A DNA stretch of 64,000 bases from Lysinibacillus sp. JNUCC-52. GTDB lineage: Bacteria > Bacillota > Bacilli > Bacillales_A > Planococcaceae. A program made the translations under genes and the position numbers. A model generated the notes under the pieces. That model saw nothing but the letters and a program-made list of their open reading frames with translations, was not told the origin of the DNA and made no database searches. The stretch lies in assembly GCF_015999545.1 (NCBI RefSeq), contig NZ_CP065546.1:2285501-2349500 (forward strand), in the 5' to 3' direction. Of the stretch, positions 1-64,000 are shown one piece after another. Each line of letters opens with the position of its first letter. Position 1 is the stretch's first letter.

Positions 1-245
1 TTCTCATTATTATTTTCTGTTACACCAGATAGTCCCGCATGGCATTTTGTAATGTGTTGAAATTCGTGAGGTCGTTGTCTTTTTAAATCTTTTATGAGTT
101 CTGTTATCGTCTCAGTAAATTGCTCTAAGCTCATGGATGTAGGATTACTTTTGCCCGTTTCAGCTAGCGCCATCATTTGGCCACGATATGTTGAGATTGT
201 TGCTATTGTTTTTGTTCCACCACCGTCAATTGCCAAAACATACAA
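1..245 (-). CDS. BadF/BadG-type ATPase, probable N-acetylglucosamine kinase (partial, 5' part only)
   Basis: About 81 N-terminal codons are present and the gene runs off the left edge of the window. The start is TTG at 243-245, 7 bases after an AGAGGTG ribosome binding site. Residues 6-13 read IDGGGTKT, the phosphate-1 loop of the ASKHA (actin/hexokinase) fold, and the glycine-rich spacing is typical of the BadF/BadG/BcrA family that includes eukaryotic-type N-acetylglucosamine kinases. It follows the asparaginase-family gene by 12 bases and ends the long leftward operon, so a role as the sugar kinase of that pathway is inferred. The substrate could be GlcNAc, MurNAc or another sugar; the C-terminal half is not visible. 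Confidence 0.75.
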   Translation of the reverse strand, partial: MYVLAIDGGGTKTIATISTYRGQMMALAETGKSNPTSMSLEQFTETITELIKDLKRQRPHEFQHITKCHAGLSGVTENNNE

Positions 246-257
246 GTGCCTTCACCT

Positions 258-1259
258 CTATACAATTTTAATTGTCGAAACAATTTCCCCTACCTCAACT
301 CCTGTGTCATTACGCACAAATGAAGGAGACAATGCTTTAATACGCTCAATTGTTTCCTGATTTGTATACTGAATTTGTTCCAATATAGAAGCAATTACAT
401 TCGGCCACGGACTTTCTGAGCCATTCATAATTTTCAAGGCAAAACTTAACCCTTCTTTCCTTAGAGCAAAACAGTATACCCCCTGTGCCCCACCCTTCGC
501 CACAATATTAGGGTCCTGTAATAATGCCGTACAAATAAAGTTTTGAGATGCAATAATATGATTCTCTTGATTCATTACACCAGTAAGCTTTATTACTGCT
601 TCACGAATCCGTTGATCATCAATTAATTCTGGTCGTGCTAGCTTTAAATAGGCTATTGCCATATTTTTTAGCGGAATCGCAAAGACTGGTGCACCACAAC
701 CATCCATCCCTGTATGAATTCTCTCCACATCATATTCACTTAAATAAGCAATGTATTTTTTAATCATCTGCTGCAGTGGATGATCTGGATGGCAATATTG
801 CTTAACGTCAAAGCCATTTGCTAAACAGGCAATTAAAAATCCTAAATGCTTGCCCGCACAATTATGAAATAGTTTCCTCTTTTCAAATCCCTCTTGAATA
901 TACTGTGTTTTAGGTTCCTCATTTAATGGATAGGATGCAGCACAAATTAACTCATTTTCATCAATAGGTATTTTTCCTAATAAAGAGATTAACGCCTCTT
1001 GATGATAAATTTCGCCTCTTTGTGAAGCCAGAAATAATGCACTTTCTGTTGCAGTAATACCGTACTTTTCTATAAAATCTGTCATAAAAATAGGAATAGC
1101 TTGATATGGTTTTGCTGCAGAACGAAAATACACAGGCTCATAATCTTGACCTACAGAAATAAATTCTTCCTTCGTCAGATTCACAGCACTCATTTGTCCA
1201 TAATGCACATTTTCCATTAATCCTGAACGATACTCCTTTAAAAATTCTGAGTAAGCCAT
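258..1259 (-). CDS. Asparaginase II family (PF06089, R. etli AnsA type) amidohydrolase, paralogue 1
   Basis: A 333-residue cytoplasmic protein without signal peptide. Residues known from the R. etli ReAV enzyme are recognisable: the Ser-Lys pair in FRSAAKP (S47, K50), S79 in ASQRGE, K255 in AKGGA, and the metal site C134/K137 in HNCAGKH with C188 in DGCG. All core residues are therefore present and the protein should be active as an amidohydrolase of asparagine or an asparagine derivative. Its neighbours are a ROK regulator, sugar isomerases and a BadF kinase, not amino-acid genes, which suggests the real substrate carries a sugar. A close paralogue lies at 48067-49080 and aligns without gaps over about 260 residues. 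Family assignment is firm; the substrate is open. Confidence 0.85.
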   Translation of the reverse strand: MAYSEFLKEYRSGLMENVHYGQMSAVNLTKEEFISVGQDYEPVYFRSAAKPYQAIPIFMTDFIEKYGITATESALFLASQRGEIYHQEALISLLGKIPIDENELICAASYPLNEEPKTQYIQEGFEKRKLFHNCAGKHLGFLIACLANGFDVKQYCHPDHPLQQMIKKYIAYLSEYDVERIHTGMDGCGAPVFAIPLKNMAIAYLKLARPELIDDQRIREAVIKLTGVMNQENHIIASQNFICTALLQDPNIVAKGGAQGVYCFALRKEGLSFALKIMNGSESPWPNVIASILEQIQYTNQETIERIKALSPSFVRNDTGVEVGEIVSTIKIV

Positions 1260-1276
1260 GAATAATCAACCTTTCT

Positions 1277-2428
1277 CTAAACAGAAAGCAACTGCTTTTG
1301 TGCTTGTAATGCCGCTCCTTTTACAACCCCTTCTTTTAGTTGATTTGAAAACTGCAAATCAAAGTAAGGTTGTAATTCTTTCCATATATATTGTTTACAC
1401 TTTTCACTTAGTAGTTTTTGAAATGTTGCATTGTGTTCAATCATTTCTCCACTGACTATGACAGCCTCTGGTTCATATAAGCAAACTAGATTATTGATGG
1501 CAATAGCTAGAAAAGTAGCTACATCTTGTTGAATATCGATTGCCCATGGCTCGCCTTGATCAACACAATGCAAGATTTCTTCCATTGATTGAATATTAAG
1601 ATTTTTAGGCGTTCTTTTTAACAACGTATTTTCAGAAACATACATGGATAAGCACCCTCTTTTACCACAGTGACACATTTCACCAAAGGGATTAATCGTT
1701 ATATGGCTTATTTCTCCAGCTTTATTTTGAATGCCACGATAGACCTCTCCATTTAATAATATAGATGCTCCTATTCCTGTTCCAATTCCGACTAAAATAC
1801 AATTTGAATACAGCGGCGTATAGATATTACCAATTTCAGAAATAATTTGCATTTTTAATTCATTATCTATGATGACTTCACAACCAAAAACACCATTTAA
1901 ATCTTCTCTTATGTGGCAGTTTTCCCACTTCAATTGCTCAGAAGAAACGATAATTCCTTCCTCGTTATTGATGACTCCTGGAATTCCTATCCCAATGCCT
2001 AGTAATTTATCCTGGGCAATCTGATATTCTGTCATTATATTATTTATAGACTGTTTCAGTAGATGTATAGCTTCTTCATATTGATGTCTGATGCTACATT
2101 TGACTTCCTGGAAGGCGATAAGCTTCCCTAAGAAATCTAATATACCTATCCGTATAGTAAAGCAATCAATTTCTATCCCAATAGTATATAAAGCATCTTC
2201 ACGCATATGAATTAACGTAGGACGTCGACCAATAGCTGTTTCTTCCGAAATCCCTTCAAGAATAAAGCCTTCCGCTTCTAGTTCCTGCACAATACGAGTA
2301 ATGGTCGTAGGGCTCATTTTTGTATATTTAGATAATTGAATTCTTGAAATTGGTGCCATCTGTCTTATTGCGTCAAGCACAATATATTTATTTTGCCTTC
2401 GCATTTGTACTTGATCTTGCTTTTTCAA
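1277..2428 (-). CDS. ROK-family transcriptional regulator (NagC/XylR type)
   Basis: A 383-residue protein. An N-terminal winged helix occupies about residues 13-55 (SRIQLSKYTKMSPTTITRIV recognition region). A ROK domain follows, with the GIGTGIGAS phosphate loop and the zinc signature CHCGKRGC. The HTH marks it as a sugar-responsive repressor rather than a kinase. The start appears to be TTG at 2426-2428, 11 bases after AGGGG. It lies inside the catabolic operon, between an isomerase and the asparaginase, so it probably controls that operon in response to a sugar or sugar phosphate. A candidate site is the inverted repeat at 10771-10800 ahead of the binding-protein gene. Confidence 0.85.
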   Translation of the reverse strand: MKKQDQVQMRRQNKYIVLDAIRQMAPISRIQLSKYTKMSPTTITRIVQELEAEGFILEGISEETAIGRRPTLIHMREDALYTIGIEIDCFTIRIGILDFLGKLIAFQEVKCSIRHQYEEAIHLLKQSINNIMTEYQIAQDKLLGIGIGIPGVINNEEGIIVSSEQLKWENCHIREDLNGVFGCEVIIDNELKMQIISEIGNIYTPLYSNCILVGIGTGIGASILLNGEVYRGIQNKAGEISHITINPFGEMCHCGKRGCLSMYVSENTLLKRTPKNLNIQSMEEILHCVDQGEPWAIDIQQDVATFLAIAINNLVCLYEPEAVIVSGEMIEHNATFQKLLSEKCKQYIWKELQPYFDLQFSNQLKEGVVKGAALQAQKQLLSV

Positions 2429-2442
2429 ATTAAATTCAACCC

Positions 2443-3324
2443 CTATTTAAACTTTTCTATGAATAGTACTGCTTCTTTGATGTCTTTTTCGGGATTTAAT
2501 CTCACTTCTCGTTCAATAGTTAAATAGCCATTGTATCCGATTTCCTGTAAAGCTGAAAAATAAAGCTCGAAATTGACATCTCCTTGGCCTAATGGAAGTT
2601 CCCTAAAGAAATCCCCATTTTCCACCATTTCTTCTATTTTATCATGAGATGTTCCAGAATCGTATCCTAAGTAGCCATACACATCTTTTGGATTCGTTTG
2701 CTGTAATTGAATGCCATCCTTCACATGCGTATGTACGATATAATCCTTTAAAAGCTTAACGCCAGCTACAGGGTCATCATTTGTTACCATCACCATATTG
2801 GCAGGATCAAAATTAACCGATACTCCATTAGTCGATAGTTTATCTAAAAATCGCTTTAATGTATGACTCGTTTCTGGACCTGTTTCAATTGCAAAGTAAG
2901 CATCCAAAGATGTAGCATATTGACCTAATTCTTCACAAGCTTCCAGCATCGTTTGATAAATTGGATCATTTTCATCTTCAGGAATGATTCCTATATGAGT
3001 TGTCACAATCGATGTGCCAAGATCTTTTGCTAATTGCATAATTTCTTTCGATTTTTTTATTTTCCAAGCATTTTCTGTTTTATCTTGAAAGCCATGTCCT
3101 CCTAAATCACCACATAATGCGGAGATTTCTAGACCTAACGCAAAAATGTACTGCTTCAATTCTGCTCTTTGTGTAGCATTTAAATTATCTGGGTCCAACT
3201 CACCTGACACTGCATACATTTGTACCCCTTGTGCCCCAACTTCTTTCGCCTTTAATAAGCCTTCACGAATAGGCAAACGAAAACTGTCTACTATCACACC
3301 AATTTTATTGTCCAATTTCACCAT
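2443..3324 (-). CDS. Sugar phosphate isomerase/epimerase-like TIM-barrel protein
   Basis: A protein of 293 residues with the AP-endonuclease-2/xylose-isomerase-like TIM barrel. Metal-ligand positions are visible as TTHIG, a Glu in FAIETGPE, NFDPANM and HTHVKDG, with the final Glu in LTIERE. The ATG at 3324 is preferred over an upstream in-frame ATG at 3351 because it begins one base after the stop of the oxidoreductase gene and the GGAAAGGAAGTGG ribosome binding site would otherwise be coding. Together with the Gfo/Idh/MocA oxidoreductase and the second barrel at 4398, it forms a set typical of inositol- or 3-keto-glycoside-type pathways. Isomerase, epimerase, dehydratase or beta-eliminase activity are all possible. 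Confidence 0.75.
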   Translation of the reverse strand: MVKLDNKIGVIVDSFRLPIREGLLKAKEVGAQGVQMYAVSGELDPDNLNATQRAELKQYIFALGLEISALCGDLGGHGFQDKTENAWKIKKSKEIMQLAKDLGTSIVTTHIGIIPEDENDPIYQTMLEACEELGQYATSLDAYFAIETGPETSHTLKRFLDKLSTNGVSVNFDPANMVMVTNDDPVAGVKLLKDYIVHTHVKDGIQLQQTNPKDVYGYLGYDSGTSHDKIEEMVENGDFFRELPLGQGDVNFELYFSALQEIGYNGYLTIEREVRLNPEKDIKEAVLFIEKFK

Positions 3325-3325
3325 C

Positions 3326-4384
3326 TTAATAAACCACTTCCTTTCCTTCATTTGCAGAAATATAAATACCTTCTAAGATTTTCATAATTTCTACCCCATC
3401 CTCAACTGGTGCCACTGAATCATATTGATGAAGGCAACAATCAACAAATGCATCAATTTCATTTTGAAAGGCTTTCGCAAAATCAAAGGTTAAATCGTTA
3501 ATTTGAGGGTGAATATTTAAAATCGTATTATGCTCTTCACTCACAATTTTTAATTCTGGTTCTAGCTCCGCTCCACCGTTCGTGCCATATAGCTTAATGC
3601 TTATTTCATCTTTTATGGAATGTAATGTATAGGAAACGTCTACCATTAATGACGCGCCATTGTCAAAGGTAATAAGGGCATTTGCTAAGTCTTCTACTGT
3701 ATTTTTAGTAGCATCATAGTCTGCCGCCTTATAAAAGGATAAATTTTCAACATGATTTCGATTTCCTAATTGATTGTAAGTATGACCTGTTATCCGTTTC
3801 ACCTTTGGTCTGCCCATTAAATACCAGCAAATATCAATGACATGTACACCTAAATCAATTAAAGGACCGCCACCAGACTTCTCGATTTCTGCAAACCAGC
3901 CTCCTGGATTTCCTAATCTTCTAAGACAGGACGCTTTCGCATAATAAATATCGCCTAGTTTGTTATCGTCGATGAAGCTTTTCAGCACTTTGGTATTTGT
4001 GGCAAAGCGTCTTACATAGCCTACTTGAAATACTTTTTGATGCTGTTCGGCAACTTTTTGAATGTTTAAAGCTTCCGCATAAGTCATCGATAAAGGCTTT
4101 TCAATCAGCACATGTAAGTCATTTTCCAATGCAAGAATGGCGAATTCGGCATGCGTATTATTCCATGTACAAATACTAACAGCGTCTATATTTTTGTCTG
4201 CAAACAGCTCTTCTTTTGAAGAAAAAACGTGGCTTGCTCCAAATTGAGCTGCCTTTGCTTTACCGCGCTCAATGGAAGCATCATACACCCCATATAACTC
4301 GACCGCTGGATTTTTCATATAGGAACCTAAATGATAATCGGAAATAGACCCTGTACCGATTACACAAACTTTTAATTTATTCAT
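3326..4384 (-). CDS. Gfo/Idh/MocA family NAD(P)-dependent oxidoreductase
   Basis: 352 residues. The N-terminal Rossmann fold starts at VCVIGTGSIS. The family lysine sits in the EKPLS motif, and a second catalytic-region motif LIDLGVHVIDICWYLMG supplies the conserved Asp and His. The start is ATG 4384 after a strong AAAGGAGG; a longer frame upstream adds 16 residues that precede the Rossmann fold and lack a ribosome binding site. Members oxidise sugar or inositol hydroxyls, often at C3 of a glycoside. It is flanked by two TIM-barrel isomerase-like genes in the same operon, so oxidation of the imported sugar moiety is the likely step. The substrate cannot be named. Confidence 0.85.
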   Translation of the reverse strand: MNKLKVCVIGTGSISDYHLGSYMKNPAVELYGVYDASIERGKAKAAQFGASHVFSSKEELFADKNIDAVSICTWNNTHAEFAILALENDLHVLIEKPLSMTYAEALNIQKVAEQHQKVFQVGYVRRFATNTKVLKSFIDDNKLGDIYYAKASCLRRLGNPGGWFAEIEKSGGGPLIDLGVHVIDICWYLMGRPKVKRITGHTYNQLGNRNHVENLSFYKAADYDATKNTVEDLANALITFDNGASLMVDVSYTLHSIKDEISIKLYGTNGGAELEPELKIVSEEHNTILNIHPQINDLTFDFAKAFQNEIDAFVDCCLHQYDSVAPVEDGVEIMKILEGIYISANEGKEVVY

Positions 4385-4397
4385 GTTCTTTCCTCCT

Positions 4398-5276
4398 TTA
4401 GAGCTGGCATTCGTCCCATAAACGACGTACATTATCCATCCCTATTTTTGAACCAACTTGGCAATCTTCCATGCCTTCGAATTCCACCACAATATATCCA
4501 TCGTAGCCACTACCTTTTACGAGCTTAATAATTTCTCGAATATTCAGATCGCCATGCCCGACAATTGCCCCTCTAATGTAGTTGTTATGCACTGTACGGA
4601 ACCATTCGCCATCCCCTGGATTTTCATAATAAGGACGAATATAAAAATCTTTGAAATGCACTGTAGCCGCATAAGGAAGGTTTTTCATTACACCAATTAA
4701 AGGCTGTTCATCGATGCATAAAAAATTTCCAATATCTAAAGTTGTTTTAAAGTTGTCTCTGTTTACTGCATGAATTAATTGTTGTACACGATCACTCGTT
4801 TGCACATTAAAGCCATGATTTTCAATTGTTGTCGTAATATTAAATTGTTTCGCGTAATCGGCAATCATCTGACAGCCTCTAACCATTTCTTCAAAGTGTT
4901 CATTGTAATAATGAATGGTTGTTTGCTCCTTTGGTAAAGTAAAGAGCGTAACGTCATGGCGCATAATGTTAATGCCCATATGATGTACTACATCAATATG
5001 TTTCTTTAAGCGTTCAACTTCTTCTAGAAAAGCTTCCTCCGTATCCTGAATAAAGTTTGCTGGTAATGAGTAGGCAGATAGCTCTAATCCTAGCTCTGCT
5101 GCTTTTTCTTTAATTTGTGTTGCAAGTTCATAGTTATCTACAACAGTAAATTCATAGGGCACTAATTCTACATGCTGCCCCCCGTTGTCTGCTACCCACT
5201 GCAAAACATCTAGAACAGTCATTTCCCCCTGCCTCATTTTTTTGACCATACTGTATGTGCTTAACCCAATTTTCAT
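4398..5276 (-). CDS. Sugar phosphate isomerase/epimerase-like TIM-barrel protein (second)
   Basis: 292 residues, AP-endonuclease-2-like barrel beginning MKIGLSTYS. Probable metal ligands are in TIENHGFN, TLDIGNF, HFKDF, GHGDLN and VVEFEG, in the usual order. It is only distantly similar to the barrel encoded at 2443-3324, so the two probably catalyse different steps. The start follows AAGGGTG. It is the first catabolic enzyme gene after the transporter genes. In 3-keto-glycoside degradation known from other bacteria, a MocA-type oxidase and one or two barrels of this fold oxidise the glycoside and then eliminate the aglycone; the present arrangement fits that logic but does not prove it. Confidence 0.75.
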   Translation of the reverse strand: MKIGLSTYSMVKKMRQGEMTVLDVLQWVADNGGQHVELVPYEFTVVDNYELATQIKEKAAELGLELSAYSLPANFIQDTEEAFLEEVERLKKHIDVVHHMGINIMRHDVTLFTLPKEQTTIHYYNEHFEEMVRGCQMIADYAKQFNITTTIENHGFNVQTSDRVQQLIHAVNRDNFKTTLDIGNFLCIDEQPLIGVMKNLPYAATVHFKDFYIRPYYENPGDGEWFRTVHNNYIRGAIVGHGDLNIREIIKLVKGSGYDGYIVVEFEGMEDCQVGSKIGMDNVRRLWDECQL

Positions 5277-5294
5277 TTATGAACACCCTTTCTA

Positions 5295-6260
5295 TTAGTG
5301 AACAAAGTGACATGCAACACTTTGCTCTTCGTTAATTTTTTTCATTTCTGGTATAGCTTGCTTACATATATCTGATGCCAAAGGACACCTTGTGTGGAAG
5401 GTACAACCACTTGGCGGGTTTTTAGGATTCGGTATGTCACCAGTTAAAACGATTTTCTTTTTTCGTAATGTGGGATCTGCTATCGGCACGGAAGCAATGA
5501 GTGCTTGCGTATAAGGATGCTTAGGTTCATTAAATATAGTCTCTTTTCGCCCGATTTCTACAATGGAACCTAAATACATGACACCTATATAATGGCTAAT
5601 ATGTTCTACAACACTTAAATCATGAGAAATAAAAAGATAAGATATTTTATATTCTTGCTGTAATTGCTTTAATAAATTTAATATTTGCGATTGTATAGAT
5701 ACATCCAATGCCGACACAGGCTCATCCGCAATAATCAACTTTGGTTTTGTTATTAAAGCGCGTGCAATACCTAAACGCTGTCTTTGTCCACCACTGAACT
5801 CATGTGCATAGCGGTCAGCATGTTCAGCATTTAATCCAACAACATCCAGCATTTCAAGAACTAGTTTTTCACGCTCGGCTTTTGAAAGTTTTGTATGAAT
5901 TTCTAAAGGCTCACCAACAAGCTCCTTTACCTTCATTCTTGGATTCAATGAGGCATATGGATCTTGAAAAATCATTTGAACAGTTTGTCTTAAATGCTTT
6001 AAATCGGATTGCTTTGCTGTAGCCACATCTTTCCCGTCAACAACAATACTTCCGTTTGTTGGCGCTATTAATCTAGTGATTAACCTACCTGTAGTAGATT
6101 TTCCACAACCACTTTCCCCAACTAGACTAAATGTCGTACCTTCTTCTATTTCAAAGGAAACATCTATGACCGCGTTAACATATTGCTTTTTTTGAAATAA
6201 TCCACCAGCTATTTGAAAGCTTTTTTTCAAATTCTCCACTTTTAAAATACTATTAGGCAT
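5295..6260 (-). CDS. Oligopeptide/dipeptide-type ABC transporter ATPase (DppF/OppF)
   Basis: 321 residues. Walker A is GESGCGKST, the signature is FSGGQRQR and Walker B is LIIADEPVSALD, followed by the C-terminal oligopeptide-transporter extension with cysteines (CTFHTRC, C-K, C-H). The start codon overlaps the end of the upstream ATPase gene by 8 bases, giving translational coupling. It pairs with the ATPase at 6253-7245 to power the importer encoded at 7257-10738. Dpp/Opp-type importers carry peptides but also muropeptides, opines and glycosides, and the sugar genes downstream argue for a glycosylated or sugar-like cargo here. Confidence 0.9.
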   Translation of the reverse strand: MPNSILKVENLKKSFQIAGGLFQKKQYVNAVIDVSFEIEEGTTFSLVGESGCGKSTTGRLITRLIAPTNGSIVVDGKDVATAKQSDLKHLRQTVQMIFQDPYASLNPRMKVKELVGEPLEIHTKLSKAEREKLVLEMLDVVGLNAEHADRYAHEFSGGQRQRLGIARALITKPKLIIADEPVSALDVSIQSQILNLLKQLQQEYKISYLFISHDLSVVEHISHYIGVMYLGSIVEIGRKETIFNEPKHPYTQALIASVPIADPTLRKKKIVLTGDIPNPKNPPSGCTFHTRCPLASDICKQAIPEMKKINEEQSVACHFVH

Positions 6261-7245
6261 TTACTTTCACATCCTTTTTCGCATATAGCCAGCAGCTACA
6301 TTGCCGTGTAGCTGAAATTTCCACTGTCGGTGGACTCTCCTGATGGCATATAGACATCGCTTCATTACATCTTGGAGCAAATTTACAACCATTTGGCATA
6401 TTTTGCGGGGATGGCACTTGACCATTGATAGAATCCAATATTTCTTTGTTATCACCAATTTTCGGTACAGATGCAATTAAACCTTTTGTATAAGGATGAT
6501 TTGGGCTAGCAAATAACTCAAAGACATTAGCTTCCTCTACAACCTGCCCTGCATACATTACAACCACCCTATCGCACATTTCTGCCACAACACCTAAATC
6601 ATGAGTGATTAATAAAATAGCTGTGTCATTTTCTTCCTTTAGCTTTTTCATTAACTCTAAAATTTGAGCTTGTATTGTAACATCAAGCGCAGTAGTTGGT
6701 TCGTCAGCAATAAGTAAATTAGGATGACAAGCCATCGCCATAGCAATCATTACGCGCTGGCGCATTCCTCCTGATAGCTGATGTGGATATTCATAAATGA
6801 TTTCCTCGGCTCTTCCTATGCCCACGTTTTTTAACATTTGGATGGCGTGATGTCTACTTTCATTCTTCGGTAGCTTCAAATGCATCTCAATTGCTTCCAT
6901 TAACTGTTTGCCAATTTTTAAGACTGGATTTAAAGAAGTCATTGGCTCTTGAAAAATCATCGCCATTTGCTTGCCACGAATCTTCCGAATTTCTGCTTCA
7001 GACATTTTCGTCAAATCATCACCATTAAAATGTATAGAGCCATTGACAATCTTACCTGTAGTCCCATGGAATAATTGCATAATGGATAACGATGTTAAGC
7101 TTTTCCCACTACCCGATTCTCCCACTAAGCCTAAGATCTCTCCTTTACGGATGGCAAAGTTGACACCCCTTAAAATCTTGATTTCCTTTTTATCACGCGT
7201 AAAGGACGTTTCTAAGTCAGTTACTCGCAGTACATGTTCTGACAT
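6253..7245 (-). CDS. Oligopeptide/dipeptide-type ABC transporter ATPase (DppD/OppD)
   Basis: 330 residues from the preferred ATG at 7245, which stands 6 bases after AAGGAGA; the ATG two codons upstream abuts the ribosome binding site. Walker A GESGSGKS, signature LSGGMRQR and Walker B LLIADEPTTALD are intact. The C-terminal extension carries the CKFAPRC...C cysteine cluster seen in Dpp/Opp ATPases, probably an Fe-S site. It forms the heterodimeric motor with the neighbouring DppF-like protein. Confidence 0.9.
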   Translation of the reverse strand: MSEHVLRVTDLETSFTRDKKEIKILRGVNFAIRKGEILGLVGESGSGKSLTSLSIMQLFHGTTGKIVNGSIHFNGDDLTKMSEAEIRKIRGKQMAMIFQEPMTSLNPVLKIGKQLMEAIEMHLKLPKNESRHHAIQMLKNVGIGRAEEIIYEYPHQLSGGMRQRVMIAMAMACHPNLLIADEPTTALDVTIQAQILELMKKLKEENDTAILLITHDLGVVAEMCDRVVVMYAGQVVEEANVFELFASPNHPYTKGLIASVPKIGDNKEILDSINGQVPSPQNMPNGCKFAPRCNEAMSICHQESPPTVEISATRQCSCWLYAKKDVKVNA

Positions 7246-7256
7246 AGGCATTCTCC

Positions 7257-8153
7257 TTAATTATTTTTTATTTTTGGATCTAATACATCTCGTAATCCAT
7301 CACCTATTAAGTTAAATGCTAGTACGGTTAAAAATATAGCAATGCCTGGCATGATGACTACGTGCGAAGATGTTCCTAAATAGTCACGCCCGCTACTTAG
7401 CATGACTCCCCACTCTGGCGTTTCAGGGCTGGCACCTAAGCCTAAGAAACTTAAACCAGATGCTGCTAAAATGGCTGTTCCTATACGCATTGTGACAAAA
7501 ATAATTAATTCACTCATGGTTTCAGGGAAAATATGTTTCCACAGCACTCTAACATGCGAAGCCCCCATGGATTGTGCGGCCTCTACGTATACATTCTCTT
7601 TCGCATTCAATGTAGCACCTCTTACTAAACGGGCAAAAGATGGCACACTAAAGATCATCACAGCAATAATGACATTATTAATACCAGGACCCAATAAGGC
7701 TACAATGGCAATAGCTAACAATAAATCAGGAAATGAAAATAATACATCACAGCTACGCATGATGATTTTGTCAATCCACCCACCAAAATAACCGCTAATT
7801 AAACCTAAAATTGTTCCTAATATTAAGCCTAAAAATACGGCACTAAAACTCACCATTAAGGATATTTTTGCTCCTACTATTAAACGACTGAAAATATCGC
7901 GACCGTACTCATCCGTTCCTGCCAAATGACTCGCACTTGGTCCCTCTAATAAAGCATCATAATTCGGTTCGAAAGGATCATACGGCGCGATATAAGGACC
8001 AATAATAGCAACTACAATTAATAATCCTATAAAGATACTTGCTACCAATGCAGCCTTTTGTTTTTTAAAAGACTTCCAAAATTCTTTAAGAGGAGAGTAT
8101 TTTCTTTGTGTATTTTGCACTTGGCTATTTTGCACAGTAGTTGGTGAAGTCAT
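7257..8153 (-). CDS. ABC transporter permease (DppC/OppC type)
   Basis: 298 residues from ATG 8153 after TAAGGGAGGG; an in-frame codon further upstream overlaps the preceding gene and is not favoured. The protein has an N-terminal cytoplasmic tail, a first membrane helix near residue 35, the extracellular AGTDEYGRDIFSR loop typical of DppC, and a binding-protein-dependent transport domain with five further helices. The EAA loop reads EAAQSMGASHVRVLWKHIFP. It is encoded 13 bases after the DppB-like gene. Confidence 0.9.
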   Translation of the reverse strand: MTSPTTVQNSQVQNTQRKYSPLKEFWKSFKKQKAALVASIFIGLLIVVAIIGPYIAPYDPFEPNYDALLEGPSASHLAGTDEYGRDIFSRLIVGAKISLMVSFSAVFLGLILGTILGLISGYFGGWIDKIIMRSCDVLFSFPDLLLAIAIVALLGPGINNVIIAVMIFSVPSFARLVRGATLNAKENVYVEAAQSMGASHVRVLWKHIFPETMSELIIFVTMRIGTAILAASGLSFLGLGASPETPEWGVMLSSGRDYLGTSSHVVIMPGIAIFLTVLAFNLIGDGLRDVLDPKIKNN

Positions 8154-8166
8154 TTTGTTCCCTCCC

Positions 8167-9090
8167 TTAAGCATCTAATTGAATTTTTGGATTTAACACT
8201 GTATAAAGCACATCTACGACTAAATTTACTAAAATAAATTCCAAAGCAAATAACAGCAATGCTGACTGAATAACGGGATAATCACGAAATGCGATAGAAT
8301 CGATCAGAAGTCGTCCCATTCCTGGAAAACTAAAAACTGTCTCTACTACTACCGATCCACCTAATAAAAATCCAAATTGCAGGCCTGCTACCGTTACCAC
8401 AGAAATTAAGGAATTTCTTAAAGCATGTGTCACAATAACGGAGCGTTCTTTCAACCCTTTTGCTCTCCCTGTTCTTATATAATCTGCTTGTAACGTTTCA
8501 AGCATGGAAGATCGAGTAAATCTAGCGATCATTGACATAATGCCAGCCCCTAAGGTCAAGGAAGGTAAAATATAACTAGAAAAGCCATCTAATCCACCTG
8601 TCGGAAGTAACCCTAGTTGCACTGAAAATAATTGAATTAATAATAGGCCTAGCCAAAATCCTGGAATCGAAATGCCCGAAACAGCCGTTACCATGCCAAA
8701 ATAATCAGGCCATTTATTTTTATTGATGGCAGAAAAAACACCTATCGCCAAACCCATTAATGTAGCCCAAAACATGGAAAGGAAAGTAAGCTGAAGAGAA
8801 GGCATAAACCTTGTTTTAAACATATCGATGACAGGTAGCCCTGTTGTTAAAGACGTGCCAAGCTCACCCGTCACAAGATTTTTCATATAATCCACGTATT
8901 GTTTAAGAATCGGTTTATCTAAACCCATCTCATGTCGTACATTTTCAACATCTTCTAGCGTGGCATCCTTACCTGCTACTAATCGTGCTGGATCACCAGG
9001 TATAAAATGAATAAATAAAAATGTTAATATGGAAATGACAATTAAAATCGGTATCATTTCAACAGTTCTTCTTGCTATATATTTCCCCAT
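8167..9090 (-). CDS. ABC transporter permease (DppB/OppB type)
   Basis: 307 residues with six predicted membrane helices. The N-terminal helix is followed by the FIPGDPA motif characteristic of DppB/OppB permeases, and the EAA loop reads YIRTGRAKGLKE. The start has a strong GGAGGAAGG ribosome binding site. It is separated from the binding-protein gene by a perfect 12-bp hairpin with a U-run (9118-9147), which should lower expression of the membrane and ATPase genes relative to the binding protein. Confidence 0.92.
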   Translation of the reverse strand: MGKYIARRTVEMIPILIVISILTFLFIHFIPGDPARLVAGKDATLEDVENVRHEMGLDKPILKQYVDYMKNLVTGELGTSLTTGLPVIDMFKTRFMPSLQLTFLSMFWATLMGLAIGVFSAINKNKWPDYFGMVTAVSGISIPGFWLGLLLIQLFSVQLGLLPTGGLDGFSSYILPSLTLGAGIMSMIARFTRSSMLETLQADYIRTGRAKGLKERSVIVTHALRNSLISVVTVAGLQFGFLLGGSVVVETVFSFPGMGRLLIDSIAFRDYPVIQSALLLFALEFILVNLVVDVLYTVLNPKIQLDA

Positions 9091-9117
9091 GGCGCCTTCC
9101 TCCTTTCTATTTTGTAA

Positions 9118-9147
9118 AAAAGGAATTGACTAGCATCAATTCCTTTT
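9118..9147 (-). terminator. Intra-operon rho-independent terminator/attenuator after the binding-protein gene
   Basis: Perfect 12-bp arms (AAAAGGAATTGA and its complement) enclose a 6-base loop, and the leftward transcript continues into U residues. It starts 8 bases beyond the binding-protein stop codon. Partial read-through would set the usual excess of binding protein over the rest of the transporter. Confidence 0.8.
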
Positions 9148-9154
9148 CTGTGCA

Positions 9155-10738
9155 TTACTCCACTTTGGCATTCTTCACATCAAGTCCACCTGTAGGGTTT
9201 ACTAACACACCACTAACATTTGAGCGCACGCCATATACAACCTCATCCACCCCTAAGAAAATCCAAGGCGTATCTTGATAAACGATTTCCTGTAATTTTT
9301 CATATAGTTCCGCTTGGCGATCTACATCTGAAATGGAGTTAGCTTCATCCATTAATTGATCTGCCTCCGTGTTATTATAGTAAGCTGTATTTGCACCATT
9401 TGGAGGGAATGATACGCTATGGAAAAGAGGCTTTGTCGCATTCGTTATATCCGAAGCATAGGCTGACCAACTCACATACCACATTTTCAATTTCGCATCA
9501 TCTGGTGTTTGTGCACCATAGATTTCATCTGATAAAGTGCCTTCCTCCATTGATTTAATTTCTACTTTTACACCAATTTGACCTAACTGTTGTTGAATAA
9601 ACTGCATACCTTTCATCGTATCTGAGTTTGTGTTACCCCAGATTTCAATATCGAAGCCATCAGGATAGCCAGCCTCAGCCAATAATTCTTTTGCCTTTTC
9701 AATATTGTGTTCATACATTTTTTGTTGCTTATAATAAACCGTTTTGGAAGGAATAATGGAGTCTAATGGTACACCTAGCCCCGCATTAACCACTTTTATA
9801 TAAGCATCTTTGTCCACCGCATAGTTAAAGGCTTGTCGAACTTTAAGATCATCCAAAGGTCTTTTATAAGTATTTAATGAAACGTAGTGTGCAATTGTAG
9901 AAGGAACTTTATTAACCTCTACATCTTTACTACTAGAAAGTTCATCAATATTTTGAGATGGCACAGGATAGATAACTTGTGCATCCCCCGCTTTTAGCAT
10001 CGCCACTCGTGATCCATTTTCGGGTACTGGTTTATAGATAATTTTAGAAACACGTTGTCCGCCATCCCAATAGCCATCAAAATTTTCAATTGTTAAATGG
10101 TCTCCTTGTACCCATTCAACAAATTTATATGGACCTGTACCGACTGGTTTTTTAGGTATTTCTGCTAAATTTTCTTTAATCATTTTTGGACTAATCATTT
10201 TGGCAACCCCAAAACGAGTAATCATTGGTCCATATGGTTCTTTTAAAGTAACTTTAATCTCATAATCGCCTAGAATTTCAACGTTGTTTATTAAGCTAAA
10301 TCCACGAGAATATAAGCGTAAGCTTTCATCATTCATGATTCGTTCAATGTTGACCTTTACAGCATCAGCATTAAACTGTTCCCCGTCATGGAAAGTAACC
10401 CCTTCTCGAAGTTTGAACGTATATTCGAGCGCGTCTTCACTTATTGAATAATCATCTGCTAAAACCTTAATAATTTGCCCATCTGCATCGAAGCCTAACA
10501 ATCCTTCTAGCATCGTCTCCTGTACAGAGTTCGAATTAGTATCCCCTGTGTTATGCGGATCCATTGAAATAAAGTTTTCATTTACAGCGATGACAAGCTC
10601 ATTTTTTGAACTTGCTGTGCCTGAATCTGTAGTAGACTTGTCTCCCGTATTTGGTGCGGTAGAATTGTCTTTCTCTGTACATGCCGCTAAAAGCAACGTA
10701 CATAGAATTACAAAAACCAATTTTTTAACAAAATTCAT
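9155..10738 (-). CDS. Oligopeptide-type ABC transporter substrate-binding lipoprotein (SBP_bac_5)
   Basis: 527 residues. A lipoprotein signal peptide ends in LLLAAC, with lipidation expected at Cys20, followed by a Thr/Ser-rich linker. The family 5 binding domain starts near residue 47 (ELVIAVNENFISMDP) and shows the usual GTGPYKFVEW motif. It is the first gene of the leftward operon and should recruit the cargo at the outer face of the membrane. A 484-base AT-rich leader upstream carries several candidate operators. Cargo specificity cannot be read from sequence; the downstream enzymes suggest a sugar-containing compound or glycopeptide. Confidence 0.92.
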   Translation of the reverse strand: MNFVKKLVFVILCTLLLAACTEKDNSTAPNTGDKSTTDSGTASSKNELVIAVNENFISMDPHNTGDTNSNSVQETMLEGLLGFDADGQIIKVLADDYSISEDALEYTFKLREGVTFHDGEQFNADAVKVNIERIMNDESLRLYSRGFSLINNVEILGDYEIKVTLKEPYGPMITRFGVAKMISPKMIKENLAEIPKKPVGTGPYKFVEWVQGDHLTIENFDGYWDGGQRVSKIIYKPVPENGSRVAMLKAGDAQVIYPVPSQNIDELSSSKDVEVNKVPSTIAHYVSLNTYKRPLDDLKVRQAFNYAVDKDAYIKVVNAGLGVPLDSIIPSKTVYYKQQKMYEHNIEKAKELLAEAGYPDGFDIEIWGNTNSDTMKGMQFIQQQLGQIGVKVEIKSMEEGTLSDEIYGAQTPDDAKLKMWYVSWSAYASDITNATKPLFHSVSFPPNGANTAYYNNTEADQLMDEANSISDVDRQAELYEKLQEIVYQDTPWIFLGVDEVVYGVRSNVSGVLVNPTGGLDVKNAKVE

Positions 10739-10770
10739 TTCATTTTCCCCCTTAGTAAAAATATATAAAA

Positions 10771-10800
10771 ATATTTCTTATAGCTTAAAATAAGAAATAT
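10771..10800. promoter_or_regulatory. Inverted repeat upstream of the binding-protein gene, candidate ROK operator
   Basis: Perfect 10-bp arms ATATTTCTTA and TAAGAAATAT are separated by 10 bases and end about 33 bases before the start codon of the first operon gene. ROK/NagC-type regulators bind AT-rich interrupted palindromes, and a ROK gene sits in this operon. The assignment is inferred from position and shape only. Confidence 0.45.
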
Positions 10801-10823
10801 AATTACTAAAAATATTTATTTTC

Positions 10824-10840
10824 TCCACTGCTGAAAATAA
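10824..10840. repeat. 17-bp direct repeat, copy 1 (TCCACTGCTGAAAATAA)
   Basis: Identical to 10967-10983, 143 bases away, in the leader of the transporter operon. The CTGAAAATA part resembles one CodY half-site. It could be a regulator-binding pair. Confidence 0.5.
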
Positions 10841-10966
10841 ATAGGCAAAAAATAAAACTATATTTTCTTACGATTAGACAATTCAATTCAGGAAAGACAT
10901 TGCCTCCTCAACTATCAAAATTGCTTTTAATCAGAAAGTATAGTTCAAATTACAAAGTGTATTTAT

Positions 10967-10983
10967 TCCACTGCTGAAAATAA
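10967..10983. repeat. 17-bp direct repeat, copy 2 (TCCACTGCTGAAAATAA)
   Basis: Exact second copy of the element at 10824-10840. Seventeen identical bases including the GC-containing TCCACTGCTG core stand out in this otherwise very AT-rich leader and are unlikely to be chance. Confidence 0.5.
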
Positions 10984-11019
10984 GTATTTAAAAAAATATT
11001 CCCTTTCACAATATTTTTT

Positions 11020-11034
11020 AATTATCAGAAAATT
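11020..11034. promoter_or_regulatory. CodY-box-like site, 14 of 15 match
   Basis: AATTATCAGAAAATT differs from the CodY consensus AATTTTCWGAAAATT at one position. The B. subtilis dpp operon is a classical CodY target, and this site lies about 280 bases upstream of a Dpp-type binding-protein gene. AT-rich background raises the chance of accidental matches, but a single mismatch with a second site nearby is notable. Confidence 0.55.
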
Positions 11035-11091
11035 AATTATTTTTTTACAACTATAAACTATGAAATCTAATATTTCCAGTATTTTTTTAAT

Positions 11092-11106
11092 AATTTTCAG
11101 AATTTT
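11092..11106. promoter_or_regulatory. CodY-box-like site, 13 of 15 match
   Basis: AATTTTCAGAATTTT matches the CodY consensus at all but two positions. It lies 72 bases from the site at 11020 in the same leader. Confidence 0.5.
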
Positions 11107-11173
11107 AAAATTATTTTTATTGTGCAATAATAATTTTCTTGAAAAATATTTAAGCTACAAAGTACTACAATAA

Positions 11174-11209
11174 AAGTTCTAAAAGCCTTTAACACGGCTT
11201 TTAGAACTT
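11174..11209 (-). terminator. Rho-independent terminator of the aminotransferase operon
   Basis: Perfect 14-bp arms (AAGTTCTAAAAGCC) enclose an 8-base loop and are followed in the leftward direction by TTTTATTG. It starts 14 bases beyond the stop of the class III aminotransferase gene. Confidence 0.9.
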
Positions 11210-11222
11210 ACTTGAATAGTTA

Positions 11223-12575
11223 CTACAGCGTATTTATACTATTCACAACCACATTTAGTATGCGATCAAGATCTTCTTGTGCAATATTAAGTGGTGGTGA
11301 TAATGTTAAGACGTTATTAAACCCTGCTACGGTAGCTCCATTTTTCCCAATGATGACCCCTTGCCCTTTACATGCTGCAATGACAGCATTCACTTTTTCC
11401 ACTGGCAAAGGTTCTTTTGAGATTTTATCTACAACTAATTCTATCCCGATCAATAAGCCTTTCCCACGAACATCGCCAACATTTGAATGCGTATTTAAAG
11501 CATTTTGAAGCGTTTGTAATGTTTTAGCTCCTACTTCCTTAGATCGCTCAAATAACGCTTCTCTTTCAAGGATTTCGATATTTTTCAAAGCGACAGCACA
11601 GGCTACAGGTGATCCACCAAATGTATTGACATGACGGAAATAACCGTATGCATCTGTTCCTGTAAATGCCTCATAAATTTCCCGCTTCACTGCCGTTGCT
11701 GACAGTGGTAAATAAGCACTTGTAATCCCTTTAGCCATCGTAATAATATCAGGCTTCACACCGTAGTTCATAAAACCGAATGGCTTTCCTGTACGTCCAA
11801 ACCCGCAAATGACTTCATCGACAATCATTAATGCTCCATGTTTTTTACAGATTGCCTCAATGCCCTTCATATAATTTTCTGGAGGCATGATAACACCGCC
11901 ACCTGTAATAATCGGTTCTAATATCATTGCTGCAATAGTATCGCCCAGTTCCCATGTCATCATTTTATCGACAGCTTTTACACTCGCTAAGTCAGTTGGT
12001 GCTAACGAGTCATTTTCTGGTTCCCGATATTGATCAGGTGGCGCAACATGAATAAAGCCTGGTGAAAGTGGTTCATATTTATATTTTCGTTCTGCTTGCC
12101 CTGTCGCAGCTAAAGCTCCGAATGAATTTCCGTGGTATGCCCGATAACGCGAGACAATTTTATAGCGTGCACTTTCCCCTTTTTGTTGATGATATTGACG
12201 GGCTATTTTAAACGCCGTTTCGTTTGCCTCAGAGCCACTATTAGAAAAGAAAATGACATAATCGCCGCCAAGCATTTGGTTAATTTTTTCTGCTAATTCA
12301 ACAGCGGGCAAATGGCCTTGTGATAGAGGCGCATAGGCATTTTTCATCATTTGCTCATGTGCAACATCCGCTAATTCCTTACGACCGTATCCTACATTTA
12401 CACACCATAACCCCGCCATTGCATCAATGTATTCATTACCCTCTGTATCAACGATTCTTGCACCATCCGATTTTTCTACAACATATGTTGCTTGCGGATT
12501 ATAAGGCTTCATTGAATGCCAGACATATTGTTCATCTTTTTTTAATACATCACTCTTAAGATTAGTTTGAACCAT
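11223..12575 (-). CDS. Class III aminotransferase, probably omega-amino acid (beta-alanine)--pyruvate type
   Basis: 450 residues, PLP-dependent. The phosphate-binding SNSGSEANE stretch, the IVDEVICGFGRTG segment with the pyridine-contacting Asp, and the Schiff-base lysine in TMAKGITSAYLP are all visible, and the length is normal. It transfers the terminal amino group of an omega-amino acid, most likely beta-alanine, to pyruvate or 2-oxoglutarate. The partner gene upstream encodes a CoA-acylating methylmalonate-semialdehyde dehydrogenase, so malonate semialdehyde to acetyl-CoA is the natural next step. GABA, taurine or other omega-amines remain possible substrates. It is the last gene of a three-gene leftward operon. 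Confidence 0.88.
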   Translation of the reverse strand: MVQTNLKSDVLKKDEQYVWHSMKPYNPQATYVVEKSDGARIVDTEGNEYIDAMAGLWCVNVGYGRKELADVAHEQMMKNAYAPLSQGHLPAVELAEKINQMLGGDYVIFFSNSGSEANETAFKIARQYHQQKGESARYKIVSRYRAYHGNSFGALAATGQAERKYKYEPLSPGFIHVAPPDQYREPENDSLAPTDLASVKAVDKMMTWELGDTIAAMILEPIITGGGVIMPPENYMKGIEAICKKHGALMIVDEVICGFGRTGKPFGFMNYGVKPDIITMAKGITSAYLPLSATAVKREIYEAFTGTDAYGYFRHVNTFGGSPVACAVALKNIEILEREALFERSKEVGAKTLQTLQNALNTHSNVGDVRGKGLLIGIELVVDKISKEPLPVEKVNAVIAACKGQGVIIGKNGATVAGFNNVLTLSPPLNIAQEDLDRILNVVVNSINTL

Positions 12576-12635
12576 TTACATGCACCCCTTTAATTATATT
12601 AAGTTCTATTATTGAAGCAGCTTGAACTGTTCCAC

Positions 12636-14168
12636 CTAATGTAATTTGGTATCGCTATTACTTGGAAAGGCAAATGAACTTGTTGTATTCTCCGCTTCAT
12701 CAGGCCATCGTTCAGAAATCGTTTTTGCTTTCGTAAAGAACCTCGCTTGATCTGGCCCAAACATATGCCCTTCGCCAAATTTAGAACGCTTCCACCCTCC
12801 AAAATTGTGATAGCCAACAGGAATTGGAATAGGGACATTTATGCCTACCATCCCAACTTCTATTTCCTCTTGGAATTTACGCGCTGCACGTCCACTACGC
12901 GTAAACATCGTCACACCATTTCCAAGCTCATGGTTATTAATTAAATCAATGGCTTCCTGTAATGTCTCGACGCCCAATATAATGCGTGCTGGTCCAAATA
13001 CTTCTTCTTTAAAAATCTGCATATCTGGTGTGACATGATTAATTAGGGTCGGTCCTAAATAAAAGCCTTTCGACGTTTCACAAATGCTAGGATTTCTTCC
13101 ATCTATGACGAGGTTGGCCCCCTCAGCAACTGCTCCGTCGATGTATTGGATAATTAAGTCTTTCGCTTGCTGCGAAATGACAGGGCCAAAATCGATAGTA
13201 GGATCTTTGTAACAACCAATTTTTAAATTTACTATTTTCTCTTTTAACACTTTTGTTAATCGTTCTTCTGTATCCTTCCCAACAACTATAGCTCCCGAAA
13301 TGGCCATACAGCGCTGTGAAGCAGCACCATATGCTGCGCCTAAAAAGGCATTGGCAGTTTGCTCAAGATTGGCATCAGGCATGACAATCATAAAGTTTTT
13401 TCCTCCACCAAATGCAGCTACGCGCTTATTATGCTTTGTACCTGTATGATAAATATATTCTGCTACAGGTGTCGATCCAACAAAAGAAATGGCTTGAATT
13501 TCTTTGTTTTCAAGTAGTTCATTGACAGCTTCTTTATCCCCATTAATAACTGTCCATATCCCATCTGGTAAGCCTGCTTCTTTCCAAAATTCGCTTAGTA
13601 ACAATGCTGAATGTGGTACACGCTCAGATGGCTTTAAAATAACAGCATTACCTACCGCAATCGCCATACTAGAGATTGCAAGAGGTACCATTACAGGAAA
13701 ATTAAATGGTGCAATTGTTGCTACAACACCGAGAGGCGCCTTTGCAGAAAAGGCATTAATATCGCCACCTACATTTACTGAATATTCGCCCTTTAATAAT
13801 TGCGGTGCACCAATTGCCATATCTACAGATTCTATTCCACGAATGATTTCACCTTTCGCATCTTCAAATGTTTTACCGCTTTCCTCACAAATAACTTGAA
13901 TTAGTTCATCCTGCCTCGCTACTAATAGTTGACGGAAACGATGCAATACTTCAATCCTTTTGCCAATTGATGTTTTTTTCCAAGCAGGAAAGGCTGTTTT
14001 CGCAAACTGAATAGCTAGCCTTACCTCTTCTTTTGAAGCTAATGGAACCTGGGCAATAATCTCTCCTGTCGATGGGTTGTAAACAGCTGAAAAGCAACCA
14101 CTCGTTCCTTCCATTTTTGTGCCATTTATAAAATGTGATAGCGCTTTCGTTTTTTGTTGAATTGACAT
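12636..14168 (-). CDS. mmsA: CoA-acylating methylmalonate-semialdehyde dehydrogenase (MmsA/IolA family)
   Basis: 510 residues, slightly longer than IolA because of a C-terminal tail. The aldehyde dehydrogenase fold shows the FVGSTPVAEYIY cofactor loop, GGGKNFMIVMPDA, and the catalytic cysteine in SQRCMAIS, which is the family form for decarboxylating, CoA-dependent members. It converts malonate or methylmalonate semialdehyde plus CoA and NAD to acetyl- or propionyl-CoA and CO2. Between an amino-acid permease and an omega-aminotransferase it most likely serves beta-alanine degradation; a role in valine or inositol catabolism is less supported because no such genes adjoin. A ribosome binding site AAGGAG precedes the start. 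Confidence 0.88.
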   Translation of the reverse strand: MSIQQKTKALSHFINGTKMEGTSGCFSAVYNPSTGEIIAQVPLASKEEVRLAIQFAKTAFPAWKKTSIGKRIEVLHRFRQLLVARQDELIQVICEESGKTFEDAKGEIIRGIESVDMAIGAPQLLKGEYSVNVGGDINAFSAKAPLGVVATIAPFNFPVMVPLAISSMAIAVGNAVILKPSERVPHSALLLSEFWKEAGLPDGIWTVINGDKEAVNELLENKEIQAISFVGSTPVAEYIYHTGTKHNKRVAAFGGGKNFMIVMPDANLEQTANAFLGAAYGAASQRCMAISGAIVVGKDTEERLTKVLKEKIVNLKIGCYKDPTIDFGPVISQQAKDLIIQYIDGAVAEGANLVIDGRNPSICETSKGFYLGPTLINHVTPDMQIFKEEVFGPARIILGVETLQEAIDLINNHELGNGVTMFTRSGRAARKFQEEIEVGMVGINVPIPIPVGYHNFGGWKRSKFGEGHMFGPDQARFFTKAKTISERWPDEAENTTSSFAFPSNSDTKLH

Positions 14169-14182
14169 CTCTTCACCACTCC

Positions 14183-15613
14183 TTATTCTGTATCGTTGTT
14201 TAATATTAAATTTTCCTTTTGGAAAGATGAACTCGCTTCTCCCACAGGATTAGTAATCTTTTTCCTTTGTGTTACGACATAAAGAATCATCACTATTGCT
14301 ACTACAACACACGTAAATAGAATTTGAGAACGCATAGAATCAATAAAAAACATCGACACTAGTAATGCAGTTGTTGCCAATATAGTAAAATACGTTAAAT
14401 AAGGGAATAACCACATTTTCACTTTTAATAACGCTGGATTTTCTTTTTCTATTTTCCGACGCATTTTTAATTGTGAAAACGAGATAATTAAGTAAAGAAT
14501 TAACGTTATTGCACTACAGGAACTCAATAAAAACATAAAAACTTTATCTGGCGAAACATAGTTCATAATTACAGCAATATATGAGAAAAAAGTGGCTGCT
14601 AGAATTGCATTTACAGGAGCGCCATTTTTATTTAGTTTTAAAAATGCTCTTGGTGCCTCCCCTTTTTCTGCTAAAGAAAAGACCATTCTTGATGTTGCAT
14701 AGAGCGCCGAGTTTAAACACGATAAAACCGCTGTTAATACAACGAAATTCATTATTTGTGCTGCAGCGGGTATACCGATATAATCTAGAACTGCTACATA
14801 TGGACTTGTTAAAATATCTGAAGAATGCCATGGTAATAATGTAACGACTACCGTTATTGACCCAACATAGAAAATTAAAATACGCCATGTAATCGAATTT
14901 GTTGCTTTAGTCACTGCTGCTAACGGTTCATCAGATTCTCCCGCAGCGATCGCAACAATTTCTGTACCCATAAAGGAGAAAATAACAATTACTACCCCCA
15001 TTAATACAGCCCCAAATCCATTTGGTAAAAAACCACCCTCACCGATTAAATTGGCAGTACCAATAGCATTAAAATTCGGCGCTATCCCGAAAATGATAAA
15101 TGCCCCAAGTGCTAAAAAGGCAATAATACTTACAACCTTGATAAGAGAGAACCAGTATTCAAACTCACCAAATGCCTTTACTGACAGTACATTTGTTAAA
15201 GTAAGTGCGACAGTTAATAGTAAACTTAGCAACCACAAAGGAATGCCGTCATACCAATATTGAATAATTGCGGCGGCAGCAGTTGCTTCTAGCGCAATTG
15301 CGACAACCCAGAAAAACCAATATAACCAGCCAATCATAAAACCAGCCCACGGACCAATTGCTTCATGTGCGTAGTGTGCAAATGAACCACTTGTCGGGTT
15401 TACAGCTGCCATTTCACCTAGCATTCGCATAACAAGAATGACAATTATCCCAGCAAAAATATAAGATAATATGGCACCAGGCCCAGCCAAGTTTATAACC
15501 GAGCCACTTCCCATAAAAAGGCCAGCGCCTATCACCCCTGCAATAGCGATCATTGTCATGTGTCTTTTCTTTAACCCTCTCTGTAAATGCGTTTGTTGTT
15601 CCATATCTGTCAC
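14183..15613 (-). CDS. APC-family amino acid permease (GabP/AnsP-like)
   Basis: 476 residues with about 12 membrane helices. The N-terminal RGLKKRHMTMIAIAGVIGAG and GPGAILSYIFAG motifs are those of the amino acid transporter family that includes GabP, RocE and AnsP. The start follows AAAAGGGGTGA. As first gene of the operon with an omega-aminotransferase and MMSDH it probably imports beta-alanine or GABA by proton symport. A divergent PucR regulator starts 225 bases away. Confidence 0.87.
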   Translation of the reverse strand: MTDMEQQTHLQRGLKKRHMTMIAIAGVIGAGLFMGSGSVINLAGPGAILSYIFAGIIVILVMRMLGEMAAVNPTSGSFAHYAHEAIGPWAGFMIGWLYWFFWVVAIALEATAAAAIIQYWYDGIPLWLLSLLLTVALTLTNVLSVKAFGEFEYWFSLIKVVSIIAFLALGAFIIFGIAPNFNAIGTANLIGEGGFLPNGFGAVLMGVVIVIFSFMGTEIVAIAAGESDEPLAAVTKATNSITWRILIFYVGSITVVVTLLPWHSSDILTSPYVAVLDYIGIPAAAQIMNFVVLTAVLSCLNSALYATSRMVFSLAEKGEAPRAFLKLNKNGAPVNAILAATFFSYIAVIMNYVSPDKVFMFLLSSCSAITLILYLIISFSQLKMRRKIEKENPALLKVKMWLFPYLTYFTILATTALLVSMFFIDSMRSQILFTCVVVAIVMILYVVTQRKKITNPVGEASSSFQKENLILNNDTE

Positions 15614-15735
15614 CCCTTTTGCAAGATTGGATTAGTACTTACAAAAATCTTACATCTTTCAAAGAGACGAAGTAATAGACAAACTGTAAAATGCTATGAT
15701 TTTGTTTTAAACATAATGTAAAATAGAATAAATAG

Positions 15736-15750
15736 TATCGAAAGACGATA
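15736..15750. promoter_or_regulatory. Inverted repeat in the permease/pucR divergent promoter region
   Basis: TATCG-AAAGA-CGATA, perfect 5-bp arms around a 5-base spacer, sits between the divergent start codons. It is a candidate PucR-family operator controlling the permease operon; no consensus was available to test it against. Confidence 0.35.
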
Positions 15751-15838
15751 TTTCGTAAAATAATAGCTAAATCATTACTTTTCACTTAGAATTCAATCAT
15801 TTTCTATGTACAATGCAATATTTGATTGGAGGGCTACA

Positions 15839-17407
15839 ATGAGTCAATATAAGCTTCTAGTAAAGGATGTATTAGAAAATGAACACTTTAAAAGCGCCGA
15901 GGTCGTTGCAGGCAAAGATGGATTATTACGAATTGTAAAGTGGGCACATGTTATTGAAATTGTGCAAGTTGATAATTTCCTAGCTGGGGACGAATTGGTT
16001 TTAACGACGGGAATTAGTTTACAGCATTGTATTGAGGACTTTATCTTTTTTGTGGAGTCTTTAATTAAAAAAAACTGTGCAGCACTTTGCATAGAATACG
16101 GCACTTATTTACAAACAATACCAGAATCCATTCTTTCACTTGCCAACCAACATGACTTCCCAATCATAGTTTTTCATGAAACAGTTCCTTTTGTGAGGAT
16201 TACACAGGATTTACATAGTCAAATTATGAACCAACAATATTTTATGATTTCTTCATTAGAAACTTACTCACAAACTTTAAACAAAAATGCTCTGTTAGGA
16301 CAAACCGTAGATGATATTTTGCAAACACTCTATCAGGCACTACGTACACAAATCATTTTTTCTATTAAAGGTCGAGACCCTATCTTTTTTCCGAATATAC
16401 CTACAGTCAAACGACGGGATTTATTAAAGATGCCAAAATCAGCAACACAATTTATACATGAGCCTATTTTTATTGTCGATCAACATTATGCAGATTTAAC
16501 CCTTTATCGAGGGGATGGATTGTTCTCTGAATTTGAATTACTTATTTTAGATCGTACGGCGACGGCACTTGCTCAGCTTTTAATGCGTGAATTTTATATT
16601 GAAGAGAAAAGGGATATTGAGGATGCAACGATTTTAGCGGAGTGGATTGATCACAAGCTAACGAAAGAGGAAATTTTTAAATTTATCGTGTCCCATCATT
16701 CGAACTTTACTTATTATAGTAGCGCAGTGTTTATTTTATCTTCACCCTATACAATTATGAAGGTACAAGAGGATATTGTGTATAGCAAGCTTTATTATCG
16801 TAATCTATTTGAACAAAATGGTTTTATCCCTTTTTTATTTGAAAGGAAGAGCTATGTTATTTTCATTCTCCTCCATACAAAAGACTGTAAAGCGAGCCGA
16901 GAATTACTAAATACGCTTTTTTCTACGCTTAAAAAAACGGATTTTTATAAAAAGCAACTATCACAAGGATATCAACTAGCGATTGGTAAGGTCGTTTCAG
17001 ATGTCGAGGAAATTCCGAAGAGCTATCAAACGGCTTTAGAAACATTATATATTTGTGGCAAAGTGCAAACGACCTCGTTTTTCTATGATGACTTACACTT
17101 ATACCACCTCATTTACAAATTGCAAATGCAAGTGGATTTACAAGAAGTCATTCAAGACTATTTACAGCCTGTTATTGAATATGATAAAAAGCACAACAGT
17201 AAATTGCTCGAAACACTTCAAGTATATCTACAGACAAATGGATCCAAACAACAAACTGCTAAACAATTATTTATTGTACGGCAAACACTCTATCATCGCC
17301 TAAAGAAGCTTGAAAGTTTGCTAGGGGAGGATTTTATGAAGGGTCATAATCGCATTACACTTGAGTTTATGTTACTTGCCAATTCGCTTATAGAAGAAAA
17401 GAAGTAA
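15839..17407 (+). CDS. PucR-family transcriptional activator
   Basis: 522 residues. The N-terminal PucR ligand domain begins at VKDVLENEHFKSAEVVAG (to about residue 125), a central GGDEF-like CdaR/PucR region follows, and the C-terminal helix-turn-helix lies around LETLQVYLQTNGSKQQTA and RQTLYHRLKKLESLLGEDF. The start ATG 15839 follows GGAGGG by 6 bases; an upstream in-frame ATG adds 11 residues without a ribosome binding site. PucR-type proteins usually activate divergently transcribed permease and amine or purine catabolism genes, so it should control the operon at 11223-15613. The inducer is unknown, probably the omega-amino acid or its semialdehyde. Confidence 0.88.
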   Translation: MSQYKLLVKDVLENEHFKSAEVVAGKDGLLRIVKWAHVIEIVQVDNFLAGDELVLTTGISLQHCIEDFIFFVESLIKKNCAALCIEYGTYLQTIPESILSLANQHDFPIIVFHETVPFVRITQDLHSQIMNQQYFMISSLETYSQTLNKNALLGQTVDDILQTLYQALRTQIIFSIKGRDPIFFPNIPTVKRRDLLKMPKSATQFIHEPIFIVDQHYADLTLYRGDGLFSEFELLILDRTATALAQLLMREFYIEEKRDIEDATILAEWIDHKLTKEEIFKFIVSHHSNFTYYSSAVFILSSPYTIMKVQEDIVYSKLYYRNLFEQNGFIPFLFERKSYVIFILLHTKDCKASRELLNTLFSTLKKTDFYKKQLSQGYQLAIGKVVSDVEEIPKSYQTALETLYICGKVQTTSFFYDDLHLYHLIYKLQMQVDLQEVIQDYLQPVIEYDKKHNSKLLETLQVYLQTNGSKQQTAKQLFIVRQTLYHRLKKLESLLGEDFMKGHNRITLEFMLLANSLIEEKK

Positions 17408-17418
17408 AATCCACTGTC

Positions 17419-17562
17419 AAATTGTTTGAGTGACTGGCACTCCTCCATATAAAACGTAAAAATCCACTTCACTTTCGGCGCGCAGCACTCCATAAGGCGC
17501 GGAAGTCTAGGTGGATTTTTACTTGGATATAGAATTCAGAATTGTTTGGGTGCCTGGCACTC
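17419..17562. repeat. Dispersed 3'-end repeat, copy A (two arms plus hairpin core)
   Basis: Two direct arms resembling TTGTTTGAGTGCCTGGCAC lie at 17422-17440 and 17542-17560, the second preceded by TTCAGAA. They flank a core whose ends GTAAAAATCCAC (17456) and GTGGATTTTTAC (17511-17522) are inverted. The element fills the gap between the converging stops of pucR (17407) and mtnU (17575). Related copies lie at 27180, 39481, 56179 and 59086. The core would also act as a bidirectional terminator. Confidence 0.85.
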
Positions 17563-17574
17563 TAAGAGTGGCAC

Positions 17575-18366
17575 TTATTTGTTAACTACGCCACTATACA
17601 GGCCTGGTCTACGGTCATCATAAACTGGAATTCTTCCTCGAACTTCATCGACAATTGAAAAATCGACGTCTATAACAGCTACTTCCTCATCTTCTGCACC
17701 AACCCATAATACTTCACCCCAAGGTTGAATCACCATAGATTGACCATTAAAGTTTTCTACCTTGTTAGCAATACGATTAACGGCAATGACAAAGCATTGA
17801 TTTTCAATTGCACGTGCCTGCAATAATGTTTTCCAATGATCGATACGAGGTGTTGGCCATTGAGCTGGTACAAATATCACCTTTGCACCATCTAATGCAT
17901 GCGCACGTAACCATTCTGGAAAACGAATATCATAGCAAATAACACCCGCTGCTTCAATATCCCCCAATGCAAAGCGGTTCATTTCATCACCCGCTTCTAA
18001 ATAAAGATGTTCATCCATCAGGCGGAATAAATGTGCTTTACTGTATTCACCAACCAGATTTCCTTCCTTATCAAAGGAATACATCGTATTGTAAAATTTA
18101 TCGCCCTTCTTCGTTGCGACAGAGCCCCCCACAATATGTACACCAAGTTCGATTGCCAAGCTTTGTAGAAACGCCTTTGCTCGTTGGCCATCTGTATCTG
18201 CAAGTTCGGCTAGCTTTTCAAGCGCATAGCCTGTATTCCACATTTCGGGAAGTACTATAATCTCCGCGCCTAAGCGTGCCGCTTCGCGAATTTTTTCCTC
18301 TGCTCTCACAAAATTTTCTTCTACTTTACCGAATCTTACATTCAATTGAATACAACCTATTTTCAT
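17575..18366 (-). CDS. mtnU: Carbon-nitrogen hydrolase, probable omega-amidase of methionine salvage (MtnU/YkrU type)
   Basis: 263 residues from ATG 18366 after GATGGGGG. The nitrilase triad is visible: Glu in VLPEMWNTG, Lys in YSKAHLF, Cys in GVICYDIRFPEW. Length and motifs fit the YafV/MtnU omega-amidases that hydrolyse 2-oxosuccinamate or the keto acid amide produced by glutamine transaminases. The methionine-salvage aminotransferase mtnE lies 2.2 kb away on the other strand and the methionine importer beyond it, which supports the name. Other nitrilase-family functions cannot be excluded. Confidence 0.75.
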   Translation of the reverse strand: MKIGCIQLNVRFGKVEENFVRAEEKIREAARLGAEIIVLPEMWNTGYALEKLAELADTDGQRAKAFLQSLAIELGVHIVGGSVATKKGDKFYNTMYSFDKEGNLVGEYSKAHLFRLMDEHLYLEAGDEMNRFALGDIEAAGVICYDIRFPEWLRAHALDGAKVIFVPAQWPTPRIDHWKTLLQARAIENQCFVIAVNRIANKVENFNGQSMVIQPWGEVLWVGAEDEEVAVIDVDFSIVDEVRGRIPVYDDRRPGLYSGVVNK

Positions 18367-18729
18367 GTTTATTCCCCCATCCATTCGTAAAAAATAGTTT
18401 TAACATTCAAGACATATGAGTACATCCTATACCGTGTAGCTTACTACACTACATTTTTCTTTGTTCCATTATATCACTGAGTGCACATGGCATGTCGATG
18501 ATATCAGGGTAAAGATTCCATGAAATACTTAAAGACAATTGTCATCAATTTCAGGCTATGTTCATCTTTTAATGTTTTGTTAACGACTTTAAAAACGATA
18601 AATATATACATTTTTATCGTTTAATGACAACAAAAACCATTACTGATATACTTATTACATACATAGATATGATAATAAAGGTATTCCCGAAAGTAAAAAT
18701 CATAATCAAGAAGGAAGGTCACATCATTT
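18367..18729. other. Intergenic region between mtnU and a small membrane-protein gene
   Basis: About 360 bases. I see promoter-like AT-rich DNA for both divergent genes but no clear S-box, T-box or other riboswitch core, no tRNA, and no open frame with a ribosome binding site. Confidence 0.5.
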
Positions 18730-18888
18730 ATGGAAAGCGCATTCTTCGTTTTTTTACCTCTCTTAAGCTTATTAATTTACATAGCTCCAGCTGTATTTGT
18801 CATTTGGTTTCTGCTTAAATTTCTTAAAATACAACAAGAGCAAATACAAATCCTTAAAAGTATTTCTGATAAGTTAGACAAGCAATAA
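18730..18888 (+). CDS. Small single-pass membrane protein, 52 residues (DUF4083-like)
   Basis: ATG 18730 follows AAGGAAGGT and encodes an N-terminal hydrophobic segment (about residues 5-33) ending in VIWFLLKFLKIQ, then a charged helical tail ILKSISDKLDKQ. A rho-independent terminator begins in the stop codon. The layout, a membrane anchor plus an amphipathic LKSISDKL helix, recalls the small DUF4083 proteins of Bacillus as I remember them; no function is known to me. A longer frame over the same bases (18624-18818) has no ribosome binding site and is considered a shadow. Confidence 0.7.
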   Translation: MESAFFVFLPLLSLLIYIAPAVFVIWFLLKFLKIQQEQIQILKSISDKLDKQ

Positions 18889-18918
18889 AAAAGATGGGAA
18901 TCCCATCTTTTTTATTTT
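18887..18918 (+). terminator. Rho-independent terminator after the 52-residue membrane protein
   Basis: Arms AAAAAAGATGGG and CCCATCTTTTTT with a 3-base loop, followed by ATTTTT. It starts in the stop codon of the small gene. Confidence 0.85.
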
Positions 18919-18978
18919 TCTTCCTTACTCCCGTAAGACTAGGCTTTCTAATATGCAAAATAAGAAAGAAGGGTTGTT

Positions 18979-19677
18979 ATGAAAAGGAAAGTAATCATCA
19001 CTGTGACAAGCTTTCTGCTAGTTTTTCTCCTATTACTGGTCACATATAAATTAATGAATTCGAGGACATATCAGTTGTTCGGAAATATAACGAAACAAGT
19101 AGAGACAACTCAAAAAGTGGTTGCATTAACGTTTGATGATGGCCCAACAGAAAATGTAAATATGATACTGCCACTATTAGAAAAATATCATGCAAAAGCG
19201 ACCTTCTTTCTAATTGGCGAAGAAATTGAAACACATCCAGACGAGGCAAAAAAAATTGTAGAGCAAGGACATCAAATCGGCAATCACACCTATTCTCATA
19301 ATCGGATGGTTTTCAAAACCCTTTCATATTATAAGAAAGAAATTGAAAAAACCGATCTATTGATTCGCAATACTGGTTTTAAAGGAGAAATTGATGTTCG
19401 GCCTCCTAATGGGAAAAAACTTATAGGATTTCCATACTACCTAAAGAAACATCATCGAGACACGATAACTTGGAATCTCGAACCAGATAGTTATTACAGC
19501 TTAGCGACAGACAAAGTAAATTATGTAAAAGAAAATATCGAGCCTGGTTCAATTATTTTGATTCATCCAATGTATGATAAAACCGATAATACGCTTCAAA
19601 CAATTGAAGGCATTTTACAAGAGCTTTCAAATGAAGGCTATACATTTGTTACCGTTAATGAACTTCAAGAATTGTAA
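18979..19677 (+). CDS. Polysaccharide deacetylase (NodB homology domain), membrane-anchored or secreted
   Basis: 232 residues. An N-terminal hydrophobic helix (about residues 5-25) anchors or exports the protein. The NodB domain follows: motif 1 TFDDGPT with the catalytic base and metal Asp, motif 2 in HQIGNHTYSHNRM supplying the two metal-binding His, motif 3 RPPNGKK, and a C-terminal IILIHPMYD with the catalytic His. All essential residues are present. It probably removes acetyl groups from cell-wall glycan or chitin-like polymers. It starts a rightward group of small envelope-protein genes. Confidence 0.87.
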   Translation: MKRKVIITVTSFLLVFLLLLVTYKLMNSRTYQLFGNITKQVETTQKVVALTFDDGPTENVNMILPLLEKYHAKATFFLIGEEIETHPDEAKKIVEQGHQIGNHTYSHNRMVFKTLSYYKKEIEKTDLLIRNTGFKGEIDVRPPNGKKLIGFPYYLKKHHRDTITWNLEPDSYYSLATDKVNYVKENIEPGSIILIHPMYDKTDNTLQTIEGILQELSNEGYTFVTVNELQEL

Positions 19678-19747
19678 AACATGCAACATTACTTAAAAAG
19701 ACTAAAACTAGCGCCACTTCATCGAGTAGCATTTTTAGGAGGTAAAT

Positions 19748-19945
19748 ATGACATATATAAAAGGGTTTTTAGGATTCATCATGATATTGTTCGGAAGTAT
19801 GCTCATCGCTATAACGATTGATGATGTTCTGATAAAGAATATTCTTTTAAAAATAATTGGCGCTTTCCTAGTTTTCATTGGAGTTAATATATTACATAGA
19901 CAATTCCATCCTCATAAGTACAAAAAAGACCAAGGCAACAATTAG
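19748..19945 (+). CDS. Small two-helix membrane protein, 65 residues
   Basis: ATG 19748 follows TTAGGAGGT at ideal spacing. Two hydrophobic segments (about residues 5-24 and 31-49) are followed by a basic tail with HRQFHPHKYKK, which should be cytoplasmic. I do not recognise the family. It lies 70 bases after the deacetylase gene and may be cotranscribed with it. Confidence 0.7.
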   Translation: MTYIKGFLGFIMILFGSMLIAITIDDVLIKNILLKIIGAFLVFIGVNILHRQFHPHKYKKDQGNN

Positions 19946-20008
19946 ACGTATTTTTATAAATAACTTTCACAAAATAAATAATACCGTGAAAAACGAGAGG
20001 AGATACTT

Positions 20009-20422
20009 GTGAAAAAATTTATACCGATAGTCATAGCTACTTTATTTATTTCTAATTCAACATTACTTAGCGATATAGTTAACGCTGAAGAAAATACGAA
20101 TGACTCTACAACAGAAAAACAATATGAATATAGCCTCAAATATAATTACGAAGAGATTTATGCGTTATTAAAATTGTCTGAGGAGGAGTTTAATTTATAT
20201 TGGCAACAAGGTCTTTCTATAGCTGAAATGGCTACAAAACAAGGCATTGACAGAAGTGTATTAGAAGAGTATTTTGTAACTTTCCATCACAAAGTTTTAC
20301 GAGAATGGCAAATACGTGACGAAGTACCTGAACATCTTTACTTCACACAAGTTTATCGATTAAAAGATGAAATCAACGAATTTATAGATCGTAACCCAAA
20401 TAAAGACCAGGCTCAAAATTAA
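20009..20422 (+). CDS. Secreted protein of unknown function, 137 residues
   Basis: GTG start at 20009, 6 bases after AGAGGAG. A signal peptide (KK, hydrophobic core, cleavage probably after VNA at residue 26) is followed by an acidic linker and a helical domain. The stretch EEEFNLYWQQGLSIAEMATK and the GIDRSVLEEYFV that follows resemble the short secreted Bacillus modules (DUF2680/YckD-like) with a W-x-x-G-x-S-I-A-E-x-A pattern. The function is unknown. The terminator stem overlaps the last codons. Confidence 0.7.
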   Translation: MKKFIPIVIATLFISNSTLLSDIVNAEENTNDSTTEKQYEYSLKYNYEEIYALLKLSEEEFNLYWQQGLSIAEMATKQGIDRSVLEEYFVTFHHKVLREWQIRDEVPEHLYFTQVYRLKDEINEFIDRNPNKDQAQN

Positions 20423-20441
20423 TTGAGTCCTGGTCTTTCCT
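20402..20441 (+). terminator. Rho-independent terminator overlapping the end of the secreted-protein gene
   Basis: Arms AAAGACCAGG and CCTGGTCTTT with an additional inner CTCAA/TTGAG pair form a strong stem; the left arm lies inside the coding sequence. Confidence 0.8.
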
Positions 20442-20581
20442 TTCCACATAAGTCTCTTTTTGGTCTTCTTTATACGTTTTTTCCCCTTGATAAAGAAAGA
20501 CTATAGACAATCTATTAAAAAAGTAATAGTATTTGCAACATATCTATAATAATTATTATATTCTGAAAAAGGTGAACATAC

Positions 20582-21751
20582 ATGGAATTATCAAAAAAAC
20601 TACAGCAACTCCCTCCACAATTTTTTGCAGCACTTGTACAAAAGGTCAATGCAGCACTAGCGGAAGGACGCGACATTATTAATCTTGGTCAAGGCAATCC
20701 CGACCAACCGACTCCCCCGCATATAATTAAAGCACTTCAAGAGGCAGCAGAAAACCCACAGCATCATAAATACTCTCCGTTTCGTGGCATTACTGAATTA
20801 CGCCAAGCGGCAGCTGATTTTTATAAACGTGAATACAACGTTGAGATTAATCCTGATACAGAAGTAGCCATTTTAGGTGGTACGAAAATTGGACTTGTGG
20901 AACTACCAATGGCAGTGTTAAATCCTGGTGACACTATGCTGTTACCTGATCCAGGGTATCCAGATTATTTATCTGGTGTTGTGTTAGGTGACGTGCAATA
21001 TGACGTCATGCCACTTTTTGCAGAAAATGATTTTTTACCTGACTATGATGCATTATCTGATGAAGTAAAAGAAAGAGCTAAGCTTCTTTACTTAAATTAC
21101 CCGAACAATCCTACTGGTGGAACAGCAACACTTGCATTTTTCGAAGAAACAGTAAGCTTTGCAAAAGCGCATCAAATGATTGTAGCACACGATTTCGCCT
21201 ACGGTGCGATTGGCTTTGATGGCAATAAACCAGTAAGTTTCTTGCAGGCAGACGGTGCCAAAGATGTGGGCATTGAACTGTATACATTATCAAAAACCTA
21301 TAATATGGCTGGCTGGCGCATCGGTTTTGCAGTTGGAAATGCACAAGTTATAGAAGCTATTAATCTTATTCAAGATCATTTATTCTGTAGCCAATTCCCT
21401 GCTATTCAACAGGCAGCAGCTATCGCATTAACATCCTCACAAACTTGTGCACAGGAACTTAAGGAAACATATGAGCGTCGACGAAACGTTCTTATCGAAG
21501 AAGCACAGCGTATCGGTTGGCAAGTAACCGCTCCAAAAGGTTCGTTTTTTGCTTGGCTCCCTGTTCCAATAGGGTACACAAGTGAACAATTTGCCGATGT
21601 ATTACTTGATAAAGCGGATATTGCTGTAGCCGCTGGTAATGGCTTTGGACAGTTTGGTGAAGGCTATGTACGTGTCGGTTTGCTTGTAAGCGAAGAACGC
21701 TTACGTGAAGCTATTGGCCGAATTGAAAAGCTTAACCTTTTTAAACGATAA
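20582..21751 (+). CDS. mtnE: Class I/II aminotransferase of methionine salvage (MtnE/YkrV)
   Basis: 389 residues, PLP-dependent. The N-terminal FFAALVQKVN and INLGQGNPDQPTP, the YLNYPNNPTGG loop, the Schiff-base lysine in TLSKTYNMAGWRIGFAVG and the C-terminal AAGNGFG and GEGYVRVGLL match the Bacillus subtilis MtnE sequence closely as I recall it. It transaminates 2-keto-4-methylthiobutyrate to methionine in the last step of the methylthioadenosine cycle. Unlike B. subtilis, it stands alone here, without mtnW/X/B/D beside it, though mtnU and the methionine importer are near. No S-box leader is visible in the 140 bases upstream. Confidence 0.85.
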   Translation: MELSKKLQQLPPQFFAALVQKVNAALAEGRDIINLGQGNPDQPTPPHIIKALQEAAENPQHHKYSPFRGITELRQAAADFYKREYNVEINPDTEVAILGGTKIGLVELPMAVLNPGDTMLLPDPGYPDYLSGVVLGDVQYDVMPLFAENDFLPDYDALSDEVKERAKLLYLNYPNNPTGGTATLAFFEETVSFAKAHQMIVAHDFAYGAIGFDGNKPVSFLQADGAKDVGIELYTLSKTYNMAGWRIGFAVGNAQVIEAINLIQDHLFCSQFPAIQQAAAIALTSSQTCAQELKETYERRRNVLIEEAQRIGWQVTAPKGSFFAWLPVPIGYTSEQFADVLLDKADIAVAAGNGFGQFGEGYVRVGLLVSEERLREAIGRIEKLNLFKR

Positions 21752-21764
21752 GTTACGAATTATA

Positions 21765-21804
21765 AAACAAGAAGCACTCGCCATATGACGAGTGCTTCTT
21801 GTTT
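21765..21804. terminator. Bidirectional terminator between mtnE and metQ
   Basis: Perfect 16-bp arms (AAACAAGAAGCACTCG) around an 8-base loop serve two converging genes. Confidence 0.9.
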
Positions 21805-21809
21805 CTTAA

Positions 21810-22661
21810 TTATTTACGATTTTCCATCCACTCTGGTTTACCAAAGCCTTTGAAATCTGCATCAATAACTTCTTCGAATTTAGCCGATTCTACAATTTCA
21901 ACTAGATCCTTTGATAATTGTGAATCTTTATTATCAGCCTTCACCGCAATAACGTTACGGAATTGGTCAGGCATGTTTTCTAAAAATACCGCATTTAGTA
22001 AATCTAGCCCCGCTGCTAAAGCAAAGTTACCAGGTACGCCAGCTAAATCAACACTTTCCACTGTACGCGGAAGTGCTGCCGCCTCGATCGGTTGGAATAC
22101 TAAATTTTTGTCGTTTTTCACAACATCTTTTTCGGATGCTTTTAATTCTTCAATGCTAGGGTCAATCTCGATTAAGCCTTGCTCCTGCAATGATAATAAT
22201 GTACGTGCTGCATTTGAAGGATCGTTGGCAATTGCCACAGTTGCCCCATCAGGAATTTCATCGATTGATTTGTATTTGTTCGAGAAAAAGCCCATTGGCG
22301 CAGTCGGCACAATAATTAATGCTTCTAAATCCATGTTGTTCTGCTCTTCAAAGTTTTCTAAGTACTTCGTATGCTGGAATAAGTTCGCATCAATATCGCC
22401 ATTATCTAAAGCTTTATTTGGCTGCACATAATCACTGAACTCTACTAATTCAACTTTGTAACCTTTTTCTTCAAGCTGTGGAATAATTGCTTTTTTAAGC
22501 ATATCACTATAAGGTCCTGCTGTTGCACCTAGTTTAATAGATTTACTATCTCCCGCTGCATCTGAACCTTTTTTTGAATCGGAACCTTTGTCGCTAGAAC
22601 CACATGCTGCTAAAACGACAGCAAGGATAATTGTCAAAAATGCTAGTAATGATTTTCTCAT
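21810..22661 (-). CDS. metQ: Methionine ABC transporter substrate-binding lipoprotein (MetQ, NlpA family)
   Basis: 283 residues. The lipoprotein signal ends in LAACGSSD (Cys20). The NlpA domain contains KLGATAGPYSDML, YVQPNKALDNGDIDANLFQH and PGNFALAAG, all family hallmarks. It captures D/L-methionine outside the membrane for MetP and MetN. It is the last gene of metN-metP-metQ, 20 bases after metP. Confidence 0.93.
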   Translation of the reverse strand: MRKSLLAFLTIILAVVLAACGSSDKGSDSKKGSDAAGDSKSIKLGATAGPYSDMLKKAIIPQLEEKGYKVELVEFSDYVQPNKALDNGDIDANLFQHTKYLENFEEQNNMDLEALIIVPTAPMGFFSNKYKSIDEIPDGATVAIANDPSNAARTLLSLQEQGLIEIDPSIEELKASEKDVVKNDKNLVFQPIEAAALPRTVESVDLAGVPGNFALAAGLDLLNAVFLENMPDQFRNVIAVKADNKDSQLSKDLVEIVESAKFEEVIDADFKGFGKPEWMENRK

Positions 22662-22681
22662 CTTTTCTTTCTCTCCTCTTC

Positions 22682-23350
22682 TTATCTTTTATCAATTGAT
22701 TTTGCAAACCAGTCGCCAGCAATTTGTATCGCTTGCACGAGCAAAATTAAAATCGCAACGGTAGCAATCATAATTGTATTATCATAACGATAGTAGCCGA
22801 ATCGGATAGCTAAATCACCAATACCACCGCCACCTACTACGCCTGCCATTGCAGAGAAAGCAACTAAACTAATGACAGTAACTGTCATTGCTTGAATGAT
22901 GCTTGATTTTGCTTCAGGAATTAAAACATCTTTAATAATCATCCACGGTGTGGCGCCTACTGCTATTGACGCCTCAATAACACCTTTATCAATTTCTCGT
23001 AATGATGTTTCCACTAATCGTGCAAAAAATGGAATGGCTGCAACTGATAACGAAACACTCGCTGCAATCGGCCCAATTGTTTGTCCAACTAGTAATTTCG
23101 TTAATGGGAATAACGCGACTAATAAAATGATGTAGGGAATCGACCGAATAAAGTTCACCGCAAAGCCAAACACACTTTTAATTAAACGATTTTCCCAAAA
23201 TAGCCCCTTATCCGTGACAAATAGTAAAATACCAAGTGGTAAACCTACCACGATTGACACAGATAGCGAGATGCCAATCATAATAATCGTTTCCTGAAAG
23301 GCTTTCAATATATCTGGAATCATCTCGATAAAATGGGTTACATCAAACAT
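22682..23350 (-). CDS. metP: Methionine ABC transporter permease (MetP/MetI)
   Basis: 222 residues with five membrane helices and the EAA loop IEASIAVGATPWMIIKDVLI. The preferred ATG 23350 follows GGAGGTGG and overlaps the metN stop by 8 bases; an in-frame upstream ATG at 23377 lies deep in metN. The GVVGGGGIGDLAIRFGY segment is typical of MetI. Confidence 0.93.
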   Translation of the reverse strand: MFDVTHFIEMIPDILKAFQETIIMIGISLSVSIVVGLPLGILLFVTDKGLFWENRLIKSVFGFAVNFIRSIPYIILLVALFPLTKLLVGQTIGPIAASVSLSVAAIPFFARLVETSLREIDKGVIEASIAVGATPWMIIKDVLIPEAKSSIIQAMTVTVISLVAFSAMAGVVGGGGIGDLAIRFGYYRYDNTIMIATVAILILLVQAIQIAGDWFAKSIDKR

Positions 23351-24353
23351 GCTGAACCACCTCCACAATAGCACCACGTTCGGTCATATAGGCAACAGCT
23401 TTTGCTAACTCACTGTCCTCACCTTGTAGCTCCATTAAAAAAATACCAAGTGGTCGTTCTTGTATGTATTCGATTGTGCCATGAAGGAAATTCCCTTTTA
23501 CGTAAAAACGTTGCATCGTGTCTGCAATAACGCCTTCCCCTGCTACATTTCCTTTAAATAAAATTTTGACGATTTGACCTTGGACATTTTTTAAAATTGT
23601 TTGTGGAATATCAAAAGATACCACACTACTAATAAATTCTTGTGTTAATACTTTTTGAGGGCTAGCGAAAATATCATATACTTCACCTTCCTCGATGACT
23701 TTACCATCCTGCATAACAGCCATACGATTGCAAATTTCCTTCACAACATCCATTTCATGTGTAATAAGGACAATCGTAATCCCTAACTTATTATTAATTT
23801 CCTTTAACAGTCGTAAAATGGATACTGTTGTTTTAGGATCGAGAGCAGATGTGGCTTCATCGCAGAGCAACATCGCTGGATTGTTTGCTAAAGCTCTTGC
23901 AATTCCTACTCTTTGCTTTTGACCACCACTAAGCTGTGCAGGATACACATCTCTTTTTTCTGCTAAATCAACCATTTTAAGCAATTCGTCCACTCTTGCA
24001 GGAATATCAGCTGCTGGCATATTCGCTGCCTTTAGGGCAAAGGCTATATTTTCGCCTACTGTTTTTTGGCTTATTAAATAGAAGTGTTGAAATATCATCC
24101 CTATTTTTAAGCGCGCTAAACGTAGTTCATTTCGTGATAGCTTTGTTAAATCCTTACCATTAATTAATATTTCACCGCTAGTAGGTCGTTCGAGTAAATT
24201 TATACAACGTAAAAGCGAGCTTTTGCCAGCTCCCGAATAACCTACTATTCCGAAAATATCGCCACGATTAATTGTTAAGGATACATCACTAACACCAACA
24301 ACTTCTTTTTTCTTTGAGCTATAAACTTTTGATACATTACGAAATTCGAGCAT
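23343..24353 (-). CDS. metN: Methionine ABC transporter ATPase (MetN)
   Basis: 336 residues from ATG 24353 after AAGGAGA. Walker A GYSGAGKSS, signature LSGGQKQR and Walker B LLCDEATSALD are intact. The C-terminal NIL regulatory domain (about residues 255-336), which binds methionine and inhibits transport in homologues, is complete. It is the first gene of metNPQ; the promoter lies about 70 bases upstream. Confidence 0.93.
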   Translation of the reverse strand: MLEFRNVSKVYSSKKKEVVGVSDVSLTINRGDIFGIVGYSGAGKSSLLRCINLLERPTSGEILINGKDLTKLSRNELRLARLKIGMIFQHFYLISQKTVGENIAFALKAANMPAADIPARVDELLKMVDLAEKRDVYPAQLSGGQKQRVGIARALANNPAMLLCDEATSALDPKTTVSILRLLKEINNKLGITIVLITHEMDVVKEICNRMAVMQDGKVIEEGEVYDIFASPQKVLTQEFISSVVSFDIPQTILKNVQGQIVKILFKGNVAGEGVIADTMQRFYVKGNFLHGTIEYIQERPLGIFLMELQGEDSELAKAVAYMTERGAIVEVVQHV

Positions 24354-24414
24354 TTTGTTCTCCTTATTCAATTATTCAACAGCTATTATAACCTACTATT
24401 TCAATATGCTTTCT

Positions 24415-24443
24415 AGAATAGTTCGAATTATGTTATTTGTCAA
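24415..24443 (-). promoter_or_regulatory. Sigma-A promoter of metNPQ
   Basis: On the minus strand TTGACA (24443-24438) and TATTCT (24420-24415) are separated by 17 bases, giving a start site about 50-55 bases before the metN codon. Confidence 0.7.
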
Positions 24444-24456
24444 TCTCTTTTGACAA
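24437..24456. promoter_or_regulatory. Inverted repeat over the metNPQ -35 box
   Basis: TTGTCAA and TTGACAA are inverted around 6 bases and include the -35 hexamer. A repressor binding here would block the promoter. This may replace the S-box leader that is usual for Bacillus met transporters and which I do not see here. Confidence 0.5.
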
Positions 24457-24553
24457 TCTATCATATCACCGAATAGTTATTTTCCGATTAAATGATTATA
24501 TCTTAAGCAATATAGCGAATTTTCGAAGCAAAACTGTACGTAATATAAAAGAA

Positions 24554-24594
24554 AAGAAGGCACTCCCTGTTCAATTCGAACAAAAAGTGCCTTC
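24554..24594 (-). terminator. Rho-independent terminator of kbl
   Basis: Arms AGAAGGCACT and AGTGCCTTCT close a 21-base apical part that itself pairs TGTTC with GAACA; the leftward transcript runs into a U-rich stretch. It starts 6 bases beyond the stop. Confidence 0.85.
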
Positions 24595-24600
24595 TAGTCA

Positions 24601-25791
24601 TTATGAAATTACGCCTAATTCACGGCCTACTTTTTCATAAATTGTCAATGCGTTGTCTAGCATTTCCTTTGTATGAGCAGCTGTCGGCATATTACGAACA
24701 CGGCCAGTGCCTTTTGGAACAGTTGGGAAAACGATTGATTTTGCATAAACGCCTTCCTCAAATAAGCGACGAGAGAACGTTTGTGTCAGCTTTTCATCAC
24801 CAATAATACATGGTGTAATCGGTGTTTCTGATTCTCCGATATTAAAGCCTAATTTCGCTAACCCTGCTTTTAAGTAATCGCCATTTTCCCATAGCTTATC
24901 ATGTAGTTCTGTTGAATCAATAAGCATTTGTACTGCCGCCGTAATAGCCGCCACATCACCTGGTGGTAATGCTGTTGAAAATAAAAATGGACGAGAACGG
25001 ACTTTCAACCAGTCAATCAGATTTTTCTTGCCAGCAACATAACCGCCGACCACTCCAATTGCCTTTGAAAGTGTACCGATTTGGAAGTCGATTTCTTTTT
25101 CTAGACCGAAATGTTTTACAGTGCCCTTCCCTTTACCTGTAACACCTGATCCATGTGCATCATCGACATAAGTAATTAAATCAAACTCTTTCGCAATTTC
25201 GACGATTTCTGGTAGTTTGGCGATATCGCCATCCATTGAGAAAACACCATCTGTAATGACCATCACTTTATTATACAAACCTGATTCTGTAGCCTCTTTT
25301 GCTTTTGCGCGTAAATCTTCCATATCCGAGTGATTGTACGCAATGATTTTTGCACGCGATAAGCGGCATCCATCAATAATAGAAGCATGGTTTAATTGGT
25401 CTGATAAAATGGCATCGTTTTTATCCATAACAGCTGAAATAGCAGCCATATTACAGTTAAAGCCTGATTGATAAGAAATAGCCGCTTCTGTACCTTTAAA
25501 TTCTGCAAGCTTTTCTTCTAATTTAACATGCAGATCAAGTGTACCATTAATTGTACGAACAGCCCCTGCACCTACACCATATTTTTCTGTTGCTTCTTTA
25601 GCAATTTGCTTTAATTGCTCATTTGTTGCCAAGCCAAGATAGTTATTAGAGGAAAGATTGATAAGATTCTGACCTCGAACCTGAATAACTGGCCCATTTG
25701 CGCCTTCTACTGCGTCAATTTCATTGTATAAGCCTTGATCACGTAAGGCTTGTAAGTTTTCATCTAAAAATGTATTTAGTACTTTAGACAA
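24601..25791 (-). CDS. kbl: Glycine C-acetyltransferase (2-amino-3-ketobutyrate CoA ligase)
   Basis: 396 residues, fold type I PLP enzyme of the alpha-oxoamine synthase family. Visible are [32 protein letters not shown] in the form [21 protein letters not shown] and the Schiff-base lysine in [13 protein letters not shown]. It joins glycine and acetyl-CoA or runs the reverse, in threonine degradation. The start is most likely TTG 25791, which stands 8 bases after AAAGGA; ATG codons upstream overlap that site or lack one. No threonine dehydrogenase gene adjoins. The related KAS/BioF enzymes are less likely given the closeness to Bacillus Kbl. Confidence 0.87.
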
Positions 25792-25927
25792 GAGTATCAT
25801 CCTTTCTAAGATCAGTTTTGTCTCGGCGTCATAATATTCGGATTTTATTTTATGCATGCATCCTATAACTCAAAATCCAAGGCTTCTGCCAGAGGCATTC
25901 TCTTCATTCAGCTTGCTGTTCATATCC

Positions 25928-25951
25928 ATGCAAATAAGGGGTCATTTGCAT
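25928..25951. repeat. Inverted repeat upstream of kbl
   Basis: ATGCAAAT and ATTTGCAT are inverted around 8 bases in the 240-base gap between kbl and the P-loop gene. It could be an operator or a leader hairpin; nothing else is recognisable in that gap. Confidence 0.35.
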
Positions 25952-26034
25952 CCATTTCGCTTTCGCAAGCAAGCTATTGAATAAAGATCGACTAGTCTAC
26001 CCATAGTGTAGCATAAGCAACCAATTAGAATAAA

Positions 26035-27111
26035 TTACTTTGCTAATCTTTCAAATAAAGGAGCTGTTTTTTCACGCCAAATCGCTGTCGACAAACATTG
26101 ATCCATGAGCTGGCGAATTGTTTTCTCTGCTTCCGCATATCGCGTTGTATAGCCGATCGCATCTTGCATTGCGCTTTTATAGTTCACGCGGATTTCTTCA
26201 ATTTGAGCTTCGGCTTCCTCTGACAAAACACAATGTTTCCCCATATCAAAAATTTCATCGCCTAATCTTCCATCTTGTGGATCAAATACATGTGGCTCTG
26301 TACTATCAAATATACAAAGGTTTAATTCTGGTACGATGACCATATCCACTGAACCAGCATCTAAGCCACACCATACAATTTGCGCATCTAGCCCTCTTGC
26401 ATTTGCCTCGTCTGCCAATCCTTTCATTAATGAGGATTTCCCCGTACCTGGCTTGCCCTTTATCATCAATCTTCTCGCTAGATTTTTTGTCATGCTATCT
26501 ACTGTATTTTCTGCACCTCGAGGTGTAAGTGTTCCTAATAGTCGATGCGTGCGTCTTCCAGTTTTATTTAAAACGATGGATTGAAAAATATTCGACTTTA
26601 AGTTTGTAACTTGTTCATCTAAAGCTTGCCAGTTCATGCAACTTTGCGTAACAATTTCCCAGTCATCATGTATTTTTTTGGCGATTTCAAGCATTGTTAT
26701 ACACTTTTCACGCCATAACTCCCGCTCTTTTATCGCAACAGCTAGCTTTTCGCCAATCTCTTCAAGTCGGTCTTCTTCTAAGCAATCATAAAAGGACAGC
26801 ACACGATGCTTCGTACCAAATAAAGTTGGTTCAATCCCCCATTGCGAAGACCACACATAGAGTCGATTACAGCCTCGAACAAAGACTCCCTCTATTACGT
26901 TCTCTAACAATGCGTGTTGAAACCACTCTACTGCAAAGCCCTGTTTTACATAATAATAGCCTAGCTCCTTCAAAAGCTCTGATCCTTTATATGTTGATGG
27001 GCCTTGCAGAACGTAAACTAATTCCGCTTCATCCATCATTTCTTTATATAAATGTTTGATTCCTTGCCCAGTAAGTGCGTGTCCAAAGTAATAGGTAACA
27101 TTTCCGTTCAA
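26035..27111 (-). CDS. P-loop ATPase-like protein with one intact and one degenerate nucleotide-binding half (PRK06851-like)
   Basis: 358 residues. The C-terminal half has a canonical Walker A GKPGTGKSS (about residue 218) followed by LMKGLADEANARGLDAQIVW, and an IFDSTEPHVFDP stretch typical of a Bacillus ATPase family of unknown function. The N-terminal half repeats the pattern, but the loop reads LQGPSTYKGSELLKEL where the family has a GGPGTGKSSLMK-like loop, so it can hardly bind ATP normally. The architecture suggests a tandem duplication with one dead site. I know no firm function. It stands alone between kbl and a repeat element. Confidence 0.65.
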   Translation of the reverse strand: MNGNVTYYFGHALTGQGIKHLYKEMMDEAELVYVLQGPSTYKGSELLKELGYYYVKQGFAVEWFQHALLENVIEGVFVRGCNRLYVWSSQWGIEPTLFGTKHRVLSFYDCLEEDRLEEIGEKLAVAIKERELWREKCITMLEIAKKIHDDWEIVTQSCMNWQALDEQVTNLKSNIFQSIVLNKTGRRTHRLLGTLTPRGAENTVDSMTKNLARRLMIKGKPGTGKSSLMKGLADEANARGLDAQIVWCGLDAGSVDMVIVPELNLCIFDSTEPHVFDPQDGRLGDEIFDMGKHCVLSEEAEAQIEEIRVNYKSAMQDAIGYTTRYAEAEKTIRQLMDQCLSTAIWREKTAPLFERLAK

Positions 27112-27179
27112 TGTCGCTCCCCCTTTTTTTATGCCAAGACATTATATGAACTATTAGGCAAAAAGATGAAAGAGGAGTA

Positions 27180-27417
27180 AATTGTTTGAGTGCCTGACAC
27201 TAATTGTGTGCGTACCTGGCACTTGGCACAGATATCTGACATAATACAGGTTCCTAACAACGTAAAAATCCACTTCGCTTTCCGCGGGCACGATGTAAGC
27301 CGCAACCCTCGCTGTCGCGCGGTTTGTTGCGTCTTACATTACGTGCGTTCCCGCAGGAGTCTTCGTGGATTTTTACTCGGACTGAAGTTTTCAGAATTGT
27401 TTTGGTGCCTGTCACCC
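27180..27417. repeat. Dispersed 3'-end repeat, copy B (long core)
   Basis: The left arm is TTGTTTGAGTGCCTGACAC at 27182-27200 and the right arm TTCAGAATTGTTTTGGTGCC near 27390-27409. The core is bounded by GTAAAAATCCACTTC (27262) and GTGGATTTTTAC (27365-27376). It contains the Bacillaceae-type CGCTTTCCGCGGGC...CCGCAGGAGTCTTCG stem-loop and an inner hairpin with GCCGCAACC. It ends 4 bases before the stop of the YczE-type gene. Confidence 0.85.
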
Positions 27418-27420
27418 AAA

Positions 27421-28053
27421 CTAAAATGGTTTGATGCCCTCCATGCTTCCGATACATTTCATTAAAACTTTACGACAATACGGTAAGGAAATTTGCACAA
27501 TATAGCCTGATGTTAATGCAATAACGACAGTACCAACACCAACAGGGCCCCCGAGCAACCATCCAAAAATAGTGACGAGAACTTCGATGCCCATACGCGC
27601 GGTTTTAATCGTCCCTCCAAATCGTTCAACGAGAATCATCATTAAAGTATCGCGCGGACCCGCCCCCATATTTGGCGCAATATACATGCCACAGCCAAAG
27701 CTTAAAACAAATAAACCCAGTATAAAATAAATTATTTGTAAGCCATAAATATCAGTTGAAGGCAACAGCCAATTAAACACATCAATAAATGAACCGATAA
27801 GTAGCATATTTAACCATGTCCCTATTTTGGGCCATTGCCGTAATACAATCGAGGTAGAGACGACGATCAAAAGTCCTGTTACAATAGACCAAGTTCCTAT
27901 TGTTAAGCCGAAATTTTGAAATAGCCCTACATGTAACACATCCCATGGGCTTGTTCCTACAATTTTCCCTTTGATCGACATCGTAATTCCTAATGACATT
28001 ATCACCATTCCTACCACAAAAAACGCCCAGCGCCATCCTGTGACTTTTCGCAT
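27421..28053 (-). CDS. YczE/YyaS/YitT-family integral membrane protein
   Basis: 210 residues with five or six hydrophobic segments. The GITMSIKGKIVGTSPWDVLH and GCGMYIAPNMGAGPRDTLMM motifs are characteristic of the YczE family. The molecular function is not established; B. subtilis YczE affects surfactin production. The stop codon is only 3 bases beyond repeat copy B. Confidence 0.8.
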   Translation of the reverse strand: MRKVTGWRWAFFVVGMVIMSLGITMSIKGKIVGTSPWDVLHVGLFQNFGLTIGTWSIVTGLLIVVSTSIVLRQWPKIGTWLNMLLIGSFIDVFNWLLPSTDIYGLQIIYFILGLFVLSFGCGMYIAPNMGAGPRDTLMMILVERFGGTIKTARMGIEVLVTIFGWLLGGPVGVGTVVIALTSGYIVQISLPYCRKVLMKCIGSMEGIKPF

Positions 28054-28171
28054 TTCTCTATCCTTCTCTCTATGTATGATATTGCTCTAACTTTATCATC
28101 ATTTCTGCTACAAAATCTCATATTCCGCTAATTATTTTAAATAATCCGACTATATTTTTCCCAAAATAAAA

Positions 28172-28200
28172 AACTATCCAAGGATTATTCTTGGATAGTT
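28172..28200 (-). terminator. Rho-independent terminator overlapping the ybaK stop codon
   Basis: Arms AACTATCCAAG and CTTGGATAGTT enclose 7 bases that include the stop codon at 28185-28187; the minus-strand transcript continues GTTTTTTATTTT. Confidence 0.85.
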
Positions 28201-28679
28201 GTGATGGGAGCAAGTTGCGCCTTAGTCACTGTAAGTAAATCATCAACTTGAACATTCATTTGCATACCAATTTTCCCTGCACTAACAATAATACTTCCTT
28301 GCTCACGTGCAGATGCATCAATAACCGTCGGATATAGCTTTTTCATGCCGACTGGTGAGCATCCACCACGGACATAGCCTGTATAACCAAGTAGCTCCTT
28401 AACCGCTAGCATCTCAATCTTTTTCTCGCCAACGACTTTAGCAGCAGCTTTCAAATCAAGTTCCTCCGCAACTGGAATAACAAAAACAAAAAGCTTTTGA
28501 GCGCTCGCCTTTGCCACTAATGTTTTAAATACACTTGTGACAGGGTGTCCGATTTTTTCAGCTACTGACACTCCATCTACTAGACCGTCACCTGTCTCGT
28601 ACTCTAAAACGTCAAACTGTATTTTTTGTTGCTCTAACAATCTAATTGCATTGGTTTTCGTATACTTCGCCTTTGCCAC
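28185..28679 (-). CDS. ybaK: Cys-tRNA(Pro)/aminoacyl-tRNA deacylase (YbaK/EbsC family)
   Basis: 164 residues with a GTG start after TAGGGGA. The YbaK/ProX fold is recognisable from VFKTLVAK with the catalytic-site lysine, [15 protein letters not shown], and [13 protein letters not shown] in the substrate pocket. Such proteins hydrolyse mischarged Cys-tRNA(Pro). It is 23 bases downstream of the SprA-like gene and probably cotranscribed with it. Confidence 0.88.
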
Positions 28680-28702
28680 AATTAAAATCCCCTATCTATC
28701 CT

Positions 28703-29506
28703 TTAGGCTGTCATTGAAAACGTTGAGTTGTCTCCATATAGATAGCCGCTTTTTGCCATTTGAATATGCGCAACATATTTTGCTGACGCCAATTTAAATG
28801 TCCGTGCTTTCAACGTCTCATCATACGTCTTACCGAAAATTGTATCTGCTAATGGATCTAAATTCAATTCCTTTGAAAATCGTTCTGGCACCTTTACATC
28901 AATTGTTTCCGTCACAAAAGATGGTTCAAGCTCCTTCAGTAATGTTTCATCTAGCTCTGTAGCATTGATATCTGCCTGAATTTGTTGCATTTGAGCATCT
29001 GCACTAGCTGCTATACGTAAATCTTGCGGAGATGGAACTGTAGGTGTTAGTGCCGCACTTCGAACCTGCTGTAAAATTTGCAATGTGTCTGCACTTTCAG
29101 CATCCGTATTAATTTCCGCTCCACCTAAATCTTCTAATGCCGTAAATTGGTCCGTATCTGTTTCTTTTAACCGTGATAAAGAGGGCGATTCCCCTATATC
29201 ACTGCCAGTTGTTTTAAATGCATGTTCATGAGCCCTTACACTTTTTTCTGTTTGTTGTAAGTCTTGCATCATCGCCTGTTGCTGTGGCGTTACGTCTTTA
29301 GATTCCTCTTTATGTTGCTCATATAAATCTTGATCTTGGCGTCCTAATAATAGATTTTCAAGCTCTAGCAATATCGGATTTTTTTCTGGTTGGAAATACT
29401 GTGCATTTTTTCGATAAGCATCACCAGCCTCTTTGCGCTGAAGGATTTTCTTACGATTATAATAAGCAGATTGTCTCTCTTGCTCCATCATGTTTGATAG
29501 TTTCAT
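28703..29506 (-). CDS. SprA-related family (PF12118-like) protein with a disrupted metalloprotease motif
   Basis: 267 residues, soluble, no signal peptide. Two family landmarks are recognisable: SVRAHEHAFKTTG, where active homologues have a VRAHEQAHxxAG zinc motif, and QVRSAALTPTVPSPQD, matching the conserved VRAAALAPAxPSxQD segment. The second zinc histidine is replaced by Phe, and the segment between the two landmarks is shorter than in typical members. The protein is therefore probably not a protease. N- and C-terminal regions are Gln- and Glu-rich and unlike anything I recognise. RBS is GAGGTGAGG. Confidence 0.6.
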   Translation of the reverse strand: MKLSNMMEQERQSAYYNRKKILQRKEAGDAYRKNAQYFQPEKNPILLELENLLLGRQDQDLYEQHKEESKDVTPQQQAMMQDLQQTEKSVRAHEHAFKTTGSDIGESPSLSRLKETDTDQFTALEDLGGAEINTDAESADTLQILQQVRSAALTPTVPSPQDLRIAASADAQMQQIQADINATELDETLLKELEPSFVTETIDVKVPERFSKELNLDPLADTIFGKTYDETLKARTFKLASAKYVAHIQMAKSGYLYGDNSTFSMTA

Positions 29507-29811
29507 ATCCTCACCTCGACTTTCTTTTTAATATGCAAGTTTAGTAGTAAATATGAACAACTTTCTATTCCCTATTTTTATTCAAACTGAACTGTTTCTG
29601 TACTATTATTATCGGAATTTTCTCTCTTAAATTCAAGCAAAAATCACTACGAACCTCCTAAAGAAACAATATAAAAATTTTTTAATAGGTAAAAATACCC
29701 TATTAATTAAAGTGATTTTATTGTTATTACTTCTCTTTATTACTTTTTCATTTATTTTCATTAAAATTTATCACATTAAATACCTGTAAAATAGTGCTAA
29801 TCGATAATAAA
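29507..29811. other. AT-rich intergenic region between the SprA-like and VanZ genes
   Basis: It contains a hairpin TTAATAGGTA/TACCCTATTAA at 29682-29706 with one bulged base and long T-rich stretches. Two frames of about 25 codons exist but lack ribosome binding sites. The promoter of the SprA-like/ybaK pair must lie here. Confidence 0.5.
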
Positions 29812-29838
29812 AAACAGCCCATTTTAAATGGACTGTTT
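29812..29838 (-). terminator. Rho-independent terminator of the vanZ-like gene
   Basis: Arms AAACAGCCCAT and ATGGACTGTTT pair with one G-U; the leftward transcript runs into U-rich sequence. Confidence 0.8.
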
Positions 29839-29854
29839 CTTCTACAAACGAACT

Positions 29855-30433
29855 TTACGCTCGTTTTTTGGGCATAATAAGCACACATTTATAAGCTAAG
29901 TATCCAAACCAGGCACCTAGCGTATTTAAAATTAAATCATCAACATCTGCAGAACCAACCGTAAAAATAAATTGTACGGTTTCAACAGCAAGGCTAGAGA
30001 AAAAGCCTATACAAATAATTACCCACGCCTTTCGAAACCTCTTTGACAGTAGCGGTAACAAAAAACCCATCGGTGTAAAAATTAATAAATTGCCTAATAA
30101 GTTTACGACAATCAAGTCTAAATTAAAATATTGTGAGTAGTTGATATAACGTAAAATCGTTTCAAACGGTATAAAATTTGTCGTTACCCGCCAGCTACTA
30201 TAATCAAACAAACCCATCTCGCTTAAAGAATAATTGCCTCTGAACAACATAATACAAACTTCGACTAAACGATTAATTACTAGCTTGTAAAAGGCAATAC
30301 ATGTGTAAAAGCTAAAAAACACCCAACCTATTACTTTAAGTTGTATGTAATACGTATCAATCCACGCTCGAAATGGTAATGGTAGCTTGGCATCACCTTG
30401 GATACTGGATATATTATTTTTTGCCATGCTCAT
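29855..30433 (-). CDS. VanZ-family integral membrane protein
   Basis: 192 residues. The first helix is near residue 32 and three or more follow. The VanZ signature is present: NFIPFETI, NLLGNLLIFTPMGFLLPLL, a Glu/Gln pair in AVETVQF, and ADVDDLILNTLGAWFGY. VanZ itself gives low-level teicoplanin resistance; most members have unknown envelope roles. A single gene flanked by terminators on both sides. Confidence 0.85.
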   Translation of the reverse strand: MSMAKNNISSIQGDAKLPLPFRAWIDTYYIQLKVIGWVFFSFYTCIAFYKLVINRLVEVCIMLFRGNYSLSEMGLFDYSSWRVTTNFIPFETILRYINYSQYFNLDLIVVNLLGNLLIFTPMGFLLPLLSKRFRKAWVIICIGFFSSLAVETVQFIFTVGSADVDDLILNTLGAWFGYLAYKCVLIMPKKRA

Positions 30434-30503
30434 TCACCCACTTCCTCTTATCCATCCCATATTTTAATATGTCTGACCGTACACATGCAAGGGGTGAAAT
30501 ATA

Positions 30504-30544
30504 TCAAAAAATGCACTCCAGCATAAACTGGGTGCATTTTTTGA
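30504..30544 (-). terminator. Rho-independent terminator of the yng-type operon
   Basis: Arms TCAAAAAATGCAC and GTGCATTTTTTGA, perfect over 13 bp, with an inner CCAG/CTGG pair. It lies 16 bases past the last gene of the leucine-degradation operon. Confidence 0.9.
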
Positions 30545-30559
30545 TGAAAGTGTTTCTTC

Positions 30560-32098
30560 TTATACTGGATTCACACCATGCTTCCGTTGAGAAAATAACA
30601 AGTATTTAGACATATACAAGTCCAAACGTGTTTCTAATGCTTTTCGTAAATCATTTGGCTCAATGACATCATCAATAATTAGCTCAGATGCTAAGCGATA
30701 AATGTCAATTTCCTCTTGATATTCTTTTCTCTTCTCAGCAATAAAGCTTGCTTGTTCTTCTTTTGGTAGTTCAGCAATTTTATTGGCATATACTGCATTT
30801 ACCGCTGCCTCTGGCCCCATTACGGCTATTTGTGCGTTCGACAACGCAATACAGCAATCAGGCTCGAAAGCTGGACCTGCCATTGCATAAAGCCCTGCAC
30901 CATACGCCTTACGGACAATTACAGTTAGCTTCGGTACAGTTGCCTCGCTCATTGCAAAAATCATTTTTGCGCCGTGACGAATAATGCCTGCCTTTTCAAC
31001 CTGTGTGCCAATCATAAATCCTGGTACGTCTACAAGGAATATTAATGGAATATTAAAGGCATCACATAATGAAATAAATTTTGCTGCTTTGTCAGCCGAA
31101 TCGTGGAACAATACGCCACCCTTCACACGAGGTTGGTTGGCGATAATACCAACTGATTGTCCATTAATACGGCCAAGACCTGTTATTAATTCTGCGGCAA
31201 ATAATTTTTTCACTTCACAGAAAGAATCTTCATCAATCAACCGATCAATTAACTGATACATATCAAATGGCGAGTTTTGATTTTTAGGAATTAATTCTTC
31301 AATTGATTTTTCAAATGTTGCTGGCGGCTTTGGAGCCTCCACTTTACTACGTTCCGCATAGTTATTCGGGAAATAGCTTAAGTATTTACGAGCATAAGCA
31401 ATCGCTTCTTGTTCTGTTTTTACTAGGACGTCCCCACAACCAGAAACGGAACAATGCATTTTAGCGCCACCCATTGTTTCTAAATCCACTTTTTCACCGA
31501 TGACCATTTCTGCCATACGTGGTGACCCTAAATACATAGATGCGTTGCCTTCTACCATCACCACAATATCAGAAAATGCAGGAATATAAGCGCCTCCAGC
31601 TGCAGAAGGACCAAACAGCAAGCAAATTTGCGGTACTTTACCTGAAAGTTTTACTTGATTGTAGAAAATTCGTCCTGCCCCACGACGACCAGGGAACATC
31701 TCTAACTGATCTGTAATACGCGCACCTGCTGAATCCACTAAATAAAATAATGGACAATTTAGCTTCTCCGCCGTTTCTTGAATACGAATCATTTTTTCTA
31801 CTGTACGTTTTCCCCAAGACCCTGCTTTAATTGTCGAATCATTAGCTAACACACATACTGTACGACCGTGGATTTTACCGATACCTGTAATAACACCATC
31901 TGCTGGTAAATCACCTGCTAAACAGTTCGCGTAAAGCCCATCTTCCGACTGAAGTCCATCATCTAGTAATAATTCTAGTCGCTCTCGAACAAATAGCTTG
32001 CCTTGTTGTGCATTTTTATCGTGATATTTTGGCAGTCCCCCTGCTAAAATTTGTTCCTTCATCGCATTTGATATGTTTTCTGTAGATATATTGCTCAT
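30560..32098 (-). CDS. yngE: Acyl-CoA carboxylase carboxyltransferase subunit (YngE; methylcrotonyl/propionyl-CoA carboxylase beta)
   Basis: 512 residues from ATG 32098 after AAGGGGG (a TTG two codons upstream is possible). Both crotonase-fold halves are complete: GSWGKRTVEKM, LVDSAGARITDQLEMFPGRRGAGRIFYN in the N domain, and LVDVPGFMIGTQVEKAGIIRHGAKMIFA in the C domain. With the biotin carboxylase and carrier genes upstream it forms an acyl-CoA carboxylase. The operon context (HMG-CoA lyase, enoyl-CoA hydratase, acyl-CoA dehydrogenase) points to 3-methylcrotonyl-CoA in leucine degradation. In B. subtilis the corresponding operon is mother-cell specific. Confidence 0.88.
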   Translation of the reverse strand: MSNISTENISNAMKEQILAGGLPKYHDKNAQQGKLFVRERLELLLDDGLQSEDGLYANCLAGDLPADGVITGIGKIHGRTVCVLANDSTIKAGSWGKRTVEKMIRIQETAEKLNCPLFYLVDSAGARITDQLEMFPGRRGAGRIFYNQVKLSGKVPQICLLFGPSAAGGAYIPAFSDIVVMVEGNASMYLGSPRMAEMVIGEKVDLETMGGAKMHCSVSGCGDVLVKTEQEAIAYARKYLSYFPNNYAERSKVEAPKPPATFEKSIEELIPKNQNSPFDMYQLIDRLIDEDSFCEVKKLFAAELITGLGRINGQSVGIIANQPRVKGGVLFHDSADKAAKFISLCDAFNIPLIFLVDVPGFMIGTQVEKAGIIRHGAKMIFAMSEATVPKLTVIVRKAYGAGLYAMAGPAFEPDCCIALSNAQIAVMGPEAAVNAVYANKIAELPKEEQASFIAEKRKEYQEEIDIYRLASELIIDDVIEPNDLRKALETRLDLYMSKYLLFSQRKHGVNPV

Positions 32099-32122
32099 GT
32101 CCAATTCCCCCTTTGCAGTCCA

Positions 32123-32908
32123 TTACTTTCCTGAGTATTGCGGTGCTCTTTTTTCCTGGAAAGCTTGTAAGCCCTCCAAGCGATCTTCAGTTGGAATAAG
32201 TGCGCTATATGCAAGTGACTCGATTTTCAAGCCTGTAGCTAAATCTACTTCCACACCATTATTAATAGCATTTTTCGCTTGAATTAATGACAATGGCGCA
32301 TTTTTTGCCATTTCAAGTGCAAGCTGTTGCGCTTTTTCTTGCACTTCATGCCCCTCATATACATATTCCACAATACCGAGGTGTTTCGCTTGCTCGGCAT
32401 CGATTCGACGTGCTGTATAAATTAGTTCCTTCGCTTTTCCAATTCCAATTAATCGCGGTAAGCGTTGTGTTCCACCTGCTCCTGGAATAATGCCAAGAGA
32501 AGTTTCCGTAAGACCAACCTTGATATGTGTCGCCGCTATGCGTAAATCGCAAGCTAAAGCGAGTTCTAGTCCGCCCCCAAATGCGACGCCATTTAACACT
32601 GCAATGACAGGCTGAGCTAATGACTCTACTTTGGCAATGGTTGCTCCGATTAATTGCACAACTTGTTTTACTTGATGATCAGACATTCCTTTACGCTCTT
32701 TTAAATCTGCCCCAGCACAAAATGCCTTTTCCCCTGCGCCTGATAGTAAAACAACACGTACTGCTGGATCAGCATTTATTTTATCTAGCGTAGCACTAAG
32801 GTCGTTTAATAATTGTACTGACATGGCATTTGCAGCTTCCGCTCTAGAAAGTGTAATGAGCCCTATATTACCTGGTAATAAATCAAATTGAACGAGTTGT
32901 TGTGTCAC
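32123..32908 (-). CDS. yngF: Enoyl-CoA hydratase, probable methylglutaconyl-CoA hydratase (YngF)
   Basis: 261 residues, crotonase fold. The oxyanion-hole segments AFCAGADLKERKGM and NGVAFGGGLELALACDLRIAA and the catalytic Glu in ETSLGIIPGAGGTQRL are complete. GTG start overlaps the HMG-CoA lyase stop by 4 bases (GTGA). It should hydrate 3-methylglutaconyl-CoA to HMG-CoA between the carboxylase and the lyase. Confidence 0.88.
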   Translation of the reverse strand: MTQQLVQFDLLPGNIGLITLSRAEAANAMSVQLLNDLSATLDKINADPAVRVVLLSGAGEKAFCAGADLKERKGMSDHQVKQVVQLIGATIAKVESLAQPVIAVLNGVAFGGGLELALACDLRIAATHIKVGLTETSLGIIPGAGGTQRLPRLIGIGKAKELIYTARRIDAEQAKHLGIVEYVYEGHEVQEKAQQLALEMAKNAPLSLIQAKNAINNGVEVDLATGLKIESLAYSALIPTEDRLEGLQAFQEKRAPQYSGK

Positions 32909-33822
32909 GTGACATTGGCACTCCCTTCATTACGAACAATAGCCATTTGTTTAGATGCAACGTCCTTCCCTAGCTTTTGTTCTATAAATAGTACCGCTTC
33001 TAACAGCCTTTGCTTATTAACACCTGTTTCGATGCCCATTCCTTCTAATAGATACAACAAATCTTCTGTGGCTACATTACCTGTTGCACCTTTCGCATAA
33101 GGGCAACCGCCCAGACCACCGAGTGCACTATCAAATTTTGTAATACCCATTTCTAATGATTTCATAATATTAGCTAGCGCTGTACCACGCGTATCATGGA
33201 AGTGCAGCGCAAATTTTTCAGCTGGATACCTCTTTAGCAACTCTTCTAAAAGATGCTCAACCTGCGTCGGTACGCCAACGCCGATTGTATCGCCAAGCGA
33301 TATTTCATCAACGCCCATTTCCAATAATTTATCTGTTACTTGTAAAACCTTTTCTGGGTGTATGTAACCCTCATAAGGGCAACCAATTACTGTTGAGATA
33401 TAACCACGTACATGCTTATTTGCTGCCTTTGCCCCTTCAACTACTTCCTTCATGATCGGAAATGTTTCGTGAATCGTTTTATTGATATTTTTTTGATTAT
33501 GACTTTCACTAGCAGACATAAAAATGCTTGCTTCATCGATGCCTGCTAGCAATGCCCGTTCTAGTCCTCGCATGTTTGGCACGAGTGCCGCATACGTTAT
33601 GTCCTTTTCTCGCTTAATAGCTTGCAACACTTCTACTGCATCTGCTAATTGAGGAATCCACTTCGGATGGACGAAAGACGTTACTTCTATATAATTTAAT
33701 CCCGTCCGACTAAGTAAATTTACTAGCTGTACTTTATCTGCAGTCGCGATGTGTACCTTTTCGTTTTGCAAACCGTCCCGAGGCCCTACTTCCTTTAACG
33801 TAACATGCTTTGGTAATTGCAT
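32905..33822 (-). CDS. yngG: Hydroxymethylglutaryl-CoA lyase (YngG)
   Basis: 305 residues, HMGL-like TIM barrel. EVGPRDGLQNE near the N terminus supplies the metal Asp and catalytic Arg, ISLGDTIGVG and ALHFHDTRGTALAN supply metal His residues, and GGLGGCPYAKGATGNVATEDL carries the catalytic cysteine. It cleaves HMG-CoA to acetoacetate and acetyl-CoA. Confidence 0.92.
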   Translation of the reverse strand: MQLPKHVTLKEVGPRDGLQNEKVHIATADKVQLVNLLSRTGLNYIEVTSFVHPKWIPQLADAVEVLQAIKREKDITYAALVPNMRGLERALLAGIDEASIFMSASESHNQKNINKTIHETFPIMKEVVEGAKAANKHVRGYISTVIGCPYEGYIHPEKVLQVTDKLLEMGVDEISLGDTIGVGVPTQVEHLLEELLKRYPAEKFALHFHDTRGTALANIMKSLEMGITKFDSALGGLGGCPYAKGATGNVATEDLLYLLEGMGIETGVNKQRLLEAVLFIEQKLGKDVASKQMAIVRNEGSANVT

Positions 33823-33834
33823 AGAAATGCCTCC

Positions 33835-34047
33835 CTATTCAATTTCTAAAATATCATCATCAACGTTAATGAAATCGCCTTCGTTCGCAATAATTTTTTT
33901 TACAACGCCATCCTCTTCGGCAGCTATCGGTATCTCCATTTTCATTGACTCTAAAATTGCTACGTCTTGCCCTGCTGTTACTTTATCGCCTTCTGCCACT
34001 ACGATTTTCCATACTGTTCCTGCCATGCTCGCTTTTACTGTTGCCAT
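33835..34047 (-). CDS. yngHB: Biotin carboxyl carrier protein of the acyl-CoA carboxylase (YngHB)
   Basis: 70 residues, a free-standing biotinyl domain beginning MATVKASMAGTVWK with the biotinylated lysine in ESMKME. ATG 34047 follows GGAGGGAT; the longer upstream frame has no domain content. It moves carboxybiotin between the YngHA-like carboxylase and the YngE-like transferase. It is 12 bases ahead of yngG but 198 bases behind the biotin carboxylase, an unusually wide gap. Confidence 0.9.
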   Translation of the reverse strand: MATVKASMAGTVWKIVVAEGDKVTAGQDVAILESMKMEIPIAAEEDGVVKKIIANEGDFINVDDDILEIE

Positions 34048-34245
34048 ATAAATCCCTCCAAATAGTTGGTGTACTTGCTTCAAGTGACAGCTATCACTCA
34101 AATCAATACACATATATTCATTTAGTAACGCATGCCTACTAGCACATGCTTTGCATAAGCTCCTCAGTATGAAAACATCTGACCGTCAACACGAGCTATT
34201 TCTTATAAACTCGTTGCTACGAATGTCAAAATCATGAACTTATCC
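34048..34245. other. 198-base intercistronic gap inside the carboxylase operon
   Basis: All other gaps in this operon are 11 to 33 bases or overlaps. This one holds a near-palindrome, AGTGACAGCTATCACT (34083-34098), and no open frame with a ribosome binding site. It could contain an internal promoter or an mRNA processing site. Confidence 0.4.
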
Positions 34246-35604
34246 TTATTTTGTTTCTGTTAATTGTGGTAAATAAAACTCCTCCACAAATTTCGTTGTT
34301 GTATGCCCTTTTAAAAATTGCTCGTGGGTTACAGTTTTCAAAAGCATCGGTATATTTGTTTGTATTCCTTCAATTTTGTAATCTTGTAGTGCTTGTATTA
34401 GGCGCTCACAGGCAATTGCTCGCGTTTCACCCCATACTACTAATTTACTAATCATTGGATCATAGAAAGGTGTCACAGTTGAGCCTGCTTCTACACCACA
34501 TTCATGTCGGATACCTTCTCCTAGCGGTAATATTAGCTCTGTAATTTTGCCTGGAGACGGGAAAAATGTTGTCGGGTTTTCCGCATAAATGCGTACTTCA
34601 ATCGCATGCCCTTGTTTGTCAATGCTATCGCGTGTAAAGCTTAACGGTTGTCGCGCCGCTACTTTCAACTGTTCTTCCACAAGATCCAGCTTCGTTATTT
34701 CTTCTGTTACTGGATGCTCTACTTGCAGACGTGTATTCATCTCTAAGAAATAAAAATTTTGCTCTGCATCTACTAAATATTCAATTGTTCCTGCGTTTAC
34801 ATAACCGATATGCTTCACTGCTTGCACAGATGCTTCTAGCATTTTTGCTCGCGTTTCCTCAGAGATAAATGGAGATGGTGCTTCTTCAACCACTTTTTGA
34901 TTGCGGCGTTGAATTGAACATTCTCGTTCAAATAATGGCACGACATTTCCTTCATAATCAGCGATAATCTGTACTTCAACATGATGTGGATTAGCTATGA
35001 AACGTTCCATGTACATCGTGCCATCACCAAAAAATGATTGTGCACGTTTCTGATTACCCTCGAAGGCTTTCTCCAACTCCTCAGCATCAGACACTAACTG
35101 CATGCCGATACCACCACCCCCAGCAGACGCTTTCAGCATAATCGGATAACCTAAACGGGAAGCGATTTCAACTGCTTCTGAAACGTCTTTGACAGGCGTT
35201 TCAACTCCTTCTACAATCGGGACACCTGCAGATTTCATCGTCTTTCGGGCTTCCAATTTACTGCCCATGGACGCAATCACTGAAGCGCTAGGTCCAATAA
35301 ATACTAGACCAGCCTCTGTACAACGTTTTGCAAAATCAGCGTTTTCCGAAAGTAAGCCATATCCTGGATGAACAGCGTCAGCCCCGCTTTCTTTTGCAAT
35401 TTCAAGAATGCGATCAATATTTAAATAGCTTTGAACAACAGGCGGCTTACCAACGCAGTATGCCTCGTCTGCATCTTTCACATGTAAGCTTTCAGCATCC
35501 GCCTCAGAATATACCGCCACCGTTTGAATATTGAGTCGCTTACAAGTGCGTATAATACGTCTAGCAATTTCACCACGATTTGCAATTAATACTTTCTTGA
35601 ACAT
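34246..35604 (-). CDS. yngHA: Biotin carboxylase subunit of acyl-CoA carboxylase (YngHA)
   Basis: 452 residues, AccC-type ATP-grasp enzyme. MFKKVLIANRGEIARRIIRT, HPGYGLLSENADFA, the glycine-rich KASAGGGGIGM lid, ECSIQRRNQKVVEEAP and EMNTRLQVEHPVTE are all intact. It carboxylates the biotin on the small carrier encoded downstream. RBS GAGGGGGC. Confidence 0.92.
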   Translation of the reverse strand: MFKKVLIANRGEIARRIIRTCKRLNIQTVAVYSEADAESLHVKDADEAYCVGKPPVVQSYLNIDRILEIAKESGADAVHPGYGLLSENADFAKRCTEAGLVFIGPSASVIASMGSKLEARKTMKSAGVPIVEGVETPVKDVSEAVEIASRLGYPIMLKASAGGGGIGMQLVSDAEELEKAFEGNQKRAQSFFGDGTMYMERFIANPHHVEVQIIADYEGNVVPLFERECSIQRRNQKVVEEAPSPFISEETRAKMLEASVQAVKHIGYVNAGTIEYLVDAEQNFYFLEMNTRLQVEHPVTEEITKLDLVEEQLKVAARQPLSFTRDSIDKQGHAIEVRIYAENPTTFFPSPGKITELILPLGEGIRHECGVEAGSTVTPFYDPMISKLVVWGETRAIACERLIQALQDYKIEGIQTNIPMLLKTVTHEQFLKGHTTTKFVEEFYLPQLTETK

Positions 35605-35619
35605 TGTCTTGCCCCCTCC

Positions 35620-37260
35620 CTAATTGACCTTCACTGCTGCCACAAAATCTTCACGTAGTTTAAACTTCTGCACTTTTCCTGAGGCAGTCATTGGGTAGCT
35701 ATCGATAAAGAAAATATGTCGCGGAATTTTATGTTTAGAAATTTTATCTCGGCAAAAAGCTCGGATTTCCTCTTCTGTCGCCTGTTCCCCTTCTCGCAAT
35801 ATAATCCATGCAGCGGCTTCTTCACCGTACTTAGGATCAGGAACGCCCGCTACTTGTACATCAGCGATTTTTGGAAATGTATATAAAAACTCCTCGATTT
35901 CACGTGGATATAAATTTTCACCACCACGTATAATCATGTCCTTTAAACGGCCTGTAACCCTGATATAACCTTCTTCATCCATCGTTGCTAAATCACCCGT
36001 ATGAAGCCAGCCATCGTGATCAATTGCAAGTTGTGTTTCCTCTTGGTTGTTATAGTAACCTTTCATCACGTGGTAGCCTCTTGTACATAGCTCGCCTTGC
36101 TCATTTGTTGCCGCTTCTACATCTGTACCAGGAACGACAATTTTAACTTCTAGATTTGGTAATGCCCTACCTACAGTCTCTACTTTTAAATGGAATGGGT
36201 CATCTGCTCTCGTTTGAGTAATAACAGGAGAAGATTCCGTTTGACCATAACAAATAGTGACATCAGTCATCCCCATTTTCTCGATGACTGCTTTCATCAC
36301 TTCAATTGGGCAATTGGAACCTGCCATTACGCCCGTACGCAATGTCGATAAGTTGTATGACGAAAAATTCTGCAAATTCAATTCACTAATAAACATTGTC
36401 GGTACTCCGTGTAATGCAGTGCACTTTTCTTTTTCAACTGTTCGTAATACTTCCGCTGGAGAAAATTCTTGCACTGGCACCATTGTTCCACCACTTGTAG
36501 TAATGGCTAACGTACCAATTACACAGCCAAAGCAATGGAAGAATGGCACTGGAATACATAAGCGATCCTCTGACGTTAAGCGCATACATTCGGCAATGTT
36601 CACCGCATTATTGACTAAGTTATAATGCGTTAACATAACCCCTTTTGGAAACCCTGTTGTTCCTGATGTATATTGAATATTAATGACATCATCATAATGG
36701 AGTGAAGCCTGTATTTGATCTAATTGTTGCTCTGTTACTTGCTCCGCAGCTGCCAGTACATCTGACCAGTTAAGTACTCCTGGATATTTTGTTTCGCCAA
36801 TTAAAATAACATTTTTCAATAAAGGTAGACGCTCTGATTGCAATTTACCAGGTTCGCAATTTTCTAACTCTGGGCAAATTTCCTGGAGTGTATTCATAAA
36901 AGAATGGTCCCGATAATTTTCAATTAAAATTATCGTTTTAGCATCGGATTGTCTTAGTAAATATTCCAGTTCATGTGCACGATAATTTGTGTTTACCGTA
37001 ACGATTGGCGCCCCCATCTTTCCTGTGCCAAACTGTAACTGTACCCATTCAGGAACATTTGTCGTCCACACTGCGATATGATCTCCCTTTTCAATACCAA
37101 GGGCCATTAATCCTCTCGCAACTAAACGACTTTGATGATTTAACTCCTCATAAGTCATACGTAAGTCTCTATCTGCATACACTAGCGCTTCATTTTTAGG
37201 ATATTTTTTAGACTGTTCATCGAGCAATTGACCAATTGTTTGATACACAAGTTCTGCCAT
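35620..37260 (-). CDS. yngI: AMP-forming acyl-CoA synthetase (YngI)
   Basis: 546 residues, ANL superfamily. The A3 loop IQYTSGTTGFPKGVMLTH, A5 CYGQTESSPVI, A7 DGWLHTGDLATMDEEGYI, A8 GRLKDMIIRGGENLYPREIE and the catalytic Lys in TASGKVQKFKLRE are all present. It activates a short or branched-chain acid, or acetoacetate, as its CoA thioester. It lies between the acyl-CoA dehydrogenase and biotin carboxylase genes. Confidence 0.88.
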   Translation of the reverse strand: MAELVYQTIGQLLDEQSKKYPKNEALVYADRDLRMTYEELNHQSRLVARGLMALGIEKGDHIAVWTTNVPEWVQLQFGTGKMGAPIVTVNTNYRAHELEYLLRQSDAKTIILIENYRDHSFMNTLQEICPELENCEPGKLQSERLPLLKNVILIGETKYPGVLNWSDVLAAAEQVTEQQLDQIQASLHYDDVINIQYTSGTTGFPKGVMLTHYNLVNNAVNIAECMRLTSEDRLCIPVPFFHCFGCVIGTLAITTSGGTMVPVQEFSPAEVLRTVEKEKCTALHGVPTMFISELNLQNFSSYNLSTLRTGVMAGSNCPIEVMKAVIEKMGMTDVTICYGQTESSPVITQTRADDPFHLKVETVGRALPNLEVKIVVPGTDVEAATNEQGELCTRGYHVMKGYYNNQEETQLAIDHDGWLHTGDLATMDEEGYIRVTGRLKDMIIRGGENLYPREIEEFLYTFPKIADVQVAGVPDPKYGEEAAAWIILREGEQATEEEIRAFCRDKISKHKIPRHIFFIDSYPMTASGKVQKFKLREDFVAAVKVN

Positions 37261-37293
37261 GAAAATCCCCCTTAAATATGCTATTTAATGTTT

Positions 37294-38436
37294 TTAACAG
37301 CCAATTAGACGAGAAATAACGAGACGTTGAATTTCAGATGTACCTTCACCAATTTCCATTAATTTAATATCACGTAAATGACGTTCTACATCATATTCCT
37401 TCATATAACCTGAACCACCATGAATTTGAATGGCTTGATTGCAAGTTCGGAAGCCCATCTCTGATGCGAATAACTTCGCCATCGCTGCTTCCTTAGCAAA
37501 TGGTTTTTTCTGATCTTTAAGCCATGCTGCTTTATGTACAAGTGTACGAGCAAGCTCTATTTCCATTGCCATATCGGCTAATTTAAACTGTATTGCTTGT
37601 AACTTGGAGATTGGTGCTCCAAATTGCTCGCGTTCGTTCGCATACTTTAATGCTTTTTCATAAGCAGACTGTGCAATGCCGACTGATAAAGCCGCTATGG
37701 AAATACGTCCACCATCTAACGTATTTAAAAACTGGCTGAACCCACGTTTTTCGTCCCCTAATAGATTCGTTTTTGGAACGCGCACATTTTGCAAAATAAT
37801 TTCGCATGTATTGGAGCCTCGTACGCCCATTTTGTCGTAATTACAATTGATTGTGACACCAGGTGTGTTTGTTGGCACAATAATTGATGAGATAATTTTT
37901 TTGCCATCTTCACGCTTGCCAGTTACTGCCGTGACAATAATTTGTCTTGCATGGCCTGCATTTGTAATCCAGCATTTTTCACCGTTAATAACGTAATCAT
38001 CGCCGTCAACGACTGCTGTTGTACGTGTTCCACCCGCATCAGACCCTGCATTCGGCTCCGTTAAACCGAAAGCACCTAATGTTTCGCCTTTTGCTAAAGG
38101 TACAAGCCATTCACGCTTTTGTTCTTCCGTTCCAAAATTATAAATTGGAGCGGCACCTAAGCTTACCGCTGCTGCATAGCTTAAACCCGTACCACCACAA
38201 GCGCGCCCAATTTCCTCGACAGCAATTGCATAGGACACCGTATCTCCACCAGAACCACCATATTCCTCAGGAAACGGGATACCCAATAAGCCAAGCTCTG
38301 CCATTTTTTCAAAGCTTTCTATTCTCATTGTTGATGTCTCGTCGACTTCACGAGCGTAAGGTTTAATCTCTTTCTCTGCAAAATCACGTACCATGTCTCG
38401 AATCATCGCTTGCTCTTTCGTTAGTTCAAAGTTCAT
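37294..38436 (-). CDS. yngJ: Acyl-CoA dehydrogenase, probable isovaleryl-CoA dehydrogenase (YngJ)
   Basis: 380 residues. FGLTEPNAGSDAGGTRTTA and CWITNAGHA mark the FAD/acyl-CoA site, and the C-terminal QIHGGSGYMKEYDVERHLRD and EIGEGTSEIQRLVISR are typical. ATG 38436 is chosen because it stands 9 bases after AGGGGGAA; an ATG two codons upstream is too close. First gene of the operon, it probably oxidises isovaleryl-CoA to methylcrotonyl-CoA. The palindromic TetR-type operator lies about 70 bases upstream. Confidence 0.9.
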   Translation of the reverse strand: MNFELTKEQAMIRDMVRDFAEKEIKPYAREVDETSTMRIESFEKMAELGLLGIPFPEEYGGSGGDTVSYAIAVEEIGRACGGTGLSYAAAVSLGAAPIYNFGTEEQKREWLVPLAKGETLGAFGLTEPNAGSDAGGTRTTAVVDGDDYVINGEKCWITNAGHARQIIVTAVTGKREDGKKIISSIIVPTNTPGVTINCNYDKMGVRGSNTCEIILQNVRVPKTNLLGDEKRGFSQFLNTLDGGRISIAALSVGIAQSAYEKALKYANEREQFGAPISKLQAIQFKLADMAMEIELARTLVHKAAWLKDQKKPFAKEAAMAKLFASEMGFRTCNQAIQIHGGSGYMKEYDVERHLRDIKLMEIGEGTSEIQRLVISRLIGC

Positions 38437-38504
38437 TCCCATTTCCCCCTAGTTTCCAATTTGCCATAGCGGATTTCTTTCAGACGACAGTTACACAAAT
38501 CTGG

Positions 38505-38518
38505 ACCGACTAGTCGGT
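38505..38518. promoter_or_regulatory. Perfect palindrome ACCGACTAGTCGGT, candidate TetR operator
   Basis: A 14-bp perfect palindrome followed by another CGGT lies between the TetR stop (38524) and the yngJ start (38436). GC-rich palindromes with a central CTAG are frequent targets of TetR regulators of acyl-CoA metabolism. It probably lets the adjacent TetR protein repress the operon in the absence of an acyl-CoA ligand. Confidence 0.65.
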
Positions 38519-38523
38519 CGGTT

Positions 38524-39180
38524 TTAAAGATTAATAAAACCAGCTATTTCTTCTGGCTTTTCCTTGACCATAAATTGAGTTGCTTCTTCCATAGCTTGCT
38601 CTGTCACAATTGCTCGTAATATCATATCCGTAAATACTTCTGTAATTTCCTCCATTGTTAATGGACCTGTTTGTTTAAACCACATATATGTCCAGTTAAT
38701 CATCCCTACAATGGCCATTGTTACAATCGTACAAGGTAATTCAGCACGAAAATCTTTCGTGTGCTGTCCTTCTTCAATCACCTTTTGTAATATTTCCCGA
38801 TATTGGTCCCGCTTTTTATGAATGATTACACTATATTCTTCTGACAACGAACGGCTTTCTTCATAAAATACAGTAATATGGGCTTGATACACATCAAACA
38901 CTTGTGTCAGCGTTTGAAGCATTGCACATAAGCGTTCAATAGGTGTATCGTATTTGTCATAAGCTTCCTGTGATTGTTTGATAACATAGGAAATAAACAC
39001 ATCATGTACTTCATATAACAATTCATCTTTCGATTTAAAGTTATGATAAAATCCACCTTTTGATGCACCGATATATTCCACAATGCGATCAACTGTTACG
39101 TTATGATAGCCATCTTGCTGAAACAACACTACAGAAGCGTCTACAATTCTTTGTTTTAACGTTTTTTTTACCATAGGCAC
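38524..39180 (-). CDS. TetR/AcrR-family regulator of the branched acyl-CoA operon
   Basis: 218 residues. The N-terminal TetR helix-turn-helix is clear: RIVDASVVLFQQDGYHNVTV, then IVEYIGASKGGFYHNFKSKDELL. The C-terminal ligand domain is about 150 residues and resembles that of FadR/LiuR-type acyl-CoA sensors only in general layout. The start is either GTG 39180, 6 bases after AAGGA, or ATG 39174. It is co-oriented with and immediately upstream of yngJ, and the palindrome at 38505 lies just beyond its stop. Confidence 0.87.
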   Translation of the reverse strand: MPMVKKTLKQRIVDASVVLFQQDGYHNVTVDRIVEYIGASKGGFYHNFKSKDELLYEVHDVFISYVIKQSQEAYDKYDTPIERLCAMLQTLTQVFDVYQAHITVFYEESRSLSEEYSVIIHKKRDQYREILQKVIEEGQHTKDFRAELPCTIVTMAIVGMINWTYMWFKQTGPLTMEEITEVFTDMILRAIVTEQAMEEATQFMVKEKPEEIAGFINL

Positions 39181-39217
39181 CTATCATCCTTCTTTATAAC
39201 ACTTACCCCTTTGTTCC

Positions 39218-39270
39218 TTATAATTAGGACGTAATTAGGACGTGTATTCACTTAATTTTCCTAATTATAA
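39218..39270. promoter_or_regulatory. Inverted repeat and direct repeats upstream of the TetR gene
   Basis: Perfect 12-bp arms TTATAATTAGGA and TCCTAATTATAA lie 29 bases apart; inside, AATTAGGACGT is directly repeated (39222 and 39233). This is 40 to 90 bases ahead of the TetR start and may be an operator/promoter region. The rest of 39181-39476 shows nothing recognisable. Confidence 0.45.
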
Positions 39271-39480
39271 AAATACTATGACTCCTTTAATATAGCATTC
39301 TCAAAAATTGGTGTCTAGTTCCATAAAACAATTTAATAGCATGAAAGAGAATTTTTTTACATTAAACAGCATATAAAACCTCCGCTTTTAACAACAAACG
39401 TATTTCCTTCTAAAGCTTCATCTGCAAAATACACACATTAACTATATGCTCAAATTTCCCATGTCATAACTCCATTCACA

Positions 39481-39590
39481 GTGACAGGCACTCAAACAAT
39501 TCTGAACTTTCCCCCAAGTAAAAACCCACGAAGTCTCCTGCGCGCAGAAAGCTAAGTGGGTTTTTAGAGGTGACAGGCACTCAAACAATT
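39481..39590. repeat. Dispersed 3'-end repeat, copy C, reverse orientation, running into the ROK kinase gene
   Basis: Two arms GTGACAGGCACTCAAACAAT (39481 and 39570, the first followed by TCTGAA) flank a core with inverted ends AAAAACCCAC (39520-39529) and GTGGGTTTTT (39556-39565). The core includes CGAAGTCTCCTGCG. Bases 39581-39590 are also the last codons and TGA stop of the ROK kinase. Confidence 0.87.
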
Positions 39591-40519
39591 AAATGGGCCG
39601 CACCAATTAATGCTGCGTTCTCAAACAATTGCGAACGTCTTATTTCATATGTGTTTCGATAGGAAGGAAGGACGTAGGTTTCGGTCACTTCTTCAATCTT
39701 TTCCATAAATCGAGAAGTTGTTTTCATAACACCGCCACCGAGTACAATGCAGTCTGGGTTAAATGTTTGTATAAAATTCGCCAAAACAATACCTACATAT
39801 GTAGCCGCTTGCTCAATAATTTCTTGTGCAACTAAATCTCCTGATTCATATGCAGCAAACACCATTTTAGTATCAATCGGCCTTTGTTCTTGCTTCTCCA
39901 TTTCAACCAGCATAGATGTACACTTTTTGATTGCGTCCACCGCATGTCGTTGAATCGATACTCCTGATGCATATACTTCTAAACAACCTAATTTGCCACA
40001 ATTACATGTTGGTCCGTTCGGATTCACAGTGACATGCCCTATTTCGCCAGCTAACCTATTACTGCCAGTATATAGCTTTCGTTCAAAAATAATGCCGCCA
40101 CCGATTCCAGTGCTTATCGTCATAAAAAGCATATTCTTTGATTGCCGGCCTGCCCCGTAGTTGAATTCTCCCCAAGTAGCTGCACTTGCATCATTGACAA
40201 CTGTAATTTTCTTATCTAATTGTGCATTTAGCATCTGCCCTAACTGTACATTTCTCCAATCAAAAGTAGACCAATAGCGAATAATGCCGTGATCTGTATC
40301 AACTATCCCAGGCACGCCGACGCCTATACCTCTAATCTCGTAGCCTTCTGAAAGAGCATTTATCGCCTCTACTACTCTATTGACAACAATCTCTGGACCT
40401 TCGTGCCCTTTTGTATCCAGACGAATTTCCTTAATCATTTCCCCATCAACACTTAATAATCCAATGGCAATTTTTGTACCACCCATATCTACTCCAACTA
40501 GGTACTCTTTTTGTTGCAT
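39581..40519 (-). CDS. ROK-family sugar kinase
   Basis: 312 residues without an HTH. The N-terminal VGVDMGGTKIAIGLL phosphate loop, the catalytic-region VVNDASAATWGE, STGIGGGIIF and the zinc motif CNCGKLGCLE are intact, so this is an active-type glucokinase/ManNAc/GlcNAc kinase. It is the last gene of the long leftward fucose-locus operon. The final two codons and TGA stop lie within repeat copy C. Substrate is not readable; in this locus GlcNAc released from a fucosylated glycan stub is a reasonable candidate. Confidence 0.85.
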   Translation of the reverse strand: MQQKEYLVGVDMGGTKIAIGLLSVDGEMIKEIRLDTKGHEGPEIVVNRVVEAINALSEGYEIRGIGVGVPGIVDTDHGIIRYWSTFDWRNVQLGQMLNAQLDKKITVVNDASAATWGEFNYGAGRQSKNMLFMTISTGIGGGIIFERKLYTGSNRLAGEIGHVTVNPNGPTCNCGKLGCLEVYASGVSIQRHAVDAIKKCTSMLVEMEKQEQRPIDTKMVFAAYESGDLVAQEIIEQAATYVGIVLANFIQTFNPDCIVLGGGVMKTTSRFMEKIEEVTETYVLPSYRNTYEIRRSQLFENAALIGAAHLIV

Positions 40520-40549
40520 TTTATTTCCCCCAATGGTCCACTGTGTCTA

Positions 40550-41242
40550 CTATGCACGGGATAAAATTATATCCTTAACTTCTTTAATTTTATGTTCGTC
40601 TATAAAATGGTCAAAGCTGGATTGATGTCGAACACCAGATCCAAAATGAAATTCGGAAACGTTGACATGCTGTAAAAAGGATGGAAGGGTTTTAGGTGAT
40701 AGACCCGATCCTGGCATGATTTGCATATGAGCGAGGCTTGCTTGTTGTTCTAAAGCTTGAATTTCACTAACCGCATCAAGTACTTTACTTTTGCCACCTG
40801 ATGTTAAAATCCGTGATATTTCTTTATAGGACATTAGCGTTTGTAATGCCTTGGATTGGTCCTTTACATCGTCAAATGCTCGATGGAATGTAATATCCAA
40901 TCCATCTGCTGCTTCAATTAATTGTTGTAAAATAAGCTCATCAATATTTTGCTCTTCGGTAAGTGCACCTACGACTATTCCACTCGCACCTAGCTGTTTA
41001 CATATTTGAATATCTTTTAACATTATTTTCATATCATTTTGATCATAGCAAAATGAACGGCTGTGAGGACGAATCATTACATTTACTGGGATCGTTAATT
41101 CACTGCACACACTTTCTATCATCGCATAGCTCGGTGTGAGCCCTCCCTCGGCTATACCTGCGACCAATTCAATTCTGTCAGCTCCAGCTTTTTGTGCCGT
41201 TATCGCATCTGTTAAAGAAATTGCAATCACTTCAATAACCAT
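40550..41242 (-). CDS. cutC: CutC-family protein
   Basis: 230 residues, TIM barrel with EVIAISLTDAITAQKAGADRIELV at the N terminus, MIRPHSRSFCY, ITFHRAFDDVKD and MPGSGLSP, all CutC hallmarks. It was first tied to copper handling in E. coli, but that role is disputed and family members often lie in sugar operons. It starts 2 bases before the aminopeptidase stop region ends, inside a glycan-utilisation operon, so a carbohydrate-related role is possible. Confidence 0.85.
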   Translation of the reverse strand: MVIEVIAISLTDAITAQKAGADRIELVAGIAEGGLTPSYAMIESVCSELTIPVNVMIRPHSRSFCYDQNDMKIMLKDIQICKQLGASGIVVGALTEEQNIDELILQQLIEAADGLDITFHRAFDDVKDQSKALQTLMSYKEISRILTSGGKSKVLDAVSEIQALEQQASLAHMQIMPGSGLSPKTLPSFLQHVNVSEFHFGSGVRHQSSFDHFIDEHKIKEVKDIILSRA

Positions 41243-41244
41243 AT

Positions 41245-42684
41245 TTAGTCATTTCCTTTTCCTAGTTTACTATAGCTTTCTATGAAATCTGCCAATAATC
41301 GAACGCCATAACCTGATGCACCACGCACATGATACCCTGTCGTTTTAGGTGATTGAACAGGTGCCGCCATATCAATATGTCCCCATTTAACACCTTTAGG
41401 GACAAATTTTCTTAAAAACAGTGCAGCCGTAATAGAACCTGCAAGATTGTCTGAGCTAATATTGCAAATATCTGCATAATCACTCGCTAATGATTCCTCA
41501 TATTGATCGATAAGTGGCATCGGCCATATAAAATCACCATTGTAACTTCCCAGCTTCTTCATTAATTCTGTAATCGACTCATCTCCGAATACACCTGCAT
41601 ATTTTAAGCCTAGCGCCGCACCGATGGAGCCCGTTAATGTAGCAATATCAATGATTACATCAGGCTTTAACCTTTCAGAATATAATAGAGCATCCGCTAA
41701 AATAAGCCTTCCTTCCGCATCTGTATTGCCAACTTGAACATGCAAATTATTAGCGAAACGAATAACTTCACCTGGTAAAAATGCCTTTTCATTAGGCAAG
41801 TTTTCAGCAATCGGCAACAGGGCAGTGACATTTACATCAACATTTTTTGAAGCGATTAAATCCATCGCACCAAATACAGCACCTGCCCCGCCCATATCCA
41901 TACGCATATCGCTTATGTTAAGACCCGTTTTAATGCTAATACCACCGCTATCATAAGTCATACCTTTACCAATCAACACGATATGTGGCTTATTAACATT
42001 CGTACAGTACTTAATTTCTGCTAAATACGAAGAATATTGACTGCCTCTGCCAACTGCAAGTAGCCCATTTAAGTCAAGCTGTTGCAAGTCGTCTGTATTA
42101 TAAATATTTACGGACAGATTTTTTCCTCCAAAATGCTGGCGAATTGTTTCAGCAAAAGTGTCTGGATTTAGATCTATTGGATCTGTATTACATAGGTCTC
42201 TCGTAACATTTATACTGGTTGCACGTAACTTCCCAACGTGGATTGCTTCTAGTAACGCTTCTGTTTCGTCCAATAAAAAATAAACATTACAAGGTTTTAT
42301 GACTTTCTTTTCTTGACGGTATTTTTGAAACTGGTAGGCTCCAAGCATCCAACCTTCTACAAAAGCAGTCACAGCATCTACTTGATTGAGATTCACTGCA
42401 TTTAAAAAATCAAAAGATACTTGCATGTCATCATTTTCACTTGCGTTAGCCACTCTTGCTACTTCTCCTGCGGCTTCTCGTAAGCTTTCATAAGTAACGG
42501 TCTCATCGCTTCCTAACCCAACAATTAAGTAATCCTGTCCTCCCTGCTCTGTTTCATGTCTGAGCCAGTGACATTTATGTTTTTCAATCATCCATTTAGG
42601 AACTTGGAGAGATTGATAAGCTGATTGTAATACAGGATTTACAACAACTATATCCTTGTTCTGTTGCCCAAAATGAAATTCCAT
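41245..42684 (-). CDS. Leucyl aminopeptidase family (M17) protein
   Basis: 479 residues. The N-terminal domain is divergent; the C-terminal catalytic domain has GKGMTYDSGGISIKT with the metal Lys/Asp, the bicarbonate-site MRMDMGGAGAV, and the NTDAEGRLILADAL signature. It releases N-terminal amino acids from cytoplasmic peptides. In an operon with a sugar importer, a glycosidase and an asparaginase-family enzyme it may trim the peptide part of imported glycopeptides; that is inference. It lies 3 bases before cutC. Confidence 0.87.
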   Translation of the reverse strand: MEFHFGQQNKDIVVVNPVLQSAYQSLQVPKWMIEKHKCHWLRHETEQGGQDYLIVGLGSDETVTYESLREAAGEVARVANASENDDMQVSFDFLNAVNLNQVDAVTAFVEGWMLGAYQFQKYRQEKKVIKPCNVYFLLDETEALLEAIHVGKLRATSINVTRDLCNTDPIDLNPDTFAETIRQHFGGKNLSVNIYNTDDLQQLDLNGLLAVGRGSQYSSYLAEIKYCTNVNKPHIVLIGKGMTYDSGGISIKTGLNISDMRMDMGGAGAVFGAMDLIASKNVDVNVTALLPIAENLPNEKAFLPGEVIRFANNLHVQVGNTDAEGRLILADALLYSERLKPDVIIDIATLTGSIGAALGLKYAGVFGDESITELMKKLGSYNGDFIWPMPLIDQYEESLASDYADICNISSDNLAGSITAALFLRKFVPKGVKWGHIDMAAPVQSPKTTGYHVRGASGYGVRLLADFIESYSKLGKGND

Positions 42685-42742
42685 CTATCATCACATCTTT
42701 CATTTATCGTAATTAAGTTTCGAGCCTGCCTTTAACTATATT

Positions 42743-42790
42743 AAAAAGGAAAATATCTAAGATTATTTTTCTTAGACTATTTCCCTTTTT
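42743..42790 (-). terminator. Hairpin between the GHL6 glycosidase and aminopeptidase genes
   Basis: A long imperfect stem (AAAAAGGAAAATA-TCTAAG with CTTAGA-C-TATTTCCCTTTTT) lies in the 123-base gap. It may be a partial terminator or an mRNA-processing stem dividing the operon. Confidence 0.65.
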
Positions 42791-42807
42791 ATAGTTTTTC
42801 AGTAACA

Positions 42808-44808
42808 TTAATCGATATGTAGCATTAAATGTCCCTCGATTTTATCGACAGTAAAGTGTATATACGGTCCTTCAGCACTGTAACTTACCTCTGTTAATTC
42901 AGGCAGTTTTTTTACAGATGTCACCTTTGTCTCACCAACAAACATTCTAATCTCTGTGTTATAAAGTGGGATAATATCTTCAATCGTATAAATATCCTCT
43001 GAACGTTTCTCCGTAATATAATGAAGTGCATGCAAAATCTTTGCCCCTGTTGCCTTATCCTCATTTAATGATGTCAACAATGTCGACGGACCATTATGAG
43101 CAATAAGCTTACTTTCGAGAAGATGGTCAATGGCATCTTTCATCATCCATTTACACCAAGCGAGTCCATTTTTTCGATATAGCTTGAAAATAGGGTGTGA
43201 GAAGTAAATGATATTTTGGCGTTTTGTCACTGCAGCATGTCCAAATGTATGCGATGATGGGGCATGTTGATGCGAACAAAATGTAGTGCCTTCTCTATTA
43301 AAGTAAGGTTTTACTGTCTGCATCAGTACCTCTGACTGTACAGGCTTAATTTCTAAACCTTTTAAATACATGACATATTCTTCTTTGTATAATTTTTTAC
43401 CTATTACATCATTCGGTAAAACGAAATCACGGTCATACTTTGATTCACCAACATACACATTTCCATATAAATCTTCTTCGTTACTATTTTTATTAATTAG
43501 CGATTCATACGTACCAATAATTTTTCCGCCATTATTAGCATAAGCCTGTAGCTTTTGCTGTAATTCAGGAGAGTAGTCAATCACATCAGGTAAGATAATT
43601 AACTGATAGTCATTAAAGTCAATTTGACTGTCAATAATATTAAACTGATAAGACAACTCTTGTAGCATCCTAACGGCGCCGATTAATGCTGGATGGATAC
43701 CTAAATTATGATCTCCTGGTGTATAAAATTCTTCAGGCGTTAATACCCCGATTTCTGCAACTGGCTTATTATTCATACAGTATTTTTCTACTTCTTTCAC
43801 TCTGCCATACACACTGCCGATTAATTCATAAGCCGCCTTCGATAATTTGCCATTTGGATGAAGTTGGTCTCCAATCGAACAACCAGCACCTAAAGCAAGC
43901 ATATTGAAACATTCAAACTCTAATGCTGCCTTATTTTTCAGTGAGTGGAAATCACCCCAATACGTATGGAACTTGCCCGTCATACCAATGATGTCCTTGC
44001 CCAAAGTACGAGAATATCGCATCGTTGCAGGGAAATGATCATAGCCCCAGCCACCACTTGGTAAAGACTCAAGCTCCAAATGTGTATAATTATTTAAGCT
44101 ACTTTTATTGCCTGGACCAATGTGAGAGCTATTATAGAAAATACCTGCATGTGGCACTCTAGTTCTAATAAAATCGCTAATCTCTGCTTTAAACTCCTCA
44201 AGCATTACCGTAGAATAATAGATTCGATCGACTCTATTTCCTGTGTCTAACCCTTTTCGCTCCATTTGTTCAAAACAATTTTTACAATTACAATCAACTT
44301 TAAATAAAATATCTAAAAAGAAGCCATCAATATTTTCGCTTTTTACTGTATCAATAATATCTTGTAAATGGTCTTTAAAATATTGTCTATAGCCGCTATT
44401 TAAGCAAATTGTATAGTAGAAATGTGGCTCAGGAACCCCCTGGCTATTAATGAATTGTCCATTTTCATCAATCGATAACCACTCAGGATGATGTTTGCTA
44501 ATATAACCATCCCATTGAACAGTTGTATAAATCGGCACTTTAATATTATTTTTATGGCAAACCTCTATTTGTTCTAATAACAGGTTTTTATTTTCAAGAT
44601 GTGGATGAATCAAATCTGGACGATGCTTTGAAGGGTAGTACAACCAGCCATGATGACATCTAGCAAAACAAGTAATCGAGTTTACATTGGCTTCTTTTAA
44701 TGTCTCCACAAACTCCTCTGCAACGAAGTCCTTTCCAACCCCAGGGATATCTTCACTCGTATGAAAGTCTAAATGCACCTGTCTATAACGTAATTCGCTC
44801 AAATTCAT
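42808..44808 (-). CDS. Putative glycoside hydrolase of the GHL6 / alpha-amylase-like TIM-barrel group
   Basis: 666 residues, cytoplasmic. The N-terminal barrel (about 1-340) has FARCHHGWLYYPSKHRPD, VPIYTTVQWDGYISKHHPEW and DGFFLDILF, where D166 is the likely catalytic acid or nucleophile, followed by a cysteine cluster CNCKNC (173-178) that may bind zinc. The middle part (about 340-480) looks like a beta-galactosidase-type trimerisation domain (PEFYTPGDHNLGIHPAL...IDSQIDFNDYQLIILPDV). The C terminus is beta-rich. The pattern matches hypothetical glycosyl hydrolase 6. Its place in a fucose operon suggests an alpha-L-fucosidase or related exo-enzyme on an imported fucoside. Confidence 0.7.
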   Translation of the reverse strand: MNLSELRYRQVHLDFHTSEDIPGVGKDFVAEEFVETLKEANVNSITCFARCHHGWLYYPSKHRPDLIHPHLENKNLLLEQIEVCHKNNIKVPIYTTVQWDGYISKHHPEWLSIDENGQFINSQGVPEPHFYYTICLNSGYRQYFKDHLQDIIDTVKSENIDGFFLDILFKVDCNCKNCFEQMERKGLDTGNRVDRIYYSTVMLEEFKAEISDFIRTRVPHAGIFYNSSHIGPGNKSSLNNYTHLELESLPSGGWGYDHFPATMRYSRTLGKDIIGMTGKFHTYWGDFHSLKNKAALEFECFNMLALGAGCSIGDQLHPNGKLSKAAYELIGSVYGRVKEVEKYCMNNKPVAEIGVLTPEEFYTPGDHNLGIHPALIGAVRMLQELSYQFNIIDSQIDFNDYQLIILPDVIDYSPELQQKLQAYANNGGKIIGTYESLINKNSNEEDLYGNVYVGESKYDRDFVLPNDVIGKKLYKEEYVMYLKGLEIKPVQSEVLMQTVKPYFNREGTTFCSHQHAPSSHTFGHAAVTKRQNIIYFSHPIFKLYRKNGLAWCKWMMKDAIDHLLESKLIAHNGPSTLLTSLNEDKATGAKILHALHYITEKRSEDIYTIEDIIPLYNTEIRMFVGETKVTSVKKLPELTEVSYSAEGPYIHFTVDKIEGHLMLHID

Positions 44809-44837
44809 AACCCCCTATTATAATCACCATTTCATTG

Positions 44838-45653
44838 CTATTCTTTGACTGAACCTGCCGCAAGACCACTTTCAATTTTCTCTTGGAATAGAAGATAAAC
44901 GACTAAAGGCACTAATATTGTGATGACGATGGCAGCCATTAATGGCCCGTATTCTGATCCTCTTTCACCACTAAAGTTTAATAGACCCAATGCAATTGGT
45001 TTTAAGCGGTCATCATTAATAAATAAAAGTGGGAACAGAATGTTATTCCATGCGCCTAAAAAATTAAAAATTGAAACAGTCGATATTGCTGGAACAGACA
45101 TCGGCAATATTACTTTGAAATATATTTGGAAATAACTCGCACCATCCATAAGTGCTGCTTCTTCTAAAGAGGCATTAATTCCTTTCATAAACCGTGTTAA
45201 AACTAAAATACTAAACGACAAAGAAAACGCCACATATAGGAGCACTAATGCCACTAAGTTATTTTTCAATTCTAATGCGCCAATAATATAAGAAACTGGC
45301 ACAAGCACTGTATGCATAGGTATCATCATACCTAACAGGAAAAACAGGGCTAAAAATTTATTCACTTTAAAGTTAAATCTCGATAATGTAAATGATGCCA
45401 TGGAAGAGACAATCGCGAGAATAATCACAGTTGCCATCGAAATCAGTATACTATTTAAGAAGTATCTGCTCATATTCGCTTCACGCCAAGCAATTACATA
45501 GTTCTCAAATCTAAATACCTCAGGCAAGCTAAAGGGTGAACTAAATATTTCTTTATTTCCTTTAAGAGAAGAAACTAATGTAAATAACATCGGTTCAATA
45601 AACAATAAAGCCATTGCTATGACAAAAACATATAATATTATTTTCTTTTTCAT
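44838..45653 (-). CDS. Sugar ABC transporter permease (MalG type)
   Basis: 271 residues, six membrane helices. The EAA loop reads EEAALMDGASYFQIYFKVILP, typical of CUT1 permeases. Start overlaps the preceding permease gene by 4 bases (ATGA). No ATPase gene is found in this locus, so a shared MsmX-type ATPase must be supplied from elsewhere. Confidence 0.92.
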   Translation of the reverse strand: MKKKIILYVFVIAMALLFIEPMLFTLVSSLKGNKEIFSSPFSLPEVFRFENYVIAWREANMSRYFLNSILISMATVIILAIVSSMASFTLSRFNFKVNKFLALFFLLGMMIPMHTVLVPVSYIIGALELKNNLVALVLLYVAFSLSFSILVLTRFMKGINASLEEAALMDGASYFQIYFKVILPMSVPAISTVSIFNFLGAWNNILFPLLFINDDRLKPIALGLLNFSGERGSEYGPLMAAIVITILVPLVVYLLFQEKIESGLAAGSVKE

Positions 45654-46537
45654 TGATTCTTCTCCTTCCTATTCATGATTGCTTCACTACCGATAGTCAA
45701 TACGAGCGCAATGACAAAAATAATGACCCCTAATGCGCTACCAACGCCATAATTATTGTATCTGAAGGCTTCATAATACATTAAAGTAGTCGGCAAATTG
45801 GTTAGTCCATTCGGTCCTCCCTCAGTCATAACAAAAATTAAATCGAATACTTTCACTGTCCCAATAATATCCATTAAAATACATAAAGTAATAATTGGCT
45901 TTAACATAGGAACTGTTATATGGAAGAACTTTTGTACGGCTGAAGCTCCATCCATCTCTGCCGCTTCATATACTTCTTCTGGTATCGTTGTTAATCCTGC
46001 TAATAGGATGACCATGTAGTATCCTACACCTGCCCAAATGTTCACAAAAATAATTGCACCCATCGCAGTAGACGAGTCAATTAACCAGCCTTTAGCTAAG
46101 TCTGCAAGCCCAATAAATTCTAATAAGCTATTTAAGGAGCCATTCGGCATAAAGATAAAGTACCAAAGTAAACCAATAGCTGTAAGTGGAAAAATAGTAG
46201 GTACAAAATAGATGACTTTAAAGAATCGATGTCCTCTAAATTTTGTATTAATAGCAACTGCTAGCAATAAAGCGATTGGTGTATGGAATAAAACGCTAAA
46301 AAACACCATGCCAAACATATTTTTTAAAGAAATAAGAAAGTCTTTATCTTTAAACACATTGAGATAGTTTTCTAAACCAACAAAATTTAATGGTGCTCCT
46401 TTAATGCCATTCCAATTGACAACAGAAAAATAAAGGGCGCCTATCATAGGTATAATAAGGAATAGAATATAGATTACTAAGGCAGGTAAAGTAAATAGAA
46501 AAATTTTCGACTTATCTCTATTTGTTTTTACATTCAT
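45650..46537 (-). CDS. Sugar ABC transporter permease (MalF type)
   Basis: 295 residues, six membrane helices. EAA loop is YEAAEMDGASAVQKFFHITVP. Starts after ATGGAGGGG. Forms the CUT1 channel with the MalG-type protein and receives cargo from the lipoprotein at 46729. The gap before it contains a strong hairpin element. Confidence 0.92.
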   Translation of the reverse strand: MNVKTNRDKSKIFLFTLPALVIYILFLIIPMIGALYFSVVNWNGIKGAPLNFVGLENYLNVFKDKDFLISLKNMFGMVFFSVLFHTPIALLLAVAINTKFRGHRFFKVIYFVPTIFPLTAIGLLWYFIFMPNGSLNSLLEFIGLADLAKGWLIDSSTAMGAIIFVNIWAGVGYYMVILLAGLTTIPEEVYEAAEMDGASAVQKFFHITVPMLKPIITLCILMDIIGTVKVFDLIFVMTEGGPNGLTNLPTTLMYYEAFRYNNYGVGSALGVIIFVIALVLTIGSEAIMNRKEKNQ

Positions 46538-46601
46538 CTATTCCCCTCCATTTCTTAAATTTTTTGTAATCCTAATCAAATACAATGTCTCGTATAAGCT
46601 T

Positions 46602-46686
46602 CAGGCGGACGCTTTTTACGGGCAAGCACCGAGTAGCTTTCCTCGCTACGCACGGTGCTTACTATTCCCGTTAGAGTCGCCGCCTT
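46602..46686. repeat. Long nested stem-loop between binding-protein and permease genes
   Basis: An outer pairing AGGCGGAC/GTCGCCGCCT encloses a second strong stem, AAGCACCG-A-GTAGC with GCTAC-GCA-CGGTGCTT. Composition (GCGGACGCTTT...CCCGTTAGAGTCGCCGCC) differs sharply from the AT-rich surroundings and matches the style of dispersed Bacillaceae stem-loop repeats. It may also reduce read-through into the permease genes. Confidence 0.7.
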
Positions 46687-46728
46687 TTAGCTCATCTAAA
46701 TGTTCATTGTTCTTCTTTGAAAAACTAT

Positions 46729-48039
46729 TTATTTAGATTTATCAATTTCATCTTGAATTTCTTTTGCTGCATCTTTAGGCTTACCACCAATTAAGATACT
46801 TACGATAGAGTTTCTTGTTCTATCTTGCATAGATGGTAGTGGATCGAAATCGAAGACATCTACTGCAATGCCTGTTGACGTAGCACCTAATTCAATATTG
46901 TGTAAAAACAATTCAGATACTTTCGAGTTATCAATGGCGATATCTGATCTTGGAATTAAGAACTGCGCTTCCTCTGCAAATCGTTTAGCTGCTTCAGCAG
47001 AAGTAAGCATTTTTAAAAGCTCAATCGTATATTCTTTTTCTTTTCCTTCAAGTTTGCCATTCACCATATATGGGCTAATAATTTGCATATCTTCATCTTT
47101 AAACTCTGGTTTTTCATCAAAATATGGGAATTTCGCAAGTTTAATAGCATCCGCGTATTCTGTCTCACTGGAATTTGTAAATTTACCGATATTCCATGGA
47201 CCAGTAATAATCATCGCTGCCTTCCCTTCAAGGAAATCTGCCACAGCAATCTCATCGCTTATACCAGCAGCACTTTGACCAAATGCATCTAACTTATTTA
47301 AGTCTTCAACATACTCTAGTGTTTTCACAACCTCTGAATCAGTCCATTTTAATTCTCTAGTGCCTAGTTTCTTTGCTGCTTCTGTTCCCATCCATTTATA
47401 AAAAATTTGGTTGTGTAAATGTCCCGCCATATATGTTGCCTTTGCCCCAAGTGCAATAGGTGTTACATCGATGCCTTTTAACTTTTTAACTGCTGCTGTT
47501 AGTTCACTCCACGTTTCAGGGAATTCATTAATACCAGCTTTTTTAAGTAGTTCTTCATTATAATAAACACCAATTAAACCAGACTCCATTGGAATTCCAT
47601 AAGTCCCCTCATGACCTGGCACTTGATAATACTTTAATGCACCTTCTGTGAAATTTTGTCCCCATTCAGGATCATCCTTTAAAATTGGGGCCATATCCAT
47701 AAGTAAGCCACTTTCAATATATTCGTTTAAATTTGCAACACCTTGTACTCTAAAGATGTTAGGTAAAGTGCCAGATGCAAGATCTGTTTTCAGCTTATTG
47801 TTAAATGCTGATTCATCACCTTGCGATTCATCAACTACCACTACATCGGAATGTTTTGCTTCAAATTCTTTTATAATATCTTTGTAGATTTGTGCCTGAG
47901 TGCTTGTCCCAGCCATTCTTGTTAGCAATCTAATTTTTACCTTACCATCTGCATTATCACTAGCATCACTCGAACCACCACACGCTGTAAGTATAGTAGC
48001 TAATAAAACCATCAATACGACTAACATCTTTTTCTTCAT
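46729..48039 (-). CDS. Sugar ABC transporter substrate-binding lipoprotein (CUT1, SBP_bac_1)
   Basis: 436 residues from ATG 48039, 9 bases after AAAGGGG. The lipoprotein signal ends LTACGGSS with lipidation at Cys. The mature domain has KIRLLTRMAG, FPETWSELTAAVKKLK, TGPWNIGKF and the C-terminal family pattern of oligosaccharide-binding proteins. It should deliver an oligosaccharide, possibly a fucosylated glycan or glyco-amino acid, to the permeases. Confidence 0.92.
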   Translation of the reverse strand: MKKKMLVVLMVLLATILTACGGSSDASDNADGKVKIRLLTRMAGTSTQAQIYKDIIKEFEAKHSDVVVVDESQGDESAFNNKLKTDLASGTLPNIFRVQGVANLNEYIESGLLMDMAPILKDDPEWGQNFTEGALKYYQVPGHEGTYGIPMESGLIGVYYNEELLKKAGINEFPETWSELTAAVKKLKGIDVTPIALGAKATYMAGHLHNQIFYKWMGTEAAKKLGTRELKWTDSEVVKTLEYVEDLNKLDAFGQSAAGISDEIAVADFLEGKAAMIITGPWNIGKFTNSSETEYADAIKLAKFPYFDEKPEFKDEDMQIISPYMVNGKLEGKEKEYTIELLKMLTSAEAAKRFAEEAQFLIPRSDIAIDNSKVSELFLHNIELGATSTGIAVDVFDFDPLPSMQDRTRNSIVSILIGGKPKDAAKEIQDEIDKSK

Positions 48040-48066
48040 AAATTTCATCCCCTTTGTAACAAATTT

Positions 48067-49080
48067 TTATTTTGTATTTGGTGTTAATGCAAATACCTCA
48101 CGGATTGATCCTACTTCAATACCTCCATCGCTTTTAATGATGCTAGGTCTTAGCGAGCGAATATTAGCAATTGTTTCTTTATTTTCATAGTCTATTTGCT
48201 CTAAAATCGCAGCAATTACATTTGGCCAAACGTCTTCTGAGCCATCTAAAACTTTCAATGCGAAACCTAAACGTTCTTTTTTCAAGCCGAAGCAATAAAC
48301 ACCTTTTGCTCCGCCCTTTGCTACAATATTTCGATCTTGCAATAACACTGAGCAAATAAAGTTTTCAGACGCTACCATGTTGAATTCATTGTTCATCATT
48401 GTTGTCATTCGCTCTACCGCTTCTCTAAGTTCCAAATCTTCAATTAAATCTGGACAAGCTAATTTCAAACTTGTAATAGCCATATTGTGCAGCGGTATTG
48501 CGAACACAGGTACACCACAACCGTCTACTCCGACATGAATTTCAGATAGCGGTGTTTCAGATAAATAAGATAGCGTTTTCAAAATAAGCTGTTGTAGGGG
48601 ATGGTCTATATTCCAATAACCCTCCGTTGGGAAACCCATTTCACGACACGTTGCAATAAAGCCCATATGTTTTCCTGAGCAATTATGAAAAAGTCGTCTT
48701 TTCTCAAGATTTTGTCTTAACATTGCCTCTTTCGGTTCCGCATTTAAAGGGTACGAATATGGACAAAATAATTCATTTTCATCAATAGCTAATTTTTCTT
48801 TCATCGTTTCCAGCGCTTCTATATGATACGTTTCTCCACGATGCGAAGCAGTAAATAATGCCGCTTCCCTATCAGTTAAGCCATACTTCAAATCAATTTT
48901 AGATAAAAATGCGGGTAGTGCTTGAATTGGTTTTGCAGCAGAACGGAAATATGTATTATGTTGAATATTACCAACTTGATATATTGCCTCTTTACTGTCA
49001 TTTACACCACAAACAACGCCAGAATGAACATTTTCCAATAAGTTCGCTCTTGTTTCTTCTACTAAAACTTTAGAATTCAT
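48067..49080 (-). CDS. Asparaginase II family (PF06089) amidohydrolase, paralogue 2
   Basis: 337 residues, no signal peptide. It aligns without gaps to the protein at 258-1259 from the first residues to past AKGGAKG; by eye about half of positions are identical. The catalytic set is intact: S47 and K50 in FRSAAKP, S79 in ASHRGE, C134 and K137 in HNCSGKH, C188 in DGCG, K255. It lies between the fucose mutarotase gene and the sugar-binding lipoprotein gene in the same orientation. A plain asparaginase has no obvious reason to be in a fucose operon, so hydrolysis of a glycosyl-asparagine, or of Asn released from it, is inferred. Confidence 0.85.
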   Translation of the reverse strand: MNSKVLVEETRANLLENVHSGVVCGVNDSKEAIYQVGNIQHNTYFRSAAKPIQALPAFLSKIDLKYGLTDREAALFTASHRGETYHIEALETMKEKLAIDENELFCPYSYPLNAEPKEAMLRQNLEKRRLFHNCSGKHMGFIATCREMGFPTEGYWNIDHPLQQLILKTLSYLSETPLSEIHVGVDGCGVPVFAIPLHNMAITSLKLACPDLIEDLELREAVERMTTMMNNEFNMVASENFICSVLLQDRNIVAKGGAKGVYCFGLKKERLGFALKVLDGSEDVWPNVIAAILEQIDYENKETIANIRSLRPSIIKSDGGIEVGSIREVFALTPNTK

Positions 49081-49189
49081 AATTCGCTTTCCCCCGTTAC
49101 ATTAGAATGACCAAATTCCCGATACGCTTGTATTCATATCGAGTTTACGGTGAACATTCAGTTAATGTTCATCCTCTCGAAAATACCAA

Positions 49190-49618
49190 TTATTTGATGA
49201 CACCTTTTGTTAAAATGATGTTAGCGTACTGCGCTTTTTCACTTGTTGCGACTACAGCAAATGCCTTTTTTGTGCGCTCGTAAAATTCAAAGCGCTCCAT
49301 AAATTCGAATGGAATTGGAAATTCAGATTGACGTTGAACGATTTGTTCATACTCTTTCCAAATCGTTGGTTCCACCGTATCTCCAGGAACAACTGCCATT
49401 AATTGAATCGGATGTTCCACATACGTATCAATAGGAAAGAACGCTAATATTGCTTCTAATAATTCTGGAATCGTATGTCCATCACATCGGATTAACTGTT
49501 GGGCATGGCTGGCAGCGGGAAAATTCCCGTCCGCCAACACAATTTCATCTCCATGCCCCATCTCCATCAATACTTTCATTAAGTCTGGTGAAATAATTGG
49601 AGGAATCCCTTTTAGCAT
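49190..49618 (-). CDS. fucU: L-fucose mutarotase (FucU/RbsD family)
   Basis: 142 residues. The N-terminal LKGIPPIISPDLMKVLMEMGHGDEI, with the catalytic His, and LADGNFPA are diagnostic of FucU, as is the C-terminal FYERTKKAFAVVATSE. It interconverts alpha- and beta-L-fucose and names the sugar handled by the locus. It lies 20 bases after the FAH-family hydrolase gene. Confidence 0.88.
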   Translation of the reverse strand: MLKGIPPIISPDLMKVLMEMGHGDEIVLADGNFPAASHAQQLIRCDGHTIPELLEAILAFFPIDTYVEHPIQLMAVVPGDTVEPTIWKEYEQIVQRQSEFPIPFEFMERFEFYERTKKAFAVVATSEKAQYANIILTKGVIK

Positions 49619-49638
49619 AGTTATTCACACTCATTTCT

Positions 49639-50532
49639 TTAATCTTCTGCTACAAAGTAATTTGTCAGAGAACCTAATTTCTCGATTTCTACAGTTACTT
49701 CATCCCCTTGTTGAATATACATTTGCTGCTCTGCAGGATATCCGAACACTACGCCTTCAGGTGTACCTGTTAAAATAAGATCTCCAGGCTCTAATGTCAT
49801 ATGTTGAGAAATATAGCTAATAATTTCAGCACAATTGAAAATCATATCCGCTGTATTTGAGTTTTGTCTTATATCTCCATTTACATATGTTTTTAATGCC
49901 AAATTATTAGGGTTCTCTATCTCATCTGCCGTCACTAAGTAAGGACCAACAGGACTGAACTTATCGCACGTTTTTCCTAACAACCATTGTTGTGTTTTCA
50001 TTTGCAAATCGCGTGCCGATAGATCATTGACAGTGCAATAACCAAAAACATGATCTAATGCATTTTCTTCTTTTACATTTTTTATCTTTTCACCAATAAC
50101 AATGCCAAGCTCTACCTCATAATCAAGTTGCTTTGTTACAGTTGGAATTGGAATTGCACTTTGATGGCCAGTTAATGTATTATCAAATTTATTAAATAAA
50201 ATAGGCACTTCTGGATATGGTGCATTCGTTTCATCTGCATGTTTACGGTAATTTAAACCAACGCAAATAATTTTATGAGGTTTTGTAACGCATGGTCCCC
50301 AGCTGATTTGACTGTCCTCTATAAATACTGCACTTTCTTCTACTTCTATTGCCTGAATAAAATTTTGCAGCTTTGCTATCTCTTTTTTATTACAAGAAAA
50401 TAGAGACGCTAAATCGGGTAAGTTATTAAAATTCGAATTTTTGTCCATCGATGCTGCTATATCGATAATGCCTTGCTTCGTTTGAACGCCTAATTGATAG
50501 TCGCCCTGTTTTTCAAATGTTAATAGTTTCAT
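49639..50532 (-). CDS. FAH-family hydrolase, probable 2,4-diketo-3-deoxy-L-fuconate hydrolase
   Basis: 297 residues from ATG 50532, 7 bases after GAGGA. The FAH domain shows ICVGLNYRKHADETN, the metal ligands in DYEVELGIVIGE and a conserved Lys/Asp region GYCTVNDLSARDLQ, with the C-terminal LTGTPEGVVFG. In non-phosphorylating L-fucose degradation the last enzyme splits 2,4-diketo-3-deoxy-L-fuconate into pyruvate and L-lactate, and the neighbours here make that the best assignment. Confidence 0.83.
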   Translation of the reverse strand: MKLLTFEKQGDYQLGVQTKQGIIDIAASMDKNSNFNNLPDLASLFSCNKKEIAKLQNFIQAIEVEESAVFIEDSQISWGPCVTKPHKIICVGLNYRKHADETNAPYPEVPILFNKFDNTLTGHQSAIPIPTVTKQLDYEVELGIVIGEKIKNVKEENALDHVFGYCTVNDLSARDLQMKTQQWLLGKTCDKFSPVGPYLVTADEIENPNNLALKTYVNGDIRQNSNTADMIFNCAEIISYISQHMTLEPGDLILTGTPEGVVFGYPAEQQMYIQQGDEVTVEIEKLGSLTNYFVAED

Positions 50533-50559
50533 AGTCATTCCTCACGTCATTTCGTAATA

Positions 50560-51333
50560 TTAAGCATTTTTCCCAAAAACAACGCCACCATCTATGTAAA
50601 GCGGCGAGCCCATCATAAAACTGGACTCATCAGATGCTAAAAATAAGGCAGCTTTCGCAACATCTTCAGGTTTGCCTAATTCACCACTTAGCTGTCTTGT
50701 TTTAATACTTGCAATGGCAGCTTGTGGATTGTCATATGCATTCTTTAAATAATTTTCTACAAATGGTGTAAAAATCGTTCCTGGCAATAAAGCATTTACT
50801 CGAATATTGTAAGGCGCATAATCTACTTGCATCGCCTTAGTTAACGATAAAATAGCTCCTTTTGTTGCTGAATATAAAGCACGTTGCTTTAAGCCCATTT
50901 CTGCAGCGCATGAAGACATATTAATGATGCACCCGCTTTTCTGCTCCATCATGTAAGGGACAATGTATTTGGTTGGCAAATAAACGCCCTTTACATTTAC
51001 GCTCATTACTTTATCCCATACGTCTGGCTCAACCTCATCTATACGTCCAACATTACTGATGCCCACATTATTAAAAAGGATATCAATTTTTTCGAACTGC
51101 TTTGTAATCTGTTCAGCCATCTCTTTTACAGCTTCAGGATTCGTTACATCTGCATGATGAAATGTTGCGCTTCCTCCGTTATGTTGAATATCCTTTACAG
51201 TACCTTCACCATTTTCCTTGTGAACATCGTTGATGATAACGTAGGCTCCTTCTGCTGCAAACAGCAGGGCTGTAGAACGACCAATACCACTACCACCACC
51301 AGTAATGAGTGCTACTTTACCTTGTAATCTCAT
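50560..51333 (-). CDS. SDR oxidoreductase, probable 2-keto-3-deoxy-L-fuconate dehydrogenase
   Basis: 257 residues, classical SDR. TGGGSGIG nucleotide loop, NNVG, catalytic Ser in NMSSCAAE and YSATK. Asp at the end of the second strand (INDVHKE) indicates NAD rather than NADP. The C-terminal TRQLSGELGKPEDVAKAALF resembles the KDF dehydrogenase branch. Its start overlaps the preceding SDR gene by 4 bases. Confidence 0.8.
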   Translation of the reverse strand: MRLQGKVALITGGGSGIGRSTALLFAAEGAYVIINDVHKENGEGTVKDIQHNGGSATFHHADVTNPEAVKEMAEQITKQFEKIDILFNNVGISNVGRIDEVEPDVWDKVMSVNVKGVYLPTKYIVPYMMEQKSGCIINMSSCAAEMGLKQRALYSATKGAILSLTKAMQVDYAPYNIRVNALLPGTIFTPFVENYLKNAYDNPQAAIASIKTRQLSGELGKPEDVAKAALFLASDESSFMMGSPLYIDGGVVFGKNA

Positions 51334-52145
51334 AGCAGCAATTCCCTTTCTTGTTCTAAATGATCTTCTGGCTGTGCGGCTTTCACAGTAAGCCCGCCAT
51401 CTACCATTAGTAAATGTCCGTTTATTTGCATCGCTTCCTCCGAAGCTAAAAATACAACGGCATCAGCAATTTGTTTTTCAGTACCTAGTCTTTTCATTGG
51501 ATTCGCTTGAATTTCTTTTTCTAAAATACTTGGATCTTCAAGATATTCCTGGCACATATCTGTAGCTACTGTACTTGGACCAACGGCATTAATATTAATA
51601 TTATATTTGCCTAATTCAATCGCTAAAGCTTTAGTTAAATGACTCGCCGCCGCTTTTGAAGAAATATAATGTGGAATAACTGGGCTTGTCACAAGCAGAC
51701 TTGCCGTAGATGTAATATTAATGATTTTACCGTAACGTTTTTCAATCATTTTTTTAGCTACTCTTTGGGAAGTTAAGAAAATGGATTTTACATTTGTTTG
51801 ATACGTGTTATCCCAAGTTTCCTCTGTTAACTTCATAAAAGACTCAAATGGCGCAATACCTGCGTTGTTCACTAATATATCTACATGGCCAAGTGTGCTC
51901 TCTACCTCATCAATCATTTGATCGACTTCTTGTTTAATACCTACATTCGCTTTCACTACCATCGCTCTGACATGGAATCGTTTCTCTATTTGTTCCTTTA
52001 ACATTTCTGCCTTTTCTAGTGAACTTTGAGATGTATAGTTAATGGCAACGTGGGCTCCTTCTTCTGCTAATCTTTCTGCAATAGCAGCCCCTATCCCCCT
52101 ACTCCCTCCTGTTACTAGGGCAACACGATTTTCAAGTTTTTTCAT
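51330..52145 (-). CDS. SDR oxidoreductase, probable L-fucose dehydrogenase
   Basis: 271 residues, classical SDR with TGGSRGIG, NNAG, catalytic NITSTASL and YISSK. An elongated, acidic C-terminal tail (PEDHLEQERELLL) follows the usual DGG end. In a locus with FucU, a lactonase and a dehydratase it is the best candidate for oxidising L-fucose to the lactone; its role could be exchanged with that of the neighbouring SDR. Confidence 0.78.
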   Translation of the reverse strand: MKKLENRVALVTGGSRGIGAAIAERLAEEGAHVAINYTSQSSLEKAEMLKEQIEKRFHVRAMVVKANVGIKQEVDQMIDEVESTLGHVDILVNNAGIAPFESFMKLTEETWDNTYQTNVKSIFLTSQRVAKKMIEKRYGKIINITSTASLLVTSPVIPHYISSKAAASHLTKALAIELGKYNININAVGPSTVATDMCQEYLEDPSILEKEIQANPMKRLGTEKQIADAVVFLASEEAMQINGHLLMVDGGLTVKAAQPEDHLEQERELLL

Positions 52146-52168
52146 ATTTATTCTCCCAACTTTACTGT

Positions 52169-53329
52169 TTATAGACTAATACCAATTCTGCTAATGCTAA
52201 ATTCTTGATGGCCTAAAATCTCGGCTTTCGTTTCCTGGCCTTTTGCTACATTGACAATCGATTCAAAAATGCGTTCACCTGATTCGTCCAACGTTTCTTT
52301 CCCTTGTAAAACAGGGCTAACGTCTACATCGATATTGTCTGCCATTCGTCTGCCAGTCATTTCGTTACCTGTTATTTTAATAACAGGGATAATTGGATTT
52401 CCTGTCGGTGTCCCTCTTCCAGTTGTAAAGCAAACAACATGAACTCCCGCCGCTGCCATACCTGTTACACATTCGATATCATTCCCTGGCGAATCCATGA
52501 AATAATAGCCTGTGCCTGGAATTTCTTCTGCGAAGTCTACAACCCCTTGAAGCTCGGCTGTTCCCGCTTTACTAATACAACCTAATGACTTTTCCTCAAT
52601 TGTTGATAAACCACCTGCAATATTACCTGGACTAGGGTTTCCTCCACGCATATCGACACCCATCCGTTCAACTTCGAGTTCAAATTGCTCAACACACTTA
52701 TATAATTTTTGTTGTACATCATGATTAATTGCCTTAGCAGCAACTAGATGCTCAGCACCTATGATTTCTGTAGTCTCACCCATGACGATAGTGCCACCAG
52801 CATTCAAAATAGTATCAGCTGCTCTGCCAAGTGCAGGGTTACTACATAATCCTGACGTTGCGTCAGAACCGCCACATTTCACACCAACAATTAGCTCTGA
52901 AAGTGGAATATCTATTAACGGTATATCTTCTATTTTTTTCAGAAGCTCCTGTGCCACTTCCACACCTTTTTGAATTGTTTTAACGGAGCCACCTTCATTT
53001 TGAATGTCTATCCAAACAACAGGCTTACCCGTTACTTCAATTTCTTGCTTGATGTCCTGAGCATTAATGACTTCACAACCAAGACTAACAATTAATACAG
53101 CACCGACATTCGGATTTTTTCCCATTCCAACTAATACTTTATGTGTTCTCTCTTTATCAGCGCCAACTTGGCTACACCCATGTTGGTGAGGTATAGCGAC
53201 TGCCCCTGGAACTTGTTGTTGAATTCTCGAAGTAACCTGATTTGCACACACCACTGTTGGTAAAATTAAAAGATGATTTCGAATACCAATTTTTCCATTG
53301 TCTCTTCGATAGCCCTTAATAACTGTCAT
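52169..53329 (-). CDS. UxaA-family sugar-acid dehydratase, large domain (probable L-fuconate dehydratase)
   Basis: 386 residues. GYRRDNGKIGIRNHLLILP, CSQVGAD, IVSLGCEVINA, GVKCGGSDATSG and the iron-site VKCGG/CxxG region match altronate/galactarate dehydratase C-terminal domains. The small SAF domain is encoded separately just upstream with a 4-base overlap, a split also seen in the Campylobacter jejuni fucose island. It should convert L-fuconate to 2-keto-3-deoxy-L-fuconate, replacing the enolase-family fuconate dehydratase used by many other bacteria. Confidence 0.83.
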   Translation of the reverse strand: MTVIKGYRRDNGKIGIRNHLLILPTVVCANQVTSRIQQQVPGAVAIPHQHGCSQVGADKERTHKVLVGMGKNPNVGAVLIVSLGCEVINAQDIKQEIEVTGKPVVWIDIQNEGGSVKTIQKGVEVAQELLKKIEDIPLIDIPLSELIVGVKCGGSDATSGLCSNPALGRAADTILNAGGTIVMGETTEIIGAEHLVAAKAINHDVQQKLYKCVEQFELEVERMGVDMRGGNPSPGNIAGGLSTIEEKSLGCISKAGTAELQGVVDFAEEIPGTGYYFMDSPGNDIECVTGMAAAGVHVVCFTTGRGTPTGNPIIPVIKITGNEMTGRRMADNIDVDVSPVLQGKETLDESGERIFESIVNVAKGQETKAEILGHQEFSISRIGISL

Positions 53330-53655
53330 TGTTGCGCACCTCCCACATGTTTATCTCCACGTCCACGTATGCCTTCGATATTGTGAACATGCACGTGATC
53401 ACCTGGCAAAATGGCAATTGATGCCGCTCCTATTACTTCACCGTATTTCACAATTTCCTCTGCCTTATTAATAGGCGCAATCGCAACTTTATGACCAAAG
53501 CTAACATCTTGTCGCAATGTTACTTCATAAGCTTGGTTGCCTATTGTGTAAAATACACTTTCGCCTTTTTTCACATCTGTTAAAAGGGTTGTTACATTGT
53601 CCTTTTCATCCATTACAATGCAAGTTATCCCTTGTTGATACGCCATTTCTGCCAT
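53326..53655 (-). CDS. UxaA-family dehydratase, small SAF-domain subunit
   Basis: 109 residues from ATG 53655 after GAGGGAGGGCGAAGG; the longer frame runs back into the amidohydrolase gene. The SAF domain contains FGHKVAIAPINKAEEIVKYG and GASIAILPGDHVHVHNIEG, the metal-binding His pattern of altronate dehydratase N-terminal domains. It works with the large subunit encoded next. Confidence 0.85.
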   Translation of the reverse strand: MAEMAYQQGITCIVMDEKDNVTTLLTDVKKGESVFYTIGNQAYEVTLRQDVSFGHKVAIAPINKAEEIVKYGEVIGAASIAILPGDHVHVHNIEGIRGRGDKHVGGAQQ

Positions 53656-53671
53656 TCCTTCGCCCTCCCTC

Positions 53672-54514
53672 TTATAATTTATAAAAACGCTTTGCATTTT
53701 CTCCAAATATGTTTTCTAAATCTTTTCCAAGTATGTTTGTAGGTAAGTTTTCCATCAAAATTGTCAGTACATCGTTGTATGTACCTGCTAACTGACAAAC
53801 AGGCCAGTCACTGCCAAACATCACGCGATTCGTCCCAAATACATTTACAACATGGTTGATATAGGGCTGAAATTCTTCAATTGTCCAATTTTTATGCGTT
53901 GCTTCTGTCACTAAACCTGAAATTTTACACATCACATTCGGGTACATTGCAATTTGTCCTATTTCCTCTTTCCAACCTTCTAGCTGTTGTTTTGCAATAT
54001 TTGGCTTTGCAATATGGTTTACTACTACTCTTAATTGAGGAAACATTTTTAATAATTTTAGTATGTAAGGAAAATGCCTTGGCTTTATTAAAAGATCGAG
54101 CGGAACATCATACTGTACTAGCAGTTCAATGTTCTTTAATACATCTTTTCTTAAAATCCAATCATCTTCATCCAAATCTTGTAACATAGGTCGCACACCT
54201 ACAAAACCATGATGTTGGTGTAGCTCCTCTAAATGTTGCTTAAAGTTTATTTCCGTTAAATCTAACCAGCCGACTACTCCTGCAATCCATTCATGCTCTT
54301 CAAACAAATTTAATAAAAATAATGTTTCATTGATTGTTGGTGCAGCTTGGACTACGATTGTTTTATCAATTTGATGTTCGTTTAAAATTGGATATAAATC
54401 ATTAGGCATAAAATCCCGATAAAGCTCTGGTAAATCTTTGGTTAACCATTTATAATCATTCCTTGATAACTTCCAAAAATGTTGATGTGAATCAATTATT
54501 ATATTCGACACCAC
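53672..54514 (-). CDS. Amidohydrolase-family lactonase, probable L-fuconolactone hydrolase
   Basis: 280 residues, metal-dependent TIM barrel with the N-terminal IIDSHQHFWKL His-x-His, GVRPMLQD, VVVNHIAKP and FGSDWPVC with the catalytic Asp. It hydrolyses a sugar lactone to the acid, L-fuconate in this context. It is first in the operon. No ATG is available near the family's normal N terminus; GTG 54514 or 54511 overlap the AAAGGTGG ribosome binding site, and ATA codons at 54502 or 54499 are better spaced, so the true start is uncertain. Confidence 0.83.
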   Translation of the reverse strand: MVSNIIIDSHQHFWKLSRNDYKWLTKDLPELYRDFMPNDLYPILNEHQIDKTIVVQAAPTINETLFLLNLFEEHEWIAGVVGWLDLTEINFKQHLEELHQHHGFVGVRPMLQDLDEDDWILRKDVLKNIELLVQYDVPLDLLIKPRHFPYILKLLKMFPQLRVVVNHIAKPNIAKQQLEGWKEEIGQIAMYPNVMCKISGLVTEATHKNWTIEEFQPYINHVVNVFGTNRVMFGSDWPVCQLAGTYNDVLTILMENLPTNILGKDLENIFGENAKRFYKL

Positions 54515-54529
54515 CTTTGTTAACTTTTA

Positions 54530-54543
54530 TGTTACCGATAACA
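54530..54543. promoter_or_regulatory. LacI-type operator TGTTACCGATAACA
   Basis: Near-perfect palindrome (TGTTA-CCGA-TAACA, only the central pairs are imperfect) placed just after the -10 box and 16 bases before the first fucose gene. LacI-family operators of this form are common, and a LacI gene is encoded divergently at 55105. Confidence 0.65.
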
Positions 54544-54545
54544 CA

Positions 54546-54574
54546 AAAGTAACAAACGAAAAATTACATGTCAA
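54546..54574 (-). promoter_or_regulatory. Promoter of the fucose-locus operon
   Basis: Minus strand TTGACA (54574-54569), 17-base spacer, TACTTT (54551-54546). The start site would fall in or next to the LacI-type palindrome, a classical repression geometry. Confidence 0.6.
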
Positions 54575-54577
54575 TAC

Positions 54578-54592
54578 TAATTTCTGAAAATA
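54578..54592. promoter_or_regulatory. CodY-box-like site upstream of the fucose promoter, 12 of 15 match
   Basis: TAATTTCTGAAAATA matches the CodY consensus except at three positions and lies directly upstream of the -35 box. Weaker than the sites at 11020 and 11092. Confidence 0.35.
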
Positions 54593-55104
54593 ATCAAAAT
54601 TCAAAACCAAGGTAAATAGATGGTATTTCTAAGAATATTACACACTTAGTAGAGTAGAATCGTGAAAATGAACGCAATTCATTAGATGCATGGACCTTTT
54701 TGAACGTTTCATTTACCAAGCACAAATGTTAAAAAATTTTTGATATGAGTAGGTTATAAAAATGGATGGTGATGTAGATTTTCAAACCACATGCTATAAT
54801 GACTTGAGAAAAATGGTGGATGCACATCGGGGAGCTTTAAACGAAAAACGAATTGTATTATTTTATTTTTGGCTCTATTGAAGCGCTTTCCCTCTTGGAT
54901 TTAATTATTGGAAAGTATAGAGTTAGAAGAAGTACAATAATATTAGAACTGATTATGTAAAAATAATCCAACAACTTATGACTAATCACGATGACTTTAG
55001 TTTGAAATAAAATGTATCTTCATTCGAGATATTTTTGCGTAGAATCGTTGCGCCAGCAGTAGGAATAATACAAAAAAATTAACAATGTAAGGTAGGTACG
55101 ATAG
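54593..55104. other. Intergenic region between the fucose operon and the lacI gene
   Basis: About 510 bases. A frame of 39 codons (54762-54881) contains CYNDLRKMVDAHRG but has no good ribosome binding site. I see no convincing gene, hairpin or second LacI palindrome here. The lacI promoter must lie in the right part. Confidence 0.5.
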
Positions 55105-56121
55105 GTGACAACAATATATGATATTGCAAAAAAAGCTAACGTTTCTCCTATGACTGTTTCAAGAGTCATTAACAATAAGGGAAATATTAGCGAAAAAACA
55201 AGAAAAAAAGTAGAGGCTGTCATTCAAGAACTAAACTATATCCCCAACTCCGCTGCTAGAAGTTTAAATATAAAAAAAACAAAGCTTCTTTCATTAGTTA
55301 TTCCTGATATTACAAACCCCTTCTTCACAAAGGTTGCAAGAGGAGCAGCAGACAAGGCGAATCAAATGGGCTATCAGCTTATGCTGTGTAATACTGACGA
55401 GGATCCAGAAAAAGAAAGTGGCTATATAGACGCTCTTATTTCCAAGATGGTAGATGGCGTTATTATCGCACCAACAGGGAATCAATCTAAAAAAAACTTA
55501 AAAAAGCTTGTGAAAAACAAAGTGCCCTTTACATTAATTGATAGGATGATAGATGATTTTCCTTGCGATATGGTGTTGGGAAATAATCATGAGGGAACAA
55601 GAGAGTTAGTGCAGCATTTAATTGATCGAGGACATAAAAAGATCGCTCTCATTCATGCACCTTTAGATATTTCTACATCCAAAGAGCGTTATCAAACATA
55701 TGTAGAAACTTTAAAAGTGAATGATTTAGCTTTTAATAAAAATTTAGTTATCCAAACACATTATAAACAAGAAGAAGAATGGGACACTATCAATGGTTTA
55801 CTGCTATTACCTGAGGAAGAACGACCTACTGCCATCTTCGCAGCTAATAACTTTATAGCAATTAACGCAATTACAACACTGCGCAACAAAAATATCCGAG
55901 TGCCAGAAGATATTGCCGTTGTCTGCTTCGACGACTTAGAGCCCTATTCTAATTTAGATCCTTTCTTCACAGTAGCTTCACAGCCCGCATATGACTTTGG
56001 TTATATGGGGACACAATTAGTTATTGAACGAGTTGAAGGAAACGGACCAAGCGAATATCGCAAAATTAATCTCCAACCAAAGCTTATCGTTAGAAAATCA
56101 TCAAGTACTTCTATTGTCTAA
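55105..56121 (+). CDS. LacI-family transcriptional repressor of the fucose/glycan locus
   Basis: 338 residues with a GTG start after AAGGTAGG. The HTH TIYDIAKKANVSPMTVSRVI and hinge NYIPNSAARSLN are classical. The periplasmic-binding-protein-like effector domain includes LVIPDITNPFFTKVARGA, DGVIIAPTG and AVVCFDD. It is divergent to the fucose operon and most likely releases the operator at 54530 when a pathway sugar or intermediate binds. Confidence 0.9.
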   Translation: MTTIYDIAKKANVSPMTVSRVINNKGNISEKTRKKVEAVIQELNYIPNSAARSLNIKKTKLLSLVIPDITNPFFTKVARGAADKANQMGYQLMLCNTDEDPEKESGYIDALISKMVDGVIIAPTGNQSKKNLKKLVKNKVPFTLIDRMIDDFPCDMVLGNNHEGTRELVQHLIDRGHKKIALIHAPLDISTSKERYQTYVETLKVNDLAFNKNLVIQTHYKQEEEWDTINGLLLLPEEERPTAIFAANNFIAINAITTLRNKNIRVPEDIAVVCFDDLEPYSNLDPFFTVASQPAYDFGYMGTQLVIERVEGNGPSEYRKINLQPKLIVRKSSSTSIV

Positions 56122-56130
56122 AGGCTATTC

Positions 56131-56172
56131 AGACAGCAGTAAACTCGGAAAATTTCGAGTTTACTGCTGTCT
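56131..56172. terminator. Bidirectional terminator between lacI and a membrane-protein gene
   Basis: Perfect 17-bp arms (AGACAGCAGTAAACTCG) around 8 bases. The right arm contains the stop codon and last two Gln codons of the minus-strand gene. Confidence 0.9.
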
Positions 56173-56697
56173 TTTAAAATTCAGAATATTTTGGGTGACT
56201 GGCACTCTTATCATGGTTGTGCACTCATAATTACTACATTCAAAATACAAGGGTTGATCCGATTCGCTTGTTGTGATCTTCACTTTATATTGGAAGGGGA
56301 ACCCATCACGTTTTGTATACTCGCCTACCTCTACAGCTATTATTTTTTTACTATCAAGATTCAAAGCTTCATAAGCATTAGAGGCACCCGTTAGTAAAAT
56401 CTGCTTTCGTTGAAAGTCTTCATGTTTCAGATTATTAAAATACATAATTCCAGCAACTATAACAACAAAATTTAGGCAGATTGATAATATAGCACCTGTA
56501 TACAAATAACGATTTTTCTTATTTTTAAGTCCATGTGCAAATACCAACACTAATATTGTACAAACCGCATACATCACTGTGAAAATAATGGTTGTTCTTT
56601 CATTAAAGGACATTTGATATATAAATAAAATAAAAATATAAATGAGAAACAAACTTATCCATAATAGTATGTATCTAGGCTTTGTTACTGTTTCCAT
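56161..56697 (-). CDS. Membrane protein of unknown function, 178 residues, C terminus encoded by a repeat arm
   Basis: Three hydrophobic segments (about residues 10-28, 35-55, 66-88) are followed by a C-terminal domain of about 85 residues, probably outside the cell, with two cysteines in YFECSNYECT. I do not recognise the family. The final stretch VPVTQNILNF is translated from a dispersed repeat arm (56179-56207), and KRQQ from the terminator stem. The original C terminus may thus have been lost or extended. A ribosome binding site AGGAGG precedes ATG 56697. Confidence 0.6.
   Translation of the reverse strand: METVTKPRYILLWISLFLIYIFILFIYQMSFNERTTIIFTVMYAVCTILVLVFAHGLKNKKNRYLYTGAILSICLNFVVIVAGIMYFNNLKHEDFQRKQILLTGASNAYEALNLDSKKIIAVEVGEYTKRDGFPFQYKVKITTSESDQPLYFECSNYECTTMIRVPVTQNILNFKRQQ
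56179..56207. repeat. Dispersed 3'-end repeat, copy D (single arm, inside a coding sequence)
   Basis: ATTCAGAATATTTTGGGTGA and CTGGCACTC that follow match the right arm of copies A and B with one or two changes, but there is no core and no second arm. It lies wholly within the 3' end of the membrane-protein gene. Confidence 0.75.
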
Positions 56698-56894
56698 ATT
56701 GTAACCTCCTACAGCTTATTTGGTAATATAATTATAATTGATTTATTCCTCTGTATTCCATTTTAAACCAATTTGAGTTACGCACATTCGGAATAAAAGG
56801 AAACATAACCTCATACACCGCTAATTTCTTCTTTAACATAATAATAATGCTCTATGATATAGTAAAAACAAGGATTTATGAAAGGATGTTAGTT

Positions 56895-59084
56895 ATGGCT
56901 AAAAGTGTAGTAATAGCTGAAAAACCATCAGTAGCTCGCGATATTGCGCGTGTATTGAATTGCAATAAAAAAGGAAACGGTTATCTTGAAGGGGATAAAT
57001 ACATCGTTACATGGGCATTAGGTCACCTTGTAACATTAGCAGACCCTGAAAGCTATGACGTTAAATACAAAACGTGGAATTTAGAAGATTTACCAATGTT
57101 ACCTGAACGCTTAAAACTGACTGTTATTAAACAAACAGGTAAACAATTTAATGCGGTTAAAAGCCAGCTAACGCGTGGGGATGTAGGCGAAATCATTGTG
57201 GCAACTGATGCTGGACGTGAAGGTGAGCTTGTAGCACGATGGATTATTGATAAAGTGAAGATAAATAAGCCAATTAAACGTTTATGGATTTCTTCTGTGA
57301 CAGACAAAGCCATAAAAGATGGATTTGCTAACTTAAAGCCAGGCAAGGCCTATGATAATTTATATGCTTCTGCGGTTGCTCGTTCTGAAGCAGACTGGTA
57401 CATCGGACTGAATGCTACGCGTGCTTTAACAACGCGTTTTAATGCACAGCTAAACTGTGGTCGTGTACAAACACCAACTGTGGCAATTATTGCGGCGCGC
57501 GAAGATGAAATCAAACATTTTAAAGCTCAAACTTATTATGGTATTGAAGCACAGACTAACGATCGTTTAAAACTGACATGGCAAGATGCAAAAGGCAATA
57601 GCCGTAGCTTTGAGAAAGAAAAAATTGACGCTATTGTAAAAAAACTAGGTAGTAGCAATGCAATGATTACAGACATTGAAAAAAAACCGAAGAAAACGTT
57701 CTCTCCAGGTTTATATGATTTAACAGAGTTGCAACGTGATGCGAATAAAATTTTCGGCTATTCTGCAAAAGAAACGCTGAATATTATGCAAAAATTATAT
57801 GAGCAACACAAAGTATTAACGTATCCACGTACAGACTCACGCTATATTTCACAAGACATTGTTGCAACTATACCAGAACGTTTAAAAGCTTGTGGTATTG
57901 GTGAATATCGTCCACTTGCCAATAAGCTTTTAAATAAACCAATTAAAACGTCGAAGGCATTTGTTGATGATAGTAAAGTATCCGATCACCATGCGATTAT
58001 CCCGACAGAAGGCTATGTCAATTTCTCAGCATTCTCCGATAAGGAACGTAAAATTTACGACCTTGTTGTGAAAAGATTTTTAGCTGTTCTTTTCCCTGCT
58101 TTCGAATATGAACAGTTGACATTACGTGCAAAAATCGCTGATGAAAGCTTTGTCGCGCGCGGGAAAACAATCCTATCAGCTGGCTGGAAGGAAGTCTATG
58201 AAAATCGCTTTGACGATGAGGATACAACAGATGATTTGCAAGAACAAATCCTTCCCCGCATCGACAAGGGTGACACACTTCAGATTAAACTGATTGCACA
58301 AACATCTGGCCAAACGAAGCCACCAGCACGCTTTAACGAGGCAACACTATTATCTGCGATGGAAAATCCAACGAAATATATGGCGACGAACGATAAAAAA
58401 TTAGCCGATACGTTAAAATCTACAGGTGGTTTAGGCACAGTAGCAACTCGTGCTGATATAATCGACAAGCTCTTTAACTCGTTTTTAATTGAAAAACGTG
58501 GTGCTAAAGATATTTACATCACTTCAAAAGGTCGTCAATTGCTTGATTTAGTTCCTGAAGAGTTAAAATCTCCTACCCTTACAGCTGAATGGGAACAAAA
58601 GCTTGAAGCGATTGCCAATGGGAAACTGAAAAAAGAAGTATTTATTAGTGAAATGAAAAATTACACGAAGGAAATTGTTTCAGAAATTAAGGCAAGCGAT
58701 AAAAAATATAAGCATGATAATATTTCCACTAAATCATGTCCTGACTGTGGGAAACCGATGCTTGAAGTCAACGGCAAAAAGGGCAAAATGCTTGTTTGTC
58801 AGGATCGTGAATGTGGTCACCGTAAAAACGTAGCCCGTGTAACAAACGCTCGCTGCCCTCAATGTAAGAAAAAACTTGAGCTTAGAGGTGAAGGCGATGG
58901 CCAAATCTTTGTATGTAAATGTGGTCATCGTGAAAAATTATCTGCATTTGAAGCACGCCGTAAAAAAGAAGGCGGCGGTAAAGTCGATAAACGCTCCGTT
59001 CAAAAATATTTAAAGCAACAAGATAATGATGAACCAGTAAACAACGCATTAGCCGAAGCACTAAAAGGATTAAAACTCGATTAA
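56895..59084 (+). CDS. topB: DNA topoisomerase III (TopB)
   Basis: 729 residues from ATG 56895 after AAAGGATG; an upstream in-frame ATG adds 16 residues without domain content. The TOPRIM domain has VVIAEKPSVARDIA and TDAGREGELV, and the type IA core has LNCGRVQTPTVAII and the catalytic tyrosine in LTYPRTDSRYIS. The C terminus carries two zinc-ribbon-like modules (KSCPDCGKPM...CQDREC, ARCPQCKKKL...CKCGH). It resolves single-stranded and recombination intermediates. It appears monocistronic, and repeat copy E begins right after its stop. Confidence 0.95.
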   Translation: MAKSVVIAEKPSVARDIARVLNCNKKGNGYLEGDKYIVTWALGHLVTLADPESYDVKYKTWNLEDLPMLPERLKLTVIKQTGKQFNAVKSQLTRGDVGEIIVATDAGREGELVARWIIDKVKINKPIKRLWISSVTDKAIKDGFANLKPGKAYDNLYASAVARSEADWYIGLNATRALTTRFNAQLNCGRVQTPTVAIIAAREDEIKHFKAQTYYGIEAQTNDRLKLTWQDAKGNSRSFEKEKIDAIVKKLGSSNAMITDIEKKPKKTFSPGLYDLTELQRDANKIFGYSAKETLNIMQKLYEQHKVLTYPRTDSRYISQDIVATIPERLKACGIGEYRPLANKLLNKPIKTSKAFVDDSKVSDHHAIIPTEGYVNFSAFSDKERKIYDLVVKRFLAVLFPAFEYEQLTLRAKIADESFVARGKTILSAGWKEVYENRFDDEDTTDDLQEQILPRIDKGDTLQIKLIAQTSGQTKPPARFNEATLLSAMENPTKYMATNDKKLADTLKSTGGLGTVATRADIIDKLFNSFLIEKRGAKDIYITSKGRQLLDLVPEELKSPTLTAEWEQKLEAIANGKLKKEVFISEMKNYTKEIVSEIKASDKKYKHDNISTKSCPDCGKPMLEVNGKKGKMLVCQDRECGHRKNVARVTNARCPQCKKKLELRGEGDGQIFVCKCGHREKLSAFEARRKKEGGGKVDKRSVQKYLKQQDNDEPVNNALAEALKGLKLD

Positions 59085-59085
59085 A

Positions 59086-59181
59086 AGTGCCAGATTAAAA
59101 GTGCCTGTCACTCACACAATTCTGAATTCTCCCATGCAATAATTTAAGCCGCAACACCACGCATAGCGAGGGTTGCGGCTT
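59086..59181. repeat. Dispersed 3'-end repeat, copy E, with a terminator-like hairpin
   Basis: An arm in reverse orientation (GTGCCTGTCACTCACACAAT at 59101, then TCTGAATTC) is followed by a hairpin AAGCCGCAAC/GTTGCGGCTT (59146-59155, 59172-59181). The same GCCGCAACC motif occurs in the core of copy B. It begins one base after the topB stop codon and probably serves as its terminator. Confidence 0.75.
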
Positions 59182-59353
59182 TCGCATTTTTCATCTAATA
59201 AAATTTAAATTTGCTAGTAGAACTATTATGTTTGCAAATCTCTTTTACATAAAAAGTACTTTTAAAACTGCATACTCTTATTCCCTTAACATATATTGAA
59301 TTGTCATTAAATTGTCATAATATTCGCACTTAATCGTGAAGGAGGGGTAGAAA

Positions 59354-59464
59354 ATGCAAGCTCAAGACTTTAGACCTCGAAATGTAATTATTATTACGAT
59401 TATTGTTGTTTTATCACTAATTATTGGTCATTCGATTTATGTAAATTATATTGAGGTTTTTTAA
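59354..59464 (+). CDS. Small membrane peptide, 36 residues
   Basis: ATG 59354 follows a very strong GAAGGAGGGG ribosome binding site. The product has a polar N terminus (MQAQDFRPRN), one hydrophobic helix rich in Ile and Val, and a short tail VNYIEVF. A terminator follows 50 bases later, so this looks like a complete small transcription unit. I do not recognise the family. Confidence 0.65.
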   Translation: MQAQDFRPRNVIIITIIVVLSLIIGHSIYVNYIEVF

Positions 59465-59512
59465 AAATAATGGAGTTATAGCAACATAGTGCAACAGTTA
59501 ACGTGTAAAAGA

Positions 59513-59562
59513 AGAATCTGTTCAGCGCCCTTTGTACAGTGCGGGCGTAAAGCAGATTCTTT
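59513..59562 (+). terminator. Rho-independent terminator after the 36-residue peptide gene
   Basis: AGAATCTG/CAGATTCT outer stem with an inner CGCCC/GGGCG pair, followed by TTTTTT. Confidence 0.8.
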
Positions 59563-59596
59563 TTTCTATTTGGGGATTATACATTTGAGTTCAGCT

Positions 59597-60133
59597 GCTC
59601 CGCGGGATTAACTCATCGTTTCGCGGAATCACACTCCTGCTTCGCGGAATCACACCCCTGCTTCGCGGAATCACATCCTCGCTCCGCGGAATCAACCCCT
59701 CGCTCCGCGGAATCACACTCCTGCTTCGCGGAATCACTCCCCTGCTCCGCGGAATCAACTCCTCAATTCGCGGAATCAACACCCTGCTTCGCGGAATCAA
59801 TTCCTCGCTCCGTGGAATCACACCCTGCTTCGCGGTATCACATCCCTGCTTCGCGGTATCACACCCCTGCTTCGCGGTATCACTCCTCGCTCCGCGGAAT
59901 CACATCCTCGCTCCGCGGAATCATACCACTGCTCCGCGGAATCACACACCTGCTCCGCGGTATCACACCACTGCTTCGCGGGATTAACTCCTCGTTTCGC
60001 GGAATCACTCCCCGCTCCGCGGAATCACATCCCTGCTTCGCGGAATCACTCCCCTGCTTCGCGGTATCACACCCCTGCTTCGCGGAATCACACATCTGCT
60101 TCGCGGTATCAACCCCTTGCTCCGCGGAATCCT
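59597..60133. repeat. Tandem repeat of a 21-bp unit, 26 copies
   Basis: The unit has a fixed core (T/C)TCGCGGAATCA followed by a variable CACCCCTGC-like spacer; I count 26 cores. Most units are 21 bases, a few 20. Because 21 is a multiple of three, several frames on both strands stay open and give heptad peptides such as IPRSEEL; these are not taken as genes, as they lack ribosome binding sites. A unit pair with GGGATTAACTC occurs at both ends of an 18-unit block (units 1-2 and 19-20), suggesting duplication of a larger segment. The composition is far more GC-rich than the neighbourhood. Confidence 0.9.
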
Positions 60134-60164
60134 CTCCATAGCTAATCGTTTTTAAGCACAAAAA

Positions 60165-60201
60165 AACGAGCGGTAAGCTCACCATTGCTTTACCGCTCGT
60201 T
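60165..60201 (-). terminator. Rho-independent terminator of the helicase unit
   Basis: Arms AACGAGCGGTAAGC and GCTTTACCGCTCGTT (one bulged T), leftward U-run from the AAAAAAA. It lies 8 bases beyond the stop at 60209. Confidence 0.88.
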
Positions 60202-60208
60202 CTGTCGT

Positions 60209-60958
60209 TTATAAATATTGTTCCCGCCATTGTAGCTGCTCTTTTTCTGTCAGTTGCTGTTCTAGTTTTTCATCCCATCGGTTTAATAATGTATTCCACA
60301 CTCGGGCATAGACAATATTTTGCTCCTTATTATAAAGAATGAATTCTAGACAGGGAATATCATTAATTTGTTTTGCATCTGCAGTAACAATTGTTGCCAC
60401 GATTTTTTGGGAGCTCGCTTCTTCTTCCTCGTCCTGCTGTAAAGCTTCAAGCATCATTTCCTCTTCAAAATGCTCTTGCTGCTCTGCCTCTTTATCGACA
60501 TAACGATACGGCTCAGGCAACTCATCGAACTCCTCTAAATCTTCTTCTACGGCAGGGAGAATGGCTTGGTGGCATGGACTAAATAAGAGCGTGGCCGTTT
60601 CGACCTCAAGCTCTTCCTCGAAAATGCCATGCGCCAGTTGTTGCTCTCCTTTAGAGGTTAGTCTATAGAAACCATCCGTTTGTTCGATAAGTCGCACGCG
60701 AGACATTAATGAAACTAAATCCTCAATAAACAGTGGATCTACTAATAATAGCTCACTCAATTCCTGGACATTTTGAAAATTCGCTTCCTGCATGCTAATT
60801 AATAGCATTTGCATCAAGACATCCATCGTTGAGCGACGAATCGGCTCATAAGTCACTTCGATTGTACGAATCGGAATACACCATTCAGTTGAATTCATGA
60901 TTTTCACATGACGATTTTGCTGTAACTCTCTCATTAAACGTTGTTGTAATTTTAACAC
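60209..60958 (-). CDS. Protein of unknown function cotranscribed with an SF1 helicase
   Basis: 249 residues with a GTG start one base after the helicase stop, so translation is probably coupled. The N-terminal half (about 40-110) looks like a helical winged-helix module (LISMQEANFQNVQELSELLL, then VSLMSRVRLIEQTDGFYRLT). A strongly acidic middle (about 130-180, EEDLEEFDELPEP and EEEMMLEALQQDEEEE) follows, and the C-terminal 60 residues are a small alpha/beta unit. I do not recognise the family. Its neighbour suggests a partner or regulator of the helicase. Confidence 0.7.
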   Translation of the reverse strand: MLKLQQRLMRELQQNRHVKIMNSTEWCIPIRTIEVTYEPIRRSTMDVLMQMLLISMQEANFQNVQELSELLLVDPLFIEDLVSLMSRVRLIEQTDGFYRLTSKGEQQLAHGIFEEELEVETATLLFSPCHQAILPAVEEDLEEFDELPEPYRYVDKEAEQQEHFEEEMMLEALQQDEEEEASSQKIVATIVTADAKQINDIPCLEFILYNKEQNIVYARVWNTLLNRWDEKLEQQLTEKEQLQWREQYL

Positions 60959-60959
60959 C

Positions 60960-63900
60960 CTACATCACCTGTCCTTCATGGTTACGTAAACCGTTGTAGG
61001 ATTTCACTGTCGTTAAAAGGTTGCTGTACATGTCACGTGTATCCTGGTGTTTAGCTCGTTTTGCAAACATCTCTGCACTGCCAACAAGCATTAACAATTC
61101 ACGCGCACGAGATAACGCAACATTTAACCTGCGATAATCTTTCGCAAAGCCTATGTCCCCTCCCTTTGGTGTATTACGTACCATACTAACTAATATGACA
61201 TCCATCTCCATCCCCTGGAACTTATCGACTGTTCCTGTTCTAAACTGCAGATGGGGTAGCTGTAATTCCTGTTGAAGTAGACGATTAATTTTCTTCACTT
61301 GCTCACCATAGAAGCTAATAACGCCTACACTTTTTTGTACATTCTGTGGTATGCGCCCTGCCTTTTTCGCTTCCATAACAGAGGCGTTTAAATCTGTTAA
61401 AATTCGGCGAATAGTTTGTAATTCTCCCTCATTATAACGACTTGTACCACCTTTCACCTGTTCCTCTAAAAATGGTTTTTCAGTTGGCATATCAATCCAT
61501 AATAAATGGTCATCTCGATTAACGAATTGTCCCTCTAAGCCGTGGTCACGTGCTGCATCAGAGTCAGGTAAACCGCATTGCAAACCGTTCTCTTCCTTAG
61601 CGTAAAACGGTGTAATACTGTGCATGATTTTTTCATGCATACGGTACTGCAATGCAAGCATTTGCTTATGTGTTGACGGTAGGTTATTAAATAAGCGCTC
61701 GAATAACGATTCACGCAGCAAGCTTTTTAACTCTTGCGCGCCATCAAAGTTTGGATTTTCTTCTAACATCCCCTTCAATGTTTCCTCCAGCGTATCATCA
61801 CCAAGAAGTGGAGGTAGCTGATGATGGTCACCAACTAAAATAACTTTCTTGCCCTTTAGCATTGGTAATAAAAGCTCTGGAGGTGTCGCCTTAGATACTT
61901 CATCGATAATAACTACATCAAAGGTCGGATAGTTTTCCATAAATTCCTTACTTGCAGAAGCAACACATGTTGTTCCGATCACATTGGCATGACGCACATA
62001 TAATTTGCGAATTTCGTCTAAATCATATTCGGTTGCGTTTTGTAGCTTATCACGCCATTGCTCTTGTAATTTTTTTCGTAGAGGTAGCTGCTGTTCTTTA
62101 CGATGTAGCTCTTCTAAGCTTTCATTTGTCACTTGAATAGCATCCTTTACTTCCTCATATGTGCGCTCTGGCGTAGATTGTAACAATGCTGTTAACGCAG
62201 TAAGTTGTTTTTCCTTTTTTAGTCCTTCTACATTTATAGACTTAATTTTTTCTTCTAATTGCACTAGCTGTTCTTCCACCTCATGTAAGCTAGCCTGTGC
62301 TGTTTGTTGTGCCGCTTTCTTAGGTGCAAGCTGTGTATTAGCTTGCTCAACGGACTGCAACTGTTGGCGTGCTATTTGTAGAGCGGATTGTGTAGTAGAT
62401 ACTAGCATTTTTAGCTGCTCCACTGATTCCTCTGGCATCACATCAGCTTTGAATGTATCAGCGAGTTGCTGTAGACGTTCGGTATGTGTAATAAATGGCT
62501 GTAATTGCCGCTGTAAACTTTGAACATCGAAGCTTGTAATAGCACATTCTTGATGTATTAAACTACTAATGTTTTTACGTAGTGACTCAAATTCACGATC
62601 TTTATGGTCCTGTTGTTGTCGAAGCGCCATACCTTTTTGCCAAACAAAATCACGCCGCATATAGAGCCCTAGTAAATAGCTCTCCAATTGTTCATTCGTT
62701 GGTGTTTGCCCTTCTTGAAACGACTCATTTAGCTGCGCAAATACACCTGTTAAATTTTGTAGCGAGAACGACTGTACTGGCTGTTGACGACTTTTAGCTA
62801 ACGCTCGCTCTTTCTCCTCTGACGATAACAGTGCTTCAAGCTTTGCAATTGCTTTTTGTAATCGGGAATTAATTGTTGCCCATGCTTCTAAATCTTTCGC
62901 ATCTTCTAAATGCTCTAATCGTCCAATTTGTTGAGCTAGTATGTGCGTCGGACGGATGTGATAATGCTGTAAAAAGCGTTGAATACGTTCAAAAGACGTT
63001 AACGTACCAATATATTGTTGGCCTTCCTTCATTAAAAGCAAGCGCTTATTTTCTTGTTCATATTTTAATTGAATATCTTGATACTGTGATGTCAGCTCTT
63101 GCTTTTCTGCAAGTAATTCTTTATATTGAATAGCCGCTTGCCACTGTTCTATATTATGGGTGCTGTCTTGAATCGTTTGTTGAAGCTGTTCAAGCGAATC
63201 ATATTCAGATAAAATTTGTTCATGCGATTGTATAGCGGACTCTAATTGTGCTAGCTGTTTTTCAAAATGCTCTTTTTGCTCTTCACTAGATTCTTTTTCT
63301 GCTTTTGCCGTTTTCAAATCCTTTTTTAGCGATTGAATCTCTTTTTGTAAAATGGGTTCATCAATTACGGCCTGCTCCTTAGCAGCTATTTCCTTTGTTA
63401 ACTCCTCAAGCCATGTTTCCAGCTTTTGTTTCTCATCCACTGCTTTTACAATACTTACTTGTAGCTCTTGCTCACGCTCAGCAAATGCAATAATTTCTTC
63501 TTCAACAGCAGCTAATGTTTGCTCACGCCAATGTAGGGCAACATTTTCCTCAATGAATTTTTTACCCTCTTCTTCAATACTTTCTGTACGGCCATAGCGC
63601 AAAATTCGTATTTCTTGATTGGAGAGAAGCCTGCCCAATGCATTATCAACAGCTAAGTTTGACTGTGATGCAACGAGTGTTTTCAAGCCTGCCTTAACAT
63701 TTTGCTGACAAATTTCTGAAATTACCGTTGTTTTTCCTGTCCCTGGAGGTCCTTGAATCACATACAAATCTTCAACAGATAGGGCACCGATTACCGCTTT
63801 CCGTTGATATTCATTTAAATTATTATGAAACGCAATATCATCGCGCAGCTTGGCCGTGCGGACGGTTGGGCGTTTCTCAAATAATATCGTCTCTAAGCTA

Positions 63901-64000
63901 GCATTCACTGCTTCGCCCTTTTCTAGCTTCGTAAAGCCATTGCGCAAGCGTCGTATTTGGCTTAGTGTTGCAAAATTACTAAAGCTCGCTTGCTTTGAGC
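60960..64000 (-). CDS. Large SF1 helicase/ATPase (UPF1/DNA2-like) with coiled-coil insertion, 5' end outside the window
   Basis: More than 1010 codons are open to the right edge; an internal TTG at 63947 is not the true start because the frame continues upstream without a stop. Walker A GPPGTGKTTV (motif I), Walker B VVIIDEVSKATP (motif II), GDHHQLPPL (motif III), ALQYRMHEKI (motif IV region), GTVDKFQGMEMDVI (motif V) and RRLNVALSRARELLML (motif VI) are all present, so it is an active AAA_11/AAA_12 helicase. Between motifs I and II lies a Glu/Gln-rich coiled-coil insertion of over 500 residues. DNA or RNA substrate is unknown; a role in repair or RNA turnover is plausible. Confidence 0.88.
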   Translation of the reverse strand, partial: SKQASFSNFATLSQIRRLRNGFTKLEKGEAVNASLETILFEKRPTVRTAKLRDDIAFHNNLNEYQRKAVIGALSVEDLYVIQGPPGTGKTTVISEICQQNVKAGLKTLVASQSNLAVDNALGRLLSNQEIRILRYGRTESIEEEGKKFIEENVALHWREQTLAAVEEEIIAFAEREQELQVSIVKAVDEKQKLETWLEELTKEIAAKEQAVIDEPILQKEIQSLKKDLKTAKAEKESSEEQKEHFEKQLAQLESAIQSHEQILSEYDSLEQLQQTIQDSTHNIEQWQAAIQYKELLAEKQELTSQYQDIQLKYEQENKRLLLMKEGQQYIGTLTSFERIQRFLQHYHIRPTHILAQQIGRLEHLEDAKDLEAWATINSRLQKAIAKLEALLSSEEKERALAKSRQQPVQSFSLQNLTGVFAQLNESFQEGQTPTNEQLESYLLGLYMRRDFVWQKGMALRQQQDHKDREFESLRKNISSLIHQECAITSFDVQSLQRQLQPFITHTERLQQLADTFKADVMPEESVEQLKMLVSTTQSALQIARQQLQSVEQANTQLAPKKAAQQTAQASLHEVEEQLVQLEEKIKSINVEGLKKEKQLTALTALLQSTPERTYEEVKDAIQVTNESLEELHRKEQQLPLRKKLQEQWRDKLQNATEYDLDEIRKLYVRHANVIGTTCVASASKEFMENYPTFDVVIIDEVSKATPPELLLPMLKGKKVILVGDHHQLPPLLGDDTLEETLKGMLEENPNFDGAQELKSLLRESLFERLFNNLPSTHKQMLALQYRMHEKIMHSITPFYAKEENGLQCGLPDSDAARDHGLEGQFVNRDDHLLWIDMPTEKPFLEEQVKGGTSRYNEGELQTIRRILTDLNASVMEAKKAGRIPQNVQKSVGVISFYGEQVKKINRLLQQELQLPHLQFRTGTVDKFQGMEMDVILVSMVRNTPKGGDIGFAKDYRRLNVALSRARELLMLVGSAEMFAKRAKHQDTRDMYSNLLTTVKSYNGLRNHEGQVM

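Follow-up and report, generated by a model that had tools for sequence, protein, structure and literature searches.

A Lysinibacillus operon probably devoted to core-fucosylated N-glycan stubs, with a class 3 asparaginase-type protein as putative glycosylasparaginase

Use of a fucosylated glycosyl-asparagine was described for the alf-2 gene cluster of Lactobacillus casei in which, according to the passages considered, Fuc-alpha-1,6-GlcNAc-Asn is imported and defucosylated, AsnA2 hydrolyses the GlcNAc-Asn amide to Asp and 1-amino-GlcNAc, the latter decays spontaneously to GlcNAc before phosphorylation, and the gene of the peptidase PepV is dispensable for growth on the glyco-amino acid (PMC6960285). 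Among class 3 asparaginases (PF06089), ReAIV and ReAV from Rhizobium etli act on free Asn, and the passages on ReAV state that Arg47 holds the Asn alpha-carboxylate and that the acyl-enzyme is held to form at Ser48 (PMC12292245). The papers considered on these two enzymes report assays on free Asn, two of them contain neither the term "GlcNAc" nor "glycosylasparag", and no action of a PF06089 protein on GlcNAc-Asn is reported in the passages of open-licence literature considered; the alf-2 chemistry is itself already described, and PF06089 is not known for glyco-Asn cleavage. GH151 enzymes, in the passages considered, remove Fuc linked alpha-1,2/3/4/6 to GlcNAc and leave fucosyl trisaccharides uncut, and D154, E235 and H503 are catalytic or active-site residues of the enzyme with the structure 6tvk (PMC10154630). 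In Xanthomonas, the passages considered place cutC (XAC3091), filed under copper metabolism, in the nix N-glycan cluster, which occurs in 138 genomes (PMC6718126), and the asparaginase gene XAC3092 in the nix neighbourhood (PMC5700972).

In the window, the whole stretch of 64,000 nucleotides from Lysinibacillus sp. JNUCC-52 that was analysed, 15 genes run leftward on the minus strand from position 54514 to 39581 (~15 kb), with spacing that ranges from overlaps to 191 bases. The series opens with an amidohydrolase similar to L-fuconolactonases (53672..54514; PF04909, 148 bits), which scored 230.6 bits against NF052480 (L-fucono-1,5-lactonase), below the cut-off of 400. It is followed by the SAF-domain small part (53326..53706; PF08666) and the large part (52169..53329; PF20629, PF04295) of a UxaA-type enzyme of the altronate/galactarate dehydratase family, likely an L-fuconate dehydratase, by two SDR dehydrogenases presumed to act in fucose oxidation (51330..52145, 69% identical to a homologue at the GH151 locus L048, and 50560..51333), by a FAA-hydrolase family enzyme that probably performs the last oxidation step (49639..50538; PF01557, 257 bits), and by the L-fucose mutarotase FucU (49190..49618; NF011949, 150.6 bits, cut-off 141). 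The families of a non-phosphorylative L-fucose route (mutarotase, dehydrogenase, lactonase, dehydratase, second dehydrogenase and cleavage enzyme) are thereby all present, FucU being the only one of the six that passes a curated cut-off and the roles of the others being putative.

The next gene encodes the asparaginase-type protein here called ASN3 (48067..49080), and it precedes those of a sugar-binding lipoprotein of carbohydrate ABC transporters (46729..48048; matched by NCBIfam carbohydrate SBP families, all below cut-off) and of two ABC permeases named from sequence (45650..46537 and 44838..45653). The series then continues with a GHL6 gene (42808..44808), an M17 leucyl-aminopeptidase-type peptidase (41245..42684; PF00883, 334.5 bits), a CutC family protein (40550..41242; PF03932, 192 bits, with CutC relatives in the PDB) and a ROK family sugar kinase, the proposed GlcNAc kinase (39581..40519; PF00480, 242 bits, no NCBIfam cut-off reached). 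The peptidase scores under all 13 NCBIfam aminopeptidase cut-offs matched and carries NTDAEGR, which we take to be the M17 peptidase motif. The preliminary description had correctly placed an intact PF06089 enzyme between fucU and the lipoprotein gene, in one leftward series with the GHL6, M17 and ROK genes; absent from it were the CutC gene, between those of M17 and ROK, and the GH151 identity of the GHL6 product. No ATPase, endoglycosidase or mannosidase gene was found within the operon; NagA and NagB are encoded in the window genome.

A LacI family regulator, named from sequence and 98% identical in the relative L038, is encoded divergently (55105..56121, plus strand) and is the probable regulator of a single leftward transcript. 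The palindrome TGTTACCGATAACA (54530..54543), a candidate LacI-type operator, lies immediately before the lactonase gene on its upstream side and has a near copy, GTTACCGGTAACA, in L038; the pattern, derived from this very site, has a single exact match in the window. A scan of the window for promoters and terminators performed no better than on shuffled sequences. By eye we also observed, in the gap between the genes for the binding protein and the first permease (46538-46728) and likewise in L038, a G+C-rich inverted repeat that perhaps sets a higher expression of the binding protein. Elsewhere in the window, at 59812-60230, low-complexity repeats give rise, on both strands, to open frames made up of recurring short motifs.

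ASN3 has 337 aa and matches PF06089 at profile positions 1-321 of 322 (317 bits), which was its sole match in a profile search that included PF01112. The full-length domain, the two Ser-Lys pairs and the Cys/Lys/Cys zinc site (S47, K50, S79, K255, C134, K137 and C188, from the alignment) identify it as a class 3 L-asparaginase. It shares the family, the Ser-Lys pairs, the zinc ligands and about 30% sequence identity with ReAIV and ReAV (PDB 8cly/7os3 relatives), and the fold of these enzymes is matched by its predicted structure, a mediocre model (mean pLDDT 62) with badly predicted active-site loops. The glycosylasparaginases/aspartylglucosaminidases of PF01112 are Ntn hydrolases of another fold with an autoprocessed N-terminal Thr, whereas ASN3 has Ser-Lys pairs and a zinc site; judged by sequence it is no member of PF01112, though it may work like one, since the same reaction is proposed for it. 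Arg47 and Ser48 of ReAV correspond to R46 and S47 in ASN3, and the retained carboxylate-binding arginine fits a free glyco-Asn as substrate; the need for a free alpha-carboxylate would in turn explain a peptidase in the operon. For a beta-lactamase-like enzyme such as ASN3, a glycosylamine as leaving group instead of ammonia would presumably be a modest change.

In a tree of 67 rows, ASN3 falls in a clade of 23 rows (clade A; support 100/96), in which the Ser-Lys pairs and the zinc ligands of ReAV are kept in every row. The clade shares conserved residues of its own, mostly absent from 29 distant rows, and has its own gene company; ReAV lies outside it and its gene stands in an operon with Asn permease and aspartase. 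A second member of clade A, ASN3b (258..1259, minus strand), is 55-57% identical to ASN3, which bears out the label of paralogue given in the preliminary description. Its cluster (258-10738, minus strand) contains no CutC and comprises an oligopeptide (Opp) ABC transporter, a NagC-like ROK regulator and a MocA oxidoreductase gene flanked by two AP2 sugar-isomerase-like genes; it may serve a different route for a related glyco-amino acid. ASN3b is followed in congeners by the gene of a BadF-type kinase. Genes for Gfo/Idh/MocA and AP2 TIM-barrel proteins recur beside clade A asparaginases (L039, L222, L231, L101 and the window at 2443-5276), and MocA1 is 59-60% identical between the families labelled f1 and f41 and 73% within f41.

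The GHL6 product matches 6tvk, the GH151 alpha-L-fucosidase iso2 of Paenibacillus thiaminolyticus, over its full length (phmmer, E 1.6e-134, residues 5-664), and the reading as a GHL6 protein of unknown function was rejected. Its residues D166, E247 and H513 correspond to D154, E235 and H503 in 6tvk (manual alignment count, one offset) and are invariant across 20 GH151 sequences, so that full-length homology is joined by the catalytic Asp, Glu and His expected of a GH151 member. Since the linkage range of the family includes GlcNAc-linked Fuc and no fucosyl trisaccharides, it suits a small stub; the N-terminus (MNLSELRYRQ) has no obvious signal peptide by eye, and the enzyme is therefore probably intracellular. 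A general tie between GH151 and asparaginase was considered and rejected: in the class sample, ASN3 adjoins GH151 in two of 20 GH151 places (19 fetched loci and the window, with G317 and G529 left out), namely in the window genome (G000) and G509, and the other 18 have no ASN3 in the stretch. In G418, and partly in G305, fucose genes accompany GH151 in the absence of ASN3, so that the window operon resembles a fucoside module fused to one for glyco-Asn.

Taken together, we consider it likely that this operon scavenges core-fucosylated N-glycan stubs, importing Fuc-GlcNAc-Asn, removing its fucose, splitting GlcNAc-Asn by ASN3 and using both sugars. The binding protein and the two permeases, with an ATPase presumably encoded elsewhere, would import Fuc-GlcNAc-Asn or a short glycopeptide, from which the M17 aminopeptidase would free the glyco-Asn. 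GH151 would then remove L-fucose, an activity known for the family and predicted for the window protein. The company of the gene and the chemistry suggest that the Ser-Lys nucleophile of ASN3 would attack the side-chain amide of GlcNAc-Asn, with Asp and 1-amino-GlcNAc as products. More speculatively, the latter might be converted to GlcNAc and ammonia by CutC or spontaneously. The ROK kinase would form GlcNAc-6-P for NagA and then NagB, and L-fucose would be oxidised by FucU, the lactonase, the UxaA-type dehydratase, the two SDRs and the FAA hydrolase.

The fucosyl-GlcNAc-Asn or glycopeptide-stub degradation put forward in the preliminary description is well supported, in its core, by comparative genomics. 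Its variant in which the asparaginase splits released Asn is chemically unlikely, because amidases known to act on the GlcNAc-Asn linkage release Asp. Compared with alf-2, as seen in the passages considered, the clustering of a fucosidase, a GlcNAc-Asn amide hydrolase, a ROK kinase, a peptidase and a transporter and the intracellular location of the fucosidase are similar. The L. casei cluster has AlfC, which we take to be a GH29 enzyme, the Ntn-type AsnA2, the M20 peptidase PepV, the MFS transporter AlfH and a GntR regulator, and fucose is excreted, whereas the window operon has GH151, PF06089, M17, an ABC transporter, a LacI regulator and CutC, and fucose would be oxidised by the products of the same operon. 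The ROK family is the only one, among those of AlfC, AlfH, AsnA2, PepV and SugK (ROK), that occurs in the operon, which is an analogue of the alf-2 cluster at the level of predicted function. The preliminary remark that no such pathway had been described thus holds for the enzyme families, which are mostly different, and does not hold for the chemistry, which in the passages considered is that of alf-2 (PMC6960285).

The neighbourhood of clade A asparaginases is distinctive. Within 9 kb of 36 clade A loci we found CutC in 29, M17 in 17, a GH29/GH151 fucosidase in 16 and a sugar kinase in 13, and around 50 other PF06089 loci none of the four, the clade A loci being mutually related rather than independent, so that a Fisher test on 36 versus 50 ignores relatedness. 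Peptide transporters (18/36 versus 17/50) and the other glycosidases of the reference set (4/36 versus 1/50) do not distinguish the two groups. Neighbours were labelled by BLAST with our own reference set, which covers some glycosidase families and leaves others unlabelled. One locus (L182) was left out of this count, and three of 40 (L141, L155 and L157) have no countable asparaginase ORF. In the class sample, CutC lies 10 kb or less from the asparaginase gene in at least 24 of the 26 clade A genomes (by-eye comparison; G509 and G419 from loci), and the two without it, G028 and G033, hold the ASN3b type. These CutC-bearing lineages carry the family labels f1, f3, f22, f41 and f54 and include Alkalihalophilus, and 16 of the 24 genomes belong to the genus g40.

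It was predicted in advance that unseen clade A genes of f41 would lie near CutC and/or M17 together with a fucosidase, an N-glycan glycosidase or a ROK gene, and that distant copies would not. Of 13 held-out f41 loci, 11 have CutC, eight M17, all 13 CutC and/or M17, and seven a fucosidase; the full predicted form (CutC/M17 with glycan genes) was found in nine of the 13 and in none of seven controls. With the counts for the 36 and 50 loci, this result led us to reject a chance neighbourhood, and the zeros at the 50 loci likewise a single role for all PF06089 proteins. In L229, from another family, ASN3, binding protein, two permeases, GH151, M17 and CutC follow in the order of the window, with a 66% identical binding protein and 77% identical permeases; given this order and the presence of GH151 in only two of 261 genomes of the window's family, horizontal transfer is likely. 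A plasmid of Alkalihalophilus pseudofirmus carries ASN3, a five-gene peptide transporter, M17, CutC, an alpha-L-fucosidase and ROK. In G509, one strand holds GH38, GH125, GH29, GH3, a second GH38, a GH2 mannosidase, ASN3, GH151, M17 and CutC, with similar sets in G419, G664 and G662 (several labels from BLAST only); GH38, GH125, a GH2 mannosidase and a core fucosidase are the tools that cut an N-glycan down to its root.

Only the window genome and one congener (G052; L038) were found to have all 15 genes of the operon, its fucose half included, and a contig scan returned one relative. Conservation beyond close relatives, on which the preliminary description depends, extends to the set of asparaginase, M17, CutC and fucosidase and not to the full operon. 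The nearest ASN3 homologue outside this pair, from Bacillus ndiopicus (L005, 79%), has none of these neighbours, and seven of eight loci of genus g40 have ASN3 and CutC without M17 or a fucosidase, as judged with references for some glycosidase families. A sister clade of asparaginases in f3, 44-47% identical and counted among the 50 other PF06089 loci, has CutC in none of 14 loci (L097-L100, L159-L168), one of its genes (L099) lies near genes for a sigma factor and a pirin, and it probably has a different function. In L226 (12634-14003) and L230 (2628-4015), M17 is spread over two neighbouring ORFs, and GH29/GH38 matches appear in short pieces in L119 (3579-7907); these are decay or sequencing errors.

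The genes that accompany CutC here are glycan genes, and genes for the classical enzymes are also found beside it. Three plasmids of Hymenobacter have a gene annotated N(4)-(beta-N-acetylglucosaminyl)-L-asparaginase (PF01112) that shares four bases with CutC; GH92 is close by in each, as are ROK, GH18, nagB or GH2 in some. As read from incomplete plasmid (PLSDB) gene tables, at five further plasmid loci the annotated glycosylasparaginase has no CutC nearby (3/8 examined with CutC), and three plasmid CutC loci have no asparaginase. In the class sample, CutC is found 3 kb or less from at least three of the five PF01112 genes in the ~210-bit group, in one case on the opposite strand; CutC is paired with a PF01112 glycosylasparaginase in G488 and G519. 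The Xanthomonas nix region is alike in having cutC XAC3091 and the asparaginase gene XAC3092 among N-glycan genes; it differs in that its cutC is read as a copper metabolism gene, and the family of XAC3092 is not given in the passages considered. In three phyla, therefore, CutC occurs with asparaginase-type genes in an N-glycan context, without being exclusive to this role. On an alphaproteobacterial plasmid (L197, 5000-8922), it occurs in an amino-sugar setting, with MurNAc-6-P etherase, a ROK kinase, MocA and a sugar ABC transporter.

No functional link between CutC and glycosylasparaginase was found among the matches listed in the open-licence literature. The best reading of the gene linkage is that clade A PF06089 proteins are glycosylasparaginases that replace the classical PF01112 enzyme. 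The profile search found no PF01112 in G000, G052 and G509, which alone proves little since the family is present in only 14 of 398 genomes. That CutC hydrolyses 1-amino-GlcNAc, the glycosylasparaginase product, and that clade A provides a second, non-homologous glycosylasparaginase fold, is a tentative proposal, made slightly more credible by the Xanthomonas cutC in N-glycan clusters. An enzyme for 1-amino-GlcNAc may be necessary in bacteria whose cytoplasm is neutral or alkaline, and dispensable in acid-tolerant lactobacilli.

These observations also bear on other explanations. An ordinary free-Asn asparaginase, in an operon that imports fucosylated glycopeptides and uses peptidase-released Asn as nitrogen source, would agree with the activity of ReAIV and ReAV, with the grouping of the ReAV gene with Asn permease and aspartate ammonia-lyase, with the catalytic residues and R46 conserved in ASN3, and with an M17 peptidase that would free amino acids. 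We consider it unlikely, however, as genes for CutC, M17, fucosidase and kinase keep company with clade A and with none of the 50 other PF06089 loci, as the linkage would yield no free Asn with amidases of the known kind, and as CutC is also found beside annotated classical glycosylasparaginases. Less probable still is another substrate, a different glycosyl-asparagine (such as the Amadori product fructosyl-Asn) or a non-core fucoside, with the fucose and the ASN3-M17-CutC routes merely sharing a promoter. Salmonella has fructosyl-Asn pathways with an asparaginase, G418 and G305 carry GH151 and fucose genes without ASN3, a fucosidase is missing within 9 kb at 20 of the 36 clade A loci, and the ASN3b cluster combines MocA and AP2 genes without CutC; yet GH29/GH151, ASN3 and M17 are interleaved in several families, and N-glycan mannosidases lie beside ASN3 in G509, G419, G664 and G662. 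Finally, we give very little credence to CutC or another protein as an N-glycosidase that liberates GlcNAc together with Asn for deamidation by ASN3, a reading which the direct adjacency of ASN3 and CutC in many loci and a CutC enzymology unsettled among the matches listed in the open-licence literature would allow, because an N-glycosidase would be pointless where CutC pairs with annotated classical glycosylasparaginases (the three Hymenobacter records, G488 and G519).

If the scavenging of glycan stubs by way of ASN3 is true, a subclade annotated as asparaginase, a class studied for leukaemia, would split the protein-sugar bond of N-glycoproteins, and the fold of clade A would be unrelated to that of the lysosomal enzyme missing in aspartylglucosaminuria. 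CutC, a supposed copper-homeostasis protein, may really be a sugar enzyme, and this widespread family, with a solved structure that we take to be the human member (PDB 3iwp), would gain a directly testable enzymatic role. Glyco-amino-acid scavenging would then extend from gut lactobacilli to other Bacilli, alkaliphiles included.
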